From Carnobacterium maltaromaticum DSM 20342 (GTDB taxonomy: Bacteria > Bacillota > Bacilli > Lactobacillales > Carnobacteriaceae): 64,000 nt of DNA. Positions within the stretch are counted from its first letter, which is position 1. Each line of letters begins with the position of its first letter. Under the pieces are notes generated by a model. It worked only from the letters and a program-made list of their open reading frames with translations, made no database searches and was not told the origin of the DNA. Positions 1 to 64,000 of the stretch are shown piece after piece. Location: positions 62,001 through 126,000 of the forward strand of contig NZ_JQMX01000005.1 of the NCBI RefSeq assembly GCF_000744945.1. The letters run 5' to 3'. The translations under genes were made by a program, and so were the position numbers.

Positions 1-88
1 AAAAAATAAATGTTTCTTCTAATGACGTTAAAATAATATCGTAAGAATTAATTAATGTTCCATCTAAATCCCATATAAATGCAGTCAT
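1..88 (-). CDS. HAD-superfamily hydrolase, N-terminal fragment (runs off the window)
   Basis: Only the first 29 codons are present; the gene continues beyond base 1. The start codon is the ATG at 86-88 (complement), with an AGGAAGGAG-type ribosome binding site just upstream. The visible residues begin MTAFIWDLDGTLIN, which is HAD motif I (DxDGT, with the nucleophilic aspartate). It lies 21 bases after another HAD phosphatase gene on the same strand and probably ends the same operon. HAD subfamily IA enzymes usually dephosphorylate sugars or small metabolites; no substrate can be read from this fragment. Two adjacent HAD genes downstream of an NRPS suggest a role in tailoring or resistance, which is inference. 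Confidence 0.75.
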   Translation of the reverse strand, partial: MTAFIWDLDGTLINSYDIILTSLEETFIF

Positions 89-109
89 AAATTCAGCTCC
101 TTCCTATTT

Positions 110-763
110 TCACAATAAATCATTCAATGAATCAAACAAATAATCAACTTTCTTCATCAGTATAGAGTTAGGTTTAATTAAATCTGGAATCATAATCGTT
201 GTCATACACGCTCTTTTCCCAGCTTCAATTCCATTCGGTGAATCTTCAATAACAAGACACTTATCATTAGAAACATTTAATATTTCCGAAGTCTTAAGAA
301 AAATATCAGGATTCGGCTTCCCTTTATTAACCATATCACCTGTAACAATTAGATCAAATCTATCTCGTAAATTTGATTTATCAATATAATAATTGGCCAT
401 CGTGTGTCCTCTAGAGGTTGCAATAGCTTTTTTTATACCTAGTAAATCTAATAAATCTAACACAGATATTATACCACTTTTTATGGGAGTACCATTAATG
501 TCTATATAATTACGTACAAAATTACGTTTTTCTTCTTTTATTGAAGTATAGTCAAAATCACTACCCATGTATTGTTGGATTAAATTTTTAGAATCTTTTG
601 AATTAAGTCCTATTTTCTTCTTTAAAATCTCAATAGGTACATCATAATCAAAATAAGCAAATGCATGTTGCCAACCTTTAAATCCCAATCTTTCAGTATC
701 AAAAATAGTTCCATCCATATCAAAAATCACTAATTCGATATTTTGAAATACATAATTATTCAT
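110..763 (-). CDS. HAD-superfamily hydrolase, beta-phosphoglucomutase-like (subfamily IA)
   Basis: This 217-residue cytoplasmic protein has motif I DMDGT near residue 16, a helical cap region at about 20-90, a motif II threonine/serine near ATSRG (about 116), and a C-terminal GKPNPDIF...IEDSPNGIEAG stretch giving the motif III lysine and motif IV acidic residues. These are the marks of the beta-phosphoglucomutase/phosphatase branch. The start ATG is preceded by GGAGAGGA and overlaps the stop of the phosphopantetheinyl transferase gene by 8 bases, so the two are translationally coupled. The substrate is unknown. Its place behind an APH-like kinase gene allows the idea that kinase and phosphatase act on the same NRPS-derived metabolite, but nothing in the sequence proves it. 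Confidence 0.85.
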   Translation of the reverse strand: MNNYVFQNIELVIFDMDGTIFDTERLGFKGWQHAFAYFDYDVPIEILKKKIGLNSKDSKNLIQQYMGSDFDYTSIKEEKRNFVRNYIDINGTPIKSGIISVLDLLDLLGIKKAIATSRGHTMANYYIDKSNLRDRFDLIVTGDMVNKGKPNPDIFLKTSEILNVSNDKCLVIEDSPNGIEAGKRACMTTIMIPDLIKPNSILMKKVDYLFDSLNDLL

Positions 764-1406
764 TAGGTCCTCTCCTTTTGTCCATAAATTTTAATATTTC
801 ATCTAATCTAACTGTTCTTATTTTAATAGGTAAACTTGCATAAACAGTTAAAATTTTTTCGTTTTTTAAAGTAGAGAAAAAATTTGATTTGTTTAAAGAA
901 GAAATATTTATTTCTTTTGGATTTTTATAAAAACCTACTCCCAAAAATTTACTGTAACTTTCTTTTTTCGTCCAAATTAATGTTCTAAAAATAGGCTTAA
1001 TATCAGATGAAAAATACGATTCAAGTTCTGATTTTGTCATAAATTCAGTAATAATTTCGTCTGTGACTTTAAATATTGACTCAATATCTATACCAATTTT
1101 ATTTTTGCATAGTGCAACTGCAATTGTATCTTCACAATGTGAAATGCTCACAAATATATTTTCTTTTTTTATAACCGGGCAACCTTTACTTTTAATAGTT
1201 ATGCAAGGAGTCCCAGAGATTCCATAACATGATATCAATGCATACTTAATTAGGACTGAAGCAATCATTGAATTAACTATATCTTTTTTATTCCTATACT
1301 TAAGACAATATCTCATTCTGCACTCACATATGTCTTGATGGAAATCTTTCACTCTTAAATCTGAATATTTTTCTACTTGGAGTATATATACTTCTGTATG
1401 TTCCAA
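756..1406 (-). CDS. 4'-phosphopantetheinyl transferase (Sfp superfamily)
   Basis: A 216-residue protein that should transfer the phosphopantetheine arm of CoA to the serine of a carrier domain. The family signature is visible: SISHCEDTIAVAL followed by IGIDIE (the metal-binding aspartate and glutamate) at about 100-115 and the WTKKESYSK motif at about 155. The start appears to be TTG, with AAGGGTGG about 11 bases upstream, and the gene ends inside the start of the HAD gene. Its natural partner is the NRPS encoded upstream in the same operon, whose T domain carries the GGNS serine. A PPTase this close to a single NRPS supports a self-contained pathway. Confidence 0.9.
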   Translation of the reverse strand: MEHTEVYILQVEKYSDLRVKDFHQDICECRMRYCLKYRNKKDIVNSMIASVLIKYALISCYGISGTPCITIKSKGCPVIKKENIFVSISHCEDTIAVALCKNKIGIDIESIFKVTDEIITEFMTKSELESYFSSDIKPIFRTLIWTKKESYSKFLGVGFYKNPKEINISSLNKSNFFSTLKNEKILTVYASLPIKIRTVRLDEILKFMDKRRGPNE

Positions 1407-1409
1407 AAA

Positions 1410-2408
1410 TTAATTTCCACCCTTAAATTTTATCGTAAAGTACTTTTCCATTTTAGAAAAACATTCAATTTTTTTTGCACGAAGAATAGCTCGTTCTTCA
1501 AATTTAGGATTAGCTGATTTAATCAAATTTTCATAGACTGATAAGGCTTGACACATATATAATTGATTAATAATAAACATTTTTTCATAATCATAACTAT
1601 TTAAAGGTATTTTCTCCGAATAATAATTTAAATAGAATAAAAATTCATCAAAATCGGGAATCCCTGTTTCAGAATTTGGAGCAGAATTTAAATAGAAACG
1701 CATAAGTTCCCAAATAGCGGGAACTCTCGAAACCTCAGTCATGTCAATAACTGCCGTAATTTCTTTATTTGATGTTAATAATTGAGTTATAGAATAATCA
1801 CCATGCCCATTTACCATAGTTAACTTATTTAAATCTAACTCTTCCGACTCTTCAATGAATGATAATCTATAATGTAAATCTTCAAGATATAATTTTTTAT
1901 TCTTCAATTGTTTAATTTTTTGTAGATTATATATGATTTTTTTTATTCTCCGTATATGATACTGCTTTTCATTAATTATTTCAATTGATTTTCTAGTATT
2001 TAATTTTAATTCAGATAATGCAACATGAATATTAGCTGCTAGGTCAATACCTTTTTTAACCAACCAACTTGGTGCAGAATTTTTCCTCCATGTTTCACCT
2101 TCTATAAAATTTTGAATATGGTAAGACTTTTCATTATTTAAAATATTAATAAATTCACCATTTTTATTTTCAATAAATGAACTAGTTTTTATACCTGCAT
2201 TATTTAACACCTGGCACGCATGAATTTCGAAACTACTTTCGTTATTTTCTGAATTAGTAATAAATGTTTTCATAAAGTATTTTTTAGAGTTAATAGTTAG
2301 TACGTAATTTGTATTCCAACCGATGTCATTTATTTCAATATTTTGTATATTATTGATGTCAAAGTTTTCTTTAACTCTATTTTCAATTAACCCAGATTCT
2401 ATTTCCAT
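1410..2408 (-). CDS. APH-family phosphotransferase (aminoglycoside/choline kinase-like)
   Basis: A 332-residue kinase-fold protein. The C-terminal half contains the Brenner-type motif NGHGDYSITQ at about residue 201-210, where most family members have HGDxxxxN, then VIDMTEVSRVPAIWELMRFY, which matches the DFD/DWE metal-binding segment with changed residues (DMTEVS). The N-terminal part around YFMKTF supplies a candidate ATP-binding lysine. The expected Asn of the catalytic loop is replaced by Gln, so activity is plausible but not certain. The ATG has GAGGTATT upstream, and a TATAAT-like -10 lies at 2426-2431 (complement). In a biosynthetic cluster such kinases often modify the product for self-protection or act as tailoring enzymes; the substrate is unknown. 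Confidence 0.75.
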   Translation of the reverse strand: MEIESGLIENRVKENFDINNIQNIEINDIGWNTNYVLTINSKKYFMKTFITNSENNESSFEIHACQVLNNAGIKTSSFIENKNGEFINILNNEKSYHIQNFIEGETWRKNSAPSWLVKKGIDLAANIHVALSELKLNTRKSIEIINEKQYHIRRIKKIIYNLQKIKQLKNKKLYLEDLHYRLSFIEESEELDLNKLTMVNGHGDYSITQLLTSNKEITAVIDMTEVSRVPAIWELMRFYLNSAPNSETGIPDFDEFLFYLNYYSEKIPLNSYDYEKMFIINQLYMCQALSVYENLIKSANPKFEERAILRAKKIECFSKMEKYFTIKFKGGN

Positions 2409-2472
2409 AATACCTCACCTTATCTATTATACATTCAGTTTTTGTTATCCGTTTAAATAACTCATAAAGAGA

Positions 2473-2519
2473 AATTAGGTAAAATACTATTCATCAATAC
2501 AATTAATATTCTACCTAAT
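2473..2519 (-). terminator. Weak stem-loop after the toroid-like gene
   Basis: AATTAGGTA and TACCTAATT form a 9-bp inverted repeat with a long AT-rich loop, overlapping the stop codon of the gene at 2511. There is no clear T-run, so it may only attenuate transcription between the NRPS-toroid pair and the downstream kinase-PPTase-HAD genes. Confidence 0.35.
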
Positions 2520-3452
2520 TGATAATTTTTTAATATCCATTTTTCTAATCAATTTCATCATATGAATTGAGGCTGTAAATTCAGACGTACGATCCAAGGA
2601 AAGTATATTATTTGAAGCATAATCTTCCCAGCACCCCAATTCCAATTGACTATCTTGCAAATATATCTCTACTTTTTCGCAATATTCTTGATAAATTGTA
2701 TTTTCTGTAATTATATACAATAAATTACTTGCTATTCCAAATTTTCCAATGTAATTGTTAAAGATTGCTTGGTCTCCTATACTAATTATAATGTTGTAAT
2801 ACTTTTCAGCATATTCAAGATATTTAATTTCATTTGTTTTTAAATATCCGATTGCTAAATTTATTACTGCCAAAGAAAATGCATAATATAATGGACTACC
2901 ATCATTATCATAAAAATCGTAAAGACGTGCAAATTTTTCTGGATACTTAGTAACATATTCATTATTTTTATATCGAATCATATAAAAGTGATTTTTAGTT
3001 TGATTTGTTACAAAATTACTAATTAAAAAATTCGAAGTTTTTTCGCCTATTAAAATATCATTGTTTAAGTAGGCACATATACCACTAAAGGCAGTACTTC
3101 TTGTTTCATATAAACTCTCTCCATTTTTACAAGAAAATCCTCCATTATCTTCGTTAAAATTTTGTAATATTTTATTGTAGGTAGTTTCTTTTAAATCATT
3201 TTTTGAAAAATAAAAATACAAAAATAACCAATAATTGTAATAATCATCACAATTTCTGTTTGTTGTAAAATCATCAGAGTAATAAAACAAGTCTCCTCTA
3301 TCTTTCATTTGATTTATCATACTTAATGATGCATCTTTAGCATTACTAAGATATAAAGCTAATGGTGATTTATACAAGGCTTCATATGGTAGTCTTTCAC
3401 TGTTTGCTAAATTTTCTTTTAACCAATTTACACTTCTTTTAGTAGTATTCAA
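2511..3452 (-). CDS. Alpha/alpha-toroid-like protein of the NRPS cluster, function unknown
   Basis: A 313-residue soluble protein that I do not recognise by name. It is almost wholly helical in character, with repeated blocks such as FNEDNGGFSCKNGESLYETR (about 98-117) and ELGCWEDYASNN (about 276) that resemble the GGF/GxW turns of terpene-cyclase, prenyltransferase or LanC-like alpha/alpha toroids. No DxDD cyclase motif and no clear zinc ligand set is visible, so an enzymatic class cannot be assigned. The start is TTG with AAAGGAG upstream, and the TTGA overlap with the NRPS stop (3449-3452) indicates coupled translation. It probably acts on, or in complex with, the NRPS product. That role is inference from context. 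Confidence 0.6.
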   Translation of the reverse strand: MNTTKRSVNWLKENLANSERLPYEALYKSPLALYLSNAKDASLSMINQMKDRGDLFYYSDDFTTNRNCDDYYNYWLFLYFYFSKNDLKETTYNKILQNFNEDNGGFSCKNGESLYETRSTAFSGICAYLNNDILIGEKTSNFLISNFVTNQTKNHFYMIRYKNNEYVTKYPEKFARLYDFYDNDGSPLYYAFSLAVINLAIGYLKTNEIKYLEYAEKYYNIIISIGDQAIFNNYIGKFGIASNLLYIITENTIYQEYCEKVEIYLQDSQLELGCWEDYASNNILSLDRTSEFTASIHMMKLIRKMDIKKLSIR

Positions 3453-6400
3453 TATATTTCTCCTTTATTTTCAAAATATTTTTCTACTTTTTTTATAACT
3501 TTCCCATTATTTTTAGGAAGTCTGATAATAAAACACAACTTACCATTATAGGTAAATGCTGTAATGAAATATCTATCATGAATCTTTAATTTTTTTTCTT
3601 TTTCATGTTGATATTCAGTTTCATCACAATTTCCTATGAAATTGAAACCAAAATCTAATTTATCATAAATTTCGACAATTTTTTCTGATAAATAGCCAGT
3701 TCCAAACGCTAAACTATCAACAAAAACATTATTATTATAGGTTTCATCGTAACATTTCTCAACTTTATTATTATTCCATTTACCTGATTTGTTTGCATCC
3801 AAAATTAATGGAAGTGAGATATGAAAATCTCCTATCGTATTATTCCATATATTATTTTGATGTATTCTAGAATTTCGAGTTACCCTAACTGCCAAATTAT
3901 TTCTCTGAAAAATAATTTCTCCTATATCTAGTGATACAGCTAATGCTTGATCTTCTATTGAATTTTCATTATTTATTGGATACTCAAAAAAATATTCTAC
4001 CAATTCCTCTTTAATCACAATTTTTGACTGGGGCAACAATTTATCCAGTTCTTTGTACCACTTACTCATTATGAATTCTTTAGATTTGCAAGAAGTCGAA
4101 TATTTTTTTTCTAATTCAATATACTTTTTATATCCAGAATCTGTAATATCATATTCCGCAGGTTTTTTGGAGTTTAAAATATTAAAAAATTTTAGTTTCA
4201 ATATATTTTTGCTAGCTCCATCAAATATTAAATGATTGAAACCAAATGATAGTTGATAATTTGTTTCATTCAGTTTAAAAACTATAATTGAAATAAGTGG
4301 TGAATCTAATTTGAACTTAAATTTATCAATCATTTTATTTTGAACATTACTAGTAAAATTCAGAATTACATTTTGTGAAGAAATATCAAAATTCGAAATA
4401 TCAATAATCTTAATATTTAAATGCTCTATTTCTTTAAAAATCGAATTGTAATAACTTAAACCATCAAATTTAATTGTGCTTCTTAATATCTCTTGATGAT
4501 TTAGTAATTTCATAATTGAAACAATAATGTTATCTTCATTAAGTGTAGTAAGATTAATTGAGAAAGGAATAAACGTAAATCTTTTTTTCTTAAAAAATTT
4601 ATTTTGTGGGCTGCTACACTCAAATTTTTTCACTTCATCTAGCTTCTTAAAACTTTTATTAAATTGATTTAGCTCTCGAATAATACTAAATCTAAGTTTT
4701 GAGTCTATTTCATCATCCGTTTCAATATGTGTTAATTTAAAATTATTACTTGATTTCATTATATACATTGGATAATTTTCAACAGGGACTTTACATTTAA
4801 GAAATTTTCTTACATCCTCCTCATCATTATTAGTAAAAAGAATAGTTTGTTCGTTTATTTTTTTCAGATCAAACAATTTTTCAGGAAAATTCATTCTTAA
4901 TAAATTCAAAATTTCTTCGGAAAAATTTTGAGTAGATGCTATTATGAGTTTTTCTAATCCTTCAATGGTTGCATCAGCTAAAAAATGATTTACAGAGAGT
5001 TGAGTTTGGTAAAGTTGATTAATTTGTTTAATCATTTTCACAGAATTAATTGAATTTCCTCCAAGCTCATAAAAAGAATCTTTTGTACCAAATGAATCAT
5101 AGCTTAATATCGTTTTCCAAACTTTATATATTTTTTCTTGTTTATCTGAAACGGGTTGTTTTAATTTCTGTATATTTCGAATTTTTTTATGAGACGGTAA
5201 TAATTTTTGATTTACTTTCCCATTATTTGTTAGAGGTATTTCTTCCATTAGGAAATAAAATGACGGTATCATATATTCTGGTAACTTAGTTTCTAGATAT
5301 TTACGTAAAACTTCACGACTATATAAGTTTTTATCTTCATATACAACATAGGCGCATATATATTGAGTCTTTTCATCTGTAACTACGTTTACGAACACAT
5401 CTTTGACAGCGGAATAATTGCGTAATAATGTAGCTATTTCTTCCAATTCAATTCGATACCCTCTAATCTTAACTTGTGTGTCAATTCGACCCAGGTAATC
5501 AATGTTACCATCCGACAACCATCTAGCTAAATCACCAGTACGATACATTAGTGATTTATTTCCAAATGTATTTAAATGAAATTTCTCTGAAGTTAATTTT
5601 GGACGATTATAATATCCTTTAGTAACTGATACTCCACTTACGCAAAGCTCACCTGGTATACCTGCAGGTAATGGCTTATCGCTACTGTCTAAAATGTATA
5701 CATCATTATTTGCTACAGGTCTACCAATTGGTACAGACCTATAATCTAATTCATCAGCTATCCAATAACTCGTAACTATACTCGCTTCAGTAGGACCATA
5801 CGCATTCACATACTTTAGCTTACCTCTAAATTTATCTACTAATTTAGTATTAGAATCACTTCCACCAGTAATTACGATTTCAAGAGTCTCATTTTGTTCA
5901 CTTAATTCTTGTGCCACAAAAACTGGAAGAAATGCAACTTGAATTTTTTTTGTAGTTAAATAATTATTTAACTTATCTGAATCAGTCATCATATTTTTAG
6001 GAATGATATGTAGCTGACCTCCACTTAGCAAGCACATCCATATCTCCCATACCGAAGCATCAAATGCAATACTTGCTGTTTGAGTCATTTTCATATTACT
6101 TCTCATGTTCATAGATTTATTAAAACTTAGAATTAAATTGATCACTCCAATATGTGGTACTATTACACCTTTTGGTCTTCCAGTTGTACCAGAGGTATAT
6201 ATCATATAAGCATCTAAATTTTTGGATTGATATTTAGTAATTGAATGATTTTTTTTGGTTGTAATTACTTCACTAATTTGTAAAAAATTGACATCATTTA
6301 TTTCATAGCAAAGACTATCTGTAAAAATAGTTTTAACATTACTGTCCTTAATAATGTACTTTACTCGTTCTTCAGGTAAAGAAGTATCAATTGGGAGGTA

Positions 6401-7348
6401 AGCTGCTCCAGCTTTCATAATTCCAATCATTACAGCTATCATTTCAATATTCTTGTCGCAATATATACCAATAATGCCGTTACCTAGTAAATCTTCACTA
6501 GTTAAATAATCAGCAACATTATTCGATTTTTCGAATAACTGTCCATATGTTAATGAATGTGCACCATATATAACAGCTACTTTTTCCATTCTTTTTTTAG
6601 CAATCTCATCAAATAAATTGTATAAATATTGATTATTGTGTACTTCATTTAGTTCATAATAATCATGGAATTCATTCAAGTTATTATTGCTACCAATATT
6701 TATGCTACTTAACTCTCCCTCTTGAAGCTTGTGAATATTTATAAATACTTTCATAAGTGTTTTAATAAAATCTTCAATAATTTTTTCTCGGTAAAGACCA
6801 CTTGAATAATTAACCTTAATTTGAAAAGAATTTTCTTTCTCTTTAATAAATACAAAAAAATAATAATCACTATTTGGTCTCATAACATCAAATTTGTCAA
6901 AAACTAACTTTGTCGCACTAATATTATTTTTCCCCATTTTTTTATAGTCTTTGAATTTAAATCCCTTATTTTCAGAAATAGAGGTTAAATATTTTTTTAT
7001 AAAATGTATATTTTCTTTGACACTTGTATTCTCAAAATCAAATGGAAACGGGAAAAATTCCCCATCATAATCTACATCAAACATCACACGGTTGTTAAGT
7101 GTATACTTAGTAAGTAAGAAAGCATAACTTAAAATAAAATTACTAATAATATCATTCTTTTTCATTTCTTCAATATTCATTTCTTTTTTTGTAAAGTATA
7201 ATGATAACTCCCCTCGCAAATCTTTCTTTTCTTCAGTATCAACAAATTCTGGTGTTATCATACTACTAACTAAACCTTCATTACAAAATTCATGCCAATA
7301 GTTATAGGCAAAAAAATAATTGTTACTTAATGAAAATTGTCTTTTCAT
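3449..7348 (-). CDS. Single-module nonribosomal peptide synthetase (partial C - A - T - C)
   Basis: 1299 residues from the ATG at 7346-7348, chosen because AAAGGAGG lies just upstream; an 18-codon upstream extension has no such site. Domains in order: a C-domain-like remnant without HHxxxDG (1-235), an adenylation domain (240-715) with YTSGTTGRPKG (384-394), NAYGPTE (515-521), YRTGD (602-606), KIRGYRIELEE (627-637) and NGKVNQK with the catalytic Lys711, a carrier domain with ELGGNS (Ser766), and a C-terminal condensation-like domain (about 890-1299) with NHLIFDG at 1038-1044, which keeps the second histidine. No thioesterase or reductase is present. Specificity positions read by eye are D-A-W-F-I-G-A-I-V-K, a hydrophobic, leucine-like code. 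A single C-terminal C domain could release the aminoacyl unit onto an amine or alcohol. Confidence 0.93.
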   Translation of the reverse strand: MKRQFSLSNNYFFAYNYWHEFCNEGLVSSMITPEFVDTEEKKDLRGELSLYFTKKEMNIEEMKKNDIISNFILSYAFLLTKYTLNNRVMFDVDYDGEFFPFPFDFENTSVKENIHFIKKYLTSISENKGFKFKDYKKMGKNNISATKLVFDKFDVMRPNSDYYFFVFIKEKENSFQIKVNYSSGLYREKIIEDFIKTLMKVFINIHKLQEGELSSINIGSNNNLNEFHDYYELNEVHNNQYLYNLFDEIAKKRMEKVAVIYGAHSLTYGQLFEKSNNVADYLTSEDLLGNGIIGIYCDKNIEMIAVMIGIMKAGAAYLPIDTSLPEERVKYIIKDSNVKTIFTDSLCYEINDVNFLQISEVITTKKNHSITKYQSKNLDAYMIYTSGTTGRPKGVIVPHIGVINLILSFNKSMNMRSNMKMTQTASIAFDASVWEIWMCLLSGGQLHIIPKNMMTDSDKLNNYLTTKKIQVAFLPVFVAQELSEQNETLEIVITGGSDSNTKLVDKFRGKLKYVNAYGPTEASIVTSYWIADELDYRSVPIGRPVANNDVYILDSSDKPLPAGIPGELCVSGVSVTKGYYNRPKLTSEKFHLNTFGNKSLMYRTGDLARWLSDGNIDYLGRIDTQVKIRGYRIELEEIATLLRNYSAVKDVFVNVVTDEKTQYICAYVVYEDKNLYSREVLRKYLETKLPEYMIPSFYFLMEEIPLTNNGKVNQKLLPSHKKIRNIQKLKQPVSDKQEKIYKVWKTILSYDSFGTKDSFYELGGNSINSVKMIKQINQLYQTQLSVNHFLADATIEGLEKLIIASTQNFSEEILNLLRMNFPEKLFDLKKINEQTILFTNNDEEDVRKFLKCKVPVENYPMYIMKSSNNFKLTHIETDDEIDSKLRFSIIRELNQFNKSFKKLDEVKKFECSSPQNKFFKKKRFTFIPFSINLTTLNEDNIIVSIMKLLNHQEILRSTIKFDGLSYYNSIFKEIEHLNIKIIDISNFDISSQNVILNFTSNVQNKMIDKFKFKLDSPLISIIVFKLNETNYQLSFGFNHLIFDGASKNILKLKFFNILNSKKPAEYDITDSGYKKYIELEKKYSTSCKSKEFIMSKWYKELDKLLPQSKIVIKEELVEYFFEYPINNENSIEDQALAVSLDIGEIIFQRNNLAVRVTRNSRIHQNNIWNNTIGDFHISLPLILDANKSGKWNNNKVEKCYDETYNNNVFVDSLAFGTGYLSEKIVEIYDKLDFGFNFIGNCDETEYQHEKEKKLKIHDRYFITAFTYNGKLCFIIRLPKNNGKVIKKVEKYFENKGEIY

Positions 7349-7402
7349 AATTACCTCCTTTATGTTATAATTTATTCTAATCAAATCATAACCAAAAACC
7401 AA

Positions 7403-7511
7403 TGTAAAAACTTTTTTTTCTAATCATAATCTTTAAATTAAAATAATTCAAGTATTTTTTGAGAATAAATTTTTTTTTTAATTCCAAAGAATATATTCTG
7501 GAGGGAAGAAC
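7403..7511. promoter_or_regulatory. Divergent intergenic region between the two arms of the NRPS cluster
   Basis: About 100 very AT-rich bases separate the minus-strand NRPS operon from the plus-strand ligase-exporter pair, so both promoters must lie here or just inside. I see no confident -35/-10 pair; the AT-richness gives too many weak matches to choose one. Confidence 0.4.
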
Positions 7512-8732
7512 ATGAAATTAATAGCAATTTTAAATCGCTATTCGGAGAACACGCTTGACTACAAAAAAGCATTGAACAACATAGAGGCTGATTTTTTATT
7601 CATAACTAGAACAAAACATAAAGATATTTTTAAAGACTATTTTTCTAATCGTAAAACATTCGATACTTTTCACGAAAATAAAAATATAGAAAATTTTTTA
7701 TCGGAAATAAACTTAAAAAATAAAATTGATTCAATTGTTGTTTCTCATGAATTTGACATTGAAAAGGCTGCCCATATTCGTGAGAAATTAAAAATTAAAG
7801 GTCAATCATTAAACAGTGCTGTTTGTTTTAGAGACAAAAATGTAATGAAAGAAAAATTGAAAGATATAGTTAATATTCCAAAATTTTCTCAAATAAATAA
7901 CTTTAGTGAATTAGAAAATTTTAAAAAAGAGCATGGCTATCCTTTTATAGTTAAACCTATTGACGGAGCTGGTTCTGTTGGATTTTTTCAATTTCATAAC
8001 AACAATGATTGGGAAGAGTATAGGCTACACAAGCATAACTATCCATTGATTGCTGAAGAATTTATATTTGGCGAAATGTATCACCTTGATGGAATTTTTT
8101 CTAATGGTGAAATAAAAGCTTTTAGTAGTGGAATATATGTAAATGGATGTTTGGCTTTTTTTGAAAACAAATACAATGGTTCTGTTCTAATAAGCGAGAA
8201 TAGTCTAATGTATGCTCGTCTAAAAACCGAAATTACAAAGGTTTTACAAGCATTAGAAACACCAAATCATGCTATTTCATTCCATGGTGAATTTTTTCAC
8301 ACGGCTGATGATAAATTAATATTTTGTGAAGTAGGATCACGTGTCGGAGGAGGAAAAATTAATGAAGTTTTTGAATTAAAATATGGAATTAACTTACTTA
8401 ATGAATCTATACGTGCTCAATGTGATCCTGAATATGACAACACTAAACTAAATATAACAACCTCTAAATACGAGTATGGATGGATGCTTGTTCCTCCCAA
8501 AAAAGCAATTTTGGTTTCAATTAATGAAAATATTCCTTTTGACTGGATAGTAAAAATTTCTTTTAGAAAAAGTAAAATCGGTGAATTTCTTGATGGTGGT
8601 AATTCTAGTGTATCTGAGTATGTTTCAGTCATAATAAAAGGTAAAGATTCAGAAGAAGTTAAAAAAAGAATGGAAATCACTGATAAATGGTTAAACGATA
8701 ATGTTACATGGGATTATAAAGGAGAAGAATAA
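7512..8732 (+). CDS. ATP-grasp domain ligase
   Basis: A 406-residue ATP-grasp enzyme of the carboxylate-amine ligase type, expected to join an acyl-phosphate intermediate to an amine with ATP. The central lysine-bearing strand and glycine loop appear in YPFIVKPIDGAGSVGF (about 145-160), the adenine-contacting strand in LIAEEFIFGEMYHLDG (about 179-194), and the metal-binding C-terminal segment in FHGEFFHTADDKLIFCEVGSRVGGG (two parts, about 259-283). The ATG has GGAGGG 8 bases upstream. It is followed within 2 bases by an MFS transporter, so the pair is co-transcribed. In small NRPS clusters such ligases add an amino acid to the NRPS product or make a dipeptide precursor; which applies here is open. 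Confidence 0.85.
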   Translation: MKLIAILNRYSENTLDYKKALNNIEADFLFITRTKHKDIFKDYFSNRKTFDTFHENKNIENFLSEINLKNKIDSIVVSHEFDIEKAAHIREKLKIKGQSLNSAVCFRDKNVMKEKLKDIVNIPKFSQINNFSELENFKKEHGYPFIVKPIDGAGSVGFFQFHNNNDWEEYRLHKHNYPLIAEEFIFGEMYHLDGIFSNGEIKAFSSGIYVNGCLAFFENKYNGSVLISENSLMYARLKTEITKVLQALETPNHAISFHGEFFHTADDKLIFCEVGSRVGGGKINEVFELKYGINLLNESIRAQCDPEYDNTKLNITTSKYEYGWMLVPPKKAILVSINENIPFDWIVKISFRKSKIGEFLDGGNSSVSEYVSVIIKGKDSEEVKKRMEITDKWLNDNVTWDYKGEE

Positions 8733-8733
8733 A

Positions 8734-9927
8734 ATGTTTAATTACCTTTCTAGCACTATAAAATTACGATTACTTATGAATTTCATTAGTAAAGCTACAT
8801 CATCAATGCTACTCCCATTTGTCACAATCTTATATGCAAAAGAATTTGGAATTGTAATTGCTGGTACATTAATTAGTATTACAAGTTTTTTCCAAATTGG
8901 ATTTAGTATTTATGGTGGTCAACTAACAGAAAAATTTGGCCGAATCCCTCTCATGAAATGGGGTGAGTGTATTAAACTATTTTGCTTTTTAGTACTTTTA
9001 TTTTATTCCAATACTTGGATTGTGTTTTTTGTGATTACCATCATTTCAGCAGCTCAAGGATTTATTAATCCTGCTATTGATTCCATGCTAATAGATGAAA
9101 GTAATGACGAAATAAAAGCAAAAGTATTGTCTCTAAACAATTGGATTTATAATACTTCATACTTAATAGGTGCAATGATAGGTGGTTGGTTATTTCAAAA
9201 AAATTTCGTTGTAATTGTTATTTTACTTATACTAAGTAGTCTTTTTGTACTTTGGAATATATTTGCTAATATGAATGAAACACATATTGTACTCCAATCT
9301 AAAAAACTTAAATATGGATTTTTTAGTTCTTATTCAGAAGTTATAACTAACAAAAAATTTGTGCTATTTTCTATAGGAATGATGTTCTTTCTTTTTTTAC
9401 AAAGAACCTTAACTAATTACATTGCTGTTAATTTTAAAAGTACATTAATTCCTTTTACTCAAATAATGTTAAACCAAGAACAATTATTATCTGTTGTCTT
9501 AACAATTAATACTATTTTGGTAATAGCTTTTTTACCAATAGTAACTTTTAAATTTAATATATTAAAAACAAGATTTTTTTTGATACTTTCAATGATTCTA
9601 ATCCCAATTGGTTTTTTCGTTCTTTCATATTCAAATACATTTTCACATATTATCATTGGAACAATATTATTTACTGCCGGAGAGTTAGTTTTCACTCCAA
9701 GTATGCAAGCTGTATTTATTTCAACCATCGATGAAGATAACAAAGGGCCTTATAATGCTATACTAAGCACCTTTCAGTCAATTTCAAAAATTTTATCTTC
9801 AATTTTTCTATCAGTATCTGTTATATTCACACAATTCGGTAATGCCTCACTTCTTTTTATAGTTGGTTTTTTAGGTATATTATTAATTCTTCTAGTAAGT
9901 GACAAACCAAATAAATTAATTACCTAA
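8734..9927 (+). CDS. MFS transporter, probable exporter of the cluster product
   Basis: A 397-residue integral membrane protein with about 12 predicted hydrophobic segments. The start chosen is the ATG at 8734, with AAGGAGAAG upstream and one base after the ligase stop codon; an in-frame ATG 33 bases earlier lies inside the ligase and lacks a site. The first inter-helix loop has the MFS motif A-like GQLTEKFGRIPLMKWGE (about 62-78), typical of drug/H+ antiporters. As the last gene of the plus-strand arm it most likely exports the NRPS-derived molecule, giving self-resistance. A sugar or nutrient permease is less likely because of the motif and context. Confidence 0.85.
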   Translation: MFNYLSSTIKLRLLMNFISKATSSMLLPFVTILYAKEFGIVIAGTLISITSFFQIGFSIYGGQLTEKFGRIPLMKWGECIKLFCFLVLLFYSNTWIVFFVITIISAAQGFINPAIDSMLIDESNDEIKAKVLSLNNWIYNTSYLIGAMIGGWLFQKNFVVIVILLILSSLFVLWNIFANMNETHIVLQSKKLKYGFFSSYSEVITNKKFVLFSIGMMFFLFLQRTLTNYIAVNFKSTLIPFTQIMLNQEQLLSVVLTINTILVIAFLPIVTFKFNILKTRFFLILSMILIPIGFFVLSYSNTFSHIIIGTILFTAGELVFTPSMQAVFISTIDEDNKGPYNAILSTFQSISKILSSIFLSVSVIFTQFGNASLLFIVGFLGILLILLVSDKPNKLIT

Positions 9928-9966
9928 CATTTAAATAATATATTTATTTTACAAGTTAAACAGCTA

Positions 9967-10000
9967 GAGTAGTTACCAACTTATAAGTTGGTAGCTACTC
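9967..10000 (+). terminator. Rho-independent terminator after the MFS gene
   Basis: A 16-bp stem (GAGTAGTTACCAACTT paired with AAGTTGGTAGCTACTC, one G-T wobble) with a 2-base loop, followed by CTTTTGTTTTT. It closes the ligase-transporter transcript. Confidence 0.9.
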
Positions 10001-10288
10001 CTTTTGTTTTTACTAGTAATTTTATTATGGCATGATTTAATATTGGCACGGAGACCTACATAAATCACTTTGACTAAATAAACCAGTAGAGTACACCATA
10101 ATGGCTGATTTTATTTCCCAAGATAAATTTTTCTAATGACCACCAATACTACAGAAAGTTCTAAAAATAGAGTTATCAATATGATTATTTCCAATTTTTA
10201 AATTAATAACAAATCGAAGATTCCAACAATTTTTCTTCTTTATCATTGGACATTTTTGCCTATTAATTTGATTCAAGTTTGCTTAGTT
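10001..10288. other. Intergenic region without a recognisable gene
   Basis: Nearly 300 bases with stops in all frames. I looked for transposase or peptide remnants on both strands and found none that I can name. It separates the biosynthetic cluster from the helicase-regulator block and may be a decayed joint between two acquired segments. Confidence 0.4.
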
Positions 10289-12844
10289 TTAGCTATTGTA
10301 CGGCTTTGATTCTTCACTATAAGTTTTAAGTGAATCAATGCTTAAATCATGAAGCTCCAACAATTGACTTATCTTGTTAATTGAAATATCTGCAAAATCA
10401 GTATTTTTAAATTCTTTTGTAAAATCACTTACATTTTTAACTAACTTATTTAACATTTTTTCTCTTATTATATTTACATCTTCATTAAACCCACCTGCTG
10501 GATCAAAATATTTTGTTCCTACTATCATAAAGTTTGTGTGTATACTATTCTTATATTCTCGATTAAACCACGAAATTGAATTATTCATTTGACCCGTTTC
10601 ATCTTTATAAATATATTTTCTTGTTGATTTAACCATATTTTTACATTCAAACACAAAAAACTCATTTTCTCTTACTGCCCAAACATTATCTGGACCCTTT
10701 TTATAACTTTTGTCCGGGCGTTGAGTTTCAAACCCTAATAAAATCCCCAAAATGTCAAAACTACTCTCAAAGGCTTCCGAATTTTTACCCATTCTAAGTT
10801 TATCTGAAATTTCATGCATTAGTAGCTCTAGTTCATTATAAGTTCTCAGTTCACTAATATATTTTTTTATATTTTCCGCTCTATGAGAATTTTCAATACT
10901 TCCAATTTTAGAAACCTCTATATTACTAGGATATAGTAAAAGATAATTATTAATGCGATGAGCAATTGTCTGTACCTCTATAGCTTTTGATTTTGAAATT
11001 TCATAACAATATTTTGCTTTTTTTTGTAAATACCATCCTTTTTCATAATCGTCGATCACATATTTATCTATAAATGGCTGAATTTTTTCTATTGCTTTTT
11101 GCTTCTCACCATTCATAAAAAGGTTATCAATTTTCCTTTCCTCTTCAAGTTTCTCTACAGCACTTATATCAATTATATTTTCAGATTGATCATCCATTCG
11201 TTCTTTATAAAATAATTTCCAACCTTCATCTCTTTTTAATAATTGGTTTATTAAACTTGAAAACACAGTATATGGTGCTTTACCTTTTTCAATATCTTCT
11301 TTTGCAAAATCAACCAGCTCTTTGCCTATTAATATTTGTTTTTTAGTAAATGTAGAGAAATATTTTTGATTATTATTAGTTTGAACAAACCTAGTCAACT
11401 CCGTTCCAATTAAAACAATTACTGAAAAATCTTTTTCACCACGTACACTACGGCCCATTCCTTGTTCAATTTTTTGTGCTTTTTTTCTATTTAACTGTTC
11501 AGAATTTGAAATCACTGAAGATAAATAGCGGTCTTCCAAAGATTCAAAAGATGGGATTGAATCAATCACCAGTATTCTACATAAATTATCAGGCAAATCA
11601 ATACCGTCATACCTATTAGAAAAAACTACTGTCTGTGGTTTTTCACTAGCCTCAAGATATTTTACACTCTCATTTATATCTCCAGTACTAACGATTTTAG
11701 ATCCATATTTGTTCCAATCTTGTGTCAAAGAAAAACTCGGTGTTAGTGCAATTCTTCCAATCAAACTAGCATTACCACCCCACGGTTGTCCAAAATAGTG
11801 AACCATTTCAGTACGGTTTAACGTTTTTTCAATTAAAGAAGGAATAAGAACCATTTTTTCACCAGACCATTCTTCTTTATCTAATTTTAGTGGTTCTAAC
11901 AAATTACTTGCTGGTATTCCCAACTCTTTAATTAAAATTGAATCTTCACTAGCCGTAGCAGACATATATATTTTAGATTTTGCATTATAAAAACTACCAA
12001 ATATTTTCAACGGCATCTGATATGGAATGATTTCAACTTTTTCTGCGGATATATAACAATCAGTGTATTTTAAGCTGTCTTTTATTATTGGCCAAGCATA
12101 CTTTATTTCATTTTCATTTGAGTAAGCAGCAATAATTTTAGTTATTGCATCAATATTGTCATGCCAAGCCCAATAAGGAACTGGTAACATTGGTACTGTT
12201 GAGGAATCATTATTTTTAAATTTAACTAATTCTTCAAACGTTCCCAATCCTTGAAGTTTAATATCTTCTTTTAGCAGCTCAAATATTTCTGTGTACGCAC
12301 CCTTTGTTTTCTCTTTAGAAAAATTCATTCTTGTTGCCTGTCTAATTGATTCAATACAAGCATGCGCATCATCTATGACAATTCCCTCCACATCTATAGA
12401 TTTTGCTCCTAATCCAAATTTTGAAAACCCATGAAACATGTATTGAACTGTAGTAATTAGTATGGCTTCTGAATTTGTAAATTCTGGAGGAATTGCCCTA
12501 TCTGATCCCACAGAGCAAACTTTTAATCCAAATTGCTTCGCTTGGGCTATAGTTTGATCAACTAAAAATGAGTTGGGACAAATATACATTACTGGTCTAT
12601 TCTCCTTATTTAAAATTGATTGTAAAATTAATAAACCAACTAAAGTTTTTCCTTGACCTGTGTTCATTTTGAGTATTGTGTGAGCTTTATTACTGAATTT
12701 TTCAAACCATTTATTTAAAATCTCTGTCTGGACATCACGTAACGGTCCTTTTTCAGCAAATCTATCTAAAGTATCATAGATTTCAACTGGATCTATCTCT
12801 TTTTCTTTTTTTATCATAGTTATTTTATTTCGAAAATCTACCAT
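10289..12844 (-). CDS. DEAD/DEAH-type superfamily 2 helicase with C-terminal PD-(D/E)xK-like nuclease domain
   Basis: An 851-residue protein. The N-terminal half is an SF2 helicase: MNTGQGKT (Walker A, about 60-67), VIDDAHAC (motif II, DDAH, about 156), MSATASED (motif III, about 292), and EQGMGRSVRGEKDFSVIVL (motif VI, about 460). The middle is helical. Near residue 690-715, GPDNVWAVRENEFFVFECKN fits the D-x(n)-ExK pattern of restriction-endonuclease-like folds. Helicase-nuclease fusions of this type are typical of defence or DNA-repair islands. It starts 53 bases after the stop of an RRNPP-type regulator on the same strand, so the two may form one transcript. It could instead be a plasmid maintenance helicase; no known system name fits with confidence. 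Confidence 0.75.
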   Translation of the reverse strand: MVDFRNKITMIKKEKEIDPVEIYDTLDRFAEKGPLRDVQTEILNKWFEKFSNKAHTILKMNTGQGKTLVGLLILQSILNKENRPVMYICPNSFLVDQTIAQAKQFGLKVCSVGSDRAIPPEFTNSEAILITTVQYMFHGFSKFGLGAKSIDVEGIVIDDAHACIESIRQATRMNFSKEKTKGAYTEIFELLKEDIKLQGLGTFEELVKFKNNDSSTVPMLPVPYWAWHDNIDAITKIIAAYSNENEIKYAWPIIKDSLKYTDCYISAEKVEIIPYQMPLKIFGSFYNAKSKIYMSATASEDSILIKELGIPASNLLEPLKLDKEEWSGEKMVLIPSLIEKTLNRTEMVHYFGQPWGGNASLIGRIALTPSFSLTQDWNKYGSKIVSTGDINESVKYLEASEKPQTVVFSNRYDGIDLPDNLCRILVIDSIPSFESLEDRYLSSVISNSEQLNRKKAQKIEQGMGRSVRGEKDFSVIVLIGTELTRFVQTNNNQKYFSTFTKKQILIGKELVDFAKEDIEKGKAPYTVFSSLINQLLKRDEGWKLFYKERMDDQSENIIDISAVEKLEEERKIDNLFMNGEKQKAIEKIQPFIDKYVIDDYEKGWYLQKKAKYCYEISKSKAIEVQTIAHRINNYLLLYPSNIEVSKIGSIENSHRAENIKKYISELRTYNELELLMHEISDKLRMGKNSEAFESSFDILGILLGFETQRPDKSYKKGPDNVWAVRENEFFVFECKNMVKSTRKYIYKDETGQMNNSISWFNREYKNSIHTNFMIVGTKYFDPAGGFNEDVNIIREKMLNKLVKNVSDFTKEFKNTDFADISINKISQLLELHDLSIDSLKTYSEESKPYNS

Positions 12845-12897
12845 TTTAAACTCACTCCATTTCCATTTTTATTACACAATCTATTTTGATTGCTTAT

Positions 12898-13788
12898 TTA
12901 ACAATAATTGTATCTATTTAATTTAAATTCAGCCATATCCATTGCTATTGCTTCAGTAACGATTTTATTTTTGTTTAATATAGCAACTGATGCTGCATGG
13001 AAGTAAAATTCTTCTGCTTCTTTCATTTTTCCTAGTTTTGCCAGGTTAAATGCTTTTTCATAAAACAATCGATCTAACTCGAAATTTGTATGATTCATTT
13101 GTTGTAGCGCAATACCTAAATTACAGAGATCAACCGCCTTCTCATAATGTTCAATTTGAGAATAAAATTTTGCACTATTAAAATAAACACTAGTAATATC
13201 AAAACTATCCCTTATTTCCCCTAGATTTTCTATTAATTCTTCTAACTGACTAAGCGCTTTTTCATAATAGGTCAAGGCTTTATCTAAATCAGAATTAAGT
13301 ACGTACGCAATTCCAACACCATTCGTTGCTAAAACATCAATCAACTCTACATTTGTTTCTGATTTATCAGACAATACCAAATTAAAGTAGTAGTGAGCTT
13401 CAGTAAAATTTTTATTGGCAATTAACTCCGTCAGTCCTAAGTAATAGTGATACTTCTTAATTTCATAGCTTTTTTCTAATTTTTTTATATCTATTTCTTT
13501 TACTAATAAATCATGCGCCTCTTTATGTTTATACGTTGCACATAATTGTTTTACCTGGTTAAAGATAGCTGCATTGTAGTTAGAATTCATTAACGTGTAA
13601 TCAGATATTTCACTAAATTCTATATCAAGTCTGTTCGCAATGGCTATTAATATAGGCAAATTCGGCATCCCCGACTTGTTCTCTAAATTGCTGATAGTAG
13701 CTTGTGTACAAATCCCTTCAGCTAACTCACCTTGTTTGAGTCCTTTTGCTAAACGCTTTTCTTTAATGACTTCCCCTAATGTTTTCAT
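12898..13788 (-). CDS. PlcR/Rgg-like (RRNPP) transcriptional regulator, HTH plus TPR
   Basis: A 296-residue regulator. Residues 1-65 are a Cro/C1-type helix-turn-helix (GLKQGELAEGICTQATISNL). The rest is built of helical TPR-like repeats (for example LDKALTYYEKALSQLEEL and HYEKAVDLCNLGIALQQM), the arrangement of RRNPP regulators that bind short peptides inside the cell. The ATG has GAGGGAG upstream. A 25-residue peptide gene reads away from it 108 bases upstream, which is where peptide partners of such regulators usually sit. The helicase-nuclease gene follows it on the same strand, so it may control that gene. The actual ligand and regulon are not shown by the sequence. Confidence 0.85.
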   Translation of the reverse strand: MKTLGEVIKEKRLAKGLKQGELAEGICTQATISNLENKSGMPNLPILIAIANRLDIEFSEISDYTLMNSNYNAAIFNQVKQLCATYKHKEAHDLLVKEIDIKKLEKSYEIKKYHYYLGLTELIANKNFTEAHYYFNLVLSDKSETNVELIDVLATNGVGIAYVLNSDLDKALTYYEKALSQLEELIENLGEIRDSFDITSVYFNSAKFYSQIEHYEKAVDLCNLGIALQQMNHTNFELDRLFYEKAFNLAKLGKMKEAEEFYFHAASVAILNKNKIVTEAIAMDMAEFKLNRYNYC

Positions 13789-13822
13789 CGTTAAGCTCCC
13801 TCTCTTCTAAGATTAAATAGTA

Positions 13823-13851
13823 TTGATTAATTGTACCCTAACCGTTATGAT
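13823..13851 (+). promoter_or_regulatory. Promoter of the 25-residue peptide gene
   Basis: TTGATT, a 17-base spacer and TATGAT on the plus strand place a transcription start near 13858, about 40 bases before the peptide ATG. The same interval must hold the promoter of the divergent regulator. Confidence 0.6.
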
Positions 13852-13896
13852 TAATATAGTAATAAATAGTTATCTTTCAAAAAGGAGGCCACTTGC

Positions 13897-13974
13897 ATGA
13901 CCATTGACGATATGATCAACCTATCTTCAGATTTAACAGGTTTTTCTCCATATGGAAATATTCCTTATGGATAA
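13897..13974 (+). CDS. 25-residue peptide, candidate signalling partner of the RRNPP regulator
   Basis: A short gene with an excellent ribosome binding site (AAAGGAGG, 8 bases before ATG) and its own promoter. The product starts MTIDDMINLSS and ends FSPYGNIPYG. It has no hydrophobic secretion signal, unlike SHP, PapR or Phr precursors, so export would need a dedicated peptide transporter, or it may act in the cell that makes it. Position and orientation relative to the PlcR/Rgg-like gene are the main reasons for the call. The aromatic and glycine-rich C-terminus would be the natural mature signal. Alternative: a leader peptide without signalling function. Confidence 0.6.
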   Translation: MTIDDMINLSSDLTGFSPYGNIPYG

Positions 13975-14028
13975 TTCAACACCATTAACCTAATTAAAAA
14001 GAAAACGCATTCCTTGATTATTGTATAC

Positions 14029-14061
14029 AAACCCGTCTCTCATTATAAAAGTGACGGGTTT
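14029..14061. terminator. Bidirectional terminator between peptide gene and T7SS effector operon
   Basis: AAACCCGTC and GACGGGTTT form a 9-bp stem around a 15-base loop, with T-rich sequence on both sides, serving the plus-strand peptide transcript and the minus-strand effector operon. Confidence 0.75.
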
Positions 14062-14074
14062 ATTTTAGGACGTT

Positions 14075-14461
14075 TCATATCCAATTTGAAGATTTAAATG
14101 ATTGTTTAAATGTTTTCATATCTTCTACGGAATCCGCTACATTAGTTACTAGAGAGCCCATATCTGTCTGCAATTTCTTACCAGCATGACTCGTAAAAGC
14201 ATCTTTTAAATTTGTTTTAGCTTGTGAAACTGAAAGCCCACTGTCCTGGCACCATTCATGAGTGAGTAAGCTTTGTTGTTCTGGTACCGCACGCTGCAGT
14301 TCAGCTTTTAATTGTTCTCTCAATGCTTGCTTCTGATATCCTGCTTTGGCCCAATCAAGAACGTCTTCTAACGAATGACGAACGGCATCCGAAACTTCTT
14401 CTCCCAAATTTTCTAGTTCCTTTTGCACTTTATTCAATTCATAAAAAAAATCAATACTCAT
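14075..14461 (-). CDS. Small helical protein, candidate partner of the lipase effector
   Basis: 128 residues from the ATG at 14461, preceded by GGAGG 8 bases upstream; a start five codons earlier lacks a site. It begins 1 base after the effector stop codon, so the two are made together. The protein is helical and polar, with no signal peptide or membrane segment (for example LNKVQKELENLGEEVSDAV at 7-25). Small helical proteins next to type VII secretion toxins are usually targeting partners or chaperones of the WXG100/Lap kind. I cannot see a clear WxG, so this role is inferred from context only. Confidence 0.55.
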   Translation of the reverse strand: MSIDFFYELNKVQKELENLGEEVSDAVRHSLEDVLDWAKAGYQKQALREQLKAELQRAVPEQQSLLTHEWCQDSGLSVSQAKTNLKDAFTSHAGKKLQTDMGSLVTNVADSVEDMKTFKQSFKSSNWI

Positions 14462-14462
14462 G

Positions 14463-15644
14463 TTAAGATCCTCCAAGAATAGTACTTAAATTTTTGGCCA
14501 TGTTTTTATCTGCAGTATCAAATTGAGTGGCCGCTACTCCAATTTTATCTTTTAGGTGGGAAAGACTTTTCTTTGTTTTTTCCAAATCATCAATCAGACT
14601 CTCTTTCATTTTACGATCATAAAAATAGTACGATCTGCCTTTATAGGATTGTGCCAGTTCTTCAAAAATTTCTTCTACATCGTTACTTGTTAAATGGCTA
14701 AAACTTCCAACCCCCATTTTATCCACATAAGTAGAATAAATTGTCTTAATTTCTTTATCTAAATTATCCGTTACTGTTGAAATCATTTCTTGTGTAAAAT
14801 ACAATTTTTGTATAGCAGAATCAAAATGATCTAGCTGATTCAGTATCTCTTCAGGATCAACTCGGACCATAATAGAACCATCACCGTTAAACATTCCTGC
14901 AAAACTTCCACCCATATGCCCTACAACCCACAAATCGCTTTTCGCACTCTTTGCCATGATTCTTGAGCCAATTATTTCCCCAGCTGGTAGATAACCTACT
15001 GGATCATTTTTATGACGATAATCACGAATCATGTCATCATATTTTCCGTCACGAACGGCTTGTTGTAATTCTGGAGGTAATAATCTAAACGCTCTTGCTG
15101 CTGCAAACGTAGTCGCTTTAGCATCCATTATTACTGCCATGTATTGAGCGAGTGCCCCACCTAAACTATGACCAGTAAAACTATAATTTTGTGGGTTATA
15201 CTCTTGAATCGATTGACGTACAAAGGCATCGTATTGGATAAATTGATTCTGGGCATTAACTTGCTCGATTTCTGCTTTTTTTAACTCTTCTGGGCTCACA
15301 GAGCTACTCCCTAATACAATTCCATTGGTTTTAACCCAATCATTGTAGCCATCCTCGCCCATTTCGCTTCCACGAGAAACGAACACCATATTTTCAGGGG
15401 CTTTAATCTTTCCTGAGCATAAAGCTTTATATTCATCTAAAGATATAACTGCCATAGCTTGAAGCCCACTATCGGTGCTAATTGAATTAATTGTAACCCA
15501 CTTTGACCCATCATTTGCATTTATAGTTTCCAGTTTCTTCAATTCGTCAATAGAAAGTTTTGTAACGCTGTTTATGTTTAGCCATTTGTCATCATACACT
15601 GAATCCGCTAATTTCCAATATTGTTCATCTGTTAGTTGTGTCAT
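14463..15644 (-). CDS. Lipase-domain toxin, probable type VII secretion effector with lipase at the N-terminal side
   Basis: 393 residues with no signal peptide. An alpha/beta-hydrolase class-3 lipase core holds FTGHSLGGALAQY (GxSxG, serine about residue 160), a later aspartate in RHKNDPVGYL (about 212) and a histidine in VVGHMGG (about 244), a plausible Ser-Asp-His triad. The C-terminal 120 residues are a helical, LXG-like tail ending in a coiled segment. This lipase-first, helical-tail-last order matches the TslA-type T7SS lipase described in staphylococci. AGGAGG lies before the ATG. No EssC/EsxA machinery is in the window, so secretion would depend on the chromosome. Confidence 0.75.
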   Translation of the reverse strand: MTQLTDEQYWKLADSVYDDKWLNINSVTKLSIDELKKLETINANDGSKWVTINSISTDSGLQAMAVISLDEYKALCSGKIKAPENMVFVSRGSEMGEDGYNDWVKTNGIVLGSSSVSPEELKKAEIEQVNAQNQFIQYDAFVRQSIQEYNPQNYSFTGHSLGGALAQYMAVIMDAKATTFAAARAFRLLPPELQQAVRDGKYDDMIRDYRHKNDPVGYLPAGEIIGSRIMAKSAKSDLWVVGHMGGSFAGMFNGDGSIMVRVDPEEILNQLDHFDSAIQKLYFTQEMISTVTDNLDKEIKTIYSTYVDKMGVGSFSHLTSNDVEEIFEELAQSYKGRSYYFYDRKMKESLIDDLEKTKKSLSHLKDKIGVAATQFDTADKNMAKNLSTILGGS

Positions 15645-15707
15645 TTAACTTCCTCCTGTATAGTTACTGTATAGATTACTTTATTAATAGATTTGAGGCG
15701 TGGTGGT

Positions 15708-16073
15708 ATGAAAAAATTTTTATTTGTATTTATAACAACTATTTTAATTATAACAGGAGGTTGGTTAATTGTGAAAGAGATTCAAAAAAAAGAATTATTA
15801 ACAGAAAATGCACCACTTATTGAAAAATATTTAAAATACAATTATGAAGGAATTAAATCTGTAACTTTTTCAGAGGTAAAAGTAAACCCAACTGGAGTTC
15901 CACACATAATAGGTTATGTAAATAACGATAAAGATACTTATTTCAGTGCTGGTATTTATAATGAAAAATTTGATGGAGATATCGGTGTAAGTAATATTCC
16001 AATGACAGATAACAATTTGGAATTTGGAGCAAAAAGTGTTTCTGACATTGAAAAAGAAGAAAAAAACAAATAA
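15708..16073 (+). CDS. DUF1433-like membrane-anchored protein, candidate immunity to the lipase
   Basis: 121 residues from the ATG at 15708 (GTGGTGGT just before it; an earlier in-frame start adds five residues). Residues 4-22 form a single N-terminal membrane segment (FLFVFITTILIITGGWLIV), and the rest is a small outward-facing domain with IEKYLKYNYEGIKSVTFSEV and VNPTGVPHIIGYVNND, a pattern typical of DUF1433. Such proteins flank T7SS lipase genes in Firmicutes, where a related lipoprotein protects the producer. Here it reads divergently from the effector. No lipobox cysteine is present. Confidence 0.65.
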   Translation: MKKFLFVFITTILIITGGWLIVKEIQKKELLTENAPLIEKYLKYNYEGIKSVTFSEVKVNPTGVPHIIGYVNNDKDTYFSAGIYNEKFDGDIGVSNIPMTDNNLEFGAKSVSDIEKEEKNK

Positions 16074-16097
16074 AACGATTATAAAAACGACTTAAAT

Positions 16098-16149
16098 AAA
16101 CAAGTAAGGGCAACACTAAAGTAATATTTAGTGATGCCCTTACTTGTTT
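16098..16149. terminator. Strong bidirectional terminator
   Basis: A long inverted repeat: AAACAAGTAAGGGC pairs with GCCCTTACTTGTTT, and an inner CACTAAA/TTTAGTG stem extends it. It separates the plus-strand DUF1433-like gene from the minus-strand small-gene operon. Confidence 0.85.
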
Positions 16150-16354
16150 ATTCTTTCTCTTGTTCTTCTATCCAATCCTCAAAACGTTTTTCTACAGTCT
16201 GATAGCATCCTATACAAGTAAATCTATCCGTATCAGCTTCATAGGAGCTTTCAAAACTCTCAACTGCTTCTTCAAGCGTGAGATTAAATAGTTCTGAAAC
16301 ACATTGATAATAGTAAATATCTTTAGGCTCTCTGCAACAATACCGACACTTCAT
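16148..16354 (-). CDS. Small CxxC zinc-ribbon-like protein
   Basis: 68 residues from the ATG at 16354, preceded by GAGGGGG with 6-base spacing. Alternatively, translation may start at a GTG at 16390 that overlaps the upstream stop codon, adding 12 residues. The product has paired cysteines MKCRYCC near its start and FTCIGCYQ near residue 43-50, suggesting a single zinc site. It is acidic at the C-terminus. Such tiny zinc proteins on plasmids are often unassigned; no function can be given. It is the last gene of a three-gene operon of very small proteins. Confidence 0.55.
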   Translation of the reverse strand: MKCRYCCREPKDIYYYQCVSELFNLTLEEAVESFESSYEADTDRFTCIGCYQTVEKRFEDWIEEQEKE

Positions 16355-16386
16355 AGGCATCCCCCTCATCATATAGGAGGTATGGA

Positions 16387-16569
16387 TCACTTTACCTTAT
16401 AAACAATTCTCATCGCTTCTGGCATAGGTTGAACCGCTATGTTTTTTCTTACTCCAGTTTCAGTAGTCCCAAACTCGTCATCTAACCAACGTTGCAGTTC
16501 AGAGCGTTCTGTGGACTCAAAATAAACCTTATGAGTCTCAATTCCAACTAATTTGAACAATTTTGTCAA
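16387..16569 (-). CDS. 60-residue hypothetical protein (intact paralogue of a pseudogene at 18994-19173)
   Basis: A TTG-started gene with AAGGAG upstream. The product contains KVYFESTERSELQRWLDDEF. I do not recognise the family, but a broken copy sharing KVYF, ELQRWL and a C-terminal MPE(A/S)M(R/K)IV motif lies on the other side of the nearby IS, so this is a real, duplicated gene rather than chance. It sits between a 47-residue gene and a CxxC protein in one operon. Confidence 0.6.
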   Translation of the reverse strand: MTKLFKLVGIETHKVYFESTERSELQRWLDDEFGTTETGVRKNIAVQPMPEAMRIVYKVK

Positions 16570-16585
16570 TTTTTATGGATCTCCT

Positions 16586-16729
16586 TCAGAGATTATTTTT
16601 TTCTTTTGCATCAATTTTATCCAGGGTTAATTTTAAAATTTCCAAGTAAAGTCGATCGTCTTTATTTTCTATATTCACTTCTTTTTTAAGCTCAGAAAAC
16701 AACAGTGCTGCTTTTTGGAAATTATCCAT
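16586..16729 (-). CDS. 47-residue hypothetical protein
   Basis: Found by reading the minus strand: ATG with GAGGGATAAA upstream, product beginning MDNFQKAALLFSELKKE and ending KEKNNL, charged and helical. It is 16 bases upstream of the 60-residue gene, so it is the first gene of the small operon. No function is visible. Confidence 0.55.
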   Translation of the reverse strand: MDNFQKAALLFSELKKEVNIENKDDRLYLEILKLTLDKIDAKEKNNL

Positions 16730-17696
16730 TTTATCCCTCTTTTTCTTGCTTACTTTACTTTAAAGTACCTTAATACGCCTTTAAAAGCAACTCATATATT
16801 AAAATGGACTAAACAATAAAAACAGAGTAATGAAATCTCATCTAACTTCTTAAACTCAAGAAGTTATTCTTTTCTCCCTATATAAAAAAAAGTCATAATA
16901 TTATTAAACTCTTCTATTTCTTTTTCGACACTATTTATCCTACCCTTTTTATTATAAAACGGTAATGCACTCTCAAAATCAAGATATTGAATACCTCCAT
17001 GCCTAATATATTCATTTACTTTAGATACCTTATCTAAACAACATTCATACATATTAGACTGTAACATTTCAACAAACTCTGTCCCATATTCTTTTTCCAT
17101 TTCGTTGAAAGCTTTTTTTGATATTGTATTTAGTTGTAGCAATTTCTCTTTTTTTTCTTCTACCCACTCCATTGCAACATCTAAATTATAACATTTAAGT
17201 TTTGCTAGAACTAATTTATCTATTACAGCAATATTTGTTGAGTCTTTCTTATATAGAAAGCTTAAAACTTTTTCTCTAATGACTGGAGGAAGAAAAGAAA
17301 ATGAATACATAACATCATTTCTTGTGCCAAACTCATAAGCTTCAAAATAATTTATTAGCAAAAAAGCATAAATGTCAAATAATTTATCTGCTGCTTTATC
17401 AAAATCATGTTTAGTTACCTGTGTAGGATTTTGAGTATGTGTGTTATTGTTTCCATAAGCGGTTATAACCTTTAAAGCATCTAATAAATATTCGGAATTA
17501 CTAATCTTAGATAATTGTTCTTTGATTTTTTTATCTCCTAAAGTTAAACGTTTACCAGGAGAGTAATTTAATATTTTTCGAATAACTATTTCTGTATATC
17601 TTCTTATGATACTTTGGATATATACTAATAAAGTAGACAGTATTTTTAATGGTATACTGTTTATAAGTAGACACTAAAACGAAAGGAATGATTCAA

Positions 17697-17978
17697 ATGT
17701 CCAATTACAAAAAATATGATGAAGAATTTAAGAAAAGCCTTGTTAATCTTTACCATGGAGGTAAAACACAAACTTCGTTGTGTAAAGACTATGGCGTTTC
17801 CTTTACAGCGTTATCCCGCTGGGTAAAACAATATTCTGAAGTTCAAATTGAAGATGGTTCTATCCTTACTGCTAAACAGATTAAAGACTTACAGAAGAAA
17901 AATGCTTTATTAGAAGAGGAAAACCTCATCTTAAAAAAAGCGATTGCCATCTTCACGCCACACTCAAACAACGATTAG
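17697..17978 (+). CDS. IS3-family transposase OrfA, copy 1
   Basis: 93 residues from the ATG at 17697 (AAAGGA 9 bases upstream; an ATG nine bases earlier overlaps that site). It has an HTH of the IS3 OrfA type (TSLCKDYGVSFTALSRWVKQ) and a leucine-zipper-like tail (LQKKNALLEEENLILKKA). An A7G run at 17933-17940 in the last codons is a typical slippery site for -1 frameshifting that would produce the OrfAB transposase. Confidence 0.92.
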   Translation: MSNYKKYDEEFKKSLVNLYHGGKTQTSLCKDYGVSFTALSRWVKQYSEVQIEDGSILTAKQIKDLQKKNALLEEENLILKKAIAIFTPHSNND

Positions 17979-18838
17979 ATGCGGTTCATTTATTACGTTT
18001 TGATCATTCTATTGTGCGCCTTTGTAGAGTCTTAAACGTAAATAGAAGTACCTATTATAAACACTTTGACCCAACTCCTGCTCCTAGAACTGTTGAAAAT
18101 CAACAGCTTCGACAAACCATTTTTTCTATCTATATGGATTCTAAAAAACGATTAGGTGCTGCGAAAATAAAAGTTGTTCTTGAGCGTGATTTTGGAATTT
18201 TCATTAGTGTTGGGCGAGTGTACCGATTAATGAAATCAATGGATTTGCCAAAAATGTCTACAGCTAAGCCGAAATTTTTATATGCGAAACCAAAGGTTTC
18301 TTTAGCTTACTCAAATCACTTAAACCAACAATTCAATCCGACTGAACCGAATCGAGTTTGGACGAGCGATATTTCTTACATTCCTGTTAATAAAGGGTTT
18401 GTTTATCTCTGTGTCATTTTAGATTTATTTTCCAGGAAAATTATAGGATGGCGCGTTCGTCCAACTATGGAAGCTTCTTTAGTCCTTGAGACACTTGAAA
18501 CAGCTGTGAATCAAAGAAATCCCAAAGAGCCTGTTCTATTCCATACAGATCGTGGAAGCCAATACTGTGCGACTAGTGTTCGTCAATTTTTAGACACACA
18601 TAACCTCGTTCCATCTTATTCCAAAGCAGCTTACCCATGGGATAATGCCGTAAACGAGTCTTTTTTTAAATATATGAAAAAAGAAGAACTGAACCGCAGA
18701 ACATTTAGAACAATCCAAGAAGTTGAACAATCTTCATTTGAATATATAGAGGGTTTTTACAATTCAAAACGCCCCCATTCAGCAAACAATATGATGACCC
18801 CGAATGAAAAAGAAAAAATCTATTTTGGGTCTATCTAA
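17940..18838 (+). CDS. IS3-family transposase OrfB (DDE integrase core), copy 1
   Basis: The OrfB frame is open from the A7G slippery site and is probably made as an OrfAB fusion; the first ATG-like start in frame is only at about 18014. The catalytic triad is visible in VWTSDISYIP (D), FHTDRGSQY (D) and DNAVNESFFKYMKKEE (E, with the usual K seven residues later). An HTH_21-type segment (KKRLGAAKIKVVLERDFG) precedes the core. It cuts and joins the IS ends. Confidence 0.92.
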
Positions 18839-18993
18839 ATTGTATCTATTTTTGTGTCTACTTTATTGACATCTGTCCACTTATTTTAGTAGTATAGGAA
18901 GTGTTGTTATAATAAATATCACCAATTAACTCACTAATTAATGGTACATATATATCATCCTTATATTTACTCATCATTTATGAAAACCTCACT

Positions 18994-19173
18994 TTTTTAT
19001 TATTCTACTATTTTCATTGACTCTGGCATTAGATTAGTTTCTATTTTTTTTCGTATACCTTTCCCAGTTTCACTGAACTCATCATATAACCAACGTTGCA
19101 ATTCTGGACGTTCCTTTGACTTAAAATAGACCTTATTGCTCGTTACTCAAACTAATTTAAATATTTTTGTCAT
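18994..19173 (-). pseudogene. Broken paralogue of the 60-residue gene at 16387-16569
   Basis: Minus strand from an ATG near 19173: MTKIFKLV, then an in-frame TGA where the intact copy has GGA (Gly9), then a readable remainder with NKVYFKSKERPELQRWLYDE and MPESMKIVE before TAA. One point mutation has silenced it. It lies directly upstream of the split HEPN-like gene, as the intact copy lies directly downstream of it. Confidence 0.7.
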
Positions 19174-19335
19174 CTTATAACAAAATCCATTTCATTTGTT
19201 ACTAGTATTCTATGCAAGGGGTCCTTAATTGAATACTTATTCAATATTAAAATGACCAAAAAAAATGAATAACCATTAATAAATGGTTATTCATCACATA
19301 ATTATTAGAAACAAATAAGAAATAACCCTTATATG

Positions 19336-19364
19336 TTGCATAACTTAGTAAAGTATGCTATAAT
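19336..19364 (+). promoter_or_regulatory. Strong promoter for the small membrane peptide
   Basis: TTGCAT, a 17-base spacer and TATAAT. The predicted start lies near 19370, inside a TAACCCTTA/TAAGGGTT inverted repeat that brackets the promoter and could hold an operator or an early stem-loop. Confidence 0.8.
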
Positions 19365-19412
19365 AAAGAGTAAGGGTTTTTTATCCTTAACTAAAATTGA
19401 AAGGAGACACAC

Positions 19413-19451
19413 ATGTCATATTTTGAAAGGAGACCAATATGTCGTATTTAG
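19413..19451 (+). CDS. 12-residue leader peptide preceding the membrane peptide
   Basis: ATGTCATATTTT follows GAAAGGAGACACAC; the frame reads MSYFERRPICRI and stops at TAG inside the next gene. The next gene begins with nearly the same module (GAAAGGAGACCAAT ATGTCGTATTTA), so the ribosome binding site and the first codons are duplicated in tandem. Translation of this leader may set access to the second start. Confidence 0.45.
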   Translation: MSYFERRPICRI

Positions 19452-19609
19452 AAAAGAATTATTTTGAAATATTTGGATTGATTATCTCATTAAGTCCATA
19501 TATAGCTTTCGCACCTTTAAGTGCTGTAATTATCTTTGTACTAATTGTACTAGGTCATTACTTAATATCAACATCGAACGGCAATTCGAATGGTGATAGT
19601 AACAACTAA
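19439..19609 (+). CDS. 56-residue hydrophobic membrane peptide
   Basis: ATG with AAAGGAGA upstream. The product starts MSYLEKNYFEIFGLI, has two hydrophobic stretches (about 11-27 and 28-43, PLSAVIIFVLIVLGHYLI) and ends in a short Asn/Ser/Gly tail. It could be a small membrane toxin, a holin-like or a bacteriocin-like peptide; none is proven, and no leader cleavage motif is present. A long terminator-like stem at 19687-19741 and another hairpin at 19768-19798 follow. Confidence 0.55.
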   Translation: MSYLEKNYFEIFGLIISLSPYIAFAPLSAVIIFVLIVLGHYLISTSNGNSNGDSNN

Positions 19610-19686
19610 ATCAAACGTCTTAACTAAGAATACACCGAATATAATGTTTTGTCAACATTTTTTGTAAATAAAATTGACAAATTTGA

Positions 19687-19741
19687 GAACCGCAGTACAT
19701 ATGATCTATTTTTTGCTCTTTCTTATGTATAGCTATGCGGT
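19687..19741 (+). terminator. Terminator-like stem after the membrane peptide gene
   Basis: AACCGCA pairs with TGCGGTT and an inner TACATA with TATGTA, followed by a T-rich run. It lies about 80 bases after the peptide stop. Confidence 0.55.
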
Positions 19742-19767
19742 TTTCAATCTATTATATTTGAAGTCTT

Positions 19768-19798
19768 ACATCGTAAACGTTAGTAAGGTTTACGATGT
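19768..19798 (+). promoter_or_regulatory. Hairpin or operator before the acetyltransferase gene
   Basis: ACATCGTAAAC and GTTTACGATGT form a perfect 11-bp inverted repeat with a 9-base spacer, 62 bases before the GNAT start codon. There is no T-run, so an operator or leader stem-loop is more likely than a terminator. Confidence 0.5.
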
Positions 19799-19860
19799 GA
19801 AGATTTTATTTTCATTCTCACCATCTATCTACTATAAACAATTTGAAATGAGGAATAACA

Positions 19861-20304
19861 ATGATAAAAATAAACATTGATTTAAAAAGTGAAATTGAAT
19901 CCTGGGGGGTTCCTGCCATTTGGGAAAAATTAAAACTTAGACACGAGTTTTACAACGATTATAATACGGAAACTAGCCAACATTTTTTTATTATTGATAG
20001 TGCAGATAATGAAATATTTGAGTTTTGTTTTTCTGTAGCGACAACTGAAAATGGATCGATATATATAGAATTAGATCAAATAACCGTTAATCCAAAAGAT
20101 AGAAGACAAGGTATCGGAAAATTTTATTTGACTCGATTAAAAGAGTTTTGTAAAAAAAATTCTATCTCTGAGATTCGACTGACACTATGTACCACTGGTG
20201 AAAATATCTCATATGAGAATGCGTATACTGACAAGAATGAGCTAGAAAACTATTATAGGAGAATACTAGAAGATAAGACTATACATCTTACTACAAGACA
20301 CTAA
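19861..20304 (+). CDS. GNAT-family N-acetyltransferase
   Basis: 147 residues. The acetyl-CoA-binding motif A is visible as IYIELDQITVNPKDRRQGIGKFYLTRLKEF (two parts, about 64-93) with the RRQGIG pyrophosphate loop, followed by the strand SEIRLTLCT. GNAT enzymes acetylate amines on small molecules or proteins; the acceptor is unknown. The ATG has AATGAGGAATAACA upstream, a modest site. It stands alone between two stem-loops. Confidence 0.8.
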   Translation: MIKINIDLKSEIESWGVPAIWEKLKLRHEFYNDYNTETSQHFFIIDSADNEIFEFCFSVATTENGSIYIELDQITVNPKDRRQGIGKFYLTRLKEFCKKNSISEIRLTLCTTGENISYENAYTDKNELENYYRRILEDKTIHLTTRH

Positions 20305-20312
20305 TTTATTTA

Positions 20313-20348
20313 AATGGTGTAGGTAGCCATATTTCTTCCTACACCATT
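20313..20348. terminator. Bidirectional terminator after the GNAT gene
   Basis: AATGGTGTAGG and CCTACACCATT form an 11-bp stem with a 14-base loop. It lies between the convergent GNAT gene and the DNA polymerase operon. Confidence 0.8.
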
Positions 20349-20360
20349 ATATATATATTG

Positions 20361-20567
20361 TTAAAAAGACAAAAAATTTTCCCAATCTGCAAATATTGGA
20401 GTTGAATAATCAAATTTTTCTCCTTCAGTTAATAACTGAAGATAAAATGTTAAACGATTGCTTCCTATTTCGAGATACTCACATTCTCCTAATCCCTGCA
20501 AGGATTCTTGTAAGTCGTTTAACGTCATTTCCCCTGATTCATACGCTAGAATATCATTCATTTTCAT
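20361..20567 (-). CDS. 68-residue acidic hypothetical protein
   Basis: Starts inside the last codons of the Y-family polymerase (overlap 14 bases) and so is translationally coupled to it. The protein is acidic and ends SFADWENFLSF-like aromatic residues (FADWENFL). It resembles the small YolD-position partner genes found next to UvrX/UmuC polymerases in Firmicutes by location and size, but I cannot see a YolD signature. Function unknown. Confidence 0.55.
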   Translation of the reverse strand: MKMNDILAYESGEMTLNDLQESLQGLGECEYLEIGSNRLTFYLQLLTEGEKFDYSTPIFADWENFLSF

Positions 20568-21873
20568 CTATGCCTGCAATAGCTTTAGTACGTCCACTAG
20601 CATGACCACCGACTAACGAACTACGCTTAATTGCTGTTGCTCCTTCTATTAAACTGCTTGCGTGGACAATTGATGAAAAACCATATTTCCCTCTTACTCT
20701 ATCAACAATATCATCAATTACAAGCTCATTTAACTGGCTTTCAGGCTCTTTAAACAGATTCAATTGTACAGCTAAATCAACTTTTAATTTTGAACACGAA
20801 ACCCCTAAATGGCGCACTGGTGACCCTGTGTAATACTTGTTGAAAATAAATAAGCAGTGCTTTGCTATCTCCTTCGTATTGTTAGTAAATGGAATTTTCA
20901 TTTGTCTGTTAAAGCCTTTTTCAGTTTGATTCATTGAATAACCGACCATCAATGACACACAACCACTTTGGCAATCGTGCTTCCTTAAACGACTTGCGAC
21001 CTGCTCGGCTATTTCTTTTATAACGACTTCTATTTCTTCTTTTATATAATAATCCTTTGTAAGGACTTGTGAGTTTCCGTATGATTTTTCAAGCGTCATG
21101 TGCTTTTTTGTAATGTCGCTTCTGTCTAAGCCCCAGCTATGTGCATATAATTGTTCTCCAAGTACGCCGAATTTGTTCTTTAGCCTCATTACATCAGCAT
21201 TGGCTAATTCTCTTACAGAGCGTATTCCCATCAATTTTAGCTTATTTGCTGTTTTAGAACCAATCCCCCAAAAATTGGTGAGCGGATCAATACTCCAAAC
21301 CTTTTCTTGAACGTCTTCATAACGCCATTCAGCTTTAAAATCTTTGGCGTTTTTGGCTTCATTATCCAGGGCTAGTTTTGCTAAAAGTAAATTGTCCCCT
21401 ATCCCAACCGTCACATATAAACCAAGACTATGGTATATATCTTTTTGGATTTTACGAGCGATTTCGTAAGCGCTAGAGTGAAATAATTTTTTGACTGGTG
21501 ACACTCTTATAAAGGCTTCATCGATAGAGTAGACTAAAATATCATCCTCTATAGCGTACTTCCTGAATATATTAAGTATCTCTTTGTTTTTCTCTATATA
21601 AAGGGACATTCTTGGAGGTACTATTATGAGGTCTTTGTGTTCGGGTAAATCATATTTACGCATAACGTTTGAGATTCCTAGACGTTTTTTCGACGCAGGC
21701 GACGCTGCTAGGACTAAACCGCCTGCATTTTCAGCGTTTGACATTACCACCAACATGGCTTTTAAAGGGTTTAATCCACGCTCTACACATTCAACTGAAG
21801 CGTAAAAACTCTTAACATCAACACATAAAATATCATCTTTTGGCTCAATAAAATAATCCATTTCTAGCCCCAT
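20554..21873 (-). CDS. Y-family DNA polymerase, UvrX/UmuC type
   Basis: A translesion polymerase of about 439 residues. It has the palm motif LCVDVKSFYASVECVERG near the N-terminus, VYSIDEAFI (the second acidic pair) at about 130, and FWGIGSKTANKLKLMGI, the helix-hairpin-helix thumb. I place the start at the ATG at 21873 (AAAGGG upstream) because an earlier ATG at 21906 overlaps the -10 box and would lie before the transcription start. An SOS box sits in the promoter spacer, so LexA controls the gene. Plasmid-borne UvrX polymerases raise survival and mutation after DNA damage and mating stress. Confidence 0.93.
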   Translation of the reverse strand: MGLEMDYFIEPKDDILCVDVKSFYASVECVERGLNPLKAMLVVMSNAENAGGLVLAASPASKKRLGISNVMRKYDLPEHKDLIIVPPRMSLYIEKNKEILNIFRKYAIEDDILVYSIDEAFIRVSPVKKLFHSSAYEIARKIQKDIYHSLGLYVTVGIGDNLLLAKLALDNEAKNAKDFKAEWRYEDVQEKVWSIDPLTNFWGIGSKTANKLKLMGIRSVRELANADVMRLKNKFGVLGEQLYAHSWGLDRSDITKKHMTLEKSYGNSQVLTKDYYIKEEIEVVIKEIAEQVASRLRKHDCQSGCVSLMVGYSMNQTEKGFNRQMKIPFTNNTKEIAKHCLFIFNKYYTGSPVRHLGVSCSKLKVDLAVQLNLFKEPESQLNELVIDDIVDRVRGKYGFSSIVHASSLIEGATAIKRSSLVGGHASGRTKAIAGIDENE

Positions 21874-21904
21874 TTTGTTCAATCCCTTTCTACTGTTTTT
21901 ACTC

Positions 21905-21933
21905 ATTATACGAACTTATGTTCGCGTTGTAAA
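21905..21933 (-). promoter_or_regulatory. SOS promoter: LexA box between TTTACA and TATAAT
   Basis: On the minus strand TTTACA (21928-21933), a 17-base spacer and TATAAT (21905-21910). The spacer contains CGAACATAAGTTCG (21911-21924), which matches the Gram-positive LexA/DinR operator CGAAC-N4-GTTCG exactly. Confidence 0.93.
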
Positions 21934-21960
21934 GTGAATAGTACCAACAAAAGATAAAAA

Positions 21961-21984
21961 AAAGAACTCTAATATGAGTTCTTT
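21961..21984 (-). terminator. Terminator of the 93-residue gene
   Basis: AAAGAACTC/GAGTTCTTT stem of 9 bp, loop 6, followed on the minus strand by a T-rich tail. Confidence 0.75.
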
Positions 21985-22101
21985 TCTCTTCTGATTAACT
22001 ACCAGCAATTTAATCATTTCATAATAATAAAATAACGATTAAATATAAATTGACACTAATTGGTTTAGATTACCTGCGCTAACTATTATCGTTCTTGTTA
22101 A

Positions 22102-22383
22102 TTAATTCTGATTAACAAGTAATTGTAAAATTTCTTGTTGTTCTTTTTTTGATAGTTTTTGATAAGCATACACAATTTCGTTCCCTTGTTCTTTACGAAA
22201 TGGAAAGTAACATAGATTAACCAAACTCTTAACAGCTAAAAAATAGTCTCCTGACTCACTTAAAGATTCATTTATATAATCATAGACAAGCTTTTGATTT
22301 TCGTTAAGCTTAATTGGCTGACAAAATAAATCAATTTGTTCCACTAACTTTCTTTTTTTTGTATCTAAAATCCCATTTTTCAT
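22102..22383 (-). CDS. 93-residue hypothetical protein
   Basis: ATG with GAAGGAGG upstream. The protein is charged and helical (YDYINESLSESGDYFLAVKS; KLSKKEQQEILQLLVNQN at the end) with no membrane segment. I do not recognise the family. It lies 32 bases downstream of the nuclease lipoprotein gene and is probably co-transcribed with it. Confidence 0.55.
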   Translation of the reverse strand: MKNGILDTKKRKLVEQIDLFCQPIKLNENQKLVYDYINESLSESGDYFLAVKSLVNLCYFPFRKEQGNEIVYAYQKLSKKEQQEILQLLVNQN

Positions 22384-22415
22384 TTAATTAATCCTCCTTC
22401 AGTGAGCTAATCATT

Positions 22416-23033
22416 TTATTCTTGAAATCCATGTTTATTGACATAATTATCAATTGACCAAATGCCAATTTTTAAGTCCTTTGCCATTTGCTCGTATTCT
22501 TTTACTTCTACTAACTTCGTGTCATTAGGACTATTTACATATGCAATACGAGCAAGTCCTTCAGACGTGAGAATATTTTGAATTAACACATTGTCCACGT
22601 ATACATAGCACAAAGCTCGATCATACCTATCCGTCTTGTCACCTTTATCAAACTCAATTTCTATGTTAGCTGCCTTCATTAAAAGTTCGTCAGTACGTTC
22701 ACTAGCTTCTTTTCCAAACTTTTGCGGTGTCACTCCAGCTTTGACAGTTTCAGGTGTATCAATTAATAGAAATCTCGTTTTAAACTCGAAACCATTTAAC
22801 TCAAATCTAGCTGTATCTCCATCTATTTTCTTTGAATAAGTTACTTGAATTCTTTTATTTTTTGGTAACACTGAAAAATTTCTACCAGTAAAGTTACTTG
22901 AATTTACTTTGTTTTCTTTATCTTGTTTATTTATACTCTCACTTAAATTTATTCTATTTTCAAACAGTTCCATTTCTGAACAACCCGATAATAAGGTTAA
23001 ACAAAAAGCTACTACTATTAGTTTAATTTTCAA
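22416..23033 (-). CDS. Staphylococcal-nuclease-like (SNase) lipoprotein
   Basis: 205 residues. A lipoprotein signal peptide ends LTLLSGCSE, with the lipobox cysteine near residue 18, so the enzyme should be anchored on the outer face of the membrane. The SNase fold is seen in DGDTARFELNG, TRFLLIDTPE (metal and substrate residues) and KTDRYDRALCYVYVD. The start is TTG with GGAGGG 7 bases upstream. Related secreted nucleases (YncB, YhcR) degrade external DNA. On a conjugative plasmid it could clear DNA around cells or feed nucleotide use; neither is shown. Confidence 0.88.
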   Translation of the reverse strand: MKIKLIVVAFCLTLLSGCSEMELFENRINLSESINKQDKENKVNSSNFTGRNFSVLPKNKRIQVTYSKKIDGDTARFELNGFEFKTRFLLIDTPETVKAGVTPQKFGKEASERTDELLMKAANIEIEFDKGDKTDRYDRALCYVYVDNVLIQNILTSEGLARIAYVNSPNDTKLVEVKEYEQMAKDLKIGIWSIDNYVNKHGFQE

Positions 23034-23072
23034 TGATTTCCCTCCGTAATTGTGTTTTTCTTATAATAATTA

Positions 23073-23100
23073 TGTGGGTTTATATAAAATCAAACCCACA
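23073..23100 (-). terminator. Stem-loop after the cytosine methyltransferase gene
   Basis: TGTGGGTTT and AAACCCACA form a 9-bp stem with a 10-base loop directly after the stop codon at 23109. The T-run is weak. Confidence 0.6.
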
Positions 23101-23108
23101 TTTGAATA

Positions 23109-23966
23109 CTAACTGAAGTAACGAATAATTTGATCCCCAATCCATTCACCCATAATTGGTGGAACAGCATTTCCAATTTGTTTAATCGCATCATTATCTG
23201 TGCCAAAAAACTTAAAGGAATCAGGAAAACTCTGTAACCGCTGGTACTCTAGCCTTGTGTAAGGTCGGATTCTTTTTCCATCATCTACAAGTCTTGTTGA
23301 TTTATCTTTAGAATAATGAGCGACACACGTTGGTGCAATCCCATCTAATTTGGTGATAATTGGTTTATCTCGATATTTTCCATCTATACGAAATTGAACG
23401 TAATCAGGTATGTGAACATTTGGATCTTGTTCTAGAATATCACCTACAACCATTTGAGTTGTAAACATTGGATACTCAAGGTTATCAAAAGGCTTTTTAC
23501 TACCAATAACAATCAACCTTTTCCGTTCTTGGGGAAGCCACCAACTGGCATTAACAGGACACTCAACCCTAACATAATAATTAGGCAACTTGGTTAGACA
23601 CTCCATAACAACTTGAAATTTACGCATCCCTGGAACGTTCTCTACTACATACATTTCAGGTTGATCTATAGCAACATGTCTAAAGAAATGTAAAAATAAA
23701 TCATCACCATTTCTTGTACCACTAATGTCTGCTACCGTTGAATACTTTGTGCATGGAAAGGTTCCTACATAAACATCTGCTTTGGGTTGACCCAATACTG
23801 TTATTTTCGTAATATCACATTCATTTATTTTGTGTTTGAAATTCATTCTCATTGTTTCGCAAGCCTTCTTATCAATTTCGAATGATTCAACAACATCTAT
23901 TCCTGAATTCAATAATCCTAAATCCATACCACCAGCTCCAGAAAAATAAGATTTTGCAGTTATCAT
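23109..23966 (-). CDS. Orphan C5-cytosine DNA methyltransferase
   Basis: 285 residues with the C5-methylase motifs in order: FSGAGGMDLGL (I, SAM binding), GTFPCTKYS (IV, catalytic Cys in PC, about residue 92), VVENVPGM (VI), LPQERKRLIVIG (VIII) and GNAVPPIMGEWIG (X). The target-recognition region between VIII and X is short. The ATG has GAGGAGT upstream. No restriction endonuclease is adjacent, so it is an orphan enzyme, most likely protecting the plasmid from host restriction on entry. The recognition sequence cannot be read from the protein. Confidence 0.93.
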   Translation of the reverse strand: MITAKSYFSGAGGMDLGLLNSGIDVVESFEIDKKACETMRMNFKHKINECDITKITVLGQPKADVYVGTFPCTKYSTVADISGTRNGDDLFLHFFRHVAIDQPEMYVVENVPGMRKFQVVMECLTKLPNYYVRVECPVNASWWLPQERKRLIVIGSKKPFDNLEYPMFTTQMVVGDILEQDPNVHIPDYVQFRIDGKYRDKPIITKLDGIAPTCVAHYSKDKSTRLVDDGKRIRPYTRLEYQRLQSFPDSFKFFGTDNDAIKQIGNAVPPIMGEWIGDQIIRYFS

Positions 23967-24008
23967 TTATACTCCTCTTTTCTTATATTTTATCTTAGGT
24001 TAACTACC

Positions 24009-24821
24009 TTACCGATTTTCGAGTATTTCTAATATACTAATCTGCCCTGGTGGTTCGAAATTACACCATATTACCTCTTCTGCTTTTTTCTTCTTCAAAT
24101 TAGTTATTCCAACACTAACCTCGTGTTTAACCATATACCAACCTTCCAAGTATTTCTGGTAAATATCGCTATCGTAGCCACTTAGTATTACATAACCCTT
24201 ATGGTCGTTTAACACTTCCAAGAGTTCAATATGTTGATCTACAGAATATTCATTTATATATTGCTTTGACGTCCTTGTTTTACTCAAATATGGCGGGTCT
24301 GCATATATAAGAACATCTTTACTATTATTTTCCTGTATTAGATCCAGGGCATCTTTACATTCTATTTGTGCATCTTTTAAACGTCTTGAAGCTTCTATAA
24401 TTCTATTTGGGACATCGTTCCATTCAAATGTATTATAGGGTCCCTTCCACGATACATTCCGTTTAAAACTATTTCTTGTAATCATGCCACCGATAGAAAA
24501 CCAACACCGAACCAGCATGCGACGTGCATCTTCCAAGTCATTAGAACTAATTTCAATAGCATTCTCAAACTCTTTTCTAGAATATAAAGTAAAATCGCAT
24601 AGCTTTGCTAATTCTTCAGGGTAAAGCCTAATCTGTTCATACATGTTAACTAGACGGCCATCTATGTCTTTAATTGTTTCTAAAACACATTTATCTTTAT
24701 TCATAAATATAGCTAGGCTTCCACCATAAGGCTCTAGATAAGCCTTATGTGCTGGCATTAAATCAATAATTTTTTGCGCCATCGACCATTTACTACCAGC
24801 GTAATTTAATAATCGTTTCAT
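24009..24821 (-). CDS. Orphan N6-adenine DNA methyltransferase (D12/Dam class)
   Basis: 270 residues: NYAGSKWSMAQKIIDLMP (SAM-binding motif I, FxGxG-like) at the start, YLEPYGGSLAIF, and the catalytic DPPY motif in LIYADPPYLSKTR at about 171. It is of D12 class, the MboIA/Dam group that commonly methylates GATC or similar sites. The ATG has TAGGAGGG upstream. It lies 42 bases before the C5 methylase in the same operon, giving the plasmid two different base modifications and no endonuclease. Confidence 0.92.
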   Translation of the reverse strand: MKRLLNYAGSKWSMAQKIIDLMPAHKAYLEPYGGSLAIFMNKDKCVLETIKDIDGRLVNMYEQIRLYPEELAKLCDFTLYSRKEFENAIEISSNDLEDARRMLVRCWFSIGGMITRNSFKRNVSWKGPYNTFEWNDVPNRIIEASRRLKDAQIECKDALDLIQENNSKDVLIYADPPYLSKTRTSKQYINEYSVDQHIELLEVLNDHKGYVILSGYDSDIYQKYLEGWYMVKHEVSVGITNLKKKKAEEVIWCNFEPPGQISILEILENR

Positions 24822-24867
24822 ACTTTCCCTCCTAAATTGTCTAACATATTGTAGTTACTCTTTATTT

Positions 24868-24954
24868 TTAAAGTCCCTCTTTATCCTTATTTTTTAGGTC
24901 CTTTGCTGAAACTTTTGCTAATTTTAGAATTTCAATGATTTCTGTCAAGCTCAT
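24868..24954 (-). CDS. 28-residue peptide gene
   Basis: ATG with AGGAGGG 7 bases upstream. The product starts MSLTEIIEILKLAKV and is lysine-rich and amphipathic. It is in line with the operon between the small membrane protein and the adenine methylase. It may be a functional micro-protein or a coupling leader. Confidence 0.45.
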   Translation of the reverse strand: MSLTEIIEILKLAKVSAKDLKNKDKEGL

Positions 24955-24990
24955 AAAATACCCTCCTAATATCTAATCCTTTTACCTTCT

Positions 24991-25161
24991 TTAAAGTAAC
25001 GATATGGCTAACAATAATGAAAAGAGTATACCTAGTCCAAATGAAATCAAGTATTTTCCAAACACCCTATCTTTATCAACATACTTGTAGTAAAAATGAA
25101 GAATAAAAAGGGCACAAATTATAGCCATTAAGACCTGGTAATATTTTTCTAATTCTATCAA
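24991..25161 (-). CDS. Small two-segment membrane protein
   Basis: Two hydrophobic segments (YYQVLMAIICALFILHFYY and LISFGLGILFSLLLAISLL). The start is uncertain: GGAGGG lies 7 bases before a TTG at 25161 but only 1 base before an in-frame ATG. It contains about 56 residues from the TTG. Function unknown. Confidence 0.55.
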   Translation of the reverse strand: MIELEKYYQVLMAIICALFILHFYYKYVDKDRVFGKYLISFGLGILFSLLLAISLL

Positions 25162-25212
25162 TTGCATTCCCTCCAATAATATTGGGGGAGAATCAACTCC
25201 CCCATTTTTTAG

Positions 25213-25623
25213 CTAATCTGCAAGTAACTGGCTAAAGATACTAAATATTTTTTTTAAGTTTTGATAACTAGATTTATCTTGCTTACCAATAACTTCCATC
25301 ACTAATTTAAATTGTTCACACCAATTAAAAGGTCTTATTTGTTCTGTACAACAAACAATCTTGTCAAAACATTCATTTGTAATTCCATCTTCTGATAAAA
25401 TATTTATTCTTTCATCACCATCAAATACATTCACATAGTCGTTATAATTAAGAGATACAAAAACTGTAAATGTTTTGTGCTCTTTATAATTTTCTTTATT
25501 TATAAACTTCTTAACAAAATAGTCACAATGGTCGTTTTCCCAACCATCCATATCAAGTAAATCCCAAGCCATCATTTTTAACTCTTTTTCATTTAGCTTT
25601 GTGGTTTTAGTTAAATAACTCAT
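25213..25623 (-). CDS. 136-residue hypothetical protein
   Basis: Start ATG overlaps the stop of the upstream 38-residue gene (ATGA), so translation is coupled. The protein is soluble and acidic, with paired cysteines in IVCCTEQ and conserved-looking aromatic clusters (AWDLLDMDGWENDHCDYFVK). I do not recognise it. It is the second gene of the operon that leads to the two methylases. Confidence 0.6.
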   Translation of the reverse strand: MSYLTKTTKLNEKELKMMAWDLLDMDGWENDHCDYFVKKFINKENYKEHKTFTVFVSLNYNDYVNVFDGDERINILSEDGITNECFDKIVCCTEQIRPFNWCEQFKLVMEVIGKQDKSSYQNLKKIFSIFSQLLAD

Positions 25624-25736
25624 TGGTTTGACACCTCAGTTCTCTTGTTCACTACCTTTTCAAACTGTTCATGTATTATTGTTCCCACTATAAAAACTAG
25701 CAAGCAGGCACTTCCAAAAACAAACCCTAACATCAT
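25620..25736 (-). CDS. 38-residue single-span membrane peptide
   Basis: Two tandem ATGs with GAGAGG upstream. The product starts MMLGFVFGSACLLVFIVGTI (one membrane segment) and ends in a charged tail. It is the first gene after the divergent promoter at 25864-25892 and overlaps the next gene by 4 bases. Its role is unknown. Confidence 0.55.
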   Translation of the reverse strand: MMLGFVFGSACLLVFIVGTIIHEQFEKVVNKRTEVSNQ

Positions 25737-25863
25737 CTAAATCAACCTCTCTTTGTTGTTTTATTTAGAGATAAAAAATGATATACTTAACGAAATCAAT
25801 TACTTGATTTGTTGTTGACATGAGAAGTTACAGCTTCTTGTGTCTTTCTTTATCTCTTTACTA

Positions 25864-25892
25864 AGTATAACACTAACGTTACACATTGTAAA
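25864..25892 (-). promoter_or_regulatory. Promoter of the methylase operon with operator copy 1
   Basis: Minus strand TTTACA (25887-25892), 17-base spacer, TATACT (25864-25869). A palindromic TTACACATTGTAA at 25879-25891 overlaps the -35, so a repressor bound there would block polymerase. Confidence 0.85.
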
Positions 25893-25918
25893 GTTATTCT
25901 TTATATTTATACGCATGC

Positions 25919-25947
25919 TTTACACTTTGTAATAAATCGTATATACT
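25919..25947 (+). promoter_or_regulatory. Promoter of the HTH gene with operator copy 2
   Basis: TTTACA (25919-25924), 17-base spacer, TATACT (25942-25947). TTACACTTTGTAA at 25920-25932 overlaps the -35 and repeats the operator of the divergent promoter 41 bases away. Confidence 0.85.
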
Positions 25948-25968
25948 AGTCTTTAGGAGGCGATTAAT

Positions 25969-26250
25969 TTGTTAAAAATACATGACATTATTGAAAACAA
26001 ATCACTTACAACTGAAGATAAAATTGTTGCTATTGAAACATTCTTAAAAAACGATCTGATTAACCTTACAGAAGCAACTAAACTGTTAAATGTTAGTCGA
26101 CCTACTATAAACAGATACATTGACAACGGAAATTTGTCTTTATTAATAGATAAAGGACAATTTAAAGTCCTCAGTAAAAATGAAGTGTCTGATTTTAAAA
26201 TATCTTTAGACGCAACTAAAGACTTTTTCAAGAAAAAAGAGCCAAAATAA
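25969..26250 (+). CDS. HTH regulator divergent to the methylase operon
   Basis: 93 residues from a TTG start (AGGAGG 8 bases upstream). A helix-turn-helix is clear in LTEATKLLNVSRPTINRYIDNG (two parts, about 41-62), of the MerR/excisionase-like DNA-binding kind, with no ligand domain. Twin TTACA-N3-TGTAA operators sit on both divergent promoters, so the protein probably represses itself and the operon 24009-25736. Confidence 0.8.
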   Translation: MLKIHDIIENKSLTTEDKIVAIETFLKNDLINLTEATKLLNVSRPTINRYIDNGNLSLLIDKGQFKVLSKNEVSDFKISLDATKDFFKKKEPK

Positions 26251-26293
26251 AAAAACACATTTCTATCGCATCAGCGTTAGGAATGTGTTTTTT
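26250..26293. terminator. Bidirectional terminator
   Basis: AAAAAACACATT/AATGTGTTTTTT stem of 12 bp around a 20-base loop, between convergent genes. A and T runs suit both strands. Confidence 0.85.
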
Positions 26294-26325
26294 ATTAATG
26301 TGTATCATACAATTACCTGGTATAC

Positions 26326-26589
26326 TTAATCATTTGGAACTATTGCTTTTCTTGCATAATCAGTTAATTTCATATCAATTGAAAGAATTTCATAAGTTGT
26401 AAACAAGCCTTTTCCATCTACCCACTCTTTACCATCGTCCCATTCATATGCATCAGACTCGCTCCCCCAACCAAGTGTGTCCTCATCTAATCTTGTTAAA
26501 AACAATTGCGTATCTGGGTTTTGGATTACAAGTAACCCCATACCATAGATATGATTTCCTCTTTTTCTTAATCCATTAGTATCAAACAA
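26326..26589 (-). CDS. 87-residue hypothetical protein
   Basis: TTG start with AAAAAGGAGG upstream. The sequence holds VIQNPDTQLFLTRLDEDTLGWG and a run of acidic and aromatic residues. It is not recognised; soluble, no membrane segment. It is the last gene of the short operon with the four-segment membrane protein. Confidence 0.55.
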   Translation of the reverse strand: MFDTNGLRKRGNHIYGMGLLVIQNPDTQLFLTRLDEDTLGWGSESDAYEWDDGKEWVDGKGLFTTYEILSIDMKLTDYARKAIVPND

Positions 26590-26694
26590 ATATATTCCTC
26601 CTTTTTGAGATACTTAAATATCATCACTGATAACTCTCTTTTATTGCTGAACATGACCTACCATAATTTACTTATAGTTCTTCTTACATAATTA

Positions 26695-27030
26695 TTAATT
26701 TAAGATCATGTTTACCAAACTTATGACAACCATTGAGCTAAAAAAAAGACGAGCTGCTTTAGGAGTATTAAACAATTCATCTGCAAAAACTCCGTAAAGA
26801 ATGCAAGCAATGATACTAAAAATAAACATACCTACACCTAAGTTAGTATTGAGAAATCTTGTATAGATATTTGATTTGTTTCCTTTTACTATTAACAAAA
26901 TCACATTAAATACTAGCATAATTACAAGGTATACTCTCACATTATAGAATGCTTTTTTATCAAACGAAATGAGTAATAGCGTAGATACAATAATTAAAAT
27001 TAACATTAAACCTACAGTGACATCTTTCAA
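26695..27030 (-). CDS. Four-segment membrane protein
   Basis: 111 residues, nearly all hydrophobic, with four segments (VGLMLILIIVSTLLLIS, VYLVIMLVFNVILLIVKG, GMFIFSIIACILYGVF, FSSMVVISLVNMILN). TTG start with GGAGG upstream. It lies divergent to the HTH gene at 27153. The function is unknown. Confidence 0.6.
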   Translation of the reverse strand: MKDVTVGLMLILIIVSTLLLISFDKKAFYNVRVYLVIMLVFNVILLIVKGNKSNIYTRFLNTNLGVGMFIFSIIACILYGVFADELFNTPKAARLFFSSMVVISLVNMILN

Positions 27031-27099
27031 ATTAATTTCCTCCGATTATTTGTTGACTCTTGTAATAAACTCACATAGTATAATCATTTTAAATATCCA

Positions 27100-27128
27100 T
27101 TTACATATAATCGTTTGCATGATATATT
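27100..27128 (+). promoter_or_regulatory. Promoter of the 75-residue HTH gene with shared operator
   Basis: TTTACA, 17-base spacer and TATATT. The -35 begins the motif TTTACATATAATCGTT, which recurs in the inverted pair at 27826-27859 in front of the gene at 27403. Confidence 0.75.
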
Positions 27129-27152
27129 TATTTTGATTAGGAGGTCCGATTT

Positions 27153-27380
27153 ATGAATATAACAAATGATAAAGACATGAAAGAATGGCTTAATAATAAT
27201 CTTCTGTCTCGAAACGAAGCAATGCTTATTACAAAACAAAGCGCTTCTGCTTTTGATCAATCTGTCGCATCAGGAAAAATTATTCCTTATTTAGAAAGAA
27301 AAGTAAATGGCCGTAAAGTAATTTCTCTATACAAAAAAGAGGATTTACAGCTTTATGCTAAAAATAAAAAACGTGTATAA
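27153..27380 (+). CDS. Small HTH regulator
   Basis: 75 residues with an excisionase-like HTH (LLSRNEAMLITKQSASAFDQ and later KVNGRKVISLYKKEDLQLYA). AGGAGG lies before ATG. The DNA motif TTTACAT-N3-ATCGTT occurs at its own promoter and, as a near palindrome, at the promoter of the membrane protein gene 27403-27780. This suggests autoregulation and control of that gene. Confidence 0.7.
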   Translation: MNITNDKDMKEWLNNNLLSRNEAMLITKQSASAFDQSVASGKIIPYLERKVNGRKVISLYKKEDLQLYAKNKKRV

Positions 27381-27402
27381 GGGTGATTAATTTCATCCTT
27401 TT

Positions 27403-27780
27403 TTATTTTGTATGAATTATTTTAGTTTTGTTCATTCTCATGAAACTAATTACACTACGAATCAGTCCATAAACTGCTATACCTATCAAAATCAATAATA
27501 CAAACTTCATAGTGTAAGCTAGAACGGGTAGACCTATAAAAAATATACCTCCAGCGATTAAAATGTAATACCAACAAAGTTTAATAAACAGTACAGACAG
27601 TGATAGCCCTAATACGATTAAGAAGATATTCCCACCTTCTTGAGCCATAATTGAATCCACGAAAAACTTGATAAATAAACTTGCTGCTTTAACTATAAAT
27701 GTTGTTAAAAATGAAAATAATTGACCTACCATATTAGCTAAAAAATCTGAAAATGAAAATACCCATTGAACTATAATCAT
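27403..27780 (-). CDS. Three-segment membrane protein at the end of the conjugation operon
   Basis: 125 residues with several membrane segments (LFSFLTTFIVKAASLFIKFFV, IFLIVLGLSLSVLFIKLCW, ILIAGGIFFIGLPVLAY, FVLLILIGIAVYGLI). AAAGGAGG lies before ATG. It has its own promoter at 27813-27841 carrying the shared operator. The function is unknown; its size and topology would suit a small conjugation or exclusion protein. Confidence 0.6.
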   Translation of the reverse strand: MIIVQWVFSFSDFLANMVGQLFSFLTTFIVKAASLFIKFFVDSIMAQEGGNIFLIVLGLSLSVLFIKLCWYYILIAGGIFFIGLPVLAYTMKFVLLILIGIAVYGLIRSVISFMRMNKTKIIHTK

Positions 27781-27812
27781 ATTAAACTACCTCCTTTTAA
27801 TTTCTTACTTAT

Positions 27813-27859
27813 AGTTTACCACATTAACGATACCATGTAAACGTTTATATGTTATCGTT
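27813..27859 (-). promoter_or_regulatory. Promoter and palindromic operator for the gene at 27403
   Basis: Minus strand TTTACA (27836-27841), 17-base spacer and TAAACT (27813-27818). Two copies of the 16-base element are arranged as an inverted pair 2 bases apart: AACGATACCATGTAAA at 27826-27841 and TTTATATGTTATCGTT at 27844-27859. The second copy overlaps the end of the large methylase-helicase gene. Confidence 0.75.
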
Positions 27860-30800
27860 CTTTCCTTGTATTTCCAATTTCTTTATTTGATAAGCTATTT
27901 TTCTGAATAAATGCACTAGGACGCTTCACTTTATCTGTAATAGTCAGTTTTATTTCTTTCGAGTAATACCCATTATGAAAATCATCTAAATCAAAATCTG
28001 ATCCAATAGATTCCACAATAAAATTCATTGCTTCACCACGTGTATTAAACTGATTTACATTCGCTTTCACATCAATCCAGTCAATAACTTTATAATCCTG
28101 TTCTTCTATCTCTATATTAGGCGGTATTTCGTTAGTCATCATTGAGTCAGGTAGATTATACCTGCAGTCTGAAAAGTACGTGTCATAATCAGGATCATCG
28201 GACATAATTCTATATTCTTCCGTTCCCATACCTATTTTCAGTCCGTTCTCACTATAGTATACCCCTTGTACATGATAATAATTTTCCCATTCTGAAATGG
28301 GTTCTCCTGTGCTTTCACAATACAAAATGAGATTTTCGTCTTTTGGATACATTAATTTATTAGTATCAAGAATCTCTTCCACATTTTTGTTCTGATTTTG
28401 AATTTCAGATTTTTGTTTTGTTGCTTCAGTTTCTAAAATATCAAGTTCTATTTTAGCATCAAGTTCCTTTTGTCTACTTACTAATTCATTCAGTTCTGTT
28501 TCATGTACGAATGGCTTTTCCATTTCTACCTTAGTGGCACTCAATTGTTCTTGTTTATTAATTAAGTCTTGGTCTGCTTCAATTTTCAAGGTTTCAATCC
28601 GACCAATTAAATTTTCTAAACGTAAGACATTCCCAATTCCTTGACTACCAACATTGAAATCTACTGAATAACGTTCATTCCCAAGTACATGCATTAACAC
28701 ACCGTTAGTGCTTCTATTAACCGCAACATCAAAACCTCTATATTTTCCTAGTGTTTTGTATTCCGAAGCGGATAACTCACTAATTTTAATCATTTCATTC
28801 ATTTTAGAACTCGCTTTAGTCCGTTCATCAAATACCTCACCATCAAGATCCATTACAAAATCTGAAACCTTATTATCTAATAAAACAACTAAGTCTTTAT
28901 CAATATTAGCAATTTTTTTCGATACTTCATTGATTTGTCTAGGATAAACCACATCAACATTGTTACGCATATTCACAATATTATTTTGCCAATTTGATTT
29001 TAAAAGTCTAAATTTACTTACCTCGTTATCAACTTGCATTTTTTCAGCTAACATTGGATTATCAGTAGCCACAGCTTTAACTTCAGAAGCAGTTAACACT
29101 GTATCATCTAAATCATCGCACGAGCGTGAAATACTTTTATTAGACATAATTTGACTAATATATTTTAGTTTTTGTTCTTGAATTTGCCATAAATAAGCAT
29201 CGAACGTCCCTTTCGTTACGTGTCTAAATACTGCTACCTCTTTGTTTTCATTCCCTTGTCTAATCCCTCTACCGTCACGTTGTATTAAATCCGAAGGCTT
29301 CCAGGGGCAATCTACGTGGTGCATAGCTATTATTTTATTTTGTACATTAGTCCCTGTTCCTAATTTCTTTGTGCTCCCCATTAAAATGCGAATTTTACCA
29401 GATTTAACCTTACCTAATAGCTCATCTCTTTGACTTTCGTTTTTAGCTTCGTGGATATAAGCAACTTCATTTGCTGGAATTCCTCTATCAACTAATATTC
29501 TTTTTATTTCATCATAAACATTGAATCTATTTGCTTTTGGTGTTCCTGAATCAGAAAAGACAATTTGAGTAGATTTCTTTTCCTTGCTCTTTTCCCAAAT
29601 ATTAAACACATCATTGGCAACAGAATGAATTTTTGAATTTCCATCGACTACAGCAGATTCATCCAATAAACGTGGGTCTATAGCCATTAGTTTAGCTTCA
29701 CTCGTAATCTTTAACATATTATCATCTCTAGGATCTACAACACCAGCTTTGATTCTAGCAGACCGCTCTATAAACTCCTCCATCTTATTTGCTTGCCATT
29801 CTGATTTTTCCGTAATTCTTATTTGAATTTTTCCTGTTTCTAGGTCTGGTACAGGTAAATTCAGCATATCAGCAGTTTGTATGTCTGCTACTAAATTAAA
29901 TGTTTTCATCAGTTCTGGCACGTTGTGAAATTTTGCAAACCTATTTCTCATACGATAACCGTTACCGTCAGGTGTAATTTCCAACGTTGATTGAATTTCT
30001 CCAAACGTACTAGCCCATTTATCAAAAAGTTCTACTCCCATCTCTTTTAATTCAAGCGGTTGTAGATAATTTTGCATTACAAAAAGTTCACTCATGCTGT
30101 TTGAAATGGGTGTTCCTGTGCTAAATACTACATTTCTGTAATTGTGTTCTTCCTGGTAATATCTAACTTTTGACAACATATCACTTGCTCGTTGACTACT
30201 TGTATTACTAATACCAGCCACATTACTAATTTTTGTTAAAGTGTAAAGATTCTTATAATCATGTGCTTCATCAACAAATAAGAAATCTGTTCCTAAATTT
30301 TCTAAAGTGAGAACATCATCTTTCTTCTCCATTTTGAGTAAATCAACCATTCTTTTTTTCAATCTTTTTTGTGTCGCTGCTAATTGTTTAACAGACCAAG
30401 AACCCCCTTCATCTTCTGCGTTAAGTTTATTTATCGCTTCTGTAACACTAACTATTTCATCTGTTAATTGCTTCTTCATACGTTCAGGTGATAATGGTAT
30501 TTTTTCAAATTGAGTATTTCCAATTATCACTGCATCGTATGTGTTTGTTGCGATTTTTGAAATAAAACGTTCTCGATTCTTCTTTTCAAAATCTTTCTTT
30601 GTTGTAACTAAAATATTTGCACCAGGATAAAACGTCATAAACTCTTTTGCAAATTGATCTGTTAAAGCTGAAGGCACAACATATAGTGGTTTGTTGATAA
30701 TACCAGCTTTTTTCATATACATTCCACTGGCTATCATAGCTAATGTTTTCCCAGCCCCGACTTCATGAGCCATTAGAGCACGGTTATCATAGATAATACG

Positions 30801-33800
30801 AGCAGCAACATTTTTTTGGTGGTCTCTTAACTCAAACGATTGATTTAGTTCATCAAATACTAAATGCGATCCATCATACTTTCTTGGAACAACCCGATTG
30901 AACTTGTTGTTATAGATATCCATTAAATCATTTGAACGTTCTACATCTTTCCAAATCCAGTTATCAAAGGTATCCATAATTGACTGTTGCTGGTTTCTAG
31001 CAAGGATTGTTTCTTCAGGATTAATGACATATTTTACTCGTTCTACCCCTTTGTCATCAATGTATTCAACAGGGTCTTTAATCGTTGTTATTTTCAAGTT
31101 TAAAGCATCTTCAAACAATTGATAAGCTGTAATACGTTTTGTACCAAATACTTCTTCTACAGTAACATTTCCTTTCTCAATCGACTTATTATCTACATTG
31201 TAAGTCGCAGTATAATCTAGATATGAAATATCAATTTTATTTTTACCAACCGTATTGAATCCTCTAGTTTTAAATGTCTCGTACATAAATTCCTTGTAAT
31301 AATCAACTGGTATCCATGTTGATCCAATTCGTGCATTAATATCGGACGGTAATAGCTTCTCAGGCGTAACAGCTTCAAGTGCGGATAGATTTCTCAGATA
31401 CGCATTAGAGTCGTCTAACGAATGAATATACTCTATTTTCTCAAAAATATCTCCCGATAAATATTCATCACGAATTTCCCACGTTTCTTCTTCAGGATTG
31501 AAAAATATTTCTTCACCCAACTCTTCTATTATTTCATCTTTGCTACGATTATAAACACTTTCCATATACTCAAAGTCAATACAAACCTTTTCATTTAAGG
31601 ATAGGTGTAGCGCACTTCTAGCACTATCTACGCTCATTATTTTCCTTTTGGGTCTTATAGTTGCTTTAGTAAATATATCCGATTTTCTGTAGTCTGTAGT
31701 ATCTGTAATCCTATCCTCAATAGATTGCAATAAAGACAACTGGCTATCTTCATAAAATGCTCGGACATTCATCTTGTCGTTAATAAAACCATTTACAGAA
31801 ACAAAGGAGTCGTATCTTTCTGTTAAAATTTTTTGAGCCTGAATTAATTCTGATTCTTCATATAAATCATTTTGCTGTATTTTAATTACTTCATTCAAGG
31901 CTACTTTAATATCAATCATTCCTGATATACGTTCTAAATTTTTGCCACCAATTTCAATTTTTGAATAGTTTTCTCCTGTATCTTTATAAAAAATATCTTT
32001 GTCCATTTTGAAATAGCTATAATTTTTTACAGACTCCCTAACATAATCTTGATCTAATACCTTAACCTCTAAAACTTGTTGTGGTTTTATTTCTTGGTTG
32101 ACTTCTTTTACTTCCTTAACTACACGAATTGGATCAGTGCTAAATTGAATTGCTTGCAATCGAGACTCTAACTCTTGTATTAGCGTCAAATCATTTTTTG
32201 AATCCCAAGTAACCATTAACTTGTTTCCATGATAATTTTTCACCATAAATTCACCTAGTATCTGCTTAGGATTATTTATAAAGTACTCGTTTATTAAAAA
32301 AGTATCGTTATCAATTAATTGGGTTTCCTTTCTATCAATCCATTTAATTGATTCATTAACAATACCGGTCCCTTTCTTCTGAAAGAAAAGAATATCTGTA
32401 GTTACTTCAGTTCCAGCAATTGCCTTAAATGATTGAATCGGTAAACGTACTGCACCTAAAAAATCTGCTTTTTCTTCAAGAATCTCACGAGCTGAAGACT
32501 CTTTCTTATCAAGTGTATATTTAGAGGTAATAAGCGCTACTATCCCTCCCTCTTTCACTAAATCCATTGACTTATCAATAAAATAATCGTGGATTTTATA
32601 GTTATGCTTGTCATATCTTGGATCTGATATTGAATAATCTGAAAATGGAATATTTCCAACAACCACATCAAAGCTATTATCTTTAAAAGCTGTTTCTTCA
32701 AAACCCTTTATTTGAATGTCTGCAGTAGGATACAGTAATTTAGCAATATTTCCAGTTATTTCATCAATTTCAACACCAGTAAGTTTCATTTCAGGTAAAT
32801 GATTGCTTATAACTGAAAAGAAATTACCAGTTCCCATTGCAGGATCTAATATCTTTCCTTTTTTTATTCCCTGGGTTTTTAATTGCTTATAAATTGCTTC
32901 AACAATTTTTGGGTCAGTATAATACGAGGTTAAAACAGACTCAAATGCTTGTTGATATTCGTCTGGAGTTAACAAATCTTTTAACATTTCATATTCTTGT
33001 GTCCAAGCTTTATTTGAGGCATCAAATGCTTCTGAAACCCCACCCCAACCAACATATTTAGCTAAAATAATTTGTTCATCATTTGTGGCCGCTTTATTTT
33101 CATCTCTAAGCTGTTTCATCATTTTTATTGCAGCAATATTATTGTTAAATTTAGTCTTTTTTCCGCCACTATATAATTCTACAGCTGGGTCAGAAACAAA
33201 ATTAGAACCTCTATCAGTTGAATCTTTTTCTACAGAGAGAACCTTTTTCTCATCAAAAAAACTAATTTGTTCGATATTTTTTTCAACTGAATCAGACAAA
33301 GGGCCCACTTCTTTGGAAGTGGACCCTTTGATTTCATTTATTTTATTAGAAACTCCTTTAATACCATTTCTTTTGCTATCTCCTTCAGTTGGTTTAAGTG
33401 CTTCACTCTTTCCATTGGGTTCATTGTCGAGTAAGGCATCTTCATTAACAAGAGATTGGTCAATTTTATGTCCATCTCTAACATCTGAATTTCCTTCTGG
33501 TGTAAGTGGCTCATCAGCTCCCCTTGCATTAAATACTGGCTGTACAGCTGTTCTTGATTGATTTCCATATGCTTCATCATCAATGTTCCGTACGTACCTA
33601 GTGGCTGATTGTCGGCTTCCTGATTCGATATTTGTATTTGTTGGTTGTTGAATGCTGTTGTCATTTGAATTTTCCTCATTTCTTTCAATTTTATTGATAA
33701 TAGTTTTTTCTTCCATAACTTGGCTTACTATTTTTCTAGTTATTTGGTTACTTTTAATACCAATTTGGTTTAATGCTGCAATGGATCTAAAATCTTTAAC

Positions 33801-34313
33801 AGCTGATAAATCAATATCTCCCTGTATTCCAAATTTTCTTAATACCTGGTATTTAGCAGAACTAACAGCAAAATTTCCACTACCTAATTTTTCAAATTCT
33901 TTGGAAAATAGTTTATCAAAATGTTCTTTTATGTTGCTAGTTTGACTATTTACGCATAAATTTTTAATTTCCTGATTCGTAAGATAGTAGTTTGGAAATT
34001 GATAAAATTCACCTTTAGTTTGATTCACATCGTACACATAACTAATACTTAGCTTATTACCCGCACTTTTAACAATAGCTACACCATTTTCACTATTCAC
34101 TACCGAACGATTAATAGACGCCCATTCATCTATACTAGCAAAGTATGTTCCTTCGGGATTTTGTTGGTAAATCAGCAATTGTTCAGCAAACGAATACCTA
34201 TAACTACTACTAGTACTACCTAAAAATTCTTTCCAACTAGATTCATCTTTTGTTATATCTTGACTTACTTTTGTATAAATTTCCCTTAGCTGACTGATTT
34301 TATCACTATTCAT
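27852..34313 (-). CDS. Giant N6-DNA methylase plus SNF2-like helicase of conjugative elements
   Basis: 2153 residues. The N-terminal ~100 residues resemble the LtrC/ArdC-like region of conjugative-element proteins (YSFAEQLLIYQQNP). A methylase-like domain at about 490-660 has ILDPAMGTGNFF (SAM binding) and VVVGNIPFSDY (NPPY-like, here NIPF). A SNF2/SF2 helicase follows: MAHEVGAGKTLAMIASG (Walker A, about 1180), LFVDEAHDYKN (DEAH), STGTPISNS, and LIQRDGRGIRQGNE (motif VI). A coiled-coil and a charged C-terminal tail end it. Such proteins are common on conjugative plasmids and ICEs and are thought to protect entering DNA. AAGGAG lies before the ATG. It is co-directional with the T4SS genes. Confidence 0.88.
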   Translation of the reverse strand: MNSDKISQLREIYTKVSQDITKDESSWKEFLGSTSSSYRYSFAEQLLIYQQNPEGTYFASIDEWASINRSVVNSENGVAIVKSAGNKLSISYVYDVNQTKGEFYQFPNYYLTNQEIKNLCVNSQTSNIKEHFDKLFSKEFEKLGSGNFAVSSAKYQVLRKFGIQGDIDLSAVKDFRSIAALNQIGIKSNQITRKIVSQVMEEKTIINKIERNEENSNDNSIQQPTNTNIESGSRQSATRYVRNIDDEAYGNQSRTAVQPVFNARGADEPLTPEGNSDVRDGHKIDQSLVNEDALLDNEPNGKSEALKPTEGDSKRNGIKGVSNKINEIKGSTSKEVGPLSDSVEKNIEQISFFDEKKVLSVEKDSTDRGSNFVSDPAVELYSGGKKTKFNNNIAAIKMMKQLRDENKAATNDEQIILAKYVGWGGVSEAFDASNKAWTQEYEMLKDLLTPDEYQQAFESVLTSYYTDPKIVEAIYKQLKTQGIKKGKILDPAMGTGNFFSVISNHLPEMKLTGVEIDEITGNIAKLLYPTADIQIKGFEETAFKDNSFDVVVGNIPFSDYSISDPRYDKHNYKIHDYFIDKSMDLVKEGGIVALITSKYTLDKKESSAREILEEKADFLGAVRLPIQSFKAIAGTEVTTDILFFQKKGTGIVNESIKWIDRKETQLIDNDTFLINEYFINNPKQILGEFMVKNYHGNKLMVTWDSKNDLTLIQELESRLQAIQFSTDPIRVVKEVKEVNQEIKPQQVLEVKVLDQDYVRESVKNYSYFKMDKDIFYKDTGENYSKIEIGGKNLERISGMIDIKVALNEVIKIQQNDLYEESELIQAQKILTERYDSFVSVNGFINDKMNVRAFYEDSQLSLLQSIEDRITDTTDYRKSDIFTKATIRPKRKIMSVDSARSALHLSLNEKVCIDFEYMESVYNRSKDEIIEELGEEIFFNPEEETWEIRDEYLSGDIFEKIEYIHSLDDSNAYLRNLSALEAVTPEKLLPSDINARIGSTWIPVDYYKEFMYETFKTRGFNTVGKNKIDISYLDYTATYNVDNKSIEKGNVTVEEVFGTKRITAYQLFEDALNLKITTIKDPVEYIDDKGVERVKYVINPEETILARNQQQSIMDTFDNWIWKDVERSNDLMDIYNNKFNRVVPRKYDGSHLVFDELNQSFELRDHQKNVAARIIYDNRALMAHEVGAGKTLAMIASGMYMKKAGIINKPLYVVPSALTDQFAKEFMTFYPGANILVTTKKDFEKKNRERFISKIATNTYDAVIIGNTQFEKIPLSPERMKKQLTDEIVSVTEAINKLNAEDEGGSWSVKQLAATQKRLKKRMVDLLKMEKKDDVLTLENLGTDFLFVDEAHDYKNLYTLTKISNVAGISNTSSQRASDMLSKVRYYQEEHNYRNVVFSTGTPISNSMSELFVMQNYLQPLELKEMGVELFDKWASTFGEIQSTLEITPDGNGYRMRNRFAKFHNVPELMKTFNLVADIQTADMLNLPVPDLETGKIQIRITEKSEWQANKMEEFIERSARIKAGVVDPRDDNMLKITSEAKLMAIDPRLLDESAVVDGNSKIHSVANDVFNIWEKSKEKKSTQIVFSDSGTPKANRFNVYDEIKRILVDRGIPANEVAYIHEAKNESQRDELLGKVKSGKIRILMGSTKKLGTGTNVQNKIIAMHHVDCPWKPSDLIQRDGRGIRQGNENKEVAVFRHVTKGTFDAYLWQIQEQKLKYISQIMSNKSISRSCDDLDDTVLTASEVKAVATDNPMLAEKMQVDNEVSKFRLLKSNWQNNIVNMRNNVDVVYPRQINEVSKKIANIDKDLVVLLDNKVSDFVMDLDGEVFDERTKASSKMNEMIKISELSASEYKTLGKYRGFDVAVNRSTNGVLMHVLGNERYSVDFNVGSQGIGNVLRLENLIGRIETLKIEADQDLINKQEQLSATKVEMEKPFVHETELNELVSRQKELDAKIELDILETEATKQKSEIQNQNKNVEEILDTNKLMYPKDENLILYCESTGEPISEWENYYHVQGVYYSENGLKIGMGTEEYRIMSDDPDYDTYFSDCRYNLPDSMMTNEIPPNIEIEEQDYKVIDWIDVKANVNQFNTRGEAMNFIVESIGSDFDLDDFHNGYYSKEIKLTITDKVKRPSAFIQKNSLSNKEIGNTRKER

Positions 34314-34481
34314 AATAATCTCCTTAAAATAATTTTTTATAAAGCTTGATTCTACTTATAATTGTAAAACCAAGCCCTTTCAATTTGCGGATCTATCTTT
34401 CAATTTGTAGAGTATTCAATTTCTCTTTATTCTTGCTTTTAACATTTTTCTCTTTATTTTGTTTAAAGTGATCTAACTCCT

Positions 34482-36053
34482 TCACATCATTTTTTCAACT
34501 GATTCATATCCATATATTTTAATAAGCTGTTCAATTTCTTCCGGACTATCTCCTTCAAAAAATCCAACTACTTCCGTCTTATTTTTTATCTCAGCTTGGA
34601 ATTTCTTATCATTAGTAACAAACACAAGATAGGTTCCATTTTCATGTTGATACTCCACTTCTTTTACTGGTATCATAGTGGATTCTATTTTTAAATTTTC
34701 CATTTTTTCAGTTGGTTTTTCATTCTTCATACTATCCTTCAGTAAATCGTTCCAGTCCTTAAGAACTTCATCTACAAGTTTGTAGCCTTCGTTTGAATAT
34801 TTCTCAAAATAATACACAACTCTCTCCGTAAGCTTAGAGCTAGAATCAATAGATTTACCTTCATTATCTTTATAGATTTTAAACCCTTGATAATTCTCAC
34901 CATCGAAAAAAGGTTTAATGGCTTCTGCACACTTGTTAAGAGAATCATACACATCAATTTCAACTGGTTTGGATTTACTATTCCTTTCGTACGTACCTAA
35001 AAAATATCCCATTCCTTTTTCAAATGGTTCGTTAGTCGTTCCCATATTAGTTTCAGCTTTATGGATTGCTGCTAATATTTTCCAATCTAAGTTATGTTTT
35101 GTTCCCAAGTCTTGATAAATGTCAAAAAAATGTTTATTTATTTGAGTGTCACCAGCAATTAAATTTTTAAATTTAACATCTTTTTTTGTTTCTACATCTT
35201 GAAAAGATATCTTCCTAAATTTTTCCATTAATTTGTGTCCAGTAAAGTCATTATCTACTCCTAAATAAATACCGTCTGTAGGTGTAACACCATGCGCTGC
35301 TATTGTTTGATTCAAAAAATTTACAACGGTTTGTTCCTTTGCGCCATTCATAGAAATAAGCCTGCAGTCTTTTAACTCTTTATTCATACTCCAGTAACTT
35401 AAAAGGTCTACTGGTGCTTCAAAAAAATACAATGCTTTGGGTGTACCAAGAGTGACATTAAACCCATAATTGGACTCTGAATTTTTCATAATCATTTTCT
35501 TTGTCCCTCGAGTATTTCCGAATCTAGCTTCATCTCGTACTGTTCCTTGTTCGTCTGCACCTACAATACGGCCAGTTTTATTCCAAGTAAAAACACAATC
35601 ACCGTAGCTATTTTGTTTTAGGTAACTCGTTTTTATTAATGAACTAACAATTTCAGGGTCTATCTTTCTTTGATTAATAAGATAATTCTCTACTTTTTTG
35701 GTATTCCAGGCTGGTGTATGCTTAAATTTAAAAGGCTCTTTAGGAATTTCAACGTATTCTGCTTTCTGGTATTCTTTCCCAGTTAAATCTCTTACTGCAT
35801 CTTGAAAAGAAAGATCCATAAAAGTTTCTGCAAACTTAATTGAACCACCACCAAAGTCCCTAGAGTACCAATAAAAAGTATTCTTTTCTCGATTAATTAC
35901 CAGGCTGTCGTGTTCTACTCCAGTACCATATTTATTGTTAAGATTTAATTCATAACCATGCTGCCTAGCATAATCAATAATATCGACCTTTGAAGCTTCT
36001 TTAATCATTGAATCTGTTACCCAATTTCGTTTTTTCTTAGTAGCCACTACCAT
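34482..36053 (-). CDS. Toprim/DUF3991-type DNA-processing protein
   Basis: 523 residues from the ATG at 36053 (AGGAGG 6 bases upstream). An N-terminal DUF3991-like part has VDIIDYARQHGYEL, FYWYSRDFGGGSIKFAETFM and a middle toprim-like fold in LYFFEAPVDLLSYWSM (acidic residue) and DGIYLGVDNDFTGHKL (DxD). These occur in primase-like proteins of conjugative elements. About residues 320-345 (LDWKILAAIHKAETN) resemble the start of a lysozyme/SLT-type domain, an unusual pairing that I rate as weak. The last 100 residues are unassigned. It lies just ahead of the giant methylase-helicase. Confidence 0.75.
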   Translation of the reverse strand: MVVATKKKRNWVTDSMIKEASKVDIIDYARQHGYELNLNNKYGTGVEHDSLVINREKNTFYWYSRDFGGGSIKFAETFMDLSFQDAVRDLTGKEYQKAEYVEIPKEPFKFKHTPAWNTKKVENYLINQRKIDPEIVSSLIKTSYLKQNSYGDCVFTWNKTGRIVGADEQGTVRDEARFGNTRGTKKMIMKNSESNYGFNVTLGTPKALYFFEAPVDLLSYWSMNKELKDCRLISMNGAKEQTVVNFLNQTIAAHGVTPTDGIYLGVDNDFTGHKLMEKFRKISFQDVETKKDVKFKNLIAGDTQINKHFFDIYQDLGTKHNLDWKILAAIHKAETNMGTTNEPFEKGMGYFLGTYERNSKSKPVEIDVYDSLNKCAEAIKPFFDGENYQGFKIYKDNEGKSIDSSSKLTERVVYYFEKYSNEGYKLVDEVLKDWNDLLKDSMKNEKPTEKMENLKIESTMIPVKEVEYQHENGTYLVFVTNDKKFQAEIKNKTEVVGFFEGDSPEEIEQLIKIYGYESVEKMM

Positions 36054-36066
36054 TTTTATCCTCCTA

Positions 36067-36276
36067 TCATCTATCAATTTGTTCTTCACGTTTCATTTCT
36101 TCAAACTTGCGTTTGTTTAATGTGCTTTGGAATTCATCATCAAGTATTTTTTTTATTCGATTTAAGTCTTTTTTACGAATGCCACCGAATGGACGAAAGC
36201 CTTTTTCAGGATTCCAATCCGCCTGATTATTTTTACCATATTCTTCCTGTTGCTCTTTGCGTTTCTCTTGTACCAT
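36067..36276 (-). pseudogene. Gene fragment at the left edge of IS copy 2
   Basis: A charged 69-residue reading frame (NQADWNPEKGFRPFGGIRKK; LNRIKKILDDEF) whose first ATG lies 3 bases from the IS end, with no ribosome binding site because the IS begins there. It is probably the C-terminal remainder of a larger conjugation protein, or a whole small gene that has lost its upstream region. Its frame does not match that of the fragment on the other side of the IS. Confidence 0.6.
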
Positions 36277-36360
36277 TTTGGATATATACTAATAAAGTAG
36301 ACAGTATTTTTAATGGTATACTGTTTATAAGTAGACACTAAAACGAAAGGAATGATTCAA

Positions 36361-36642
36361 ATGTCCAATTACAAAAAATATGATGAAGAATTTAAGAAAA
36401 GCCTTGTTAATCTTTACCATGGAGGTAAAACACAAACTTCGTTGTGTAAAGACTATGGCGTTTCCTTTACAGCGTTATCCCGCTGGGTAAAACAATATTC
36501 TGAAGTTCAAATTGAAGATGGTTCTATCCTTACTGCTAAACAGATTAAAGACTTACAGAAGAAAAATGCTTTATTAGAAGAGGAAAACCTCATCTTAAAA
36601 AAAGCGATTGCCATCTTCACGCCACACTCAAACAACGATTAG
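36361..36642 (+). CDS. IS3-family transposase OrfA, copy 2
   Basis: The same 93-residue protein as copy 1: HTH of IS3 OrfA type and a leucine-rich tail, with the A7G slippery run before its end. Recent spread is implied by identity of the copies. Confidence 0.92.
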   Translation: MSNYKKYDEEFKKSLVNLYHGGKTQTSLCKDYGVSFTALSRWVKQYSEVQIEDGSILTAKQIKDLQKKNALLEEENLILKKAIAIFTPHSNND

Positions 36643-37502
36643 ATGCGGTTCATTTATTACGTTTTGATCATTCTATTGTGCGCCTTTGTAGAGTCTTAAA
36701 CGTAAATAGAAGTACCTATTATAAACACTTTGACCCAACTCCTGCTCCTAGAACTGTTGAAAATCAACAGCTTCGACAAACCATTTTTTCTATCTATATG
36801 GATTCTAAAAAACGATTAGGTGCTGCGAAAATAAAAGTTGTTCTTGAGCGTGATTTTGGAATTTTCATTAGTGTTGGGCGAGTGTACCGATTAATGAAAT
36901 CAATGGATTTGCCAAAAATGTCTACAGCTAAGCCGAAATTTTTATATGCGAAACCAAAGGTTTCTTTAGCTTACTCAAATCACTTAAACCAACAATTCAA
37001 TCCGACTGAACCGAATCGAGTTTGGACGAGCGATATTTCTTACATTCCTGTTAATAAAGGGTTTGTTTATCTCTGTGTCATTTTAGATTTATTTTCCAGG
37101 AAAATTATAGGATGGCGCGTTCGTCCAACTATGGAAGCTTCTTTAGTCCTTGAGACACTTGAAACAGCTGTGAATCAAAGAAATCCCAAAGAGCCTGTTC
37201 TATTCCATACAGATCGTGGAAGCCAATACTGTGCGACTAGTGTTCGTCAATTTTTAGACACACATAACCTCGTTCCATCTTATTCCAAAGCAGCTTACCC
37301 ATGGGATAATGCCGTAAACGAGTCTTTTTTTAAATATATGAAAAAAGAAGAACTGAACCGCAGAACATTTAGAACAATCCAAGAAGTTGAACAATCTTCA
37401 TTTGAATATATAGAGGGTTTTTACAATTCAAAACGCCCCCATTCAGCAAACAATATGATGACCCCGAATGAAAAAGAAAAAATCTATTTTGGGTCTATCT
37501 AA
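36604..37502 (+). CDS. IS3-family transposase OrfB, copy 2
   Basis: The same DDE integrase as copy 1 (TSDISYIP, HTDRGSQY, NESFFKYMKKE), expected as an OrfAB frameshift product. Confidence 0.92.
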
Positions 37503-37543
37503 ATTGTATCTATTTTTGTGTCTACTTTATTGACATCTGTCCA

Positions 37544-37734
37544 ACTGAATTAATCCAATTATCAATCTTTTTTTCTAGCTTCACACTATCAGACTTTTTA
37601 TTTTTCTTTACTAACCTAGTATGGACACTCGATTTTACTAAAGTCTTTAATTGCTCCTTTTTTTCAACATGAACGGATTTTTTATTTTTTGTATCACTTG
37701 ATTGAGTCCATAAATCAGACTTTCTCTCTCTCAT
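37544..37734 (-). pseudogene. N-terminal fragment of a basic protein after virB4, cut by IS copy 2
   Basis: ATG with AAGGGTG upstream, 7 bases after the VirB4 stop. 63 lysine-rich residues (MRERKSDLWTQSSDTKNKK...) then the IS end. In pCF10-like operons the gene after the VirB4 homologue encodes a cell-wall hydrolase (PrgK) with a charged cytoplasmic N-terminus before a membrane segment; this fragment would fit its beginning. The remainder is absent from the other side of the IS. Confidence 0.6.
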
Positions 37735-37741
37735 GTGTCAT

Positions 37742-40180
37742 TCACCCTTGTTTTTTTTTCAATTTAATTCGGTCATCTGGATCGGTTGTAACAAGATCAT
37801 AAACTTTCGTACCGTTAGGAATAATATTTGAAAAAGGAACAATTGCATTCCCAGCTTTAATCAAACCAGCCCCTTGACTCGGATTAGCAAGTTGTTTCTC
37901 TTGTTGATAAGAAAGTCCAAAAAGTGAAGAGATTTCATCTAAATCACTTTTAGCTTGTTTTAGCATAATGATAAATTCACTGTTACTTAGCATACGTCGT
38001 GCTTTATCTGATAGTAAGAGTGTTTCGACATTCTGAGTGACTCCAGTAGGAATTGCTCCCCATTTACGAATACGACTCCAAAGTTCAAAAAAGTAATTTT
38101 CACAATATTCATCATTTAGCAACAATTGCATTTCATCAACATAAAGCCAGGTTGTTATCCCTAATTCTCTATTTCTAACCACTCGATTCCACACTTGTTC
38201 TAAAACCACCATCATGCCAAAAGTTTTAAGCTGACTTCCTAATTGTTTTGTATTATAAATAATAAATCGTTTATTCAACTCCACATTAGTTGGTTTAGAA
38301 AAAACAGACAATGATCCTTCAATATAAAGTTCTAAATCTAAAGCTAACGTTTTAGCAGCTTCTTCTGGTTGAGCCTTTAATATGGGGAACCAATTATCTT
38401 TGAGATTTGGCATAGGAGTTCCAGGCGTATTCAAATATTCTGCATAGGTCAAGCGTGTCACTCGATCAATAATAGAGCGAGAAGACGAACTTAAACCTGT
38501 ATTTCCACCAATAAGTGTTTCAAAAGCTGATAATAAAAAATCTGCTTTAAGTTTTACTGGATCTTCTTCGCCATTTAGATCTTCCGATATATCTAACAGA
38601 TTGATAAAGGTATCTGTGCTTGGTGAAATCTTAATTATTTGAGCATCAAATGCCTTCCCAATAATTGAATCCTCATCTTCCGGATCAATTGATATAATTT
38701 CATCATTGGGATTTTTTAAAAGCGTTGTTATTTCTTCATATTTTTTAGCAACCCCTTTTCCTGTACCTGAACTACCCAATATAAATCCACTAGGTGTATT
38801 TAACTTTTTTCGATTTACTCTCACAACGTTCTTGGTTGTTTCATTAACGCCATAAAATTTACCATCCTCATGATTTAGATCCTGAGCTGTAAATGGAATA
38901 AAAATAGCTGTACTGGCAGTAGTTAAAGTTCTTTGAATATCAACAAAATTCTTTCCTAATGGCAAAATAGAATTTATACCCTCAAGCTGTAAATAATCTA
39001 AACGGCTAAATCCACATCTATTTTTACGACCTGTACTCAGAACTTGTTCTATTACATCTTGTAATTGTTCTTCAGTATCTGCTCTTACATAAACAAGAAA
39101 AGTAGCATAAAATAATTTTTGTCCATGATGAACCATGTCATCCAATAATAAATTTGCTTCAGCAATACTCGTATTTAATTCATAAGGTAAAGAATCCGGA
39201 TCATATCCACGTTTACCAGCTGTCCTTTGAGCTGAAACTTTATCAGAATCCATAAACATTTTTTTCTTTTGAACCAAATCGTTGGCTTTATCCGGATCAA
39301 CAGGATCAATATGAATTGAAATAGTTAATTCTTCTGGTATTTCGGTCAATTCTGTTACTAATTTATCCGTTAAATTTGACGGATAATCTTTTAAATATAA
39401 AACTTGACCGAAACCTGAACCTATTTCAAAAGAATGCTTATTTTTCTTAAAGTTAAAGCTTGAAGGAGCTACGGCTGACTTCGTTGTAAGCCCACTATAC
39501 AGGAGGTCTTCATACTTGAAATGAAACAGATCATTTGGTTTCATCAAATGGTGCATGACTTCTAACCGATTTATCCCTTTTAGTTCCTTACATTCGGCTC
39601 CCATTTCTGCAAAGCCGCCCATCAGAGTTTGTTCGGTCCTATCAAGGTATTGTTGTGCTTGTTCGATTGTTTTAGCAGTTGTTGAATAAGTTAAATAGTT
39701 TTCTTTAAGAAAACCATTTTGGCCTCCAGTAATCGTTTTACTTAACATGTCGTTTAGTTCACTTCGATATACATCTTCAGAATCACCTTTCTTCTCATAG
39801 AAAAGTTCCCTTTCAAAAGCCTCAATATCAATCTTTTTATTCATAATCGTAACATTTAAATGCGTACTCGAATCACAAGCATTTAGCAATTCACAATAAT
39901 CACTAAAAATATTTAGTTGATCATCCCTTTGAGCTATTTGGTAGTTTACATCTGAGAAACGAAAACTTTTTGAAAATAGTCCATTTGATAAATCACACAA
40001 TCCACTTTCATACATTTTTTCGTAACGTAAAACGTTTTGAGCACTTTTAACTGGAGCTTCTTTCCGCTGTCGCTTACCACGCATTTTTTTTTGCTTATTC
40101 AATAAATGAACGATTTTTTTGTTTTCAATTTCCATATTCTGTTCGTTTTTTACGTTCTTTTTTGTCTTCAGCTTCAACAA
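37742..40180 (-). CDS. virB4: VirB4-family ATPase of the type IV secretion system
   Basis: 812 residues. An N-terminal CagE/TrbE-like region is followed by the AAA ATPase core with FILGSSGTGKGVAKK (Walker A, about 455), ISIDPEDED (Walker B-like preceding segment), TTWLYVDEMQLLL (Walker B, about 670) and IRKWGAIPTGVTQNVE. It drives T4SS assembly and substrate transfer. The start is either TTG at 40180, with GGAGG 6 bases upstream inside the PrgI-like gene, or ATG at 40135 that overlaps its stop. It corresponds to PrgJ of pCF10. All motifs are intact. Confidence 0.95.
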   Translation of the reverse strand: MLKLKTKKNVKNEQNMEIENKKIVHLLNKQKKMRGKRQRKEAPVKSAQNVLRYEKMYESGLCDLSNGLFSKSFRFSDVNYQIAQRDDQLNIFSDYCELLNACDSSTHLNVTIMNKKIDIEAFERELFYEKKGDSEDVYRSELNDMLSKTITGGQNGFLKENYLTYSTTAKTIEQAQQYLDRTEQTLMGGFAEMGAECKELKGINRLEVMHHLMKPNDLFHFKYEDLLYSGLTTKSAVAPSSFNFKKNKHSFEIGSGFGQVLYLKDYPSNLTDKLVTELTEIPEELTISIHIDPVDPDKANDLVQKKKMFMDSDKVSAQRTAGKRGYDPDSLPYELNTSIAEANLLLDDMVHHGQKLFYATFLVYVRADTEEQLQDVIEQVLSTGRKNRCGFSRLDYLQLEGINSILPLGKNFVDIQRTLTTASTAIFIPFTAQDLNHEDGKFYGVNETTKNVVRVNRKKLNTPSGFILGSSGTGKGVAKKYEEITTLLKNPNDEIISIDPEDEDSIIGKAFDAQIIKISPSTDTFINLLDISEDLNGEEDPVKLKADFLLSAFETLIGGNTGLSSSSRSIIDRVTRLTYAEYLNTPGTPMPNLKDNWFPILKAQPEEAAKTLALDLELYIEGSLSVFSKPTNVELNKRFIIYNTKQLGSQLKTFGMMVVLEQVWNRVVRNRELGITTWLYVDEMQLLLNDEYCENYFFELWSRIRKWGAIPTGVTQNVETLLLSDKARRMLSNSEFIIMLKQAKSDLDEISSLFGLSYQQEKQLANPSQGAGLIKAGNAIVPFSNIIPNGTKVYDLVTTDPDDRIKLKKKQG

Positions 40181-40499
40181 CTTCTACCTCCAATTTCCTA
40201 TTTTTAAAAGGATAAGCGTTAGCCAATCCTTTATATCGCCACATAATCAACATATACTTTTCAAAAGGCATCCCTTCTTTTTTAAACCATCCAACAGCCA
40301 AAATAGGAATAGATAAAAACATAATCACTACTCCTATATCATCAATAGCCCAATGGATAAAAAAATGATTAATTGTCCCAACTCCAGCACTAAACGCAAC
40401 TGCTACAGTTGCACACGCCGCTTGTCGTAATGACATTCCACCTATCAATTTTTCTTGATAGGACTTTATTTCTTTTCTTACTGAAACCTCTATTGCCAT
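40125..40499 (-). CDS. PrgI-like T4SS inner-membrane protein
   Basis: 124 residues from the ATG at 40499 (AAAGGAAG upstream). Two membrane segments near the N-terminus (AACATVAVAFSAGVGTINHFF; VVIMFLSIPILAVGWF) are followed by a conserved MPFEKYMLIMWRYKG, the pattern of the PrgI family, a VirB3-like component next to VirB4. The tail is charged. Confidence 0.85.
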   Translation of the reverse strand: MAIEVSVRKEIKSYQEKLIGGMSLRQAACATVAVAFSAGVGTINHFFIHWAIDDIGVVIMFLSIPILAVGWFKKEGMPFEKYMLIMWRYKGLANAYPFKNRKLEVEVVEAEDKKERKKRTEYGN

Positions 40500-40513
40500 A
40501 AATATCTTCCTTT

Positions 40514-41350
40514 CTATGCAGCTGTGGTAATAGACTTCGACCATTTTCCTGTATAAAACAAACAAAAAGCCAATGCTACACTGTATCCCAATATAGATGC
40601 AGTAATTTCAAATGCTCCTTCACCACCAGTTAAAGTAAATATTCCATTAACTAAAATGGGATAAAAACTTAAAACTAAAAATAGCAACGTTCCTTGTAAG
40701 GACGCTGCTACAAATGATTTAAAGAAATTCTTTCCAATTTGATTTAATTCTGCATTTGGTAAAGTGGCAACCGGCAAAGGTGAAATACTCATGTAGACGT
40801 ATAACTCAAGAAATCGCATAAATACAATTACTTTAACTAGTACATTCGTAAAAATTGAAATTAATAGTACAAGCAAGAATACGACTAGTAACATGAGTTG
40901 GGAAAAGAAACCTAAGTCAGATATTGTGTCCATTGCATTGGAAATATCTATTTTATTACTTCCTCCAGCTGCAATCCCAAGATTAGAAATCCCTCTAGTT
41001 ATCGTTATTCCCACATCCATGATTGCTTTCAAAAACAGAGCTAAATTCCTCATGACTAATGAACAAAATCCCACTTTAATTACAAGTGGCAATAGGAATT
41101 CCATTCCACCAGTTTGTCCATTACTTGAAGAACTCATTTTCTGCGCTAACGCTTGAAATTCAATCAATAAAAAAAAGCCTAATAAGGTATATCCAATTGG
41201 CTTCACTACTATATCCATTATTGACACACTATATTTATATAACTCAGGTAAATACTGATCTAAATTTTGGAGTAGAACGCCTTTGTCTCCACTTGATAGA
41301 CTCAACTGTTCTGCAATGCTTTTTAATAGAAATTCAAGTGCATCATTCAT
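40514..41350 (-). CDS. VirB6/TrbL-like polytopic T4SS protein
   Basis: 278 residues from the ATG at 41350 (AAAGGAGAAG upstream). At least five membrane segments (GYTLLGFFLLIEF, VIKVGFCSLVM, LMLLVVFLLVLLISIFTNVLV, GTLLFLVLSFYPILV, ILGYSVALAFCLFYT) with a central SISPLPVATLPN, as in PrgH/TrbL channel proteins. It forms part of the translocation channel, between the VirB2-like and PrgI-like genes. Confidence 0.85.
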   Translation of the reverse strand: MNDALEFLLKSIAEQLSLSSGDKGVLLQNLDQYLPELYKYSVSIMDIVVKPIGYTLLGFFLLIEFQALAQKMSSSSNGQTGGMEFLLPLVIKVGFCSLVMRNLALFLKAIMDVGITITRGISNLGIAAGGSNKIDISNAMDTISDLGFFSQLMLLVVFLLVLLISIFTNVLVKVIVFMRFLELYVYMSISPLPVATLPNAELNQIGKNFFKSFVAASLQGTLLFLVLSFYPILVNGIFTLTGGEGAFEITASILGYSVALAFCLFYTGKWSKSITTAA

Positions 41351-41361
41351 TTTCTTCTCCT

Positions 41362-41565
41362 TTACAAAGTAATATTGGTGAACCATGCAGCTGCAGCCAC
41401 AATAATCCCCCCACCAACAGCTTGTAAAATTGCATGCTGCATTCCTGGTCCGTTACTATCCTTAATCGCTAATCCAAGTTGTACCAATCCCCAAATCGTT
41501 AGTAGTGATCCGGCTGCTAGTACTCCCTTCGAAAGCATAGACATTGCTTCATTAAAATAATTCAC
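41362..41565 (-). CDS. VirB2/Maff2-like small membrane protein
   Basis: 67 residues from a GTG start with GGAGGG upstream. Two hydrophobic helices (VLAAGSLLTIWGLVQLGLAI; AVGGGIIVAAAAWF) joined by a short loop, the layout of VirB2-type or Maff2 proteins. It is the candidate pilin-like or channel-lining subunit. Confidence 0.8.
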   Translation of the reverse strand: MNYFNEAMSMLSKGVLAAGSLLTIWGLVQLGLAIKDSNGPGMQHAILQAVGGGIIVAAAAWFTNITL

Positions 41566-41578
41566 TGTTTTCCCTCCA

Positions 41579-43366
41579 TTAACTTACTAGTTTATTAATT
41601 TCACTATAATCAAAAGTTTCTACAATTTTCACATTTTTTAAAAAGTCTTCCATTGGACTTAATGAATAATTAGGCACGTACCAATTATCTGGATTTGAGT
41701 CAGATAATTTACTGTAATTTTTGTGTTTTGTTGCATCATATTTTTTAGATTTAAATGCAGGCACACCACGAATTTTTAATATACAGTAATCATTATCCAG
41801 GTTGGCCACTTCGCCCTCATCAATTAGGTCCCGTCCTGTTTTGTCATAGCTTTTAGAATAAGAGCCTTGCATCCCAAAACTTTGACTCACTTTTAGAATA
41901 TCAATCGTCTCTTTACCCACTAACTTACTAACCTTTTGATGTGATGTTTCTTCCATCCCACCTAAATAAAGAAACGAATCACAAGATCCTGTTATATCTT
42001 CCCATGTATCTTTATATAGATTTTTTAGTTGTGACATACTTTGAAGCATGATCGTAACAGAAATCAATCGACTCCGAATTGTCGTTACTTTTTTCTCAAA
42101 ACTTGGAATTTGACCTATATTTGCAAATTCATCTAATATACACCTTACAGGTATAGGCAATTTCCCTTTATGAACGTTATCCGCTCTATAAACAAGCACT
42201 TCAAATAGCGTATCATAAAGCATAGCTGCTAAAAAATTGAACGTTTCATTCGTATCTGGTAAACAAACGTACAATATCGTCTTTTCGTCCCCAAGTTTAT
42301 CCAGTTCAAGCGTATCCTTTGAAACTAGATTTGCAATTGAAGAGATATCAAATGGCATTAAACGAACACTTGAACAAATAAGAATTGATCTAGCCGTTTT
42401 GAATGTTGCTAATTTGAACGTATCATACTGCTTGGTTGCAAAATGTTCAGGATACTCTTCTTTAAAGTCATTAAACAGCATGTCTAATGGACTGACTAAA
42501 GCCTCATCGTCCGAATCAACCCGACCTTCTCGTAAGAGCATACCTACCATAGGAAATGTTTGTTCTTCAGTAGTTCCTATCTCTTTCAAATAGCTAACCA
42601 ACGCACAATATAGAGCTGTTTCAGCCTTATCCCAAAATGGATCACCTGATTTTTGAACATTTCCATCCGTATTTTTCAACAAATTTTTAACTACCATTAA
42701 CACATGATCCTCTTTGTCTATATACGCAAAAGGGTTAAAATAATCACAATTCTCACGATTCACTAAATCAAATATTTTCACTTTATACCCATCATCTTTA
42801 AACATTTTTCCAGTTTCATGTGGGAGTAAACCTTTTGACTCTGTTAGTACGTATGAAGAATGAAGTTGCATTAAATTGGGCTTTACAACACCAAACGTTT
42901 TTCGTGCCCCTGCTCCACCTACGACTAAAACATTCTTATTTCGCTCATATTTCATTTTTCTTTTTCTCAGATTGGACTTCATTGTTAAACTTTCCGTTTG
43001 AGTCAAAATCACATTATTCGATTTTTCTTTATCTTTGAAAGGTGCGCTGTCTTTTGCTGTACCCCATCGAGCTGAACCATGCTCTTCCCCATGCCTATAG
43101 TTTCTTTGATTGGCTGAAATATATAATCCACAAATAACACAACAGAAAAAAGCAAACGCTCCAGTTTGAAGTGATTGCTTTGTAAATTCAAAATTTATTG
43201 GATTACGACTTAAATCTTGCCAAACTAGACTCAAAGATTGATTAGCTCGTGTTATTACATCACCACTTAAATCAGCAAAAACCAACGCGATTCTATGAAA
43301 CAGATAAAAAGAAAAGAGACCCACGATAAATGAGAAAAGTACAATTTGACCAGCATTTTTTTTCAT
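41579..43366 (-). CDS. virD4: VirD4-type coupling ATPase (PcfC/TraG family)
   Basis: 595 residues. Two N-terminal membrane segments, then NVLVVGGAGARKTFGVVKPN (Walker A, about 147-166), and CILDEFANIGQIPSFEK (Walker B, about 420) and TIMLQSMSQLKNLY. It brings the relaxosome to the channel. It overlaps the PcfB-like gene by one base, and the two should bind each other as PcfC and PcfB do. Confidence 0.95.
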   Translation of the reverse strand: MKKNAGQIVLFSFIVGLFSFYLFHRIALVFADLSGDVITRANQSLSLVWQDLSRNPINFEFTKQSLQTGAFAFFCCVICGLYISANQRNYRHGEEHGSARWGTAKDSAPFKDKEKSNNVILTQTESLTMKSNLRKRKMKYERNKNVLVVGGAGARKTFGVVKPNLMQLHSSYVLTESKGLLPHETGKMFKDDGYKVKIFDLVNRENCDYFNPFAYIDKEDHVLMVVKNLLKNTDGNVQKSGDPFWDKAETALYCALVSYLKEIGTTEEQTFPMVGMLLREGRVDSDDEALVSPLDMLFNDFKEEYPEHFATKQYDTFKLATFKTARSILICSSVRLMPFDISSIANLVSKDTLELDKLGDEKTILYVCLPDTNETFNFLAAMLYDTLFEVLVYRADNVHKGKLPIPVRCILDEFANIGQIPSFEKKVTTIRSRLISVTIMLQSMSQLKNLYKDTWEDITGSCDSFLYLGGMEETSHQKVSKLVGKETIDILKVSQSFGMQGSYSKSYDKTGRDLIDEGEVANLDNDYCILKIRGVPAFKSKKYDATKHKNYSKLSDSNPDNWYVPNYSLSPMEDFLKNVKIVETFDYSEINKLVS

Positions 43367-44148
43367 TATTTTTCCGGACCTCCCTTATTTTTAGGAGCTT
43401 TGTTCTTATTCAATGCTTGTTCTTTTTTAACAGCTTTATTAAATTCGCTCGCCTCCTTTTTGGCTTTTTCTAATCGAGTCCTTACTGTCGGAGATTTTCC
43501 TAAATGCTTTTTTTTATCCCCTCTAACTTCAATTCCTGAATAGTCTTTAAAACCTGGATCTGCAGCTTCTTTTTTTAAATTTATTTCTTTTGCAGCTTCA
43601 ACTTTAGACAGGTTTACTTTATCTGTTTGGTCCTTCACATCCTTAACTTCATTTTTTGAATCGGTGACCTGTTTATCATCAACAGCCGCTACTTTTTTCT
43701 CTTCCGGATCTACTTCTTTTGATTCATTTGTCAATTTCTCTGCATTTTTCTTATCAAAGTCTTGAATCACCTTCTCAAGAGCTAAATTAAAGCGCTCAGT
43801 ATCTTGTGTTTTGAAAAAGACATGATACGTCTCATTGCCTTCTTTAACGATGCTAAAATCAATTGAATAGCGTTTAAGCTCTTTTTGTAGTTCTAATAGA
43901 TCTTGTTTATCATCAATTGGAACAAATGCCGTTTGTCTTCCATGTTGATTTAATTCATCTAGCTTTTGCTTTCCAGTTTTCGGAGCATTTTTTTTCTTTC
44001 TTTTTTGATATTTTTGTTCTTTACGAATATCTTTGTAAATGTATCCAACTTTTCTTTGTGAGTCTTTTAAAGCTTGGATAATTACATTTGCTGAGATTTT
44101 GCTCGATTGAATTACAAGATCTACAGCACGTTCATCAATGTCACTCAC
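43366..44148 (-). CDS. PcfB/DUF3801-like coupling-protein partner
   Basis: 260 residues from a GTG start (GAGGAGG upstream). The N-terminal half (AVDLVIQSSKISANVIIQAL, RQTAFVPIDDKQDLLELQKE, YHVFFKTQDTERFNLALEKV) matches the DUF3801/PcfB pattern; the C-terminal half is lysine- and glutamate-rich and likely disordered. PcfB helps dock DNA-protein substrates on the VirD4 ATPase encoded next. Confidence 0.85.
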   Translation of the reverse strand: MSDIDERAVDLVIQSSKISANVIIQALKDSQRKVGYIYKDIRKEQKYQKRKKKNAPKTGKQKLDELNQHGRQTAFVPIDDKQDLLELQKELKRYSIDFSIVKEGNETYHVFFKTQDTERFNLALEKVIQDFDKKNAEKLTNESKEVDPEEKKVAAVDDKQVTDSKNEVKDVKDQTDKVNLSKVEAAKEINLKKEAADPGFKDYSGIEVRGDKKKHLGKSPTVRTRLEKAKKEASEFNKAVKKEQALNKNKAPKNKGGPEK

Positions 44149-44170
44149 GCTTTACCTCCTCTTTTAAGAA

Positions 44171-44995
44171 TTACATTTTCGGGGTAACTTTCGTAAATAC
44201 CAACCGACTATCTTTTAAAAAGGCTTCTTCATAATAAAAACTACTAGTCGGAACTTTTTTAACCCATGTCCCTTTAATCCCATACGCTCCCCAGCGATAA
44301 CCGTGTTGCTTCAGTAATTCTTTTTCACCATATGCACCAGGGACTGCGATATAATAATTTAAGGTAAATAACGTTGTTGCTTGGCTAACAACCCCGATAT
44401 CCATAGTTTCAAAGGTATTTTGAAGTAATTTTGCCTCCCGATTTGCATATAAGGGGTTGGGATATTCTTTCCCCCAGGCTTGACTCTTTTTAAAATATTT
44501 ATATCCTCTTTGCTTCAACTCCTCTCGTTGGTGATATTCATTAAATACAAAGACAAATCTTTTTTTTGCTTCTTCAGTTACTTCATAGTCCCAAAATTCT
44601 ATATCACCAAAATATCCAACTAATTTTTTATAGTCCTTAGAATCTTTCGCATCATCTTCTAAATCTTTAGGGACTACAAACCCATGAGATAAAGCAGATA
44701 ATAATAAACCATGAAATCGACTGTAAAAAGATTTCTTATGCCCTGTCTCCCCTAAATCCATAAACTCTACATGATGTGCGAGTTCATGAATACAGGTCAA
44801 CATTGTACATCCAGGCGGACGGGCCAAATTAAAAATTTCAATCTTTCTATCATTCGGTATATAGTGGCCATGTTTTGACTTCAATTCTTTAGGAACAATG
44901 CTAATACTAAAATTTATATACGGTTTGATTGAATCGTAAGTGTCTTCCAATAATCTGCATAACATATCTTTCAGTACTATTTTTTCAGTATCCAT
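44171..44995 (-). CDS. Zinc-metallopeptidase-like protein of the conjugation operon
   Basis: 274 residues with TCIHELAHHVEF (HExxH, about residue 64) and a downstream glutamate region, typical of SprT/metallopeptidase folds. The rest has PGAYGEKELLKQHGYRWG and no signal peptide. A cytosolic protease or DNA-associated protein is possible; related proteins occur in conjugation operons without a named role. The ATG has TAGGAGG upstream. Confidence 0.75.
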   Translation of the reverse strand: MDTEKIVLKDMLCRLLEDTYDSIKPYINFSISIVPKELKSKHGHYIPNDRKIEIFNLARPPGCTMLTCIHELAHHVEFMDLGETGHKKSFYSRFHGLLLSALSHGFVVPKDLEDDAKDSKDYKKLVGYFGDIEFWDYEVTEEAKKRFVFVFNEYHQREELKQRGYKYFKKSQAWGKEYPNPLYANREAKLLQNTFETMDIGVVSQATTLFTLNYYIAVPGAYGEKELLKQHGYRWGAYGIKGTWVKKVPTSSFYYEEAFLKDSRLVFTKVTPKM

Positions 44996-45072
44996 AGTAT
45001 CCTCCTAACATTTACTTCTTATAAAATTATTCCTTCAGTCATCTTAGTAATTGGATAGGTTATCATCTTTTT

Positions 45073-45711
45073 TTAAAAACTAATATTCTGTAACTGTAGC
45101 AGCTCTTTATTTTTTTCATTCACATAGAAAATCCATCGTGTTTTTTCATCTGGATAGTAATCGGATAAAAGAGATCTTTCTTTTGTTAATTCTTTAAATC
45201 TATGGTCCTTTAAAACTCGTTTTTCTAATACAATTCTCTCTCCTTCAGTTTCAGATAGGTCCCGAAAAAGAGTGTTATCACTGTTCATTTCAAAAACTGT
45301 ATCCATTTCAATTGGTTCATTTATTTTTGATTTAACAACCAAATTTACATTTGTATCAATTTTTTTTTGTACTTTTATATCTACTTGATCAAGTGAAAAT
45401 ACATATTCTTTTTCCCATTTATAGACAACATTAGGAGTATTAAGAATTTGTTTTTCTAATTTATAAACTTGGATGTTAACGAAAATACTTACTATGAGTC
45501 CTAAAAATAAAGAACAAATCACGGCGCTCATTACATAATTACTTTTGTCAGTACTTTTCTTTGTTTTTTTCGAGTTTCTATACAATAAAAATACGACTAT
45601 TAAAACAATTCCTACCAACATTAACAATAGATTGAAAAATCTTGATTCTATAGATTCAACTGCTTTTTGATAGGTTTCATAATTAGTTACTTCTATTTTT
45701 TCAAACACCAT
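45073..45711 (-). CDS. Membrane protein of the conjugation operon
   Basis: About 212 residues from the ATG at 45711 (GAGAGGT upstream). Two membrane helices (LLLMLVGIVLIVVFLLY; YVMSAVICSLFLGLIVSIFV) and a polar C-terminal domain of about 110 residues that would lie outside. No family is recognised. Confidence 0.65.
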   Translation of the reverse strand: MVFEKIEVTNYETYQKAVESIESRFFNLLLMLVGIVLIVVFLLYRNSKKTKKSTDKSNYVMSAVICSLFLGLIVSIFVNIQVYKLEKQILNTPNVVYKWEKEYVFSLDQVDIKVQKKIDTNVNLVVKSKINEPIEMDTVFEMNSDNTLFRDLSETEGERIVLEKRVLKDHRFKELTKERSLLSDYYPDEKTRWIFYVNEKNKELLQLQNISF

Positions 45712-45765
45712 TTGCACCTCTCATTTCTGTAGAATAGCCAATATATTCAAAAATTGTTTAACCTT

Positions 45766-46044
45766 TTACTTTTTAATCGCTCTTAAATCCTTAATTTTGT
45801 CATAGCGATAATTCTTAACTACAATGGCTTTATCCATTATTAACAATATTCTGTGTGCTATATAGCCGTATACTGGTAATGTTGCAGTCATAATATAAAT
45901 ACTTCTGATAATATGACCTTGCCAGTTTTTATAAAACTCTTGAAAAAGTGATAATAAAAATACCCATGCTATTGTGAATAGAATTAAATACAGTGTCCTT
46001 TTAATTTGAATTTTTTTTTCATCATTTCCAATTCCCCATTTCAT
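45766..46044 (-). CDS. 92-residue membrane protein
   Basis: Two or three hydrophobic segments (TLYLILFTIAWVFLLSLF; SIYIMTATLPVYGYIAHRILL) and basic ends. The ribosome binding site is weak, so it may rely on coupling with the gene ending 2 bases upstream. Unknown function. Confidence 0.55.
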   Translation of the reverse strand: MKWGIGNDEKKIQIKRTLYLILFTIAWVFLLSLFQEFYKNWQGHIIRSIYIMTATLPVYGYIAHRILLIMDKAIVVKNYRYDKIKDLRAIKK

Positions 46045-46046
46045 TT

Positions 46047-46385
46047 TTAATGGATCTTAAATTCTTCATTTCGTCTTAGTACTAATTTAACGACACAACC
46101 AATTGATAGTAGGTTCAGATAGAACCACAATGAATCTAAATATATATTCTGATTCATTAAAATAAATGCAAGCATCAAAAATAAACCATTAGTATTGACT
46201 ACGAGCATGCAATACAAGATTATCTTTTCGCTATTTACCCTTTTATTTATCAAACTAATCAAAATACAATTTACAATCATAATCAAAAAAGTTAGTAGGT
46301 ATATGTTTACAGAGACAAATGAGCAAATATTTACCAATGCAACCTCCATATCTTTTAAATAAAATCCAAAACCAAGCAAAATCAT
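46047..46385 (-). CDS. 112-residue polytopic membrane protein
   Basis: Four hydrophobic segments (LLGFGFYL, YLLTFLIMIVNCILISLI, IILYCMLVVNTNGLFLMLAFILM, LDSLWFYLNLLSIGCVV). Overlaps the upstream gene by 4 bases (ATGA). Unknown function; part of the T4SS operon. Confidence 0.55.
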   Translation of the reverse strand: MILLGFGFYLKDMEVALVNICSFVSVNIYLLTFLIMIVNCILISLINKRVNSEKIILYCMLVVNTNGLFLMLAFILMNQNIYLDSLWFYLNLLSIGCVVKLVLRRNEEFKIH

Positions 46386-47356
46386 AAACTACTCCGATTT
46401 TTAGCAACTTGGATCTTATATTTCGAAGACACTTCTCGTATTTCATCAGTCATAAAGTTTGCCGTTATTTCAGAAATAAATCCATCTCTCTTTTTGATTC
46501 TGTCTAACACAAATGAAAATTCACGAGATGTTTCTTGAGCTGTATTATCACCTAAAACTTCCAAATTGAAAAAATCTTGTTTTTTGTAATCAAACACCAT
46601 TATGTCCTTTATTACTGCTAAAAATACTTTAAGTGGTAACTTCTCTTTCCATAAAAACTCGTCAATTGATAGTAATTCTTGAAGGATTGTTTCTCGTGAT
46701 AAATCTAGTCTTTTTTCATCATAAATATAGTTAATATATTGAATAAGAACTATTAAAAGATTTTTTACACTCATTAAATAAAATTCACGGTTACCATTAG
46801 GAAATCTTTTACTGTGAAGGTCCATAAGCTCCTCTTCAATTGATACAGAATGAAAAGGTACAGAAGTGCCTGGTACTACATTAAAGTTGTCTTCATTCTT
46901 CCTCAAAGCAGTTTCTCGCTCAACTAAATTTTTGAAACTCGAGTTTTGGGCTTCTGTAGCATCTTCCTTGATCCATTCCTCTATTATTTTTTCTACTGTT
47001 TCTCTTTGTCTTTTTTTTACTTTATTGTAAATATAGATCATGGGTACTATTCCAATAAATACAAGTTCTCTCTGTTTAACAATCACTTTTATCTGATTCA
47101 CTATATAGATAAATAAAATTGGCAAAATCACACAAACATATAACCTTAACAGAATTGGTTCATTTCTTTCATTAAAATCCCTATAAATTGCAAAAAGTAC
47201 AAAAAGAAAAAGTATCTTTACAAATGTTGTAAAGATACTTTTTTTAAACTTTATTTTACTGATATCTATACTTCCCTGACTTACATTTTTAAACACTATA
47301 CCTATGGGAAATAGAAAATTCATATACATTGCATTTTTCATCAAAAATAACGTCAA
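46382..47356 (-). CDS. Membrane protein of the conjugation operon, about 324 residues
   Basis: Two to four membrane segments in the first 120 residues (FVKILFLFVLFAIYRDF; LYVCVILPILFIYIVNQI) and a soluble C-terminal part with MDLHSKRFPNGNREFYLMS. The start is unclear: a TTG at 47356 lacks a site nearby, while GGAGGG lies 7 bases before an in-frame ATT at about 47380. No family was recognised. Confidence 0.6.
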   Translation of the reverse strand: MTLFLMKNAMYMNFLFPIGIVFKNVSQGSIDISKIKFKKSIFTTFVKILFLFVLFAIYRDFNERNEPILLRLYVCVILPILFIYIVNQIKVIVKQRELVFIGIVPMIYIYNKVKKRQRETVEKIIEEWIKEDATEAQNSSFKNLVERETALRKNEDNFNVVPGTSVPFHSVSIEEELMDLHSKRFPNGNREFYLMSVKNLLIVLIQYINYIYDEKRLDLSRETILQELLSIDEFLWKEKLPLKVFLAVIKDIMVFDYKKQDFFNLEVLGDNTAQETSREFSFVLDRIKKRDGFISEITANFMTDEIREVSSKYKIQVAKNRSSL

Positions 47357-47395
47357 TTGAATTATTATCTCAGTATTAATAGGAATCCCTCCGTC

Positions 47396-47680
47396 TTATA
47401 TTTTTGTAAACACATCAATATTTTTTCCATTTCTTGTAATTCTCGTTTCTAGGGTTAATATCCACTGATCTAAATCATCAAAAGAACAATTCATGCTTAC
47501 TAATTCTTCTGGCAACACGTTTGAATCTCTAATAGAGTACATATTTTCTAATGCTGCTTCCAAGCGACCAAATGGAAACAAATGTTTTTTGAGCTTTTCC
47601 CCTTCCAGTCTACCGTGAAGGTAAACGTATAAATGGTCTCTAGATTTTACAAATTTCAAATATCCTGTTCCTTCTATCAT
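47396..47680 (-). CDS. 94-residue hypothetical conjugation protein
   Basis: Soluble, with YLKFVKSRDHLYVYLHGRLE and FGRLEAALENMYS. The ATG has GGAGTGAAGG upstream and is preceded by a stem-loop at 47704-47750. Function unknown. Confidence 0.6.
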   Translation of the reverse strand: MIEGTGYLKFVKSRDHLYVYLHGRLEGEKLKKHLFPFGRLEAALENMYSIRDSNVLPEELVSMNCSFDDLDQWILTLETRITRNGKNIDVFTKI

Positions 47681-47703
47681 TTACCTTCACTCCTTATGAT
47701 TAC

Positions 47704-47750
47704 AGTGTTGTCCCTCTTAGTTAAAATTTATTAATCTAGGGACAACACTG
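47704..47750 (-). promoter_or_regulatory. Internal stem-loop in the conjugation transcript
   Basis: CAGTGTTGTCCCT and AGGGACAACACTG form a perfect 13-bp stem around a 21-base loop. There is no T-run on the minus strand, so RNA protection or processing is more likely than termination. Confidence 0.7.
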
Positions 47751-47775
47751 ATTAATCAGCTTTCTTTGATTCATA

Positions 47776-48660
47776 TTAAAGTTCAGAATCCAACTCGTCT
47801 TTTAATACATCCTCTTGGTCACTTGTGCTGTTTGTTTTTGAATATTCATTTACTTGGGATTGCTTAATAAGATCTAATAGTGTTTCTGAATCAGCATCAA
47901 AACCTTCACCATTTTTTTCTAAGGTAAATTCAATTTCAATTGCTTCACCAAGTAGATCCATTGGAATGCCTTTATCACCATAAATAATGTCATACAATTT
48001 AAACGTAAATAAATTGTTAATTGCTTTAACGTCTGTATTTTGAGAACTTCCAATCATATCCGACACTTCTAAACCACCATAAAGATTGGCTCTTGCCCAT
48101 GTAATCGAATTTGAAACACTATTCATTGCAATAGGATTAACCATGTAAGTCACCGTTGCAGTATCATCCTCAACAGAAACATTTTTCACCTCATAGTCAC
48201 CAATTTGTTTAAATCCTTGAATATAGACTTTCGAGTATTGTCTGAAAATATCTTCTGCAGTATAAATACTTCCATCTACTTCTAAGCCCCAACCACTACC
48301 TGGGTAATCTTTAATTTTACTTTCATAGACCGTATCTTCAAGAATACGATTCATATCTGTTCCAGCCACACCTGTTACATCTTTTAAATTTGCTGTTTTA
48401 TTTTTATATAAATAATCTAAAACAGTGGTTGCTGCTTTGGTTGCTTTTTTTTCATCTGAAGTACTGCTTGTTTTCGATTCACTTTTTTTATCTTCTGATG
48501 AATCAAGTAGTTTATCTACTTTTTCAATCACTGCACTTCCACTCTGAGAGCTTACTTTACTGCTTTCTTTCTCTGCTTCATTATTTCCTCCACAAGCTGT
48601 AAGTACCATCACAGACATAAGAGTAACAAAACCAATTTGTAATTTATTTTTCTTTTTCAT
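47776..48660 (-). CDS. Lipoprotein of the conjugation operon
   Basis: 294 residues from the ATG at 48660 (GGAG upstream). A lipobox in VLTACGGNNEAE gives a membrane-anchored, outward-facing protein. A Ser/Lys-rich linker (KVDKLLDSSEDKKSESK) is followed by a folded domain of about 200 residues. It could be DUF5105-like; I am not sure. In pCF10-type systems a lipoprotein acts in the outer part of the channel or in surface exposure. Confidence 0.75.
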   Translation of the reverse strand: MKKKNKLQIGFVTLMSVMVLTACGGNNEAEKESSKVSSQSGSAVIEKVDKLLDSSEDKKSESKTSSTSDEKKATKAATTVLDYLYKNKTANLKDVTGVAGTDMNRILEDTVYESKIKDYPGSGWGLEVDGSIYTAEDIFRQYSKVYIQGFKQIGDYEVKNVSVEDDTATVTYMVNPIAMNSVSNSITWARANLYGGLEVSDMIGSSQNTDVKAINNLFTFKLYDIIYGDKGIPMDLLGEAIEIEFTLEKNGEGFDADSETLLDLIKQSQVNEYSKTNSTSDQEDVLKDELDSEL

Positions 48661-48701
48661 AATAATCTCCATTTCAATTTCCATTTTTTATTTTTTTATT
48701 A

Positions 48702-48983
48702 TTAATCGTTGGCCAACAAAACAACTAACTTTTGGCGCGTAGTGTTGAACTTTGCAGCTCGAATACGAAATGTTCGAGATGTGTCACCACTAATTACAAT
48801 CAAATTATGACCGTCTTTAAAATCAGTTATACTGTAGTTACCCTGTCTGTGAGCACATTTTTCTTTTAAATAAAATGCTTTAATTTCCACTCGTACAGCT
48901 TTTTTTGTATTTATTTTGTTCATAATAACCGCATGTTTCCGGTCAATATAAACCTCATTTCTCACCTTAACTCCCACTGTCAT
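48702..48983 (-). CDS. 93-residue protein after the adhesin, PrgU-like by position
   Basis: From the ATG at 48983 (AAAGAGGG upstream). A basic, beta-rich small protein (KVRNEVYIDRKHAVIMNK; SGDTSRTFRIRAAKFN) with no membrane segment. In pCF10 the gene after the PrgB adhesin encodes PrgU, an RNA-binding PUA-like protein that limits adhesin overproduction. Location and size fit, but sequence identity cannot be judged here. Treat as a hypothesis. Confidence 0.5.
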   Translation of the reverse strand: MTVGVKVRNEVYIDRKHAVIMNKINTKKAVRVEIKAFYLKEKCAHRQGNYSITDFKDGHNLIVISGDTSRTFRIRAAKFNTTRQKLVVLLAND

Positions 48984-49007
48984 CTTGACCCTCTTTCCGT
49001 AAAATAA

Positions 49008-49033
49008 GGACATAAGCTTTTACACTTATGCCC
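49008..49033 (-). terminator. Attenuator-like stem after the adhesin gene
   Basis: GGACATAAG and CTTATGCCC form a 9-bp stem (one G-T pair) with an 8-base loop in the gap between adhesin and the next gene, followed by TTATTTT on the minus strand. It would lower read-through. Confidence 0.6.
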
Positions 49034-49061
49034 TTCTACATGTTTTATTTTTAACTAAGCA

Positions 49062-52000
49062 TTAATTAGGACTAAGAGAAAAATCTTCATCCTTTAAGCC
49101 TATTTTTTCCCATAATCGTTTATATTCTTCCAAGTCGCTCTTAAATTTATAGTTGTATTTAATCGTACTCAAAATTAAACACGTTGCAGCATAAACTTTT
49201 CCTTGATCGTCTTCAGTAGAAAAAATACTTTCTGGACCACTGTAACCATAAGTTAACGCCATGTTCATTTGTTTTTCTTCTTGCTTTTTTGCTTCTTTTT
49301 TCTTCTTATTAGTTGAAAGACCAAACCAAGCACCAACACTAGCAACAATCACTAAACCAGCAATCATAAAGATTATTTTATTGTTTTCGCCTGTTTGTGG
49401 CAATGGTAAAGGTTTTTTAACTGGAGTTAAGCTTTGATTGCGATCTCTTCCGTCAAAATTATGCTCGGTATCTTTTTCGCCAGCTTCATTGTACCCAATC
49501 TCTTTAAAGTAAAAAGAAGTGCCTTCAGGATAACTTCCAGTGTCTACTTTTGTTACAACAGATTGTGCAAATTTTTGATCATTGACGATATAATCAATTT
49601 TTTCTGATTCCCAAATGTCGCGTTCAACCGTTTTTCCATTTTCAGGAATAACTGCAACTAGAATCGCTTTAAATGCACGTTTCGTTCCATCTAACACATC
49701 TTCGTGAGTAAGATCAACGTTATCGTAAGCATCGATAATATCACCATGTGTGAATGTTTGTGTTTTACCATCACCCGTATGAGCCTTAGTTTTAATTCCA
49801 ACTTTTGGCGTTTTAAAATCAACTGTCTGAAGTTTAAGTGTTAAGTCATCTTCACGTCCAATTTCTTTTGTTTTTTCTTTATCTTCATAGAAAATATGAG
49901 TCGCTGTTAAAGACATACCGTCTTTCATGGTGCCTTTTGGTAAAAACAAGTTCGTTGATAGTTTTTGAATAGCATCACCTGTAGAGACAAAACTGAATTC
50001 AGAAGAACTTACTGCTTCACCAGTAGCTGAGTTTCTGTAAACTGTGTCTACATAATACTCATGACCGGCTTTCCCACCACGAACTTCAATATAATCCGTT
50101 AAATCATTATCCACATCAGGATTCACTTGTTTCAAACCACCTACCGTAGTCGCAAATAATGTCGTAATTTCAAGAGGTTTACGTTTGTTTACAACGTTTA
50201 ACTCAATTAATTCACCGTCATTATCCGGAGAAACAGTAAACTTGTATTCTTCTTTATTTGCTTCGTACCAATCAAGTGGTTTTGTTTCCACAAATTTGTA
50301 CTCACCAGTTGGTAAGTTTTCTACCTTAATTTTACCTTCACTGTCCGTTTTATATTCACCAACAATGGTTTCTTTGCCATCTGCATCTGTATGAATAAGA
50401 TTAAAAGCGACGTTTTCTAACGGTTTTCCATCTAAATCATCGATCTTAGTTAATTCAACTGAAGCGCGAGCTAATTCGTTTTCTACAGAGTATCTAGCAA
50501 TTTTCAATAGGTTCTCATTGCCATACGCTACACTGTCTTTCCAAATACCAATTTCATAAACTGGAACATTGTTTTGTGCTGTAAATTCAAAATCATATTC
50601 TGTTTCGTCTAATAAATGACCTACTCCAGCATCAACTTCACGCACATAAAACTTCCCTTGTGGGAATTTCGCTTGGAATGCAGCAACGCCATCTTTAGTC
50701 GTTGCGAGGCCCATTAGACCGTCTGCAGGAATGACTTCATTCGTATCAAAAGTAAAGGCATCACGAGCATATATACCGAATTCTTTCCCATCAGCAGGTA
50801 CTTGCTCTGTAACGGCTTCTCCATTTTCCCAAGTTACGATTGTTTCTTCTGTTTTATAGATTTTTACTAATAATTCTTGCAATTTATTTTTTGCTTGTAC
50901 AGCTGTAGAAGAAATTTCAATATCTTCTCCCTCGTAGACCACTTCAAAAGGAATAGTAGTAGGATCTACAACGTATCCATTTGGCGCTGACTTTTCAACA
51001 GCGTAGTATTTCCCTGGATAAAATGTTTTTGTTTCTGGATCTGTTACAATTTGACCAGTTGCATCACTAATGCCTGAATCGACTACTTGAAATTCTGAAT
51101 AACGTAATGTTCCATCATTAGTGTAAATATCTTCAGCAGCACTGAACTCAAACTCAGCACCTTCTAGTGGTTTTTGAGTGTAAACTGGATTGTATTGTGT
51201 ACCATAATCCGTTTCAACTTTGTCAGCATCCGTTAATACTTCACCAGTTTTTGTTAACGTAATTTTTGATACTTGTGCTTTGTTTTTAAACGTAACAGTT
51301 ACTAACCCATTTTCTTGGCTTTCTTCATTAATAATGAAATCCATAGGTTCAGTATTTTTTACATAACCGTCCGGAGCTTTGATCTCGTGCAATTTGTACT
51401 CACCGAATGGCATTTTGTTGAATAATAAAATTTCTCCGTTTTCGTTGGTTTCAAATTGACTAATGTTGTGTGTTGTTTCTGTATAAAGTTCATCAGTATC
51501 CCCAATTGTAATTTCAAAAAGAGTTCCTGGAACCAATACATTTTTACCAGTATCCGCATCTGCCTTCACAATTTTCATTGGTGAAGTAAACGTATTGTTT
51601 AAAATGGCATAAAAATAAGTTGCTCCATCCTCGGTAACTTCTACCTCGAAATCGTCAACTTTAATTAAGCCTGGTAATGATTTAGTTTGACTTACAACAT
51701 AACGGCCATACGGAAGTTTATCAAACTCAACATGTCCTTTTGCATCCGTTTCTTTACGTCCGTACTCAACACCTGAAGATTTAAGAGTGACTGTAAATTC
51801 AGCACCTGGTTCAGGTGATAAGTGACCACCACCAACAATTAATTCATAATATTTTTGGATCTCAACTTTTCCTAAAATGACTTGATTGTTCACTCTATCC
51901 GTTGTTGTAACTAATGGAATTTCTTGTGTTTCGTATTTCAATTCCATTGGAACTGGAGTAGGATCTAATACATAGCCTACTGGGGCTTTCGTTTCTACTC

Positions 52001-53684
52001 TCTTGTAGTTTCCAGGTGGTAGTGGTTTTGATGTCGCTTTAAACTCACTGCCGTCTGGAGCGATTACAACCTTGTCTACAACAGTACCAGCTGAATTGAT
52101 AATATCGAACTCGGCTCCTACTAAACTCGCATCCCCTTGAGCAATGTTTCCTGTTTGTGCATCTTGTTTAAATAATACAAATTGACCTAATACAGCAATA
52201 TTTGTAAATGTAACTGTAGTCGTCTCATTTGAACGGACAATTACTGTTTTCACTGTTTTATCAAGTAAATATCCGTTTGGAGCTTTAATTTCTTTTACCT
52301 GATAGTTTCCAGGTAACAATCCTTTTGTTTTAATTGTTCCGTCTGTAGCAGTTGTAACTGTTTGTAAAACTGCATTATTTTGTAAAATTTGGTATTGAGC
52401 GCCTGCAATGTTTTGGGTCGTGTCATTTCCTTTTTTAACAAGGTTTAGCCAACCTTCGCGAGCAAAGAAGGTAGCCTTAAATTGAAGTGTGAAATCTGGA
52501 TCAAACCATCCACCTCTTCCCAAGGTTTGTAAACTGCTATCATTTGGTTTTGTTAAAACTGCTTGCCATTTTTTCATTGAACCATGTAATGCACCTGTAG
52601 CATAATTATTCGTGTAACTCATATTGGCAGTTAAAAAAAATGTATCTCCACCTTTAATATTTACCGTTGTATTTGTTTGAGTACCTCCACCAACTAAGTT
52701 AAATGTCATACCAGCTGGGATAGGCAATTTGAAAACATTTCTTGAATCAGCATTTAAAGTGATATTCTCTGTACGTTGTTGACCATTTACTATAGAGACA
52801 GTTGGGTTACTAGTTGAAAAACTCGCTGAAGGATTTGGCACAGGATTACTAGCAACCTTATTCATTAATGCCTGCGCTTCAGGGGTATTAATTCCTGAAG
52901 CTACACCCGTATAATAGTAACTTACAACCAAACTAGTAGCTGTGTATCCCATTGCAAAATCAGTAAAAATATTTTCTGAACCGTTCCAACCATAATACAA
53001 TGCAGAACGTACATTTACATCATTATAAATTAGACCATCATCAGCAGGTGTACCTGTTGGTGGAGTTGGCTTAGAATGCTCAATACAGAAAGCATCTTCA
53101 CCATTGACGCGGAAATGTCCAACTACATTGTATCCATATATTACTTGACCCAAATATTCAATCGTCACATTAGCTCGAACTGAACGAGCTAATACTGTTG
53201 ATCCATCAGATTGTGTATTACCACCTTGTTTCATTAATTCAGCAAGATCTTCTTTAGTTATTTGTTCTTCATTTTTATAAAATGCTTCACCATCGAGCAT
53301 TGGAGTTCCATTTTCATTAAACGTAATTATCTTTGAAGATGGTTCAATTACTTCATTTGTAGATGATTCAATGACTTCAAAAACTGGTAGTTCTTTTTCA
53401 ACAATGGGACTATCATTAGCATTTTGATTTTCACCTACGGTTGTTTGACTATTTTTTTCTTCACTATCTTTATTTTCAGTTACATCAGAAACTTTAGTTA
53501 AATCTGTTTCCTTATTTTCTTCATCAACGATTGCTTCTTTTTCAAGTTCTTGTGTAATCGTCTCTTGTGGAGGATTACTTACCACATCAGCAAACGCTGT
53601 TATACTAGGGATAAACAATTGAGTAAGCATAATTGCTACTGTTAATTTTACCCATAATTTGTTTAACATTGATTTATTTTTCAT
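49062..53684 (-). CDS. LPXTG surface adhesin with thioester-like and Cna-B domains
   Basis: 1540 residues. Signal peptide 1-33 (LFIPSITAFADV). An acidic stretch 34-160. A thioester-like domain at about 165-300 with AFCIEHSK (Cys200) and YGWNGSENIF. Then many Cna-B-type repeats, each with a V/YxVKEIKAPxGY-like start (YQVKEIKAPNGYLLD, YKRVETKAPVGYVLD). A sortase signal LPQTG is at 1428-1432, followed by a membrane segment. Unusually, about 80 more residues follow the lysine stop and end in a second TED-like stretch (YGYSGPESIF...VYAATCLILSTIKY). It should mediate cell-cell or host adhesion and mating aggregation, as PrgB does, but the family differs. Confidence 0.93.
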   Translation of the reverse strand: MKNKSMLNKLWVKLTVAIMLTQLFIPSITAFADVVSNPPQETITQELEKEAIVDEENKETDLTKVSDVTENKDSEEKNSQTTVGENQNANDSPIVEKELPVFEVIESSTNEVIEPSSKIITFNENGTPMLDGEAFYKNEEQITKEDLAELMKQGGNTQSDGSTVLARSVRANVTIEYLGQVIYGYNVVGHFRVNGEDAFCIEHSKPTPPTGTPADDGLIYNDVNVRSALYYGWNGSENIFTDFAMGYTATSLVVSYYYTGVASGINTPEAQALMNKVASNPVPNPSASFSTSNPTVSIVNGQQRTENITLNADSRNVFKLPIPAGMTFNLVGGGTQTNTTVNIKGGDTFFLTANMSYTNNYATGALHGSMKKWQAVLTKPNDSSLQTLGRGGWFDPDFTLQFKATFFAREGWLNLVKKGNDTTQNIAGAQYQILQNNAVLQTVTTATDGTIKTKGLLPGNYQVKEIKAPNGYLLDKTVKTVIVRSNETTTVTFTNIAVLGQFVLFKQDAQTGNIAQGDASLVGAEFDIINSAGTVVDKVVIAPDGSEFKATSKPLPPGNYKRVETKAPVGYVLDPTPVPMELKYETQEIPLVTTTDRVNNQVILGKVEIQKYYELIVGGGHLSPEPGAEFTVTLKSSGVEYGRKETDAKGHVEFDKLPYGRYVVSQTKSLPGLIKVDDFEVEVTEDGATYFYAILNNTFTSPMKIVKADADTGKNVLVPGTLFEITIGDTDELYTETTHNISQFETNENGEILLFNKMPFGEYKLHEIKAPDGYVKNTEPMDFIINEESQENGLVTVTFKNKAQVSKITLTKTGEVLTDADKVETDYGTQYNPVYTQKPLEGAEFEFSAAEDIYTNDGTLRYSEFQVVDSGISDATGQIVTDPETKTFYPGKYYAVEKSAPNGYVVDPTTIPFEVVYEGEDIEISSTAVQAKNKLQELLVKIYKTEETIVTWENGEAVTEQVPADGKEFGIYARDAFTFDTNEVIPADGLMGLATTKDGVAAFQAKFPQGKFYVREVDAGVGHLLDETEYDFEFTAQNNVPVYEIGIWKDSVAYGNENLLKIARYSVENELARASVELTKIDDLDGKPLENVAFNLIHTDADGKETIVGEYKTDSEGKIKVENLPTGEYKFVETKPLDWYEANKEEYKFTVSPDNDGELIELNVVNKRKPLEITTLFATTVGGLKQVNPDVDNDLTDYIEVRGGKAGHEYYVDTVYRNSATGEAVSSSEFSFVSTGDAIQKLSTNLFLPKGTMKDGMSLTATHIFYEDKEKTKEIGREDDLTLKLQTVDFKTPKVGIKTKAHTGDGKTQTFTHGDIIDAYDNVDLTHEDVLDGTKRAFKAILVAVIPENGKTVERDIWESEKIDYIVNDQKFAQSVVTKVDTGSYPEGTSFYFKEIGYNEAGEKDTEHNFDGRDRNQSLTPVKKPLPLPQTGENNKIIFMIAGLVIVASVGAWFGLSTNKKKKEAKKQEEKQMNMALTYGYSGPESIFSTEDDQGKVYAATCLILSTIKYNYKFKSDLEEYKRLWEKIGLKDEDFSLSPN

Positions 53685-53728
53685 TAGTACACCTCAAATT
53701 CTATTTTTTGTGTCATTAAAATAATAGA

Positions 53729-53755
53729 TTAAATGGTAGGTGCTCGTATTTGCAT
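53729..53755 (-). CDS. Eight-residue leader peptide upstream of the adhesin
   Basis: ATG with GGGAGGGGATAAT upstream, encoding MQIRAPTI then TAA. It lies 44 bases before the adhesin start and right after a terminator. The very strong site for such a short frame suggests a translated leader or a tiny signal; a chance reading frame is possible. Confidence 0.4.
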   Translation of the reverse strand: MQIRAPTI

Positions 53756-53778
53756 ATTATCCCCTCCCCCAAAAACAC

Positions 53779-53819
53779 AAAAAAGGACGATATCAAATTT
53801 ACTGATATCGTCCTTTTTT
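53779..53819 (-). terminator. Terminator of the coiled-coil gene
   Basis: AAAAAAGGACGATATCA and TGATATCGTCCTTTTTT form a perfect 17-bp stem around a 7-base loop, with T-rich tails on both strands. It separates the coiled-coil gene from the adhesin. Confidence 0.92.
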
Positions 53820-53826
53820 TATAATC

Positions 53827-54900
53827 TTACCAATTTATTATCCCGCCTGAATTGTTTCCACCTTCTCCATTATTATGGTTCACATCATTTTCAAACTCTT
53901 CTGTATCACCTGTTGTACCGGTCCAACTTTCGCCAGGTGCTGGATTTGAAGGTTGTGATGGAGGTGGCTGAGTAACTCCGTTATTGCTGTTATTCCCTTG
54001 AGAACCGCCAGGTGATGGCGTGCTATTACCAGAACCATTGTCCGTATAGCCTGCATTTGAAGAGTTTCCACTATTATTATTATTTGCATTGCTTGATTGA
54101 GCTTTTGCTTGGGAGGCTTGTTCTTGTTGTGCAGTTGCTTCAACTGCTGCTGTTTCTTGGGCTACTTTTTCAGCCTCAACTTCTGCTACTCGCTCTTTTT
54201 CTGCAAGTTTCGCATCGACTACAGCTAATGAAGCAAATAAATCAGTTTTTAATTTTTCTTGCTTTAAAGCTTCAACCTTTGCAACTGCTGCAGTATATGT
54301 TTCTCTTGAAACATCTTCTTTTACAGCTTGTTTCGTGTTATCTGCAAATAGATCACTTGTTAATTTTTTTGCTTCCTCCATTAAAGCTAATTGAGTTGTC
54401 ACTTCTTCAACTCGTTTTTGTTCTTTTTCATAAAACTTTACTTTATCTGATTTTAAAGTTTCTAATAAATCTTTTGATTCATTTAATGAAGCACCTTCTT
54501 TAACAACTCCTTCTGATTCAAAGGCTTTGTCTAATTCACTTGTTACAGTATACATGCTTAACGCATAGGTCAATTGAGCTTCGTTTTCTTTTATTTCTTT
54601 ATCTTTTTCTTCTTTTTTTCCATCAAGTAATGCGTTATTAATTTTCTTACTTTGTTTATCATCAAATTTTTCAGATAAAGCCTCTAAAGTTGAATCTGCA
54701 TAAGATTCTTCAACTAATTTTGATAACGATTTTTTATAAGAAGCTTTGTTTGAAGCTTGTAGTTCAACTTTTGCCTCTGCTTGTTTTGTTGAAAGTGAAT
54801 CTGCCAAAACGACTCCTCCACCAAGTAATACTAACACTGTACAAGCTGTTCCAATCCAAATCTTTTGCTTTTTAGTCCATTTTTCAAAAAACTTTGTCAT
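53827..54900 (-). CDS. Membrane-anchored extracellular coiled-coil protein
   Basis: 357 residues. An N-terminal signal-anchor (KIWIGTACTVLVLLGGGVVLA) is followed by about 230 residues of Lys/Glu-rich coiled coil (KSLSKLVEESYADSTLEALS, EKEQKRVEEVTTQLALMEEA) and a Ser/Asn/Gly-rich, low-complexity tail. No LPXTG. It stands in the place of PrgA (a coiled-coil surface protein) ahead of the adhesin. The tail suggests a flexible, wall-spanning end. Confidence 0.8.
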   Translation of the reverse strand: MTKFFEKWTKKQKIWIGTACTVLVLLGGGVVLADSLSTKQAEAKVELQASNKASYKKSLSKLVEESYADSTLEALSEKFDDKQSKKINNALLDGKKEEKDKEIKENEAQLTYALSMYTVTSELDKAFESEGVVKEGASLNESKDLLETLKSDKVKFYEKEQKRVEEVTTQLALMEEAKKLTSDLFADNTKQAVKEDVSRETYTAAVAKVEALKQEKLKTDLFASLAVVDAKLAEKERVAEVEAEKVAQETAAVEATAQQEQASQAKAQSSNANNNNSGNSSNAGYTDNGSGNSTPSPGGSQGNNSNNGVTQPPPSQPSNPAPGESWTGTTGDTEEFENDVNHNNGEGGNNSGGIINW

Positions 54901-55017
54901 TTTAATTCCTCCAGTTATAAATAAGTTCTTTTTTAGTTACTTTAAGATTAACATAATTATTTAATCTTGTGATAGTTATATCTGACTAATTACTGTTTTT
55001 CTCATATTTATTTAATT

Positions 55018-55248
55018 TCAATTGTTACTAATCAACATCATACTAGACTTCGGAAGTAAAACATCATTTACTTCTTCAATGTTTAATACCTTTTTAACTG
55101 AATTAAATTTTTCAACAACCATTCTATCAATTTCTTTTTTCGTTAAATTTTTAGTGAAAATTATATTTCTTCTAATCGTCTGTCCACTATTTGTTTCAAA
55201 CGAAATATAATACTCAATACCATCATACCAGTGATCTTCAATTCTCAT
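55018..55248 (-). CDS. 76-residue hypothetical protein
   Basis: ATG with AAGGAGGGG upstream. The product MRIEDHWYDGIEYYISFETN... is soluble and basic toward the C-terminus. No family was recognised. It is one of several small genes between the Q-leader and the surface proteins. Confidence 0.55.
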   Translation of the reverse strand: MRIEDHWYDGIEYYISFETNSGQTIRRNIIFTKNLTKKEIDRMVVEKFNSVKKVLNIEEVNDVLLPKSSMMLISNN

Positions 55249-55273
55249 AGTACCCCTCCTTGATTGTAATGAA

Positions 55274-55465
55274 TCATTTCTTAATTCTCTTTTCTTTAAA
55301 TGAGTTTGCAGAATGCATAAACGAAATAGCTAAGATAATCGATCCTGAAAAGTATATCGGAATGGCTAGAAAACCTATCCAATACAATAAAAAATAAAAC
55401 GGAAGTACAAAAAGCACAGCATTCATCAAACCTACAAAAAAATCTGTTGATTTATCTTGTTTCAT
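55274..55465 (-). CDS. 63-residue membrane protein
   Basis: ATG with GGAGTG upstream. Two hydrophobic segments (GLMNAVLFVLPFYFLLYW and LAIPIYFSGSIILAISFM). Unknown function. Confidence 0.55.
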   Translation of the reverse strand: MKQDKSTDFFVGLMNAVLFVLPFYFLLYWIGFLAIPIYFSGSIILAISFMHSANSFKEKRIKK

Positions 55466-55639
55466 TTCATCACTCCTTATACAATTTTCTACTTTTAGGT
55501 ATCGTATAAATCATTAAAACTTTGATGTTTACTAACAAATTTGTAAAACAGTCCAACATTCGCAAGGTTTATATGCAATCGTTACCTCAAACTCTACAAG
55601 AGTAGACTACAGCTTATTTGAACTAAACTGTCTCTTGAT

Positions 55640-55760
55640 GTACTGCTGATACCCGAACCCTTTTAAAGGCTTTATTGCGGGCTTCACCTTCTGCATATCA
55701 GCGCTTATCACAGAAGCGGAGGACTAGTCCGAATATGATTGGGGTTACACCAATTTTTAC
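55640..55760 (+). ncRNA. Candidate structured RNA or transfer-related element, higher in GC
   Basis: A 120-base block of about 48 percent GC in AT-rich surroundings, within a 380-base gap (55466-55845) without genes. Nested pairs are GCTGATA (55645-55651)/TATCAGC (55696-55702), CCCG (55652)/CGGG (55678), and CCTTTTAAAGG (55659-55669). Further pairs are GCGCTT/AAGCG, the palindrome GGACTAGTCC (55721-55730), and ATTGG/CCAAT (55738-55754) followed by TTTTT on the plus strand. No ORF is present. It may be a small RNA, an oriT-like region or an ssDNA initiation site; I cannot name it. Confidence 0.5.
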
Positions 55761-55845
55761 CACAACCTCTCAAATGTCTTTTAATGACACTCTCCGTTGC
55801 TTTTGTTAACAAACATCAAAATTTTAATGATTTTGTTAGTTGATT

Positions 55846-56046
55846 CTACTTCAGTAAATACTTGATTACGTGTTTTGGATTGGAAGATACTACTACACCA
55901 TTACCATGTTTTAATTCTTTAAATTCAACCCTTAAAGCACCAGCCTTTAATAGCCGTACTTCAATTTCTTTTTTTGATTCACTTGTTAATTCATCGAATG
56001 TTATTGAGGAAATATTTTGTGCATGAACTGCATATTTTCTCTGCAT
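55846..56046 (-). CDS. 66-residue hypothetical protein
   Basis: Basic and soluble (MQRKYAVHAQNISSITFDE; NPKHVIKYLLK). The stop of the preceding gene lies 3 bases upstream, so coupling is likely; the ribosome binding site is weak. Not recognised. Confidence 0.5.
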   Translation of the reverse strand: MQRKYAVHAQNISSITFDELTSESKKEIEVRLLKAGALRVEFKELKHGNGVVVSSNPKHVIKYLLK

Positions 56047-56049
56047 TTT

Positions 56050-56424
56050 TCAGTCATCTTCTTTGAACTTACGCTCAAGACTTTCAGAAACTTTAAAAGG
56101 GATCTTGTTTTTATCTATCAATTTCACCGACTTTAACATCCCTTTATTTGTTGATAGTAAATTTGAGTGAATGTTCTTTCTTTCAGCAATTAAGGTTCCA
56201 GTATGATCATAAACCTTTTTAATTGCGTAATACGACTTTTGTATCGTTGTTTTACTTTCAATTGGCTCAGAAAAATCAACGCCCCAATAAGAATTTTCTA
56301 TTAACACTAAATTCTCATTTTCTATCCTTCTTTTTTTTCCATCAAAAAGTACAACTTCATGACCGCACTCTCGAACATTTTCCCAACTTACAACATTACC
56401 AGGCTTTTTCATTTTAGTCGCCAT
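56050..56424 (-). CDS. 124-residue hypothetical protein, first ordinary gene of the conjugation operon
   Basis: ATG with GGGAGGAG upstream. Contains VVSWENVRECGHEVVLFDGKK and a basic C-terminus. It follows the leader with its terminators, so it is the first gene expressed when read-through is allowed. Function unknown. Confidence 0.55.
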   Translation of the reverse strand: MATKMKKPGNVVSWENVRECGHEVVLFDGKKRRIENENLVLIENSYWGVDFSEPIESKTTIQKSYYAIKKVYDHTGTLIAERKNIHSNLLSTNKGMLKSVKLIDKNKIPFKVSESLERKFKEDD

Positions 56425-56569
56425 ACTACTTTCTCCTCCCCCAAATTAAAATTATTATTATCTATCTCGAATATTGCTAATGTATTGTCATCACTAAAAC
56501 TGTTTGATCCAAATCGATTTCTCAACTTACAGTAAAAGTATTTTTTAGCAAAACTCGAAAAACAAAAAA

Positions 56570-56602
56570 AGGAGTATCACTAGTATAAATAGTGATACTC
56601 CT
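56570..56602 (-). terminator. Leader terminator 2 of the conjugation operon
   Basis: AGGAGTATCACTA/TAGTGATACTCCT, a perfect 13-bp stem with a 7-base loop, followed on the minus strand by CCTTTTTTTG. It lies between the peptide gene and the first large genes. Confidence 0.88.
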
Positions 56603-56730
56603 CTTTTAACCTTGCTCTGCCATAATTGGCCCCATAAAATTAATAATATAAAAACGTTGCTTATGCATAAAACTTACATTTACAGACTATTCTAATTGAA
56701 AAATAAGCTGAAAAATATACAGTTGTATGC

Positions 56731-56907
56731 TATATTATTAATTGTTGCAACTTTTATTGCAACTCGGGGCTTCTTATAACAGGAGCAACGAAAAAAGGCG
56801 CTGTACACTATCTAATTAGAGTAGATATGCTGTACCCTGGGTGTGCTTGACCGTATTAAATCGTTTGGCGACGATTCATTACGTTAGCACTCAGGGCCTT
56901 TTTTTAT
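56731..56907 (+). ncRNA. Probable plus-strand RNA antisense to the conjugation leader
   Basis: An extended -10 TGCTATATT (56728-56736), with CTGAAA as a weak -35, would start a transcript near 56743. It ends at a terminator 56835-56907 with arms CCCTGGGTGTGCT and AGCACTCAGGG, an inner AATCGT/ACGATT stem, and a T-run. It runs opposite to the leader and overlaps the minus-strand terminator at 56797-56835. Anti-Q RNA of pCF10 is a functional parallel. Confidence 0.6.
56797..56835 (-). terminator. Leader terminator 1 of the conjugation operon
   Basis: GTACACTATCTA pairs with TAGATATGCTGTAC (one bulge); on the minus strand it is followed by GCGCCTTTTTT. Combined with the terminator at 56570 it makes a two-stop leader. 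Confidence 0.8.
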
Positions 56908-57163
56908 TTACCCAGTTTTAATAAAAAACCAGTTAAGTAAAATTATATTCAATTTTCAAAATAGTCATTTTTATAATTATCGCTAATTGCTCACATAATC
57001 TTAAACTTGCTGTTTAAGATTACCACAGTCGTTTTTCTTTTGCAAATACAAATAATGGGACTTGTGATAATGAAATTTTGATTTTTAAGCTATAAAAGTC
57101 GGTAATTAAGGTAAATCCGAAACCCTTTGCATAATCAGAGTAATACAAAATATTATTTTATTC

Positions 57164-57238
57164 TCAGCCGCTAGCTACCATCCCCAGTGTAGAAATTAAA
57201 ATTTCAACATCAACTGCCTCTACAACAGTACCGTTCAT
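57164..57238 (-). CDS. 24-residue peptide gene at the head of the conjugation operon (PrgQ-like by position)
   Basis: ATG with AAGGAGG 7 bases upstream. The product starts MNGTVVEA and ends STLGMVASG, with a small hydrophobic C-terminus. It faces the PrgX-like regulator across about 290 bases, and the conjugation genes follow after terminators, just as prgQ relates to prgX in pCF10. Unlike PrgQ it lacks a hydrophobic N-terminal signal. It is probably the inhibitor or inducer peptide precursor. Confidence 0.65.
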   Translation of the reverse strand: MNGTVVEAVDVEILISTLGMVASG

Positions 57239-57531
57239 ATTATCTACCTCCTTCCAAAAAATAAATTATGAAATATTTCAGTAAATTAAGTATACACAAT
57301 TATTTACCAAAAGTCTCTATTTTTTTGACAAAAGCTGTTTTTTAAATCATTTAGGTGTGATAAAATATTATTCATAGGAAAAGCCTTTAAAAATAGTCTA
57401 AAAAGCTTTTAAAAAGAGCTCGTTTCCTTATTCAGACATTTATATTAACATCTTGTTTTTTCTGCTTAAATCTTAAAAATTATTTTACTAATATTTATAA
57501 AAGAATTTTAAAATATAAGGGAGTGGTATAC
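57239..57531. promoter_or_regulatory. Control region between peptide gene and PrgX-like regulator
   Basis: Both divergent promoters must be here. On the minus strand a TATACT (57291-57296) without a clear -35 fits a regulated promoter for the peptide; a TTGACA lies on the plus strand near 57325. No clear operator pair was found by eye. Confidence 0.5.
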
Positions 57532-58536
57532 TTGGAAACACTAACAACAAACAAAATTATTAGGAAACTGAGAATTGAGCAAAAAAAAACACAAACCCAA
57601 TTTTATAAAGGTTTATTTTCAAGATCTGTTTACCAAAAAATTGAGAATGGAGAAAAAAAGCTTAATCATCACGAACTTATTTTAATTGCAAACAATTTAG
57701 GAATTGACTTGTTTGAACTATTAACACTGTGCGCTGAAGAAACGAAAACAGATATAAAAGAACTTAGAGAACGAATTCAGCAAACAATCCTTTCTCCAAA
57801 CGGACAGAGAAAAAGAGAATCCATTAGCGAGATCCAGTCTATCCTTAAAGAAAACAAAAAATTTAACCCGGAATGGTTTAATCTATATTTATTTTTTTCA
57901 ATTGCCTTCAGAAATTCAGAAGAACCTATCATAATGCCAAGTATAAATGACCTACATTACCTGGAAAAAATATACTCTGAAAAAACCTTTTTTACTTTAA
58001 TCGATTACAAAATATATTTAAACTGTATAAATATATACGGTCTTCAACAAATTAAATTTTTAGAAAAAAAACTATTTCCAGTCAAACAGAAAGAAATAAG
58101 AAGTCAGGAATTTATCTCCACTGTCTTTTTAGCTTATAATAATATGATATGCCAAGCTGTCTATGTTAAAAATTACACTCAAGGTTTTAAATATTTAAAG
58201 CAAGCACTTAAATTTGAGAATAGAGAAATTGAATATTCGTCAAAAATACAATTCCTATTCCTTGAACAGCTTCTATATTGCCAATTATACAAAGCACACG
58301 ACAATCACAAAAAAGAAATAGAAGCCTACCTTAAAGCTTATAATTACGCTGAACTTGTCGAATCTTTGGGGGATACTCAGCAAAGTAAGATCATGTATCA
58401 TGACCTAGAACAAGTTAAAGAAAATAAAGATATTATTTCTCCAGGTGATCCGAGTCTCAAATTTGATAAACCTACTCAACAGGACAGTGAAGTTAAATTG
58501 TATTTAAATAGCCTTCCACCAAGAAAAATCAAATAA
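57532..58536 (+). CDS. PrgX-like peptide-responsive regulator
   Basis: About 334 residues from the TTG at 57532 (AAGGGAG 8 bases upstream). The N-terminal HTH reads LRIEQKKTQTQFYKGLFSRS then VYQKIENGEKKL, close in pattern to PrgX of pCF10 (FYxGxxSxSVYxKxE). The rest is helical and repeat-like (EKIYSEKTFFTLIDYKIYLN; TQGFKYLKQALKFENREIEY). It is expected to repress the conjugation promoter and to release it on binding a peptide. Confidence 0.82.
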   Translation: METLTTNKIIRKLRIEQKKTQTQFYKGLFSRSVYQKIENGEKKLNHHELILIANNLGIDLFELLTLCAEETKTDIKELRERIQQTILSPNGQRKRESISEIQSILKENKKFNPEWFNLYLFFSIAFRNSEEPIIMPSINDLHYLEKIYSEKTFFTLIDYKIYLNCINIYGLQQIKFLEKKLFPVKQKEIRSQEFISTVFLAYNNMICQAVYVKNYTQGFKYLKQALKFENREIEYSSKIQFLFLEQLLYCQLYKAHDNHKKEIEAYLKAYNYAELVESLGDTQQSKIMYHDLEQVKENKDIISPGDPSLKFDKPTQQDSEVKLYLNSLPPRKIK

Positions 58537-58589
58537 CACATTCCAGCTAGCAACCAATAATTTTCATTTGTATTGGTTGCTGCTTTCGT

Positions 58590-59147
58590 TTATTTTCGAG
58601 ATAAAACTTCTACAAAAACTACAGAAACCTCCACAAACGTATCTTCATCACTTAAAATCCCTGTTACCCATCCAGGTAATGTTCTCCCCATCGTTACATA
58701 CAACTCAATCATAACCTTCAAAAACTCATCTTTTTTACTTTTTTCACTAGCTTTTTTTAATCGACGTACAAAATCTAAAAAACGAATCTCTATCTCGCTA
58801 CCTGCAACGTCAGCTTTAACACTCTCAGCTTCCCTAGCAACCTTCTCAGTCAATTGTATCCCCTCTTCAGCTAGAAACGTCTTATTTCCAACTTGATTAA
58901 CCAGGTATTCTGATTCTAAACGAATCAGCTTATTATAAACCTCGTCAATTGTAAAATCACCTAATGCAGCAATCCCTACAAAAAAATAAATTGGATACTT
59001 CTCTATCCCCCACTCACGCTTAAACCAAGTGGAAATCGTTGATTGCGGGATTCCTGTTGCTAAACAAAACTCTGATAAATTCATTTTCAACTCTTCTTTT
59101 AAAAAAATTAACACCGGATGTTTACCCAAAATAAAATCTTTTCCCAT
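58590..59147 (-). CDS. HTH-containing DNA-binding protein near rep
   Basis: 185 residues. The HTH lies at about 24-45 (NLSEFCLATGIPQSTISTWF), followed by helical segments. It may be a plasmid regulator. A TTGCGATA-TAAT-TATCGCAA palindrome at 59186-59205 lies just upstream and may be its operator. The start is ATG, but the ribosome site (AAGGGA) is very close; an internal start is possible. Confidence 0.65.
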   Translation of the reverse strand: MGKDFILGKHPVLIFLKEELKMNLSEFCLATGIPQSTISTWFKREWGIEKYPIYFFVGIAALGDFTIDEVYNKLIRLESEYLVNQVGNKTFLAEEGIQLTEKVAREAESVKADVAGSEIEIRFLDFVRRLKKASEKSKKDEFLKVMIELYVTMGRTLPGWVTGILSDEDTFVEVSVVFVEVLSRK

Positions 59148-59360
59148 TCCCTTGCCTACCTCTCTATCTTAGAATTACAAACACTTTGCGATATAATTAT
59201 CGCAAGCTCTATTTAAACTCTAACATAAATCATAAACAACGCAAACAATAAAATAAACTCATACTCTTAAAGTATATCTCTAAATAGATCCCTAATGCTT
59301 GGTTAGAGAGAAGTGCGTATATAAGATATATTAAGTAATTGGCAGACTGGCTCTTTTAAT
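59148..59360. other. Candidate replication origin downstream of rep
   Basis: In Inc18 plasmids the origin lies immediately after rep. This gap follows the rep stop at 59361 and carries AT-rich stretches and AAGTGCGTATATAAGATA. I cannot prove it from sequence; the palindrome at 59186-59205 is better explained as an operator. Confidence 0.4.
59186..59205. promoter_or_regulatory. Palindromic operator candidate
   Basis: TTGCGATA-TAAT-TATCGCAA, perfect 8-bp arms, upstream of the HTH gene at 58590-59147. Confidence 0.65.
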
Positions 59361-60941
59361 TTAACTTGTATCTAGTTCTGATAATTCCATCTGCATCGTT
59401 CTCACAGGCTGTTCTGACGCATCTTTTAGGAAATTAGCCACAACGCTACGGCATTTTGGAATTAACTCACAAAGCGCTAAAACTAATTTTTCTGCTCTTT
59501 CTTTTTTATTGTGGTAGATTGATTGAATCAGCATAGCCCTGGTAGTCAAGTATGTTCGACTTGCTCGCCCACGTGTGGTTTCTGTAAATAGTTCCCCACG
59601 TTGTTCCAGGTCCTTTAGTAATTCCTTCAGTGTTGATTTCGGAATTCCAATTCCTTCTTGAATCGCAGCATAGGTGGTTTCGATAACCATTTTATCCGGA
59701 GTAACTTGTTTGTTAATCCACTCAAAAAGGTCCTTCTGCCATTCGTATTTATGAACTCGTTGTCTCTCTGTCCGTGCTTTTTTATGCTTATGCCATAAAC
59801 TTCTATGCACTTTTCCATTTGTTTTAGTTTTTAATTCTTTCATGTGATCTGATTTGGCCCATTTATGGATTAAAGCATTAATGTGATCCTTGTGTGCACC
59901 TTTGTATTCTCCGCTATAGGCATTTATTACCGTTCTTTCAAGTTCCATGTACTCAAGGGGGCTTGTTAAATTAATATTAAATTCTTCCATCATGTTTAAT
60001 GCCTCCTGAAATGTTAACCCCGAACTGTAACATGCCAATGACATTGTTAATACTGCATTGTTTCTTCCCAAATCTTGGCCAGCACCACAATCAATTTCAT
60101 TTGCATTGATCAATGCTTTAAACCAAGCAGCATTAATTTGTTTTCCGTATTTTTTTATACGTACATTATTTTTGCCATCAGCAACTGCAGCAATATTATT
60201 CTCTTCAACACAATTTTTGGCATAAAACATGGACCATTCTTGTAAGTCATCAAAATAATATTGAAACTCCGGATTAAAACTAACAATATTATCAGAATTC
60301 GGCGTTCTAAAAATACCGAAATTGTTACAACCAACGTCCACACAGTTCATTTTCTCAGCAAATGCTAACTTAATGCTACGAGAAATCGCTCTTGCTGTTC
60401 TTAAAGATTTATAATTATTGGCACTCGATACAAAACTCGGTTCTTTTAGTGAATAGTAAAAGTGATACCCTTTTGTTGTTTTCAAAACTAGTGTAGGTAC
60501 ATAGTAAAAGCCTGCTTTAAAAGTATTTTCAATGATTTCGTTAACTGATGCTCTCTCATAAGCTGATTTGAAATCAATATCGACAACAAAACAGTTGATT
60601 TGGCTTAGATTGTATTCTTTATGTCCTTTTACATAGAGCCTAGTCTCATCCGTATATCCACCGTAACTAAATATATTTGGAGTCCAATGGGTAAATTGAT
60701 CTCTATTTTCTTCTAGTGCTTCAAGTGAAGTCAATACAATGCCTCTTGCTGCTTGCATGTTTTCCTTTGTTCTGAAACCAAAAATAGCACCCTTTTTATT
60801 TTTATCTTCCTGAAAGTTCAATGAATTGTATTTACTATTCTTAACTTTGTAGCGTTTTAATCCACCATTTAGAATTAGTTCTTGAACTTTAATCGGATCT
60901 ATTTTGATTGCTGCAGTATTAGGTTCTGCTATAGTTTGCAT
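59361..60941 (-). CDS. rep: Inc18-type replication initiator (RepE/RepS/RepR family)
   Basis: 526 residues; known Inc18 Reps are about 500. The family pattern is clear: KGAIFGFRTK, ARGIVLTSLEALEENRDQFT, HWTPNIFSYGGYTDE, SQINCFVVDIDF and CNNFGIFRTPNSDN, followed by a primase-C-terminal-like (PriCT) region and LGRNNAVLTMSLACYSSG. It starts theta replication by opening the origin downstream. GGAGGTGAAATATA lies before ATG. A ~297-base leader with antisense RNA and an attenuator precedes it. Confidence 0.93.
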   Translation of the reverse strand: MQTIAEPNTAAIKIDPIKVQELILNGGLKRYKVKNSKYNSLNFQEDKNKKGAIFGFRTKENMQAARGIVLTSLEALEENRDQFTHWTPNIFSYGGYTDETRLYVKGHKEYNLSQINCFVVDIDFKSAYERASVNEIIENTFKAGFYYVPTLVLKTTKGYHFYYSLKEPSFVSSANNYKSLRTARAISRSIKLAFAEKMNCVDVGCNNFGIFRTPNSDNIVSFNPEFQYYFDDLQEWSMFYAKNCVEENNIAAVADGKNNVRIKKYGKQINAAWFKALINANEIDCGAGQDLGRNNAVLTMSLACYSSGLTFQEALNMMEEFNINLTSPLEYMELERTVINAYSGEYKGAHKDHINALIHKWAKSDHMKELKTKTNGKVHRSLWHKHKKARTERQRVHKYEWQKDLFEWINKQVTPDKMVIETTYAAIQEGIGIPKSTLKELLKDLEQRGELFTETTRGRASRTYLTTRAMLIQSIYHNKKERAEKLVLALCELIPKCRSVVANFLKDASEQPVRTMQMELSELDTS

Positions 60942-60972
60942 TATATTTCACCTCCAGTTAATCAACAAAAAA

Positions 60973-61002
60973 AGAGAGAGCACTAGTACTAGTGCTCTCT
61001 CT
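60973..61002 (-). terminator. Attenuator in the rep leader
   Basis: AGAGAGAGCACTAGT/ACTAGTGCTCTCTCT, a perfect 15-bp palindrome, followed on the minus strand by TTTTTTTG, 32 bases before the rep start. It stops rep transcription when the antisense RNA is present, as in Inc18 plasmids. Confidence 0.9.
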
Positions 61003-61067
61003 TTCGTCATTCCAAACTGTTATGCTAATTCCCAGCGTGAAAACACACTTAAATAAGCCTTAAAAGG

Positions 61068-61238
61068 TTGAATTTTCCTTGAAAATTTGGTATAATAAAT
61101 TATCAGAAACAGGCTCCAACCTGTTTCATTCAAAATAAAATACTAATTTTTATGGGACGAGAATGAACACATAGCTTTCGTATGTGATTCAGAATGTATT
61201 AGAGGGACCAAGCTCTTATACTTTCCGTCTCTTTTTTT
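61068..61238 (+). ncRNA. Antisense copy-control RNA (RNAIII-like) and its promoter
   Basis: TTGAAT (61068-61073), 17-base spacer, TATAAT (61091-61096), transcript from about 61103. Stem-loops are GAAACAGG-CTCCAA-CCTGTTTC (61106-61127), CACATA/TATGTG (61169-61187), and a terminator AGAGGGA...TCC-GT-CTCT then TTTTTTT, ending near 61238. The length is about 136 bases, the size of RNAIII in pIP501. Confidence 0.85.
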
Positions 61239-61244
61239 GTATCA

Positions 61245-61286
61245 ATCATACCTAAACTTTTTTAAAATGTAAATATTTTTACATTT
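61245..61286 (-). promoter_or_regulatory. rep promoter with palindromic operator
   Basis: Minus strand TTTACA (61268-61273), 17-base spacer, TATGAT (61245-61250). AAATGTAAA-TATT-TTTACATTT at 61265-61286 is a perfect inverted repeat across the -35, and is the likely binding site of the repressor encoded next to it. Confidence 0.88.
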
Positions 61287-61297
61287 GATATATGCTT

Positions 61298-61627
61298 TTA
61301 ATTCAATTCAAGTGCATTGGCACCCTTTAATCGAAATCTATCAATTTCTTCTGGAGTATTTAACTCAGAAATCATTTTTTTTATTTGTTCTAACTCAAAT
61401 GAATGGTTTAAAAGGAGTGGCTCATATTTACTAAAAACCATATCTTCAAATCTATCCAATGCTTCAGTACCAAAATTTCTAGTTCCGTTGTCAAACTCTC
61501 TAACATAACTAGATGCTAATCCAATTGCTTTAGAAAGTTCAATTCGACTAATATAATAGTTATCGATTAGAAATTTTAGTACATAACGATTATACTCATT
61601 TCTAAATTCTTTAGTACCCTTTTCCAT
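61298..61627 (-). CDS. Small HTH protein, candidate copy-number repressor
   Basis: 109 residues from the ATG at 61627 (AAGGAGAGG upstream). The HTH-like segment ISRIELSKAIGLASSYVREF is at about 27-46. It lies just upstream of the rep promoter and its operator, the place of CopR/CopF in Inc18 plasmids, though the sequence differs from them. It should reduce rep transcription. Confidence 0.7.
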   Translation of the reverse strand: MEKGTKEFRNEYNRYVLKFLIDNYYISRIELSKAIGLASSYVREFDNGTRNFGTEALDRFEDMVFSKYEPLLLNHSFELEQIKKMISELNTPEEIDRFRLKGANALELN

Positions 61628-61996
61628 ATAACCTCTCCTTGTTGTCACTTGTAACAACAGTTCTTAAGTAACATAATACCACCTTTTTTTTACATACTCA
61701 ATAGATATTACTTTTTTTTTCACTGTTTTTGTTTTTATTTTTGAAAAACCCTTTAAAATCAATTAGTAATATATTGTATTACTATTTAAAATACATTATT
61801 AATAGTAATACAATATATTTTATTACTAAATACTATTCAGAAAACCCTTATTTATAAACTTTTATTCACTTAGTTGTTGATTTCGACAACGTTAAGTGGT
61901 ATTATATTGTAGTAGTATTATATGTATATTTTTAATAGTAATATATTAGTCACATTTTTGTATTACCTTTATATTTCTTTAAGGAGGAAACTTACT
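61628..61996. promoter_or_regulatory. AT-rich region upstream of parA with TATTAC repeats
   Basis: About 370 bases, very AT-rich, with repeated AGTAATA(C/T)A/TATATT-type segments in both orientations (for example near 61765-61830 and 61905-61980) and one copy of the 20-bp motif at 61961-61980. It holds the promoters of the repressor and parA and part of a candidate centromere. Confidence 0.6.
61961..61980 (+). repeat. 20-bp partition-site motif, copy 1
   Basis: TATTACCTTTATATTTCTTT, 16 bases before the parA start and overlapping its ribosome binding region. It is the same as the three copies downstream of the par genes except for one or two bases. Confidence 0.75.
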
Positions 61997-62959
61997 ATGG
62001 CAGTAGGAATTACAGTTGCAGCAAACAAAGGTGGGGTTGGGAAAACTCTTATCACACTAAATCTTACCGGTGCTCTTAGAAAATCATTTCCAAATGCTCG
62101 TATACTAGTTGTTGATACAGATGCACAGGGGAATACAACAAAATCATTTAGAGTTAAACTGAAGAACGATCAAAACACTATATACGATGTTTTTATGGGA
62201 ACAGCCACTGTTGAAGAAGCCATTGTTACAACATATGACAATCAAATTGATGTATTACCAGCAAATGCTGATAACAACTATTTAGAGTTTGACAAAATGG
62301 AAGTCTTTCGTGATACAATTCTAGAATGGTTTATATCATTAATTAAAAAGTTTAAAGATAACATTTCAGAATTAATGACCCTCGAGGGATTGAAAAAAAA
62401 GATGAACAAGAACATTGACCCTAGCTCAAATTACTTTAACGCTCTGGAAGGTGCTTTTGATAAGGTTGAGCATGATTATGACTTTATTATTTTTGATACT
62501 CCTCCTGAACTTAAACAAGTAACGTCGTCAGTGTTGTCAATTGCAGATGTTGTATTGGTTCCTTATGAACCTGATTTGAATGGTGTAGATGGTGTAACAC
62601 ACCTAATATCACGAGTAAACACACTAAAGGATAAATATAATCCTAGTTTGAGAATTGGTGGTGTTTTGGCAAATAAAGTTTATAATACAAATCTACACGC
62701 TAAAATGATTAATGCCATGATGAAATACACCAACAGAAATAATTATCACTACTTTGATTCTGAAATCCCTAGATCTATTACATTTGCTGATAAGTTAGTA
62801 CGAAACGGTATGCCCATTACTATGAGCGCACCAGAAAATAAATTTTCTCAAAATTTTTACAAGTTACTAAATGAAATGAATCAGTTAGGATTACTTTCAA
62901 AAGAAGGAAATGTTCTTGAAATTCCTAATCAACTATATAATGATAAGGAGGAAGAATAA
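61997..62959 (+). CDS. parA: ParA-family partition ATPase
   Basis: 320 residues from the ATG at 61997 (AAGGAGG upstream; an earlier in-frame ATG at 61922 has no site). KGGVGKTLITLNL is the deviant Walker A, LVVDTDAQGNTT the following motif, and FIIFDTPPEL the Walker B region. It separates plasmid copies together with the RHH protein encoded next. Confidence 0.95.
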   Translation: MAVGITVAANKGGVGKTLITLNLTGALRKSFPNARILVVDTDAQGNTTKSFRVKLKNDQNTIYDVFMGTATVEEAIVTTYDNQIDVLPANADNNYLEFDKMEVFRDTILEWFISLIKKFKDNISELMTLEGLKKKMNKNIDPSSNYFNALEGAFDKVEHDYDFIIFDTPPELKQVTSSVLSIADVVLVPYEPDLNGVDGVTHLISRVNTLKDKYNPSLRIGGVLANKVYNTNLHAKMINAMMKYTNRNNYHYFDSEIPRSITFADKLVRNGMPITMSAPENKFSQNFYKLLNEMNQLGLLSKEGNVLEIPNQLYNDKEEE

Positions 62960-63423
62960 TGCCAAGAAAAAAGAGTAAACAATCAGCTAGTGGTGACTTT
63001 GACTCAGCTTTTGACGACGATTTAGATGACATTCAGACCCCTGTAGATAGTCTTGGTGAAGACTTTATAGAGCCTAGTACTAATGTCCCTGCAGAAAAAC
63101 CATTAAATATTTCTACAAAAAATGACATTTCTAACAAATTTGGTTTAAAAAAAAATAGCAACCTTTCTGGTACTGAACTAGTCCCAAGAACATATAAAGT
63201 TGAAAGAACAACAGTAGATAGATTAGAAAGCCTTGTATATAAAGATTCAAGAAGAAATAAAAAAATTCCTGGAACTAAAGGATTTATCTCAGATTTTATT
63301 GAGAATGCGATTTGGCAACATCTTTTCCAATTAGGTTTAGCTACTGAAGATGAGGTCAATTCACACCTTAAAGATTACAGTAAATATCCTTTAAATTTGA
63401 ATTTAGAAGATGAACAAGACTAA
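62959..63423 (+). CDS. Partition adaptor, ribbon-helix-helix-like (PrgO/ParG-like)
   Basis: 154 residues, overlapping parA by one base (TAATG). A long acidic, disordered N-terminus is followed by a DNA-binding C-terminal part (RTYKVERTTVDRLESLVYK; GFISDFIENAIWQHL) with a beta strand and two helices. It binds the centromere and stimulates ParA. Confidence 0.82.
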   Translation: MPRKKSKQSASGDFDSAFDDDLDDIQTPVDSLGEDFIEPSTNVPAEKPLNISTKNDISNKFGLKKNSNLSGTELVPRTYKVERTTVDRLESLVYKDSRRNKKIPGTKGFISDFIENAIWQHLFQLGLATEDEVNSHLKDYSKYPLNLNLEDEQD

Positions 63424-63539
63424 GAATTTAATTATTCTTAGTTTTTTTAATCTTCTATTAAACACTATTACTTGCATATTACTTTAAAGTAATCCGCAAG
63501 TAATATCCAATTCTAATATCATCGATTGCTCGCATCATA

Positions 63540-63559
63540 TATTACCTTTGTATTTCTTT
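63540..63559 (+). repeat. 20-bp partition-site motif, copy 2
   Basis: TATTACCTTTGTATTTCTTT, downstream of the par operon. Confidence 0.75.
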
Positions 63560-63635
63560 TAGTCATATTATATATTACTATATTCAAAACCTTGGTATAG
63601 CTTACTTTCGAAAAAAATATATTAGCCATATAATG

Positions 63636-63655
63636 TATTACCTATATATTACTTT
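63636..63655 (+). repeat. 20-bp partition-site motif, copy 3
   Basis: TATTACCTATATATTACTTT, 96 bases after copy 2. Confidence 0.75.
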
Positions 63656-63710
63656 TAGCAATATATTATATTGTATGTATGTTAAATAAATTTTATTTAG
63701 TCATACAATA

Positions 63711-63730
63711 TATTACCTATATATTTCTTT
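63711..63730 (+). repeat. 20-bp partition-site motif, copy 4
   Basis: TATTACCTATATATTTCTTT, 75 bases after copy 3, followed by CTACG. Confidence 0.75.
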
Positions 63731-64000
63731 CTACGTATAAAAAATCTTACTAATGGTAATAATTAATTTAGAAACAAGATATTCCACTTATTAAGGCAAT
63801 TTTATAGATAATAAGAATCTAAAAATCCACACCCATTGCCTAAAACAAGTGGTTATACTCCAAGCCATTTTCATTCTTAAAATTACTTAGTACTTTATTT
63901 CTAAGACCAGTTCCTTATCATTAGCTATACCTAAGCTGTTTGTTTATTACATAAGTCATACTCGCATTCCTAATCATCATTAAAATACGTCTTAATATTT

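Follow-up and report, generated by a model that had tools for sequence, protein, structure and literature searches.

A cell gains from abortive infection only if its kin are close by, and control of such systems by a population signal is therefore expected in theory. The question raised by this locus is whether a small peptide and its receptor govern the helicase-nuclease gene that lies behind them, and whether the three genes form a conserved unit. A previous sequence-only reading had proposed a possible quorum-controlled defence module composed of a peptide gene, a divergent regulator, and a helicase-nuclease. The three genes were confirmed by ORF and sequence checks at the coordinates of Table 1, where the window is the whole stretch of 64,000 nucleotides analysed; the replicon carrying them is very likely a plasmid. 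We consider it rather probable that hna, a known effector, stands second in the receptor operon of a widespread leaderless switch of the PlcR type.

Table 1: Features of the locus (positions in the window) and the basis of each assignment.
Feature	Position	Strand	Basis
hna, 851 aa; SF2 helicase and PD-(D/E)XK nuclease; abortive-infection effector by homology	10289-12844	-	PADLOC PDC-S28, 940 bits; PDB 10uj/9yhn/9ykj
Nuclease motif P718, D719, E733, K735 (P712, D713, E727, K729 of S. meliloti Hna)	10640-10693	-	alignment
Walker A GQGKT, Hna residues 63-67	12644-12658	-	sequence
Regulator-hna gap, 53 nt; GGAGTGAG as ribosome site for hna	12845-12897	-	sequence; terminator prediction; fold z -0.15
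PlcR-like receptor-regulator, 296 aa; N-terminal HTH, C-terminal TPR helices	12898-13788	-	domain matches, model, profile
Peptide promoter TTGATT-17-TATGAT	13823-13851	+	9/12 matches; kept in aligned intergenic regions of nearest relatives
Proposed operator, imperfect inverted repeat ATTAATTGTAC-8-TTATGATTAAT, 30 bp	13826-13855	.	pattern searches of genomes
Proposed regulator(-hna) promoter TTGAAA-16-TATATT, -10 touching the operator	13853-13880	-	10/12; one of five sites at top score in the window; putative
Shine-Dalgarno AAGGAGG, 8 nt 5′ of the peptide ATG	13882-13888	+	sequence; relatives with similar sites
Peptide gene, 25 codons, leaderless	13897-13974	+	ORF with ATG start; core beside 33/71 related regulators; aligned peptides
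Terminator-like hairpin 3′ of the peptide gene, AAACCCGTC...GACGGGTTT then ATTTT	14029-14061	+	z -2.27; absent from terminator-scan output

Identity of the Helicase-Nuclease and of the Regulator

Homology identifies the helicase-nuclease as Hna, which is known to act in phage defence by abortive infection and to need no other gene; the anti-phage role expected of it falls within a proven family. Its residues 1-840 align to residues 1-834 of the solved Hna of S. meliloti (E 7.6e-205), PADLOC PDC-S28 was matched over the full length, and the Pfam matches were ResIII, DEAD, and Helicase_C_2. The S. meliloti protein is reported to be activated by phage SSB and to act by abortive infection (PMC13381803), and an approximate doubling of hna expression accompanies a large change in the resistance of that species (PMC12445080). 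The gene was found in one of the 4 genomes of the genus, the own genome, and, scoring the best two candidates per genome, in at least 2 of 396 genomes of the order and at least 7 of 398 of the class. It matched 213 plasmid records, and a scan of genome contigs with hna as a single protein gave no match.

The regulator, expected to be of the RRNPP type, proved to be PlcR-like. It matches PlcR over residues 2-286 (profile E 2e-26), and among the 29 PDB sequences listed PlcR was the sole RRNPP receptor matched over the full length, Rgg2 (4yv6) being matched over 2-101 only and PrgX over 2-93 only. HTH_3 and TPR domains were detected, the structural model was all-helical (pLDDT 88.4), and 21 members of the regulator family, compared with family models at E 0.01, gave no match to an Rgg model. 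As in PlcR-like systems, a small propeptide gene with a ribosome site adjoins the regulator.

The Peptide and Its Receptor as a Conserved Unit

In the sequences compared, it is the peptide and its receptor that are conserved as a unit, and not the three-gene set. We searched next to 71 family regulator ORFs for a divergent ORF of 12-45 aa whose C-terminus fits [FYRQNL]G[NDST] and whose Shine-Dalgarno match is 4 nt or longer. Such an ORF with the shared C-terminal core precedes 33 of the 71 regulators, which include near-copies and are therefore not independent. The other upstream strand gave 1/71 and the downstream controls 0/71 and 1/71, both matches being peptides that belong to neighbouring regulators, and when the upstream DNA was shuffled 200 times in blocks of two bases, the mean was 0.2 matches with a maximum of 2. 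The motif was first noticed in the window's own genome (8/19 regulators), and the loci fetched later gave 25/52. The 38 receptors left without a matching peptide include L055, which the pattern missed, and perhaps also L029; at loci L057-L059 a peptide of the GN/GD-core type was sought and none was found.

The aligned peptides are 16-27 aa long, and in that of the window the C-terminal core FSPYGNIPYG is likely the signal. The similarity of the receptors follows that of the peptide cores (r 0.61 in 33 pairs, a value reached in 0/5000 permutations; r 0.41 in the 20 pairs within the genus), a relationship that shared descent alone could explain. The scan that gave the peptide promoter returned 30 comparable sites in the window, where shuffled sequence averaged 22.2 (sd 4.1), so that the match alone is little proof.

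The pair can move without its flanks, to judge from L001 and L019, which have in common the pair alone. The regulator was found in 113 plasmid records, four of which were fetched for inspection, and in no viral contig; six matches at 22-37% identity came from phage records, which were unannotated and belonged to Enterococcus and Listeria.

The Proposed Operator

The proposed palindrome covers the peptide promoter and lies over both proposed promoters. Its pattern has 6 perfect sites in the own genome (3.88 Mb). Each of them lies in a receptor/peptide gap, none away from such pairs, and the next-best matches there carry 2 mismatches. Genome G003 has two perfect sites, both at pairs, and G001 and G002 have none; the reversed-pattern control gave 0 matches at one mismatch or fewer in the four genomes. 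The pattern occurs in 10 of the 71 upstream regions and a peptide is present at all 10. It is missing in perfect form at L011 and L013, two of the eight pairs of the own genome, and likewise at the Enterococcus pairs.

Proposed Control of hna by the Switch

The start of hna lies 53 nt behind the regulator on the same strand, no terminator was predicted in this gap, and the scan reported no promoter-like site within it. Taking these features together with the position of the operator and the lack of a perfect operator outside the pairs of the own genome, control of hna by the switch is likely. We infer that this control would respond to the peptide, and it may through the peptide sense cell density or plasmid spread. 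In the proposed scheme, the peptide would be made from its own promoter, and its 7-10 C-terminal residues would dock into the receptor's TPR domain, either within the cytoplasm where it was made or once the peptide had been released and taken up again. The receptor would occupy the palindrome, which covers part of its own promoter's edge and overlaps that of the peptide. Binding of the peptide would alter this occupancy so that the levels of peptide, receptor, and hna shift together, which presumes co-transcription of the last two, and the switch would set the amount of Hna on guard; the sign of the shift, export of the peptide, and any benefit are equally presumptive.

The most serious alternative, and a quite possible one, is that the switch controls hna without quorum sensing, the peptide never being exported and serving as a timer or an expression-noise device of its own cell. 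The peptide proved genuine and looks cognate to its receptor, and the lack of a secretion signal claimed for it is supported. Judged by composition only, the propeptides lack the basic start of a Sec-type leader: 32 of the 33 have no K or R within the first 8 residues, the window's peptide among them, and 29 have acidic residues there, unlike the Sec and PptAB leaders, described in PMC10075063 as basic and then hydrophobic. It follows that the peptide may act inside the producer cell. Against this, leaderless export is reported for RopB-class peptides in PMC10518010, and the known relatives of the receptor sense a re-imported peptide.

Somewhat less likely, the pair may switch only itself or genes still to be recognised, with hna placed behind it by chance and expressed by weak read-through or from its own promoter; hna could have a weak promoter of its own. 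Among 16 hna loci inspected only that of the window has the regulator, which is absent from the other 15, some of them with flanks of about 1.4 kb or less. Elsewhere the pair is accompanied by other genes or by none close behind: 16 of the 33 paired receptors have no co-directional ORF of at least 70 aa within 260 nt, and such an ORF lies within 60 nt in only 4 of the 33, that of the window being one of these, so that control of a cargo is not the rule. The mobility of the pair without its flanks points the same way. A conserved three-gene defence module is accordingly not supported, and conservation of the neighbourhood, the test which the sequence-only reading had set itself, came out positive for the pair and negative for the triple. 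Against a passive neighbour speak the short same-strand gap, with neither a predicted terminator nor a reported promoter-like site in it, and the confinement of perfect operators to pairs. In one Enterococcus clade an LPMO-type gene follows the receptor in 8/8 pairs, which indicates that the slot behind the receptor can persist over speciation.

Action of the receptor chiefly in trans is improbable; a target of this kind could be the NRPS-like cluster that occupies 110-9927. Four operator matches with 3 mismatches (1563, 3309, 3732, and 7421) all fall within this cluster, against 0.20 expected in the whole window and 0.08 in 1-10000 by local composition, and 0/100 shuffles reach four; considering this excess over shuffles, a purely local circuit was given up. 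The match at 7421-7451 stands 5′ of the NRPS-like gene, and five-TPR receptors are mostly associated with the regulation of biosynthetic clusters (PMC12700828). However, three of the four matches fall within coding sequence, the two palindrome arms are not preserved together in any of them, and 29 three-mismatch matches exist genome-wide against 13 for the reversed control at 3 mismatches or fewer. The pattern includes promoter hexamers, so AT-rich promoters match it in part.

That the peptide is no ligand, being a chance ORF or having another role such as toxin or leader, is very improbable. The frame is short, and synonymous changes do not clearly prevail in it (each of two close pairs shows 2 of them and 1 non-synonymous change, and in many more distant pairs the non-synonymous are commoner), but the Shine-Dalgarno site, core, and position are kept across two bacterial families with controls near zero.

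Novelty and Significance

Returning to the switch that would set the level of Hna, we found no description of a leaderless PlcR-type switch in the literature searched. A text search for six peptide cores gave no match, nor did a search for Carnobacterium with RRNPP; Carnobacterium is absent from the main texts of the RRNPP literature examined, and Carnobacteriaceae are named for the RopB class in PMC10518010. At its strict level RRNPP_detector accepts only peptides that are SHP-like or carry a secretion signal (PMC10075063); its loose candidate list may include these pairs, which limits the claim of novelty to the literature searched.

Tentatively, and with less confidence than we place in the operon itself, we propose that leaderless, nearly K/R-free peptides with the core [YF]G[ND]x[PG][HYFW] and their PlcR-like receptors in Carnobacterium and Enterococcus constitute a class for which we found no description: private channels that run in parallel, with eight candidates in the own genome, and that are each portable as a cassette including an operator. 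On the plasmid studied here one channel would gate an abortive-infection nuclease, and a suicide defence would be raised according to the number of nearby plasmid carriers. A chemical signal may in this way set how strongly a cell is armed against phages. Pheromone genes would also follow broader rules than those known if PlcR-type pairs do without a recognisable leader. The locus is a testable candidate, its effector being known, its candidate operator defined, and its ligand short enough to synthesise.

Comparison with Known Systems

The protein resembles S. meliloti Hna in full-length homology, Walker A, PD-(D/E)XK residues, and extra-chromosomal location. It differs in that its gene follows a peptide-receptor pair and in the dimer-interface loop, where T30 and D31 of S. 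meliloti correspond to A30 and E31, P34 being the same in both.

With PlcR-PapR (RRNPPA, Bacillus cereus group) the pair shares the HTH and TPR receptor, the full-length profile match, the neighbouring peptide gene, and aromatic residues in the C-terminal core, which for PapR7 reads ADLPFEF. In contrast, the peptide gene is here divergent, lacks a Sec-type leader, and has another core, and several parallel pairs exist within one genome. The palindrome found here also differs from the PlcR box.

The RopB-LCP leaderless communication peptides (PMC10518010) likewise offer a leaderless signal candidate and a palindrome in the peptide promoter. Membership in that group was ruled out by the receptor type, PlcR-like and not Rgg/RopB-like, since Rgg2 is matched at the HTH end only, and by peptide length, which in RopB-LCP is mostly 8-10 aa, of ultrashort and hydrophobic type, and here 16-27 aa; the GN/GD core is a further difference. 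Finally, the Alo systems of Paenibacillus polymyxa likewise comprise many parallel peptide-receptor pairs per genome, but belong to a different receptor subfamily, and their pro-peptides are reported as secreted and processed (PMC7425212).

Genes of the Locus and Their Setting

The sequence-only reading had proposed a peptide gene, a divergent regulator, and a helicase-nuclease behind it, and we confirmed these three genes and their order in the sequence. The contig that includes the window, C5, has 129,453 bases in a genome of 3.88 Mb. On it lies a PrgX-like regulator of 337 residues, whose counterparts in two plasmid records of C. maltaromaticum show 99-100% identity; this comparison suggests a source in or very close to C. 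maltaromaticum and a plasmid nature for C5. Together with a short divergent ORF, this regulator is a second peptide-receptor candidate on the contig. Next to the peptide gene there is a Lipase_3-like protein with a small partner gene, possibly a secreted effector pair.

Coordinates of the features described in the text
Feature	Sequence	Position	Strand	Remarks
Small NRPS-like cluster	window	110-9927		adenylation, carrier, and condensation domains, ATP-grasp, MFS; phosphopantetheinyl-transferase-like gene, judged by eye only
Three-mismatch operator sites	window	1563, 3309, 3732, 7421		in the NRPS-like cluster
Strong hairpin	window	~9967-10001		between the NRPS-like cluster and hna, which are convergent
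hna, 851-residue protein	window	10289-12844	-	ORF, starts 53 nt behind regulator
Regulator, 296 residues	window	12898-13788	-	ORF
Proposed operator	window	13826-13855		between regulator and peptide genes
Peptide ORF, 25 codons	window	13897-13974	+	AAGGAGG 8 nt before ATG
Lipase_3-like protein and small partner	window	14075-15644		WXG100-like stretch, sub-threshold
IS3-like insertion sequences (two)	window	17688-18838, 36352-37502		proteins identical
ORF, 24 codons (MNGTVVEAVDVEILISTLGMVASG)	window	57164-57238	-	divergent from PrgX-like regulator; behind GGAAGGAGG; no K or R
PrgX-like regulator	window	57523-58536	+	phmmer to PrgX, E 4e-13
Another pair of the PlcR-like family (L009)	C5	56935-57798		~4 kb outside window
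hna homologue, 40.5%	L042, Lactococcus lactis pMRC01	5001-7535		
Eight regulator genes in tandem	L049, taken as Enterococcus rivorum	1983-9495		PlcR-like family

Identity of the Effector

The 851-residue protein gave a full-length match to PADLOC PDC-S28 (940 bits). Its residues 1-840 matched Hna of S. meliloti, solved as PDB 10uj, 9yhn, and 9ykj, with an E value of 7.6e-205; PMC13381803 describes 10UJ as the Hna monomer and 9YKJ as the dimer. The nuclease residues P718, D719, E733, and K735 are present, P34, R36, and Q39 are retained, and two dimer-loop residues differ. Full-length homology and the nuclease residues thus identify the effector, by comparison, as Hna, an already known protein, in agreement with the anti-phage function suggested earlier for a helicase-nuclease. 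In PMC12445080, roughly doubling hna expression is reported to be enough to alter resistance strongly, and control of hna at the level of transcription would therefore matter. A homologue of hna was also observed in pMRC01. This plasmid is reportedly phage-resistance-encoding, as a reference terms it in its title, and the homologue could be the source of, or a contributor to, that phenotype.

The Receptor and Its Family

A profile built from 21 relatives matched PlcR over positions 2-286 (E 2e-26), that is, nearly end to end, and the Rgg2 and PrgX chains over the HTH end only. A single-sequence search by the regulator gave PlcR at 1.7e-12, and its predicted model was all-helical with a mean pLDDT of 88.4. 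By these comparisons the regulator is PlcR-like, which fits the RRNPP type assigned to it before. It belongs to a large paralogous family, with 18 matches in its own genome at E 1e-30 or better. The family was present in each of the genus's other three genomes, in one of 15 genomes from other genera of the taxonomic family (E 1e-40), in 20 named Enterococcus loci, and in 28 of 396 genomes of the order scan (E 1e-35). The window receptor was placed, in a midpoint-rooted tree, with that of L019, a locus of another genome of the genus (support 100/94), and then with that of L001, on contig C1 of the own genome (100/100); receptors with a peptide were found in both halves. In the tandem array of L049, a divergent peptide of the pattern was seen at the first regulator only.

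The Peptide-Receptor Pair

A divergent, SD-preceded ORF sharing the C-terminal core of the window peptide was found for 33 of 71 regulator ORFs, these 71 being the ORFs of at least 150 aa, near-copies among them, that passed E 1e-12 in the loci fetched by then, a part of those listed. Controls gave 1, 0, and 1 of 71, both hits being peptides of neighbouring regulators (L006 and L040), and shuffles a mean of 0.2. The count was 8 of 19 in the own genome, where the motif was discovered, and 25 of 52 in the other loci; at least one further peptide, that of L055, escaped the pattern. The usual core is [IV][ST][PT][YF]G[ND]x[PG][HYFW][VG]. Among the 33 peptides, 3 contain K or R and 29 have D or E among the first eight residues. 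The comparison shows that the peptide and the pair are real. L001 and L019 share the pair and differ in their fetched flanks, so the pair behaves as a portable cassette.

Further pairs were observed on C5 and on plasmids. The L009 peptide has a TTG start and ends TPFGNVPYV, and near relatives of this pair are carried by two named C. maltaromaticum plasmids (L037 and L038). In the E. faecalis plasmid pMP8-1 (L040), two divergent family regulators, which flank a peptide that ends SPYGNLPHV, adjoin a replication initiator gene.

The genes behind the receptors are varied. In L007 a DNA-alkylation-repair family gene lies 16 nt behind the receptor, and in eight of eight Enterococcus loci (L046, L048, and L050-L055), whose peptides end GNTGHV, an LPMO gene, assigned by Pfam in one locus and by a shared HGYVSSP string in the rest, lies 110-264 nt behind. 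A co-directional ORF of at least 70 aa within 260 nt follows 17 of the 33 paired receptors, at 60 nt or less in four of them, and is absent behind the other 16. Such a regulator was not found near hna in 15 other hna loci, so the three-gene neighbourhood was not conserved in them. This absence and the variety behind the receptors argue that the conserved unit is the pair; among the loci inspected, the linkage to hna is a private combination, in collections that may leave out near relatives of the source genome.

The Proposed Operator and Its Possible Targets

The aligned intergenic regions of the nearest relatives share TTGATTAATNNTAC-N9-TATNATTA. The proposed operator is an imperfect inverted repeat with 11-nt arms and an 8-nt spacer; it spans the peptide promoter from -35 to -10 and extends to the -10 of a top-scoring minus-strand promoter candidate. 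That it lies over promoters points to repression or a choice between promoters, of either sign.

Six perfect sites were found in the own genome, all in receptor/peptide gaps (that of L008 lies 12 nt inside a mechanically called ORF with a longer start than in relatives), together with one site with two mismatches and 29 with three; the reversed pattern gave 13 at up to three. Elsewhere in the genus, three genomes together had two perfect sites, at the pairs L019 and L022, and the reversed control had none. The pattern was present in 10 of the 71 upstream regions, all ten with a peptide, and the Enterococcus pairs have a different conserved spacer. The operator pattern is shown to be real by this comparison, and the location of all perfect sites at pairs speaks for a local circuit.

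The NRPS-like cluster contains four of the three-mismatch sites, three inside genes and one before the NRPS-like gene; 100 local-composition shuffles gave a mean of 0.08 and never reached four. This excess counts against a purely local circuit, and the receptor may have targets in trans.

Proposed Working and Comparison with Known Systems

The most likely account is that a portable peptide-receptor switch took hna into the receptor operon. Peptide binding, the sign of regulation, co-transcription, and density sensing are parts of this working that we infer, and the leaderless peptide may act as a cell-autonomous device. No report of this peptide family was found in the literature searched, supplements aside; Hna and PlcR-type receptors are already known. 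Leaderless signals, like the window peptide, are known for RopB-type receptors, as PMC10518010 describes, whereas the receptor of the window is PlcR-like.
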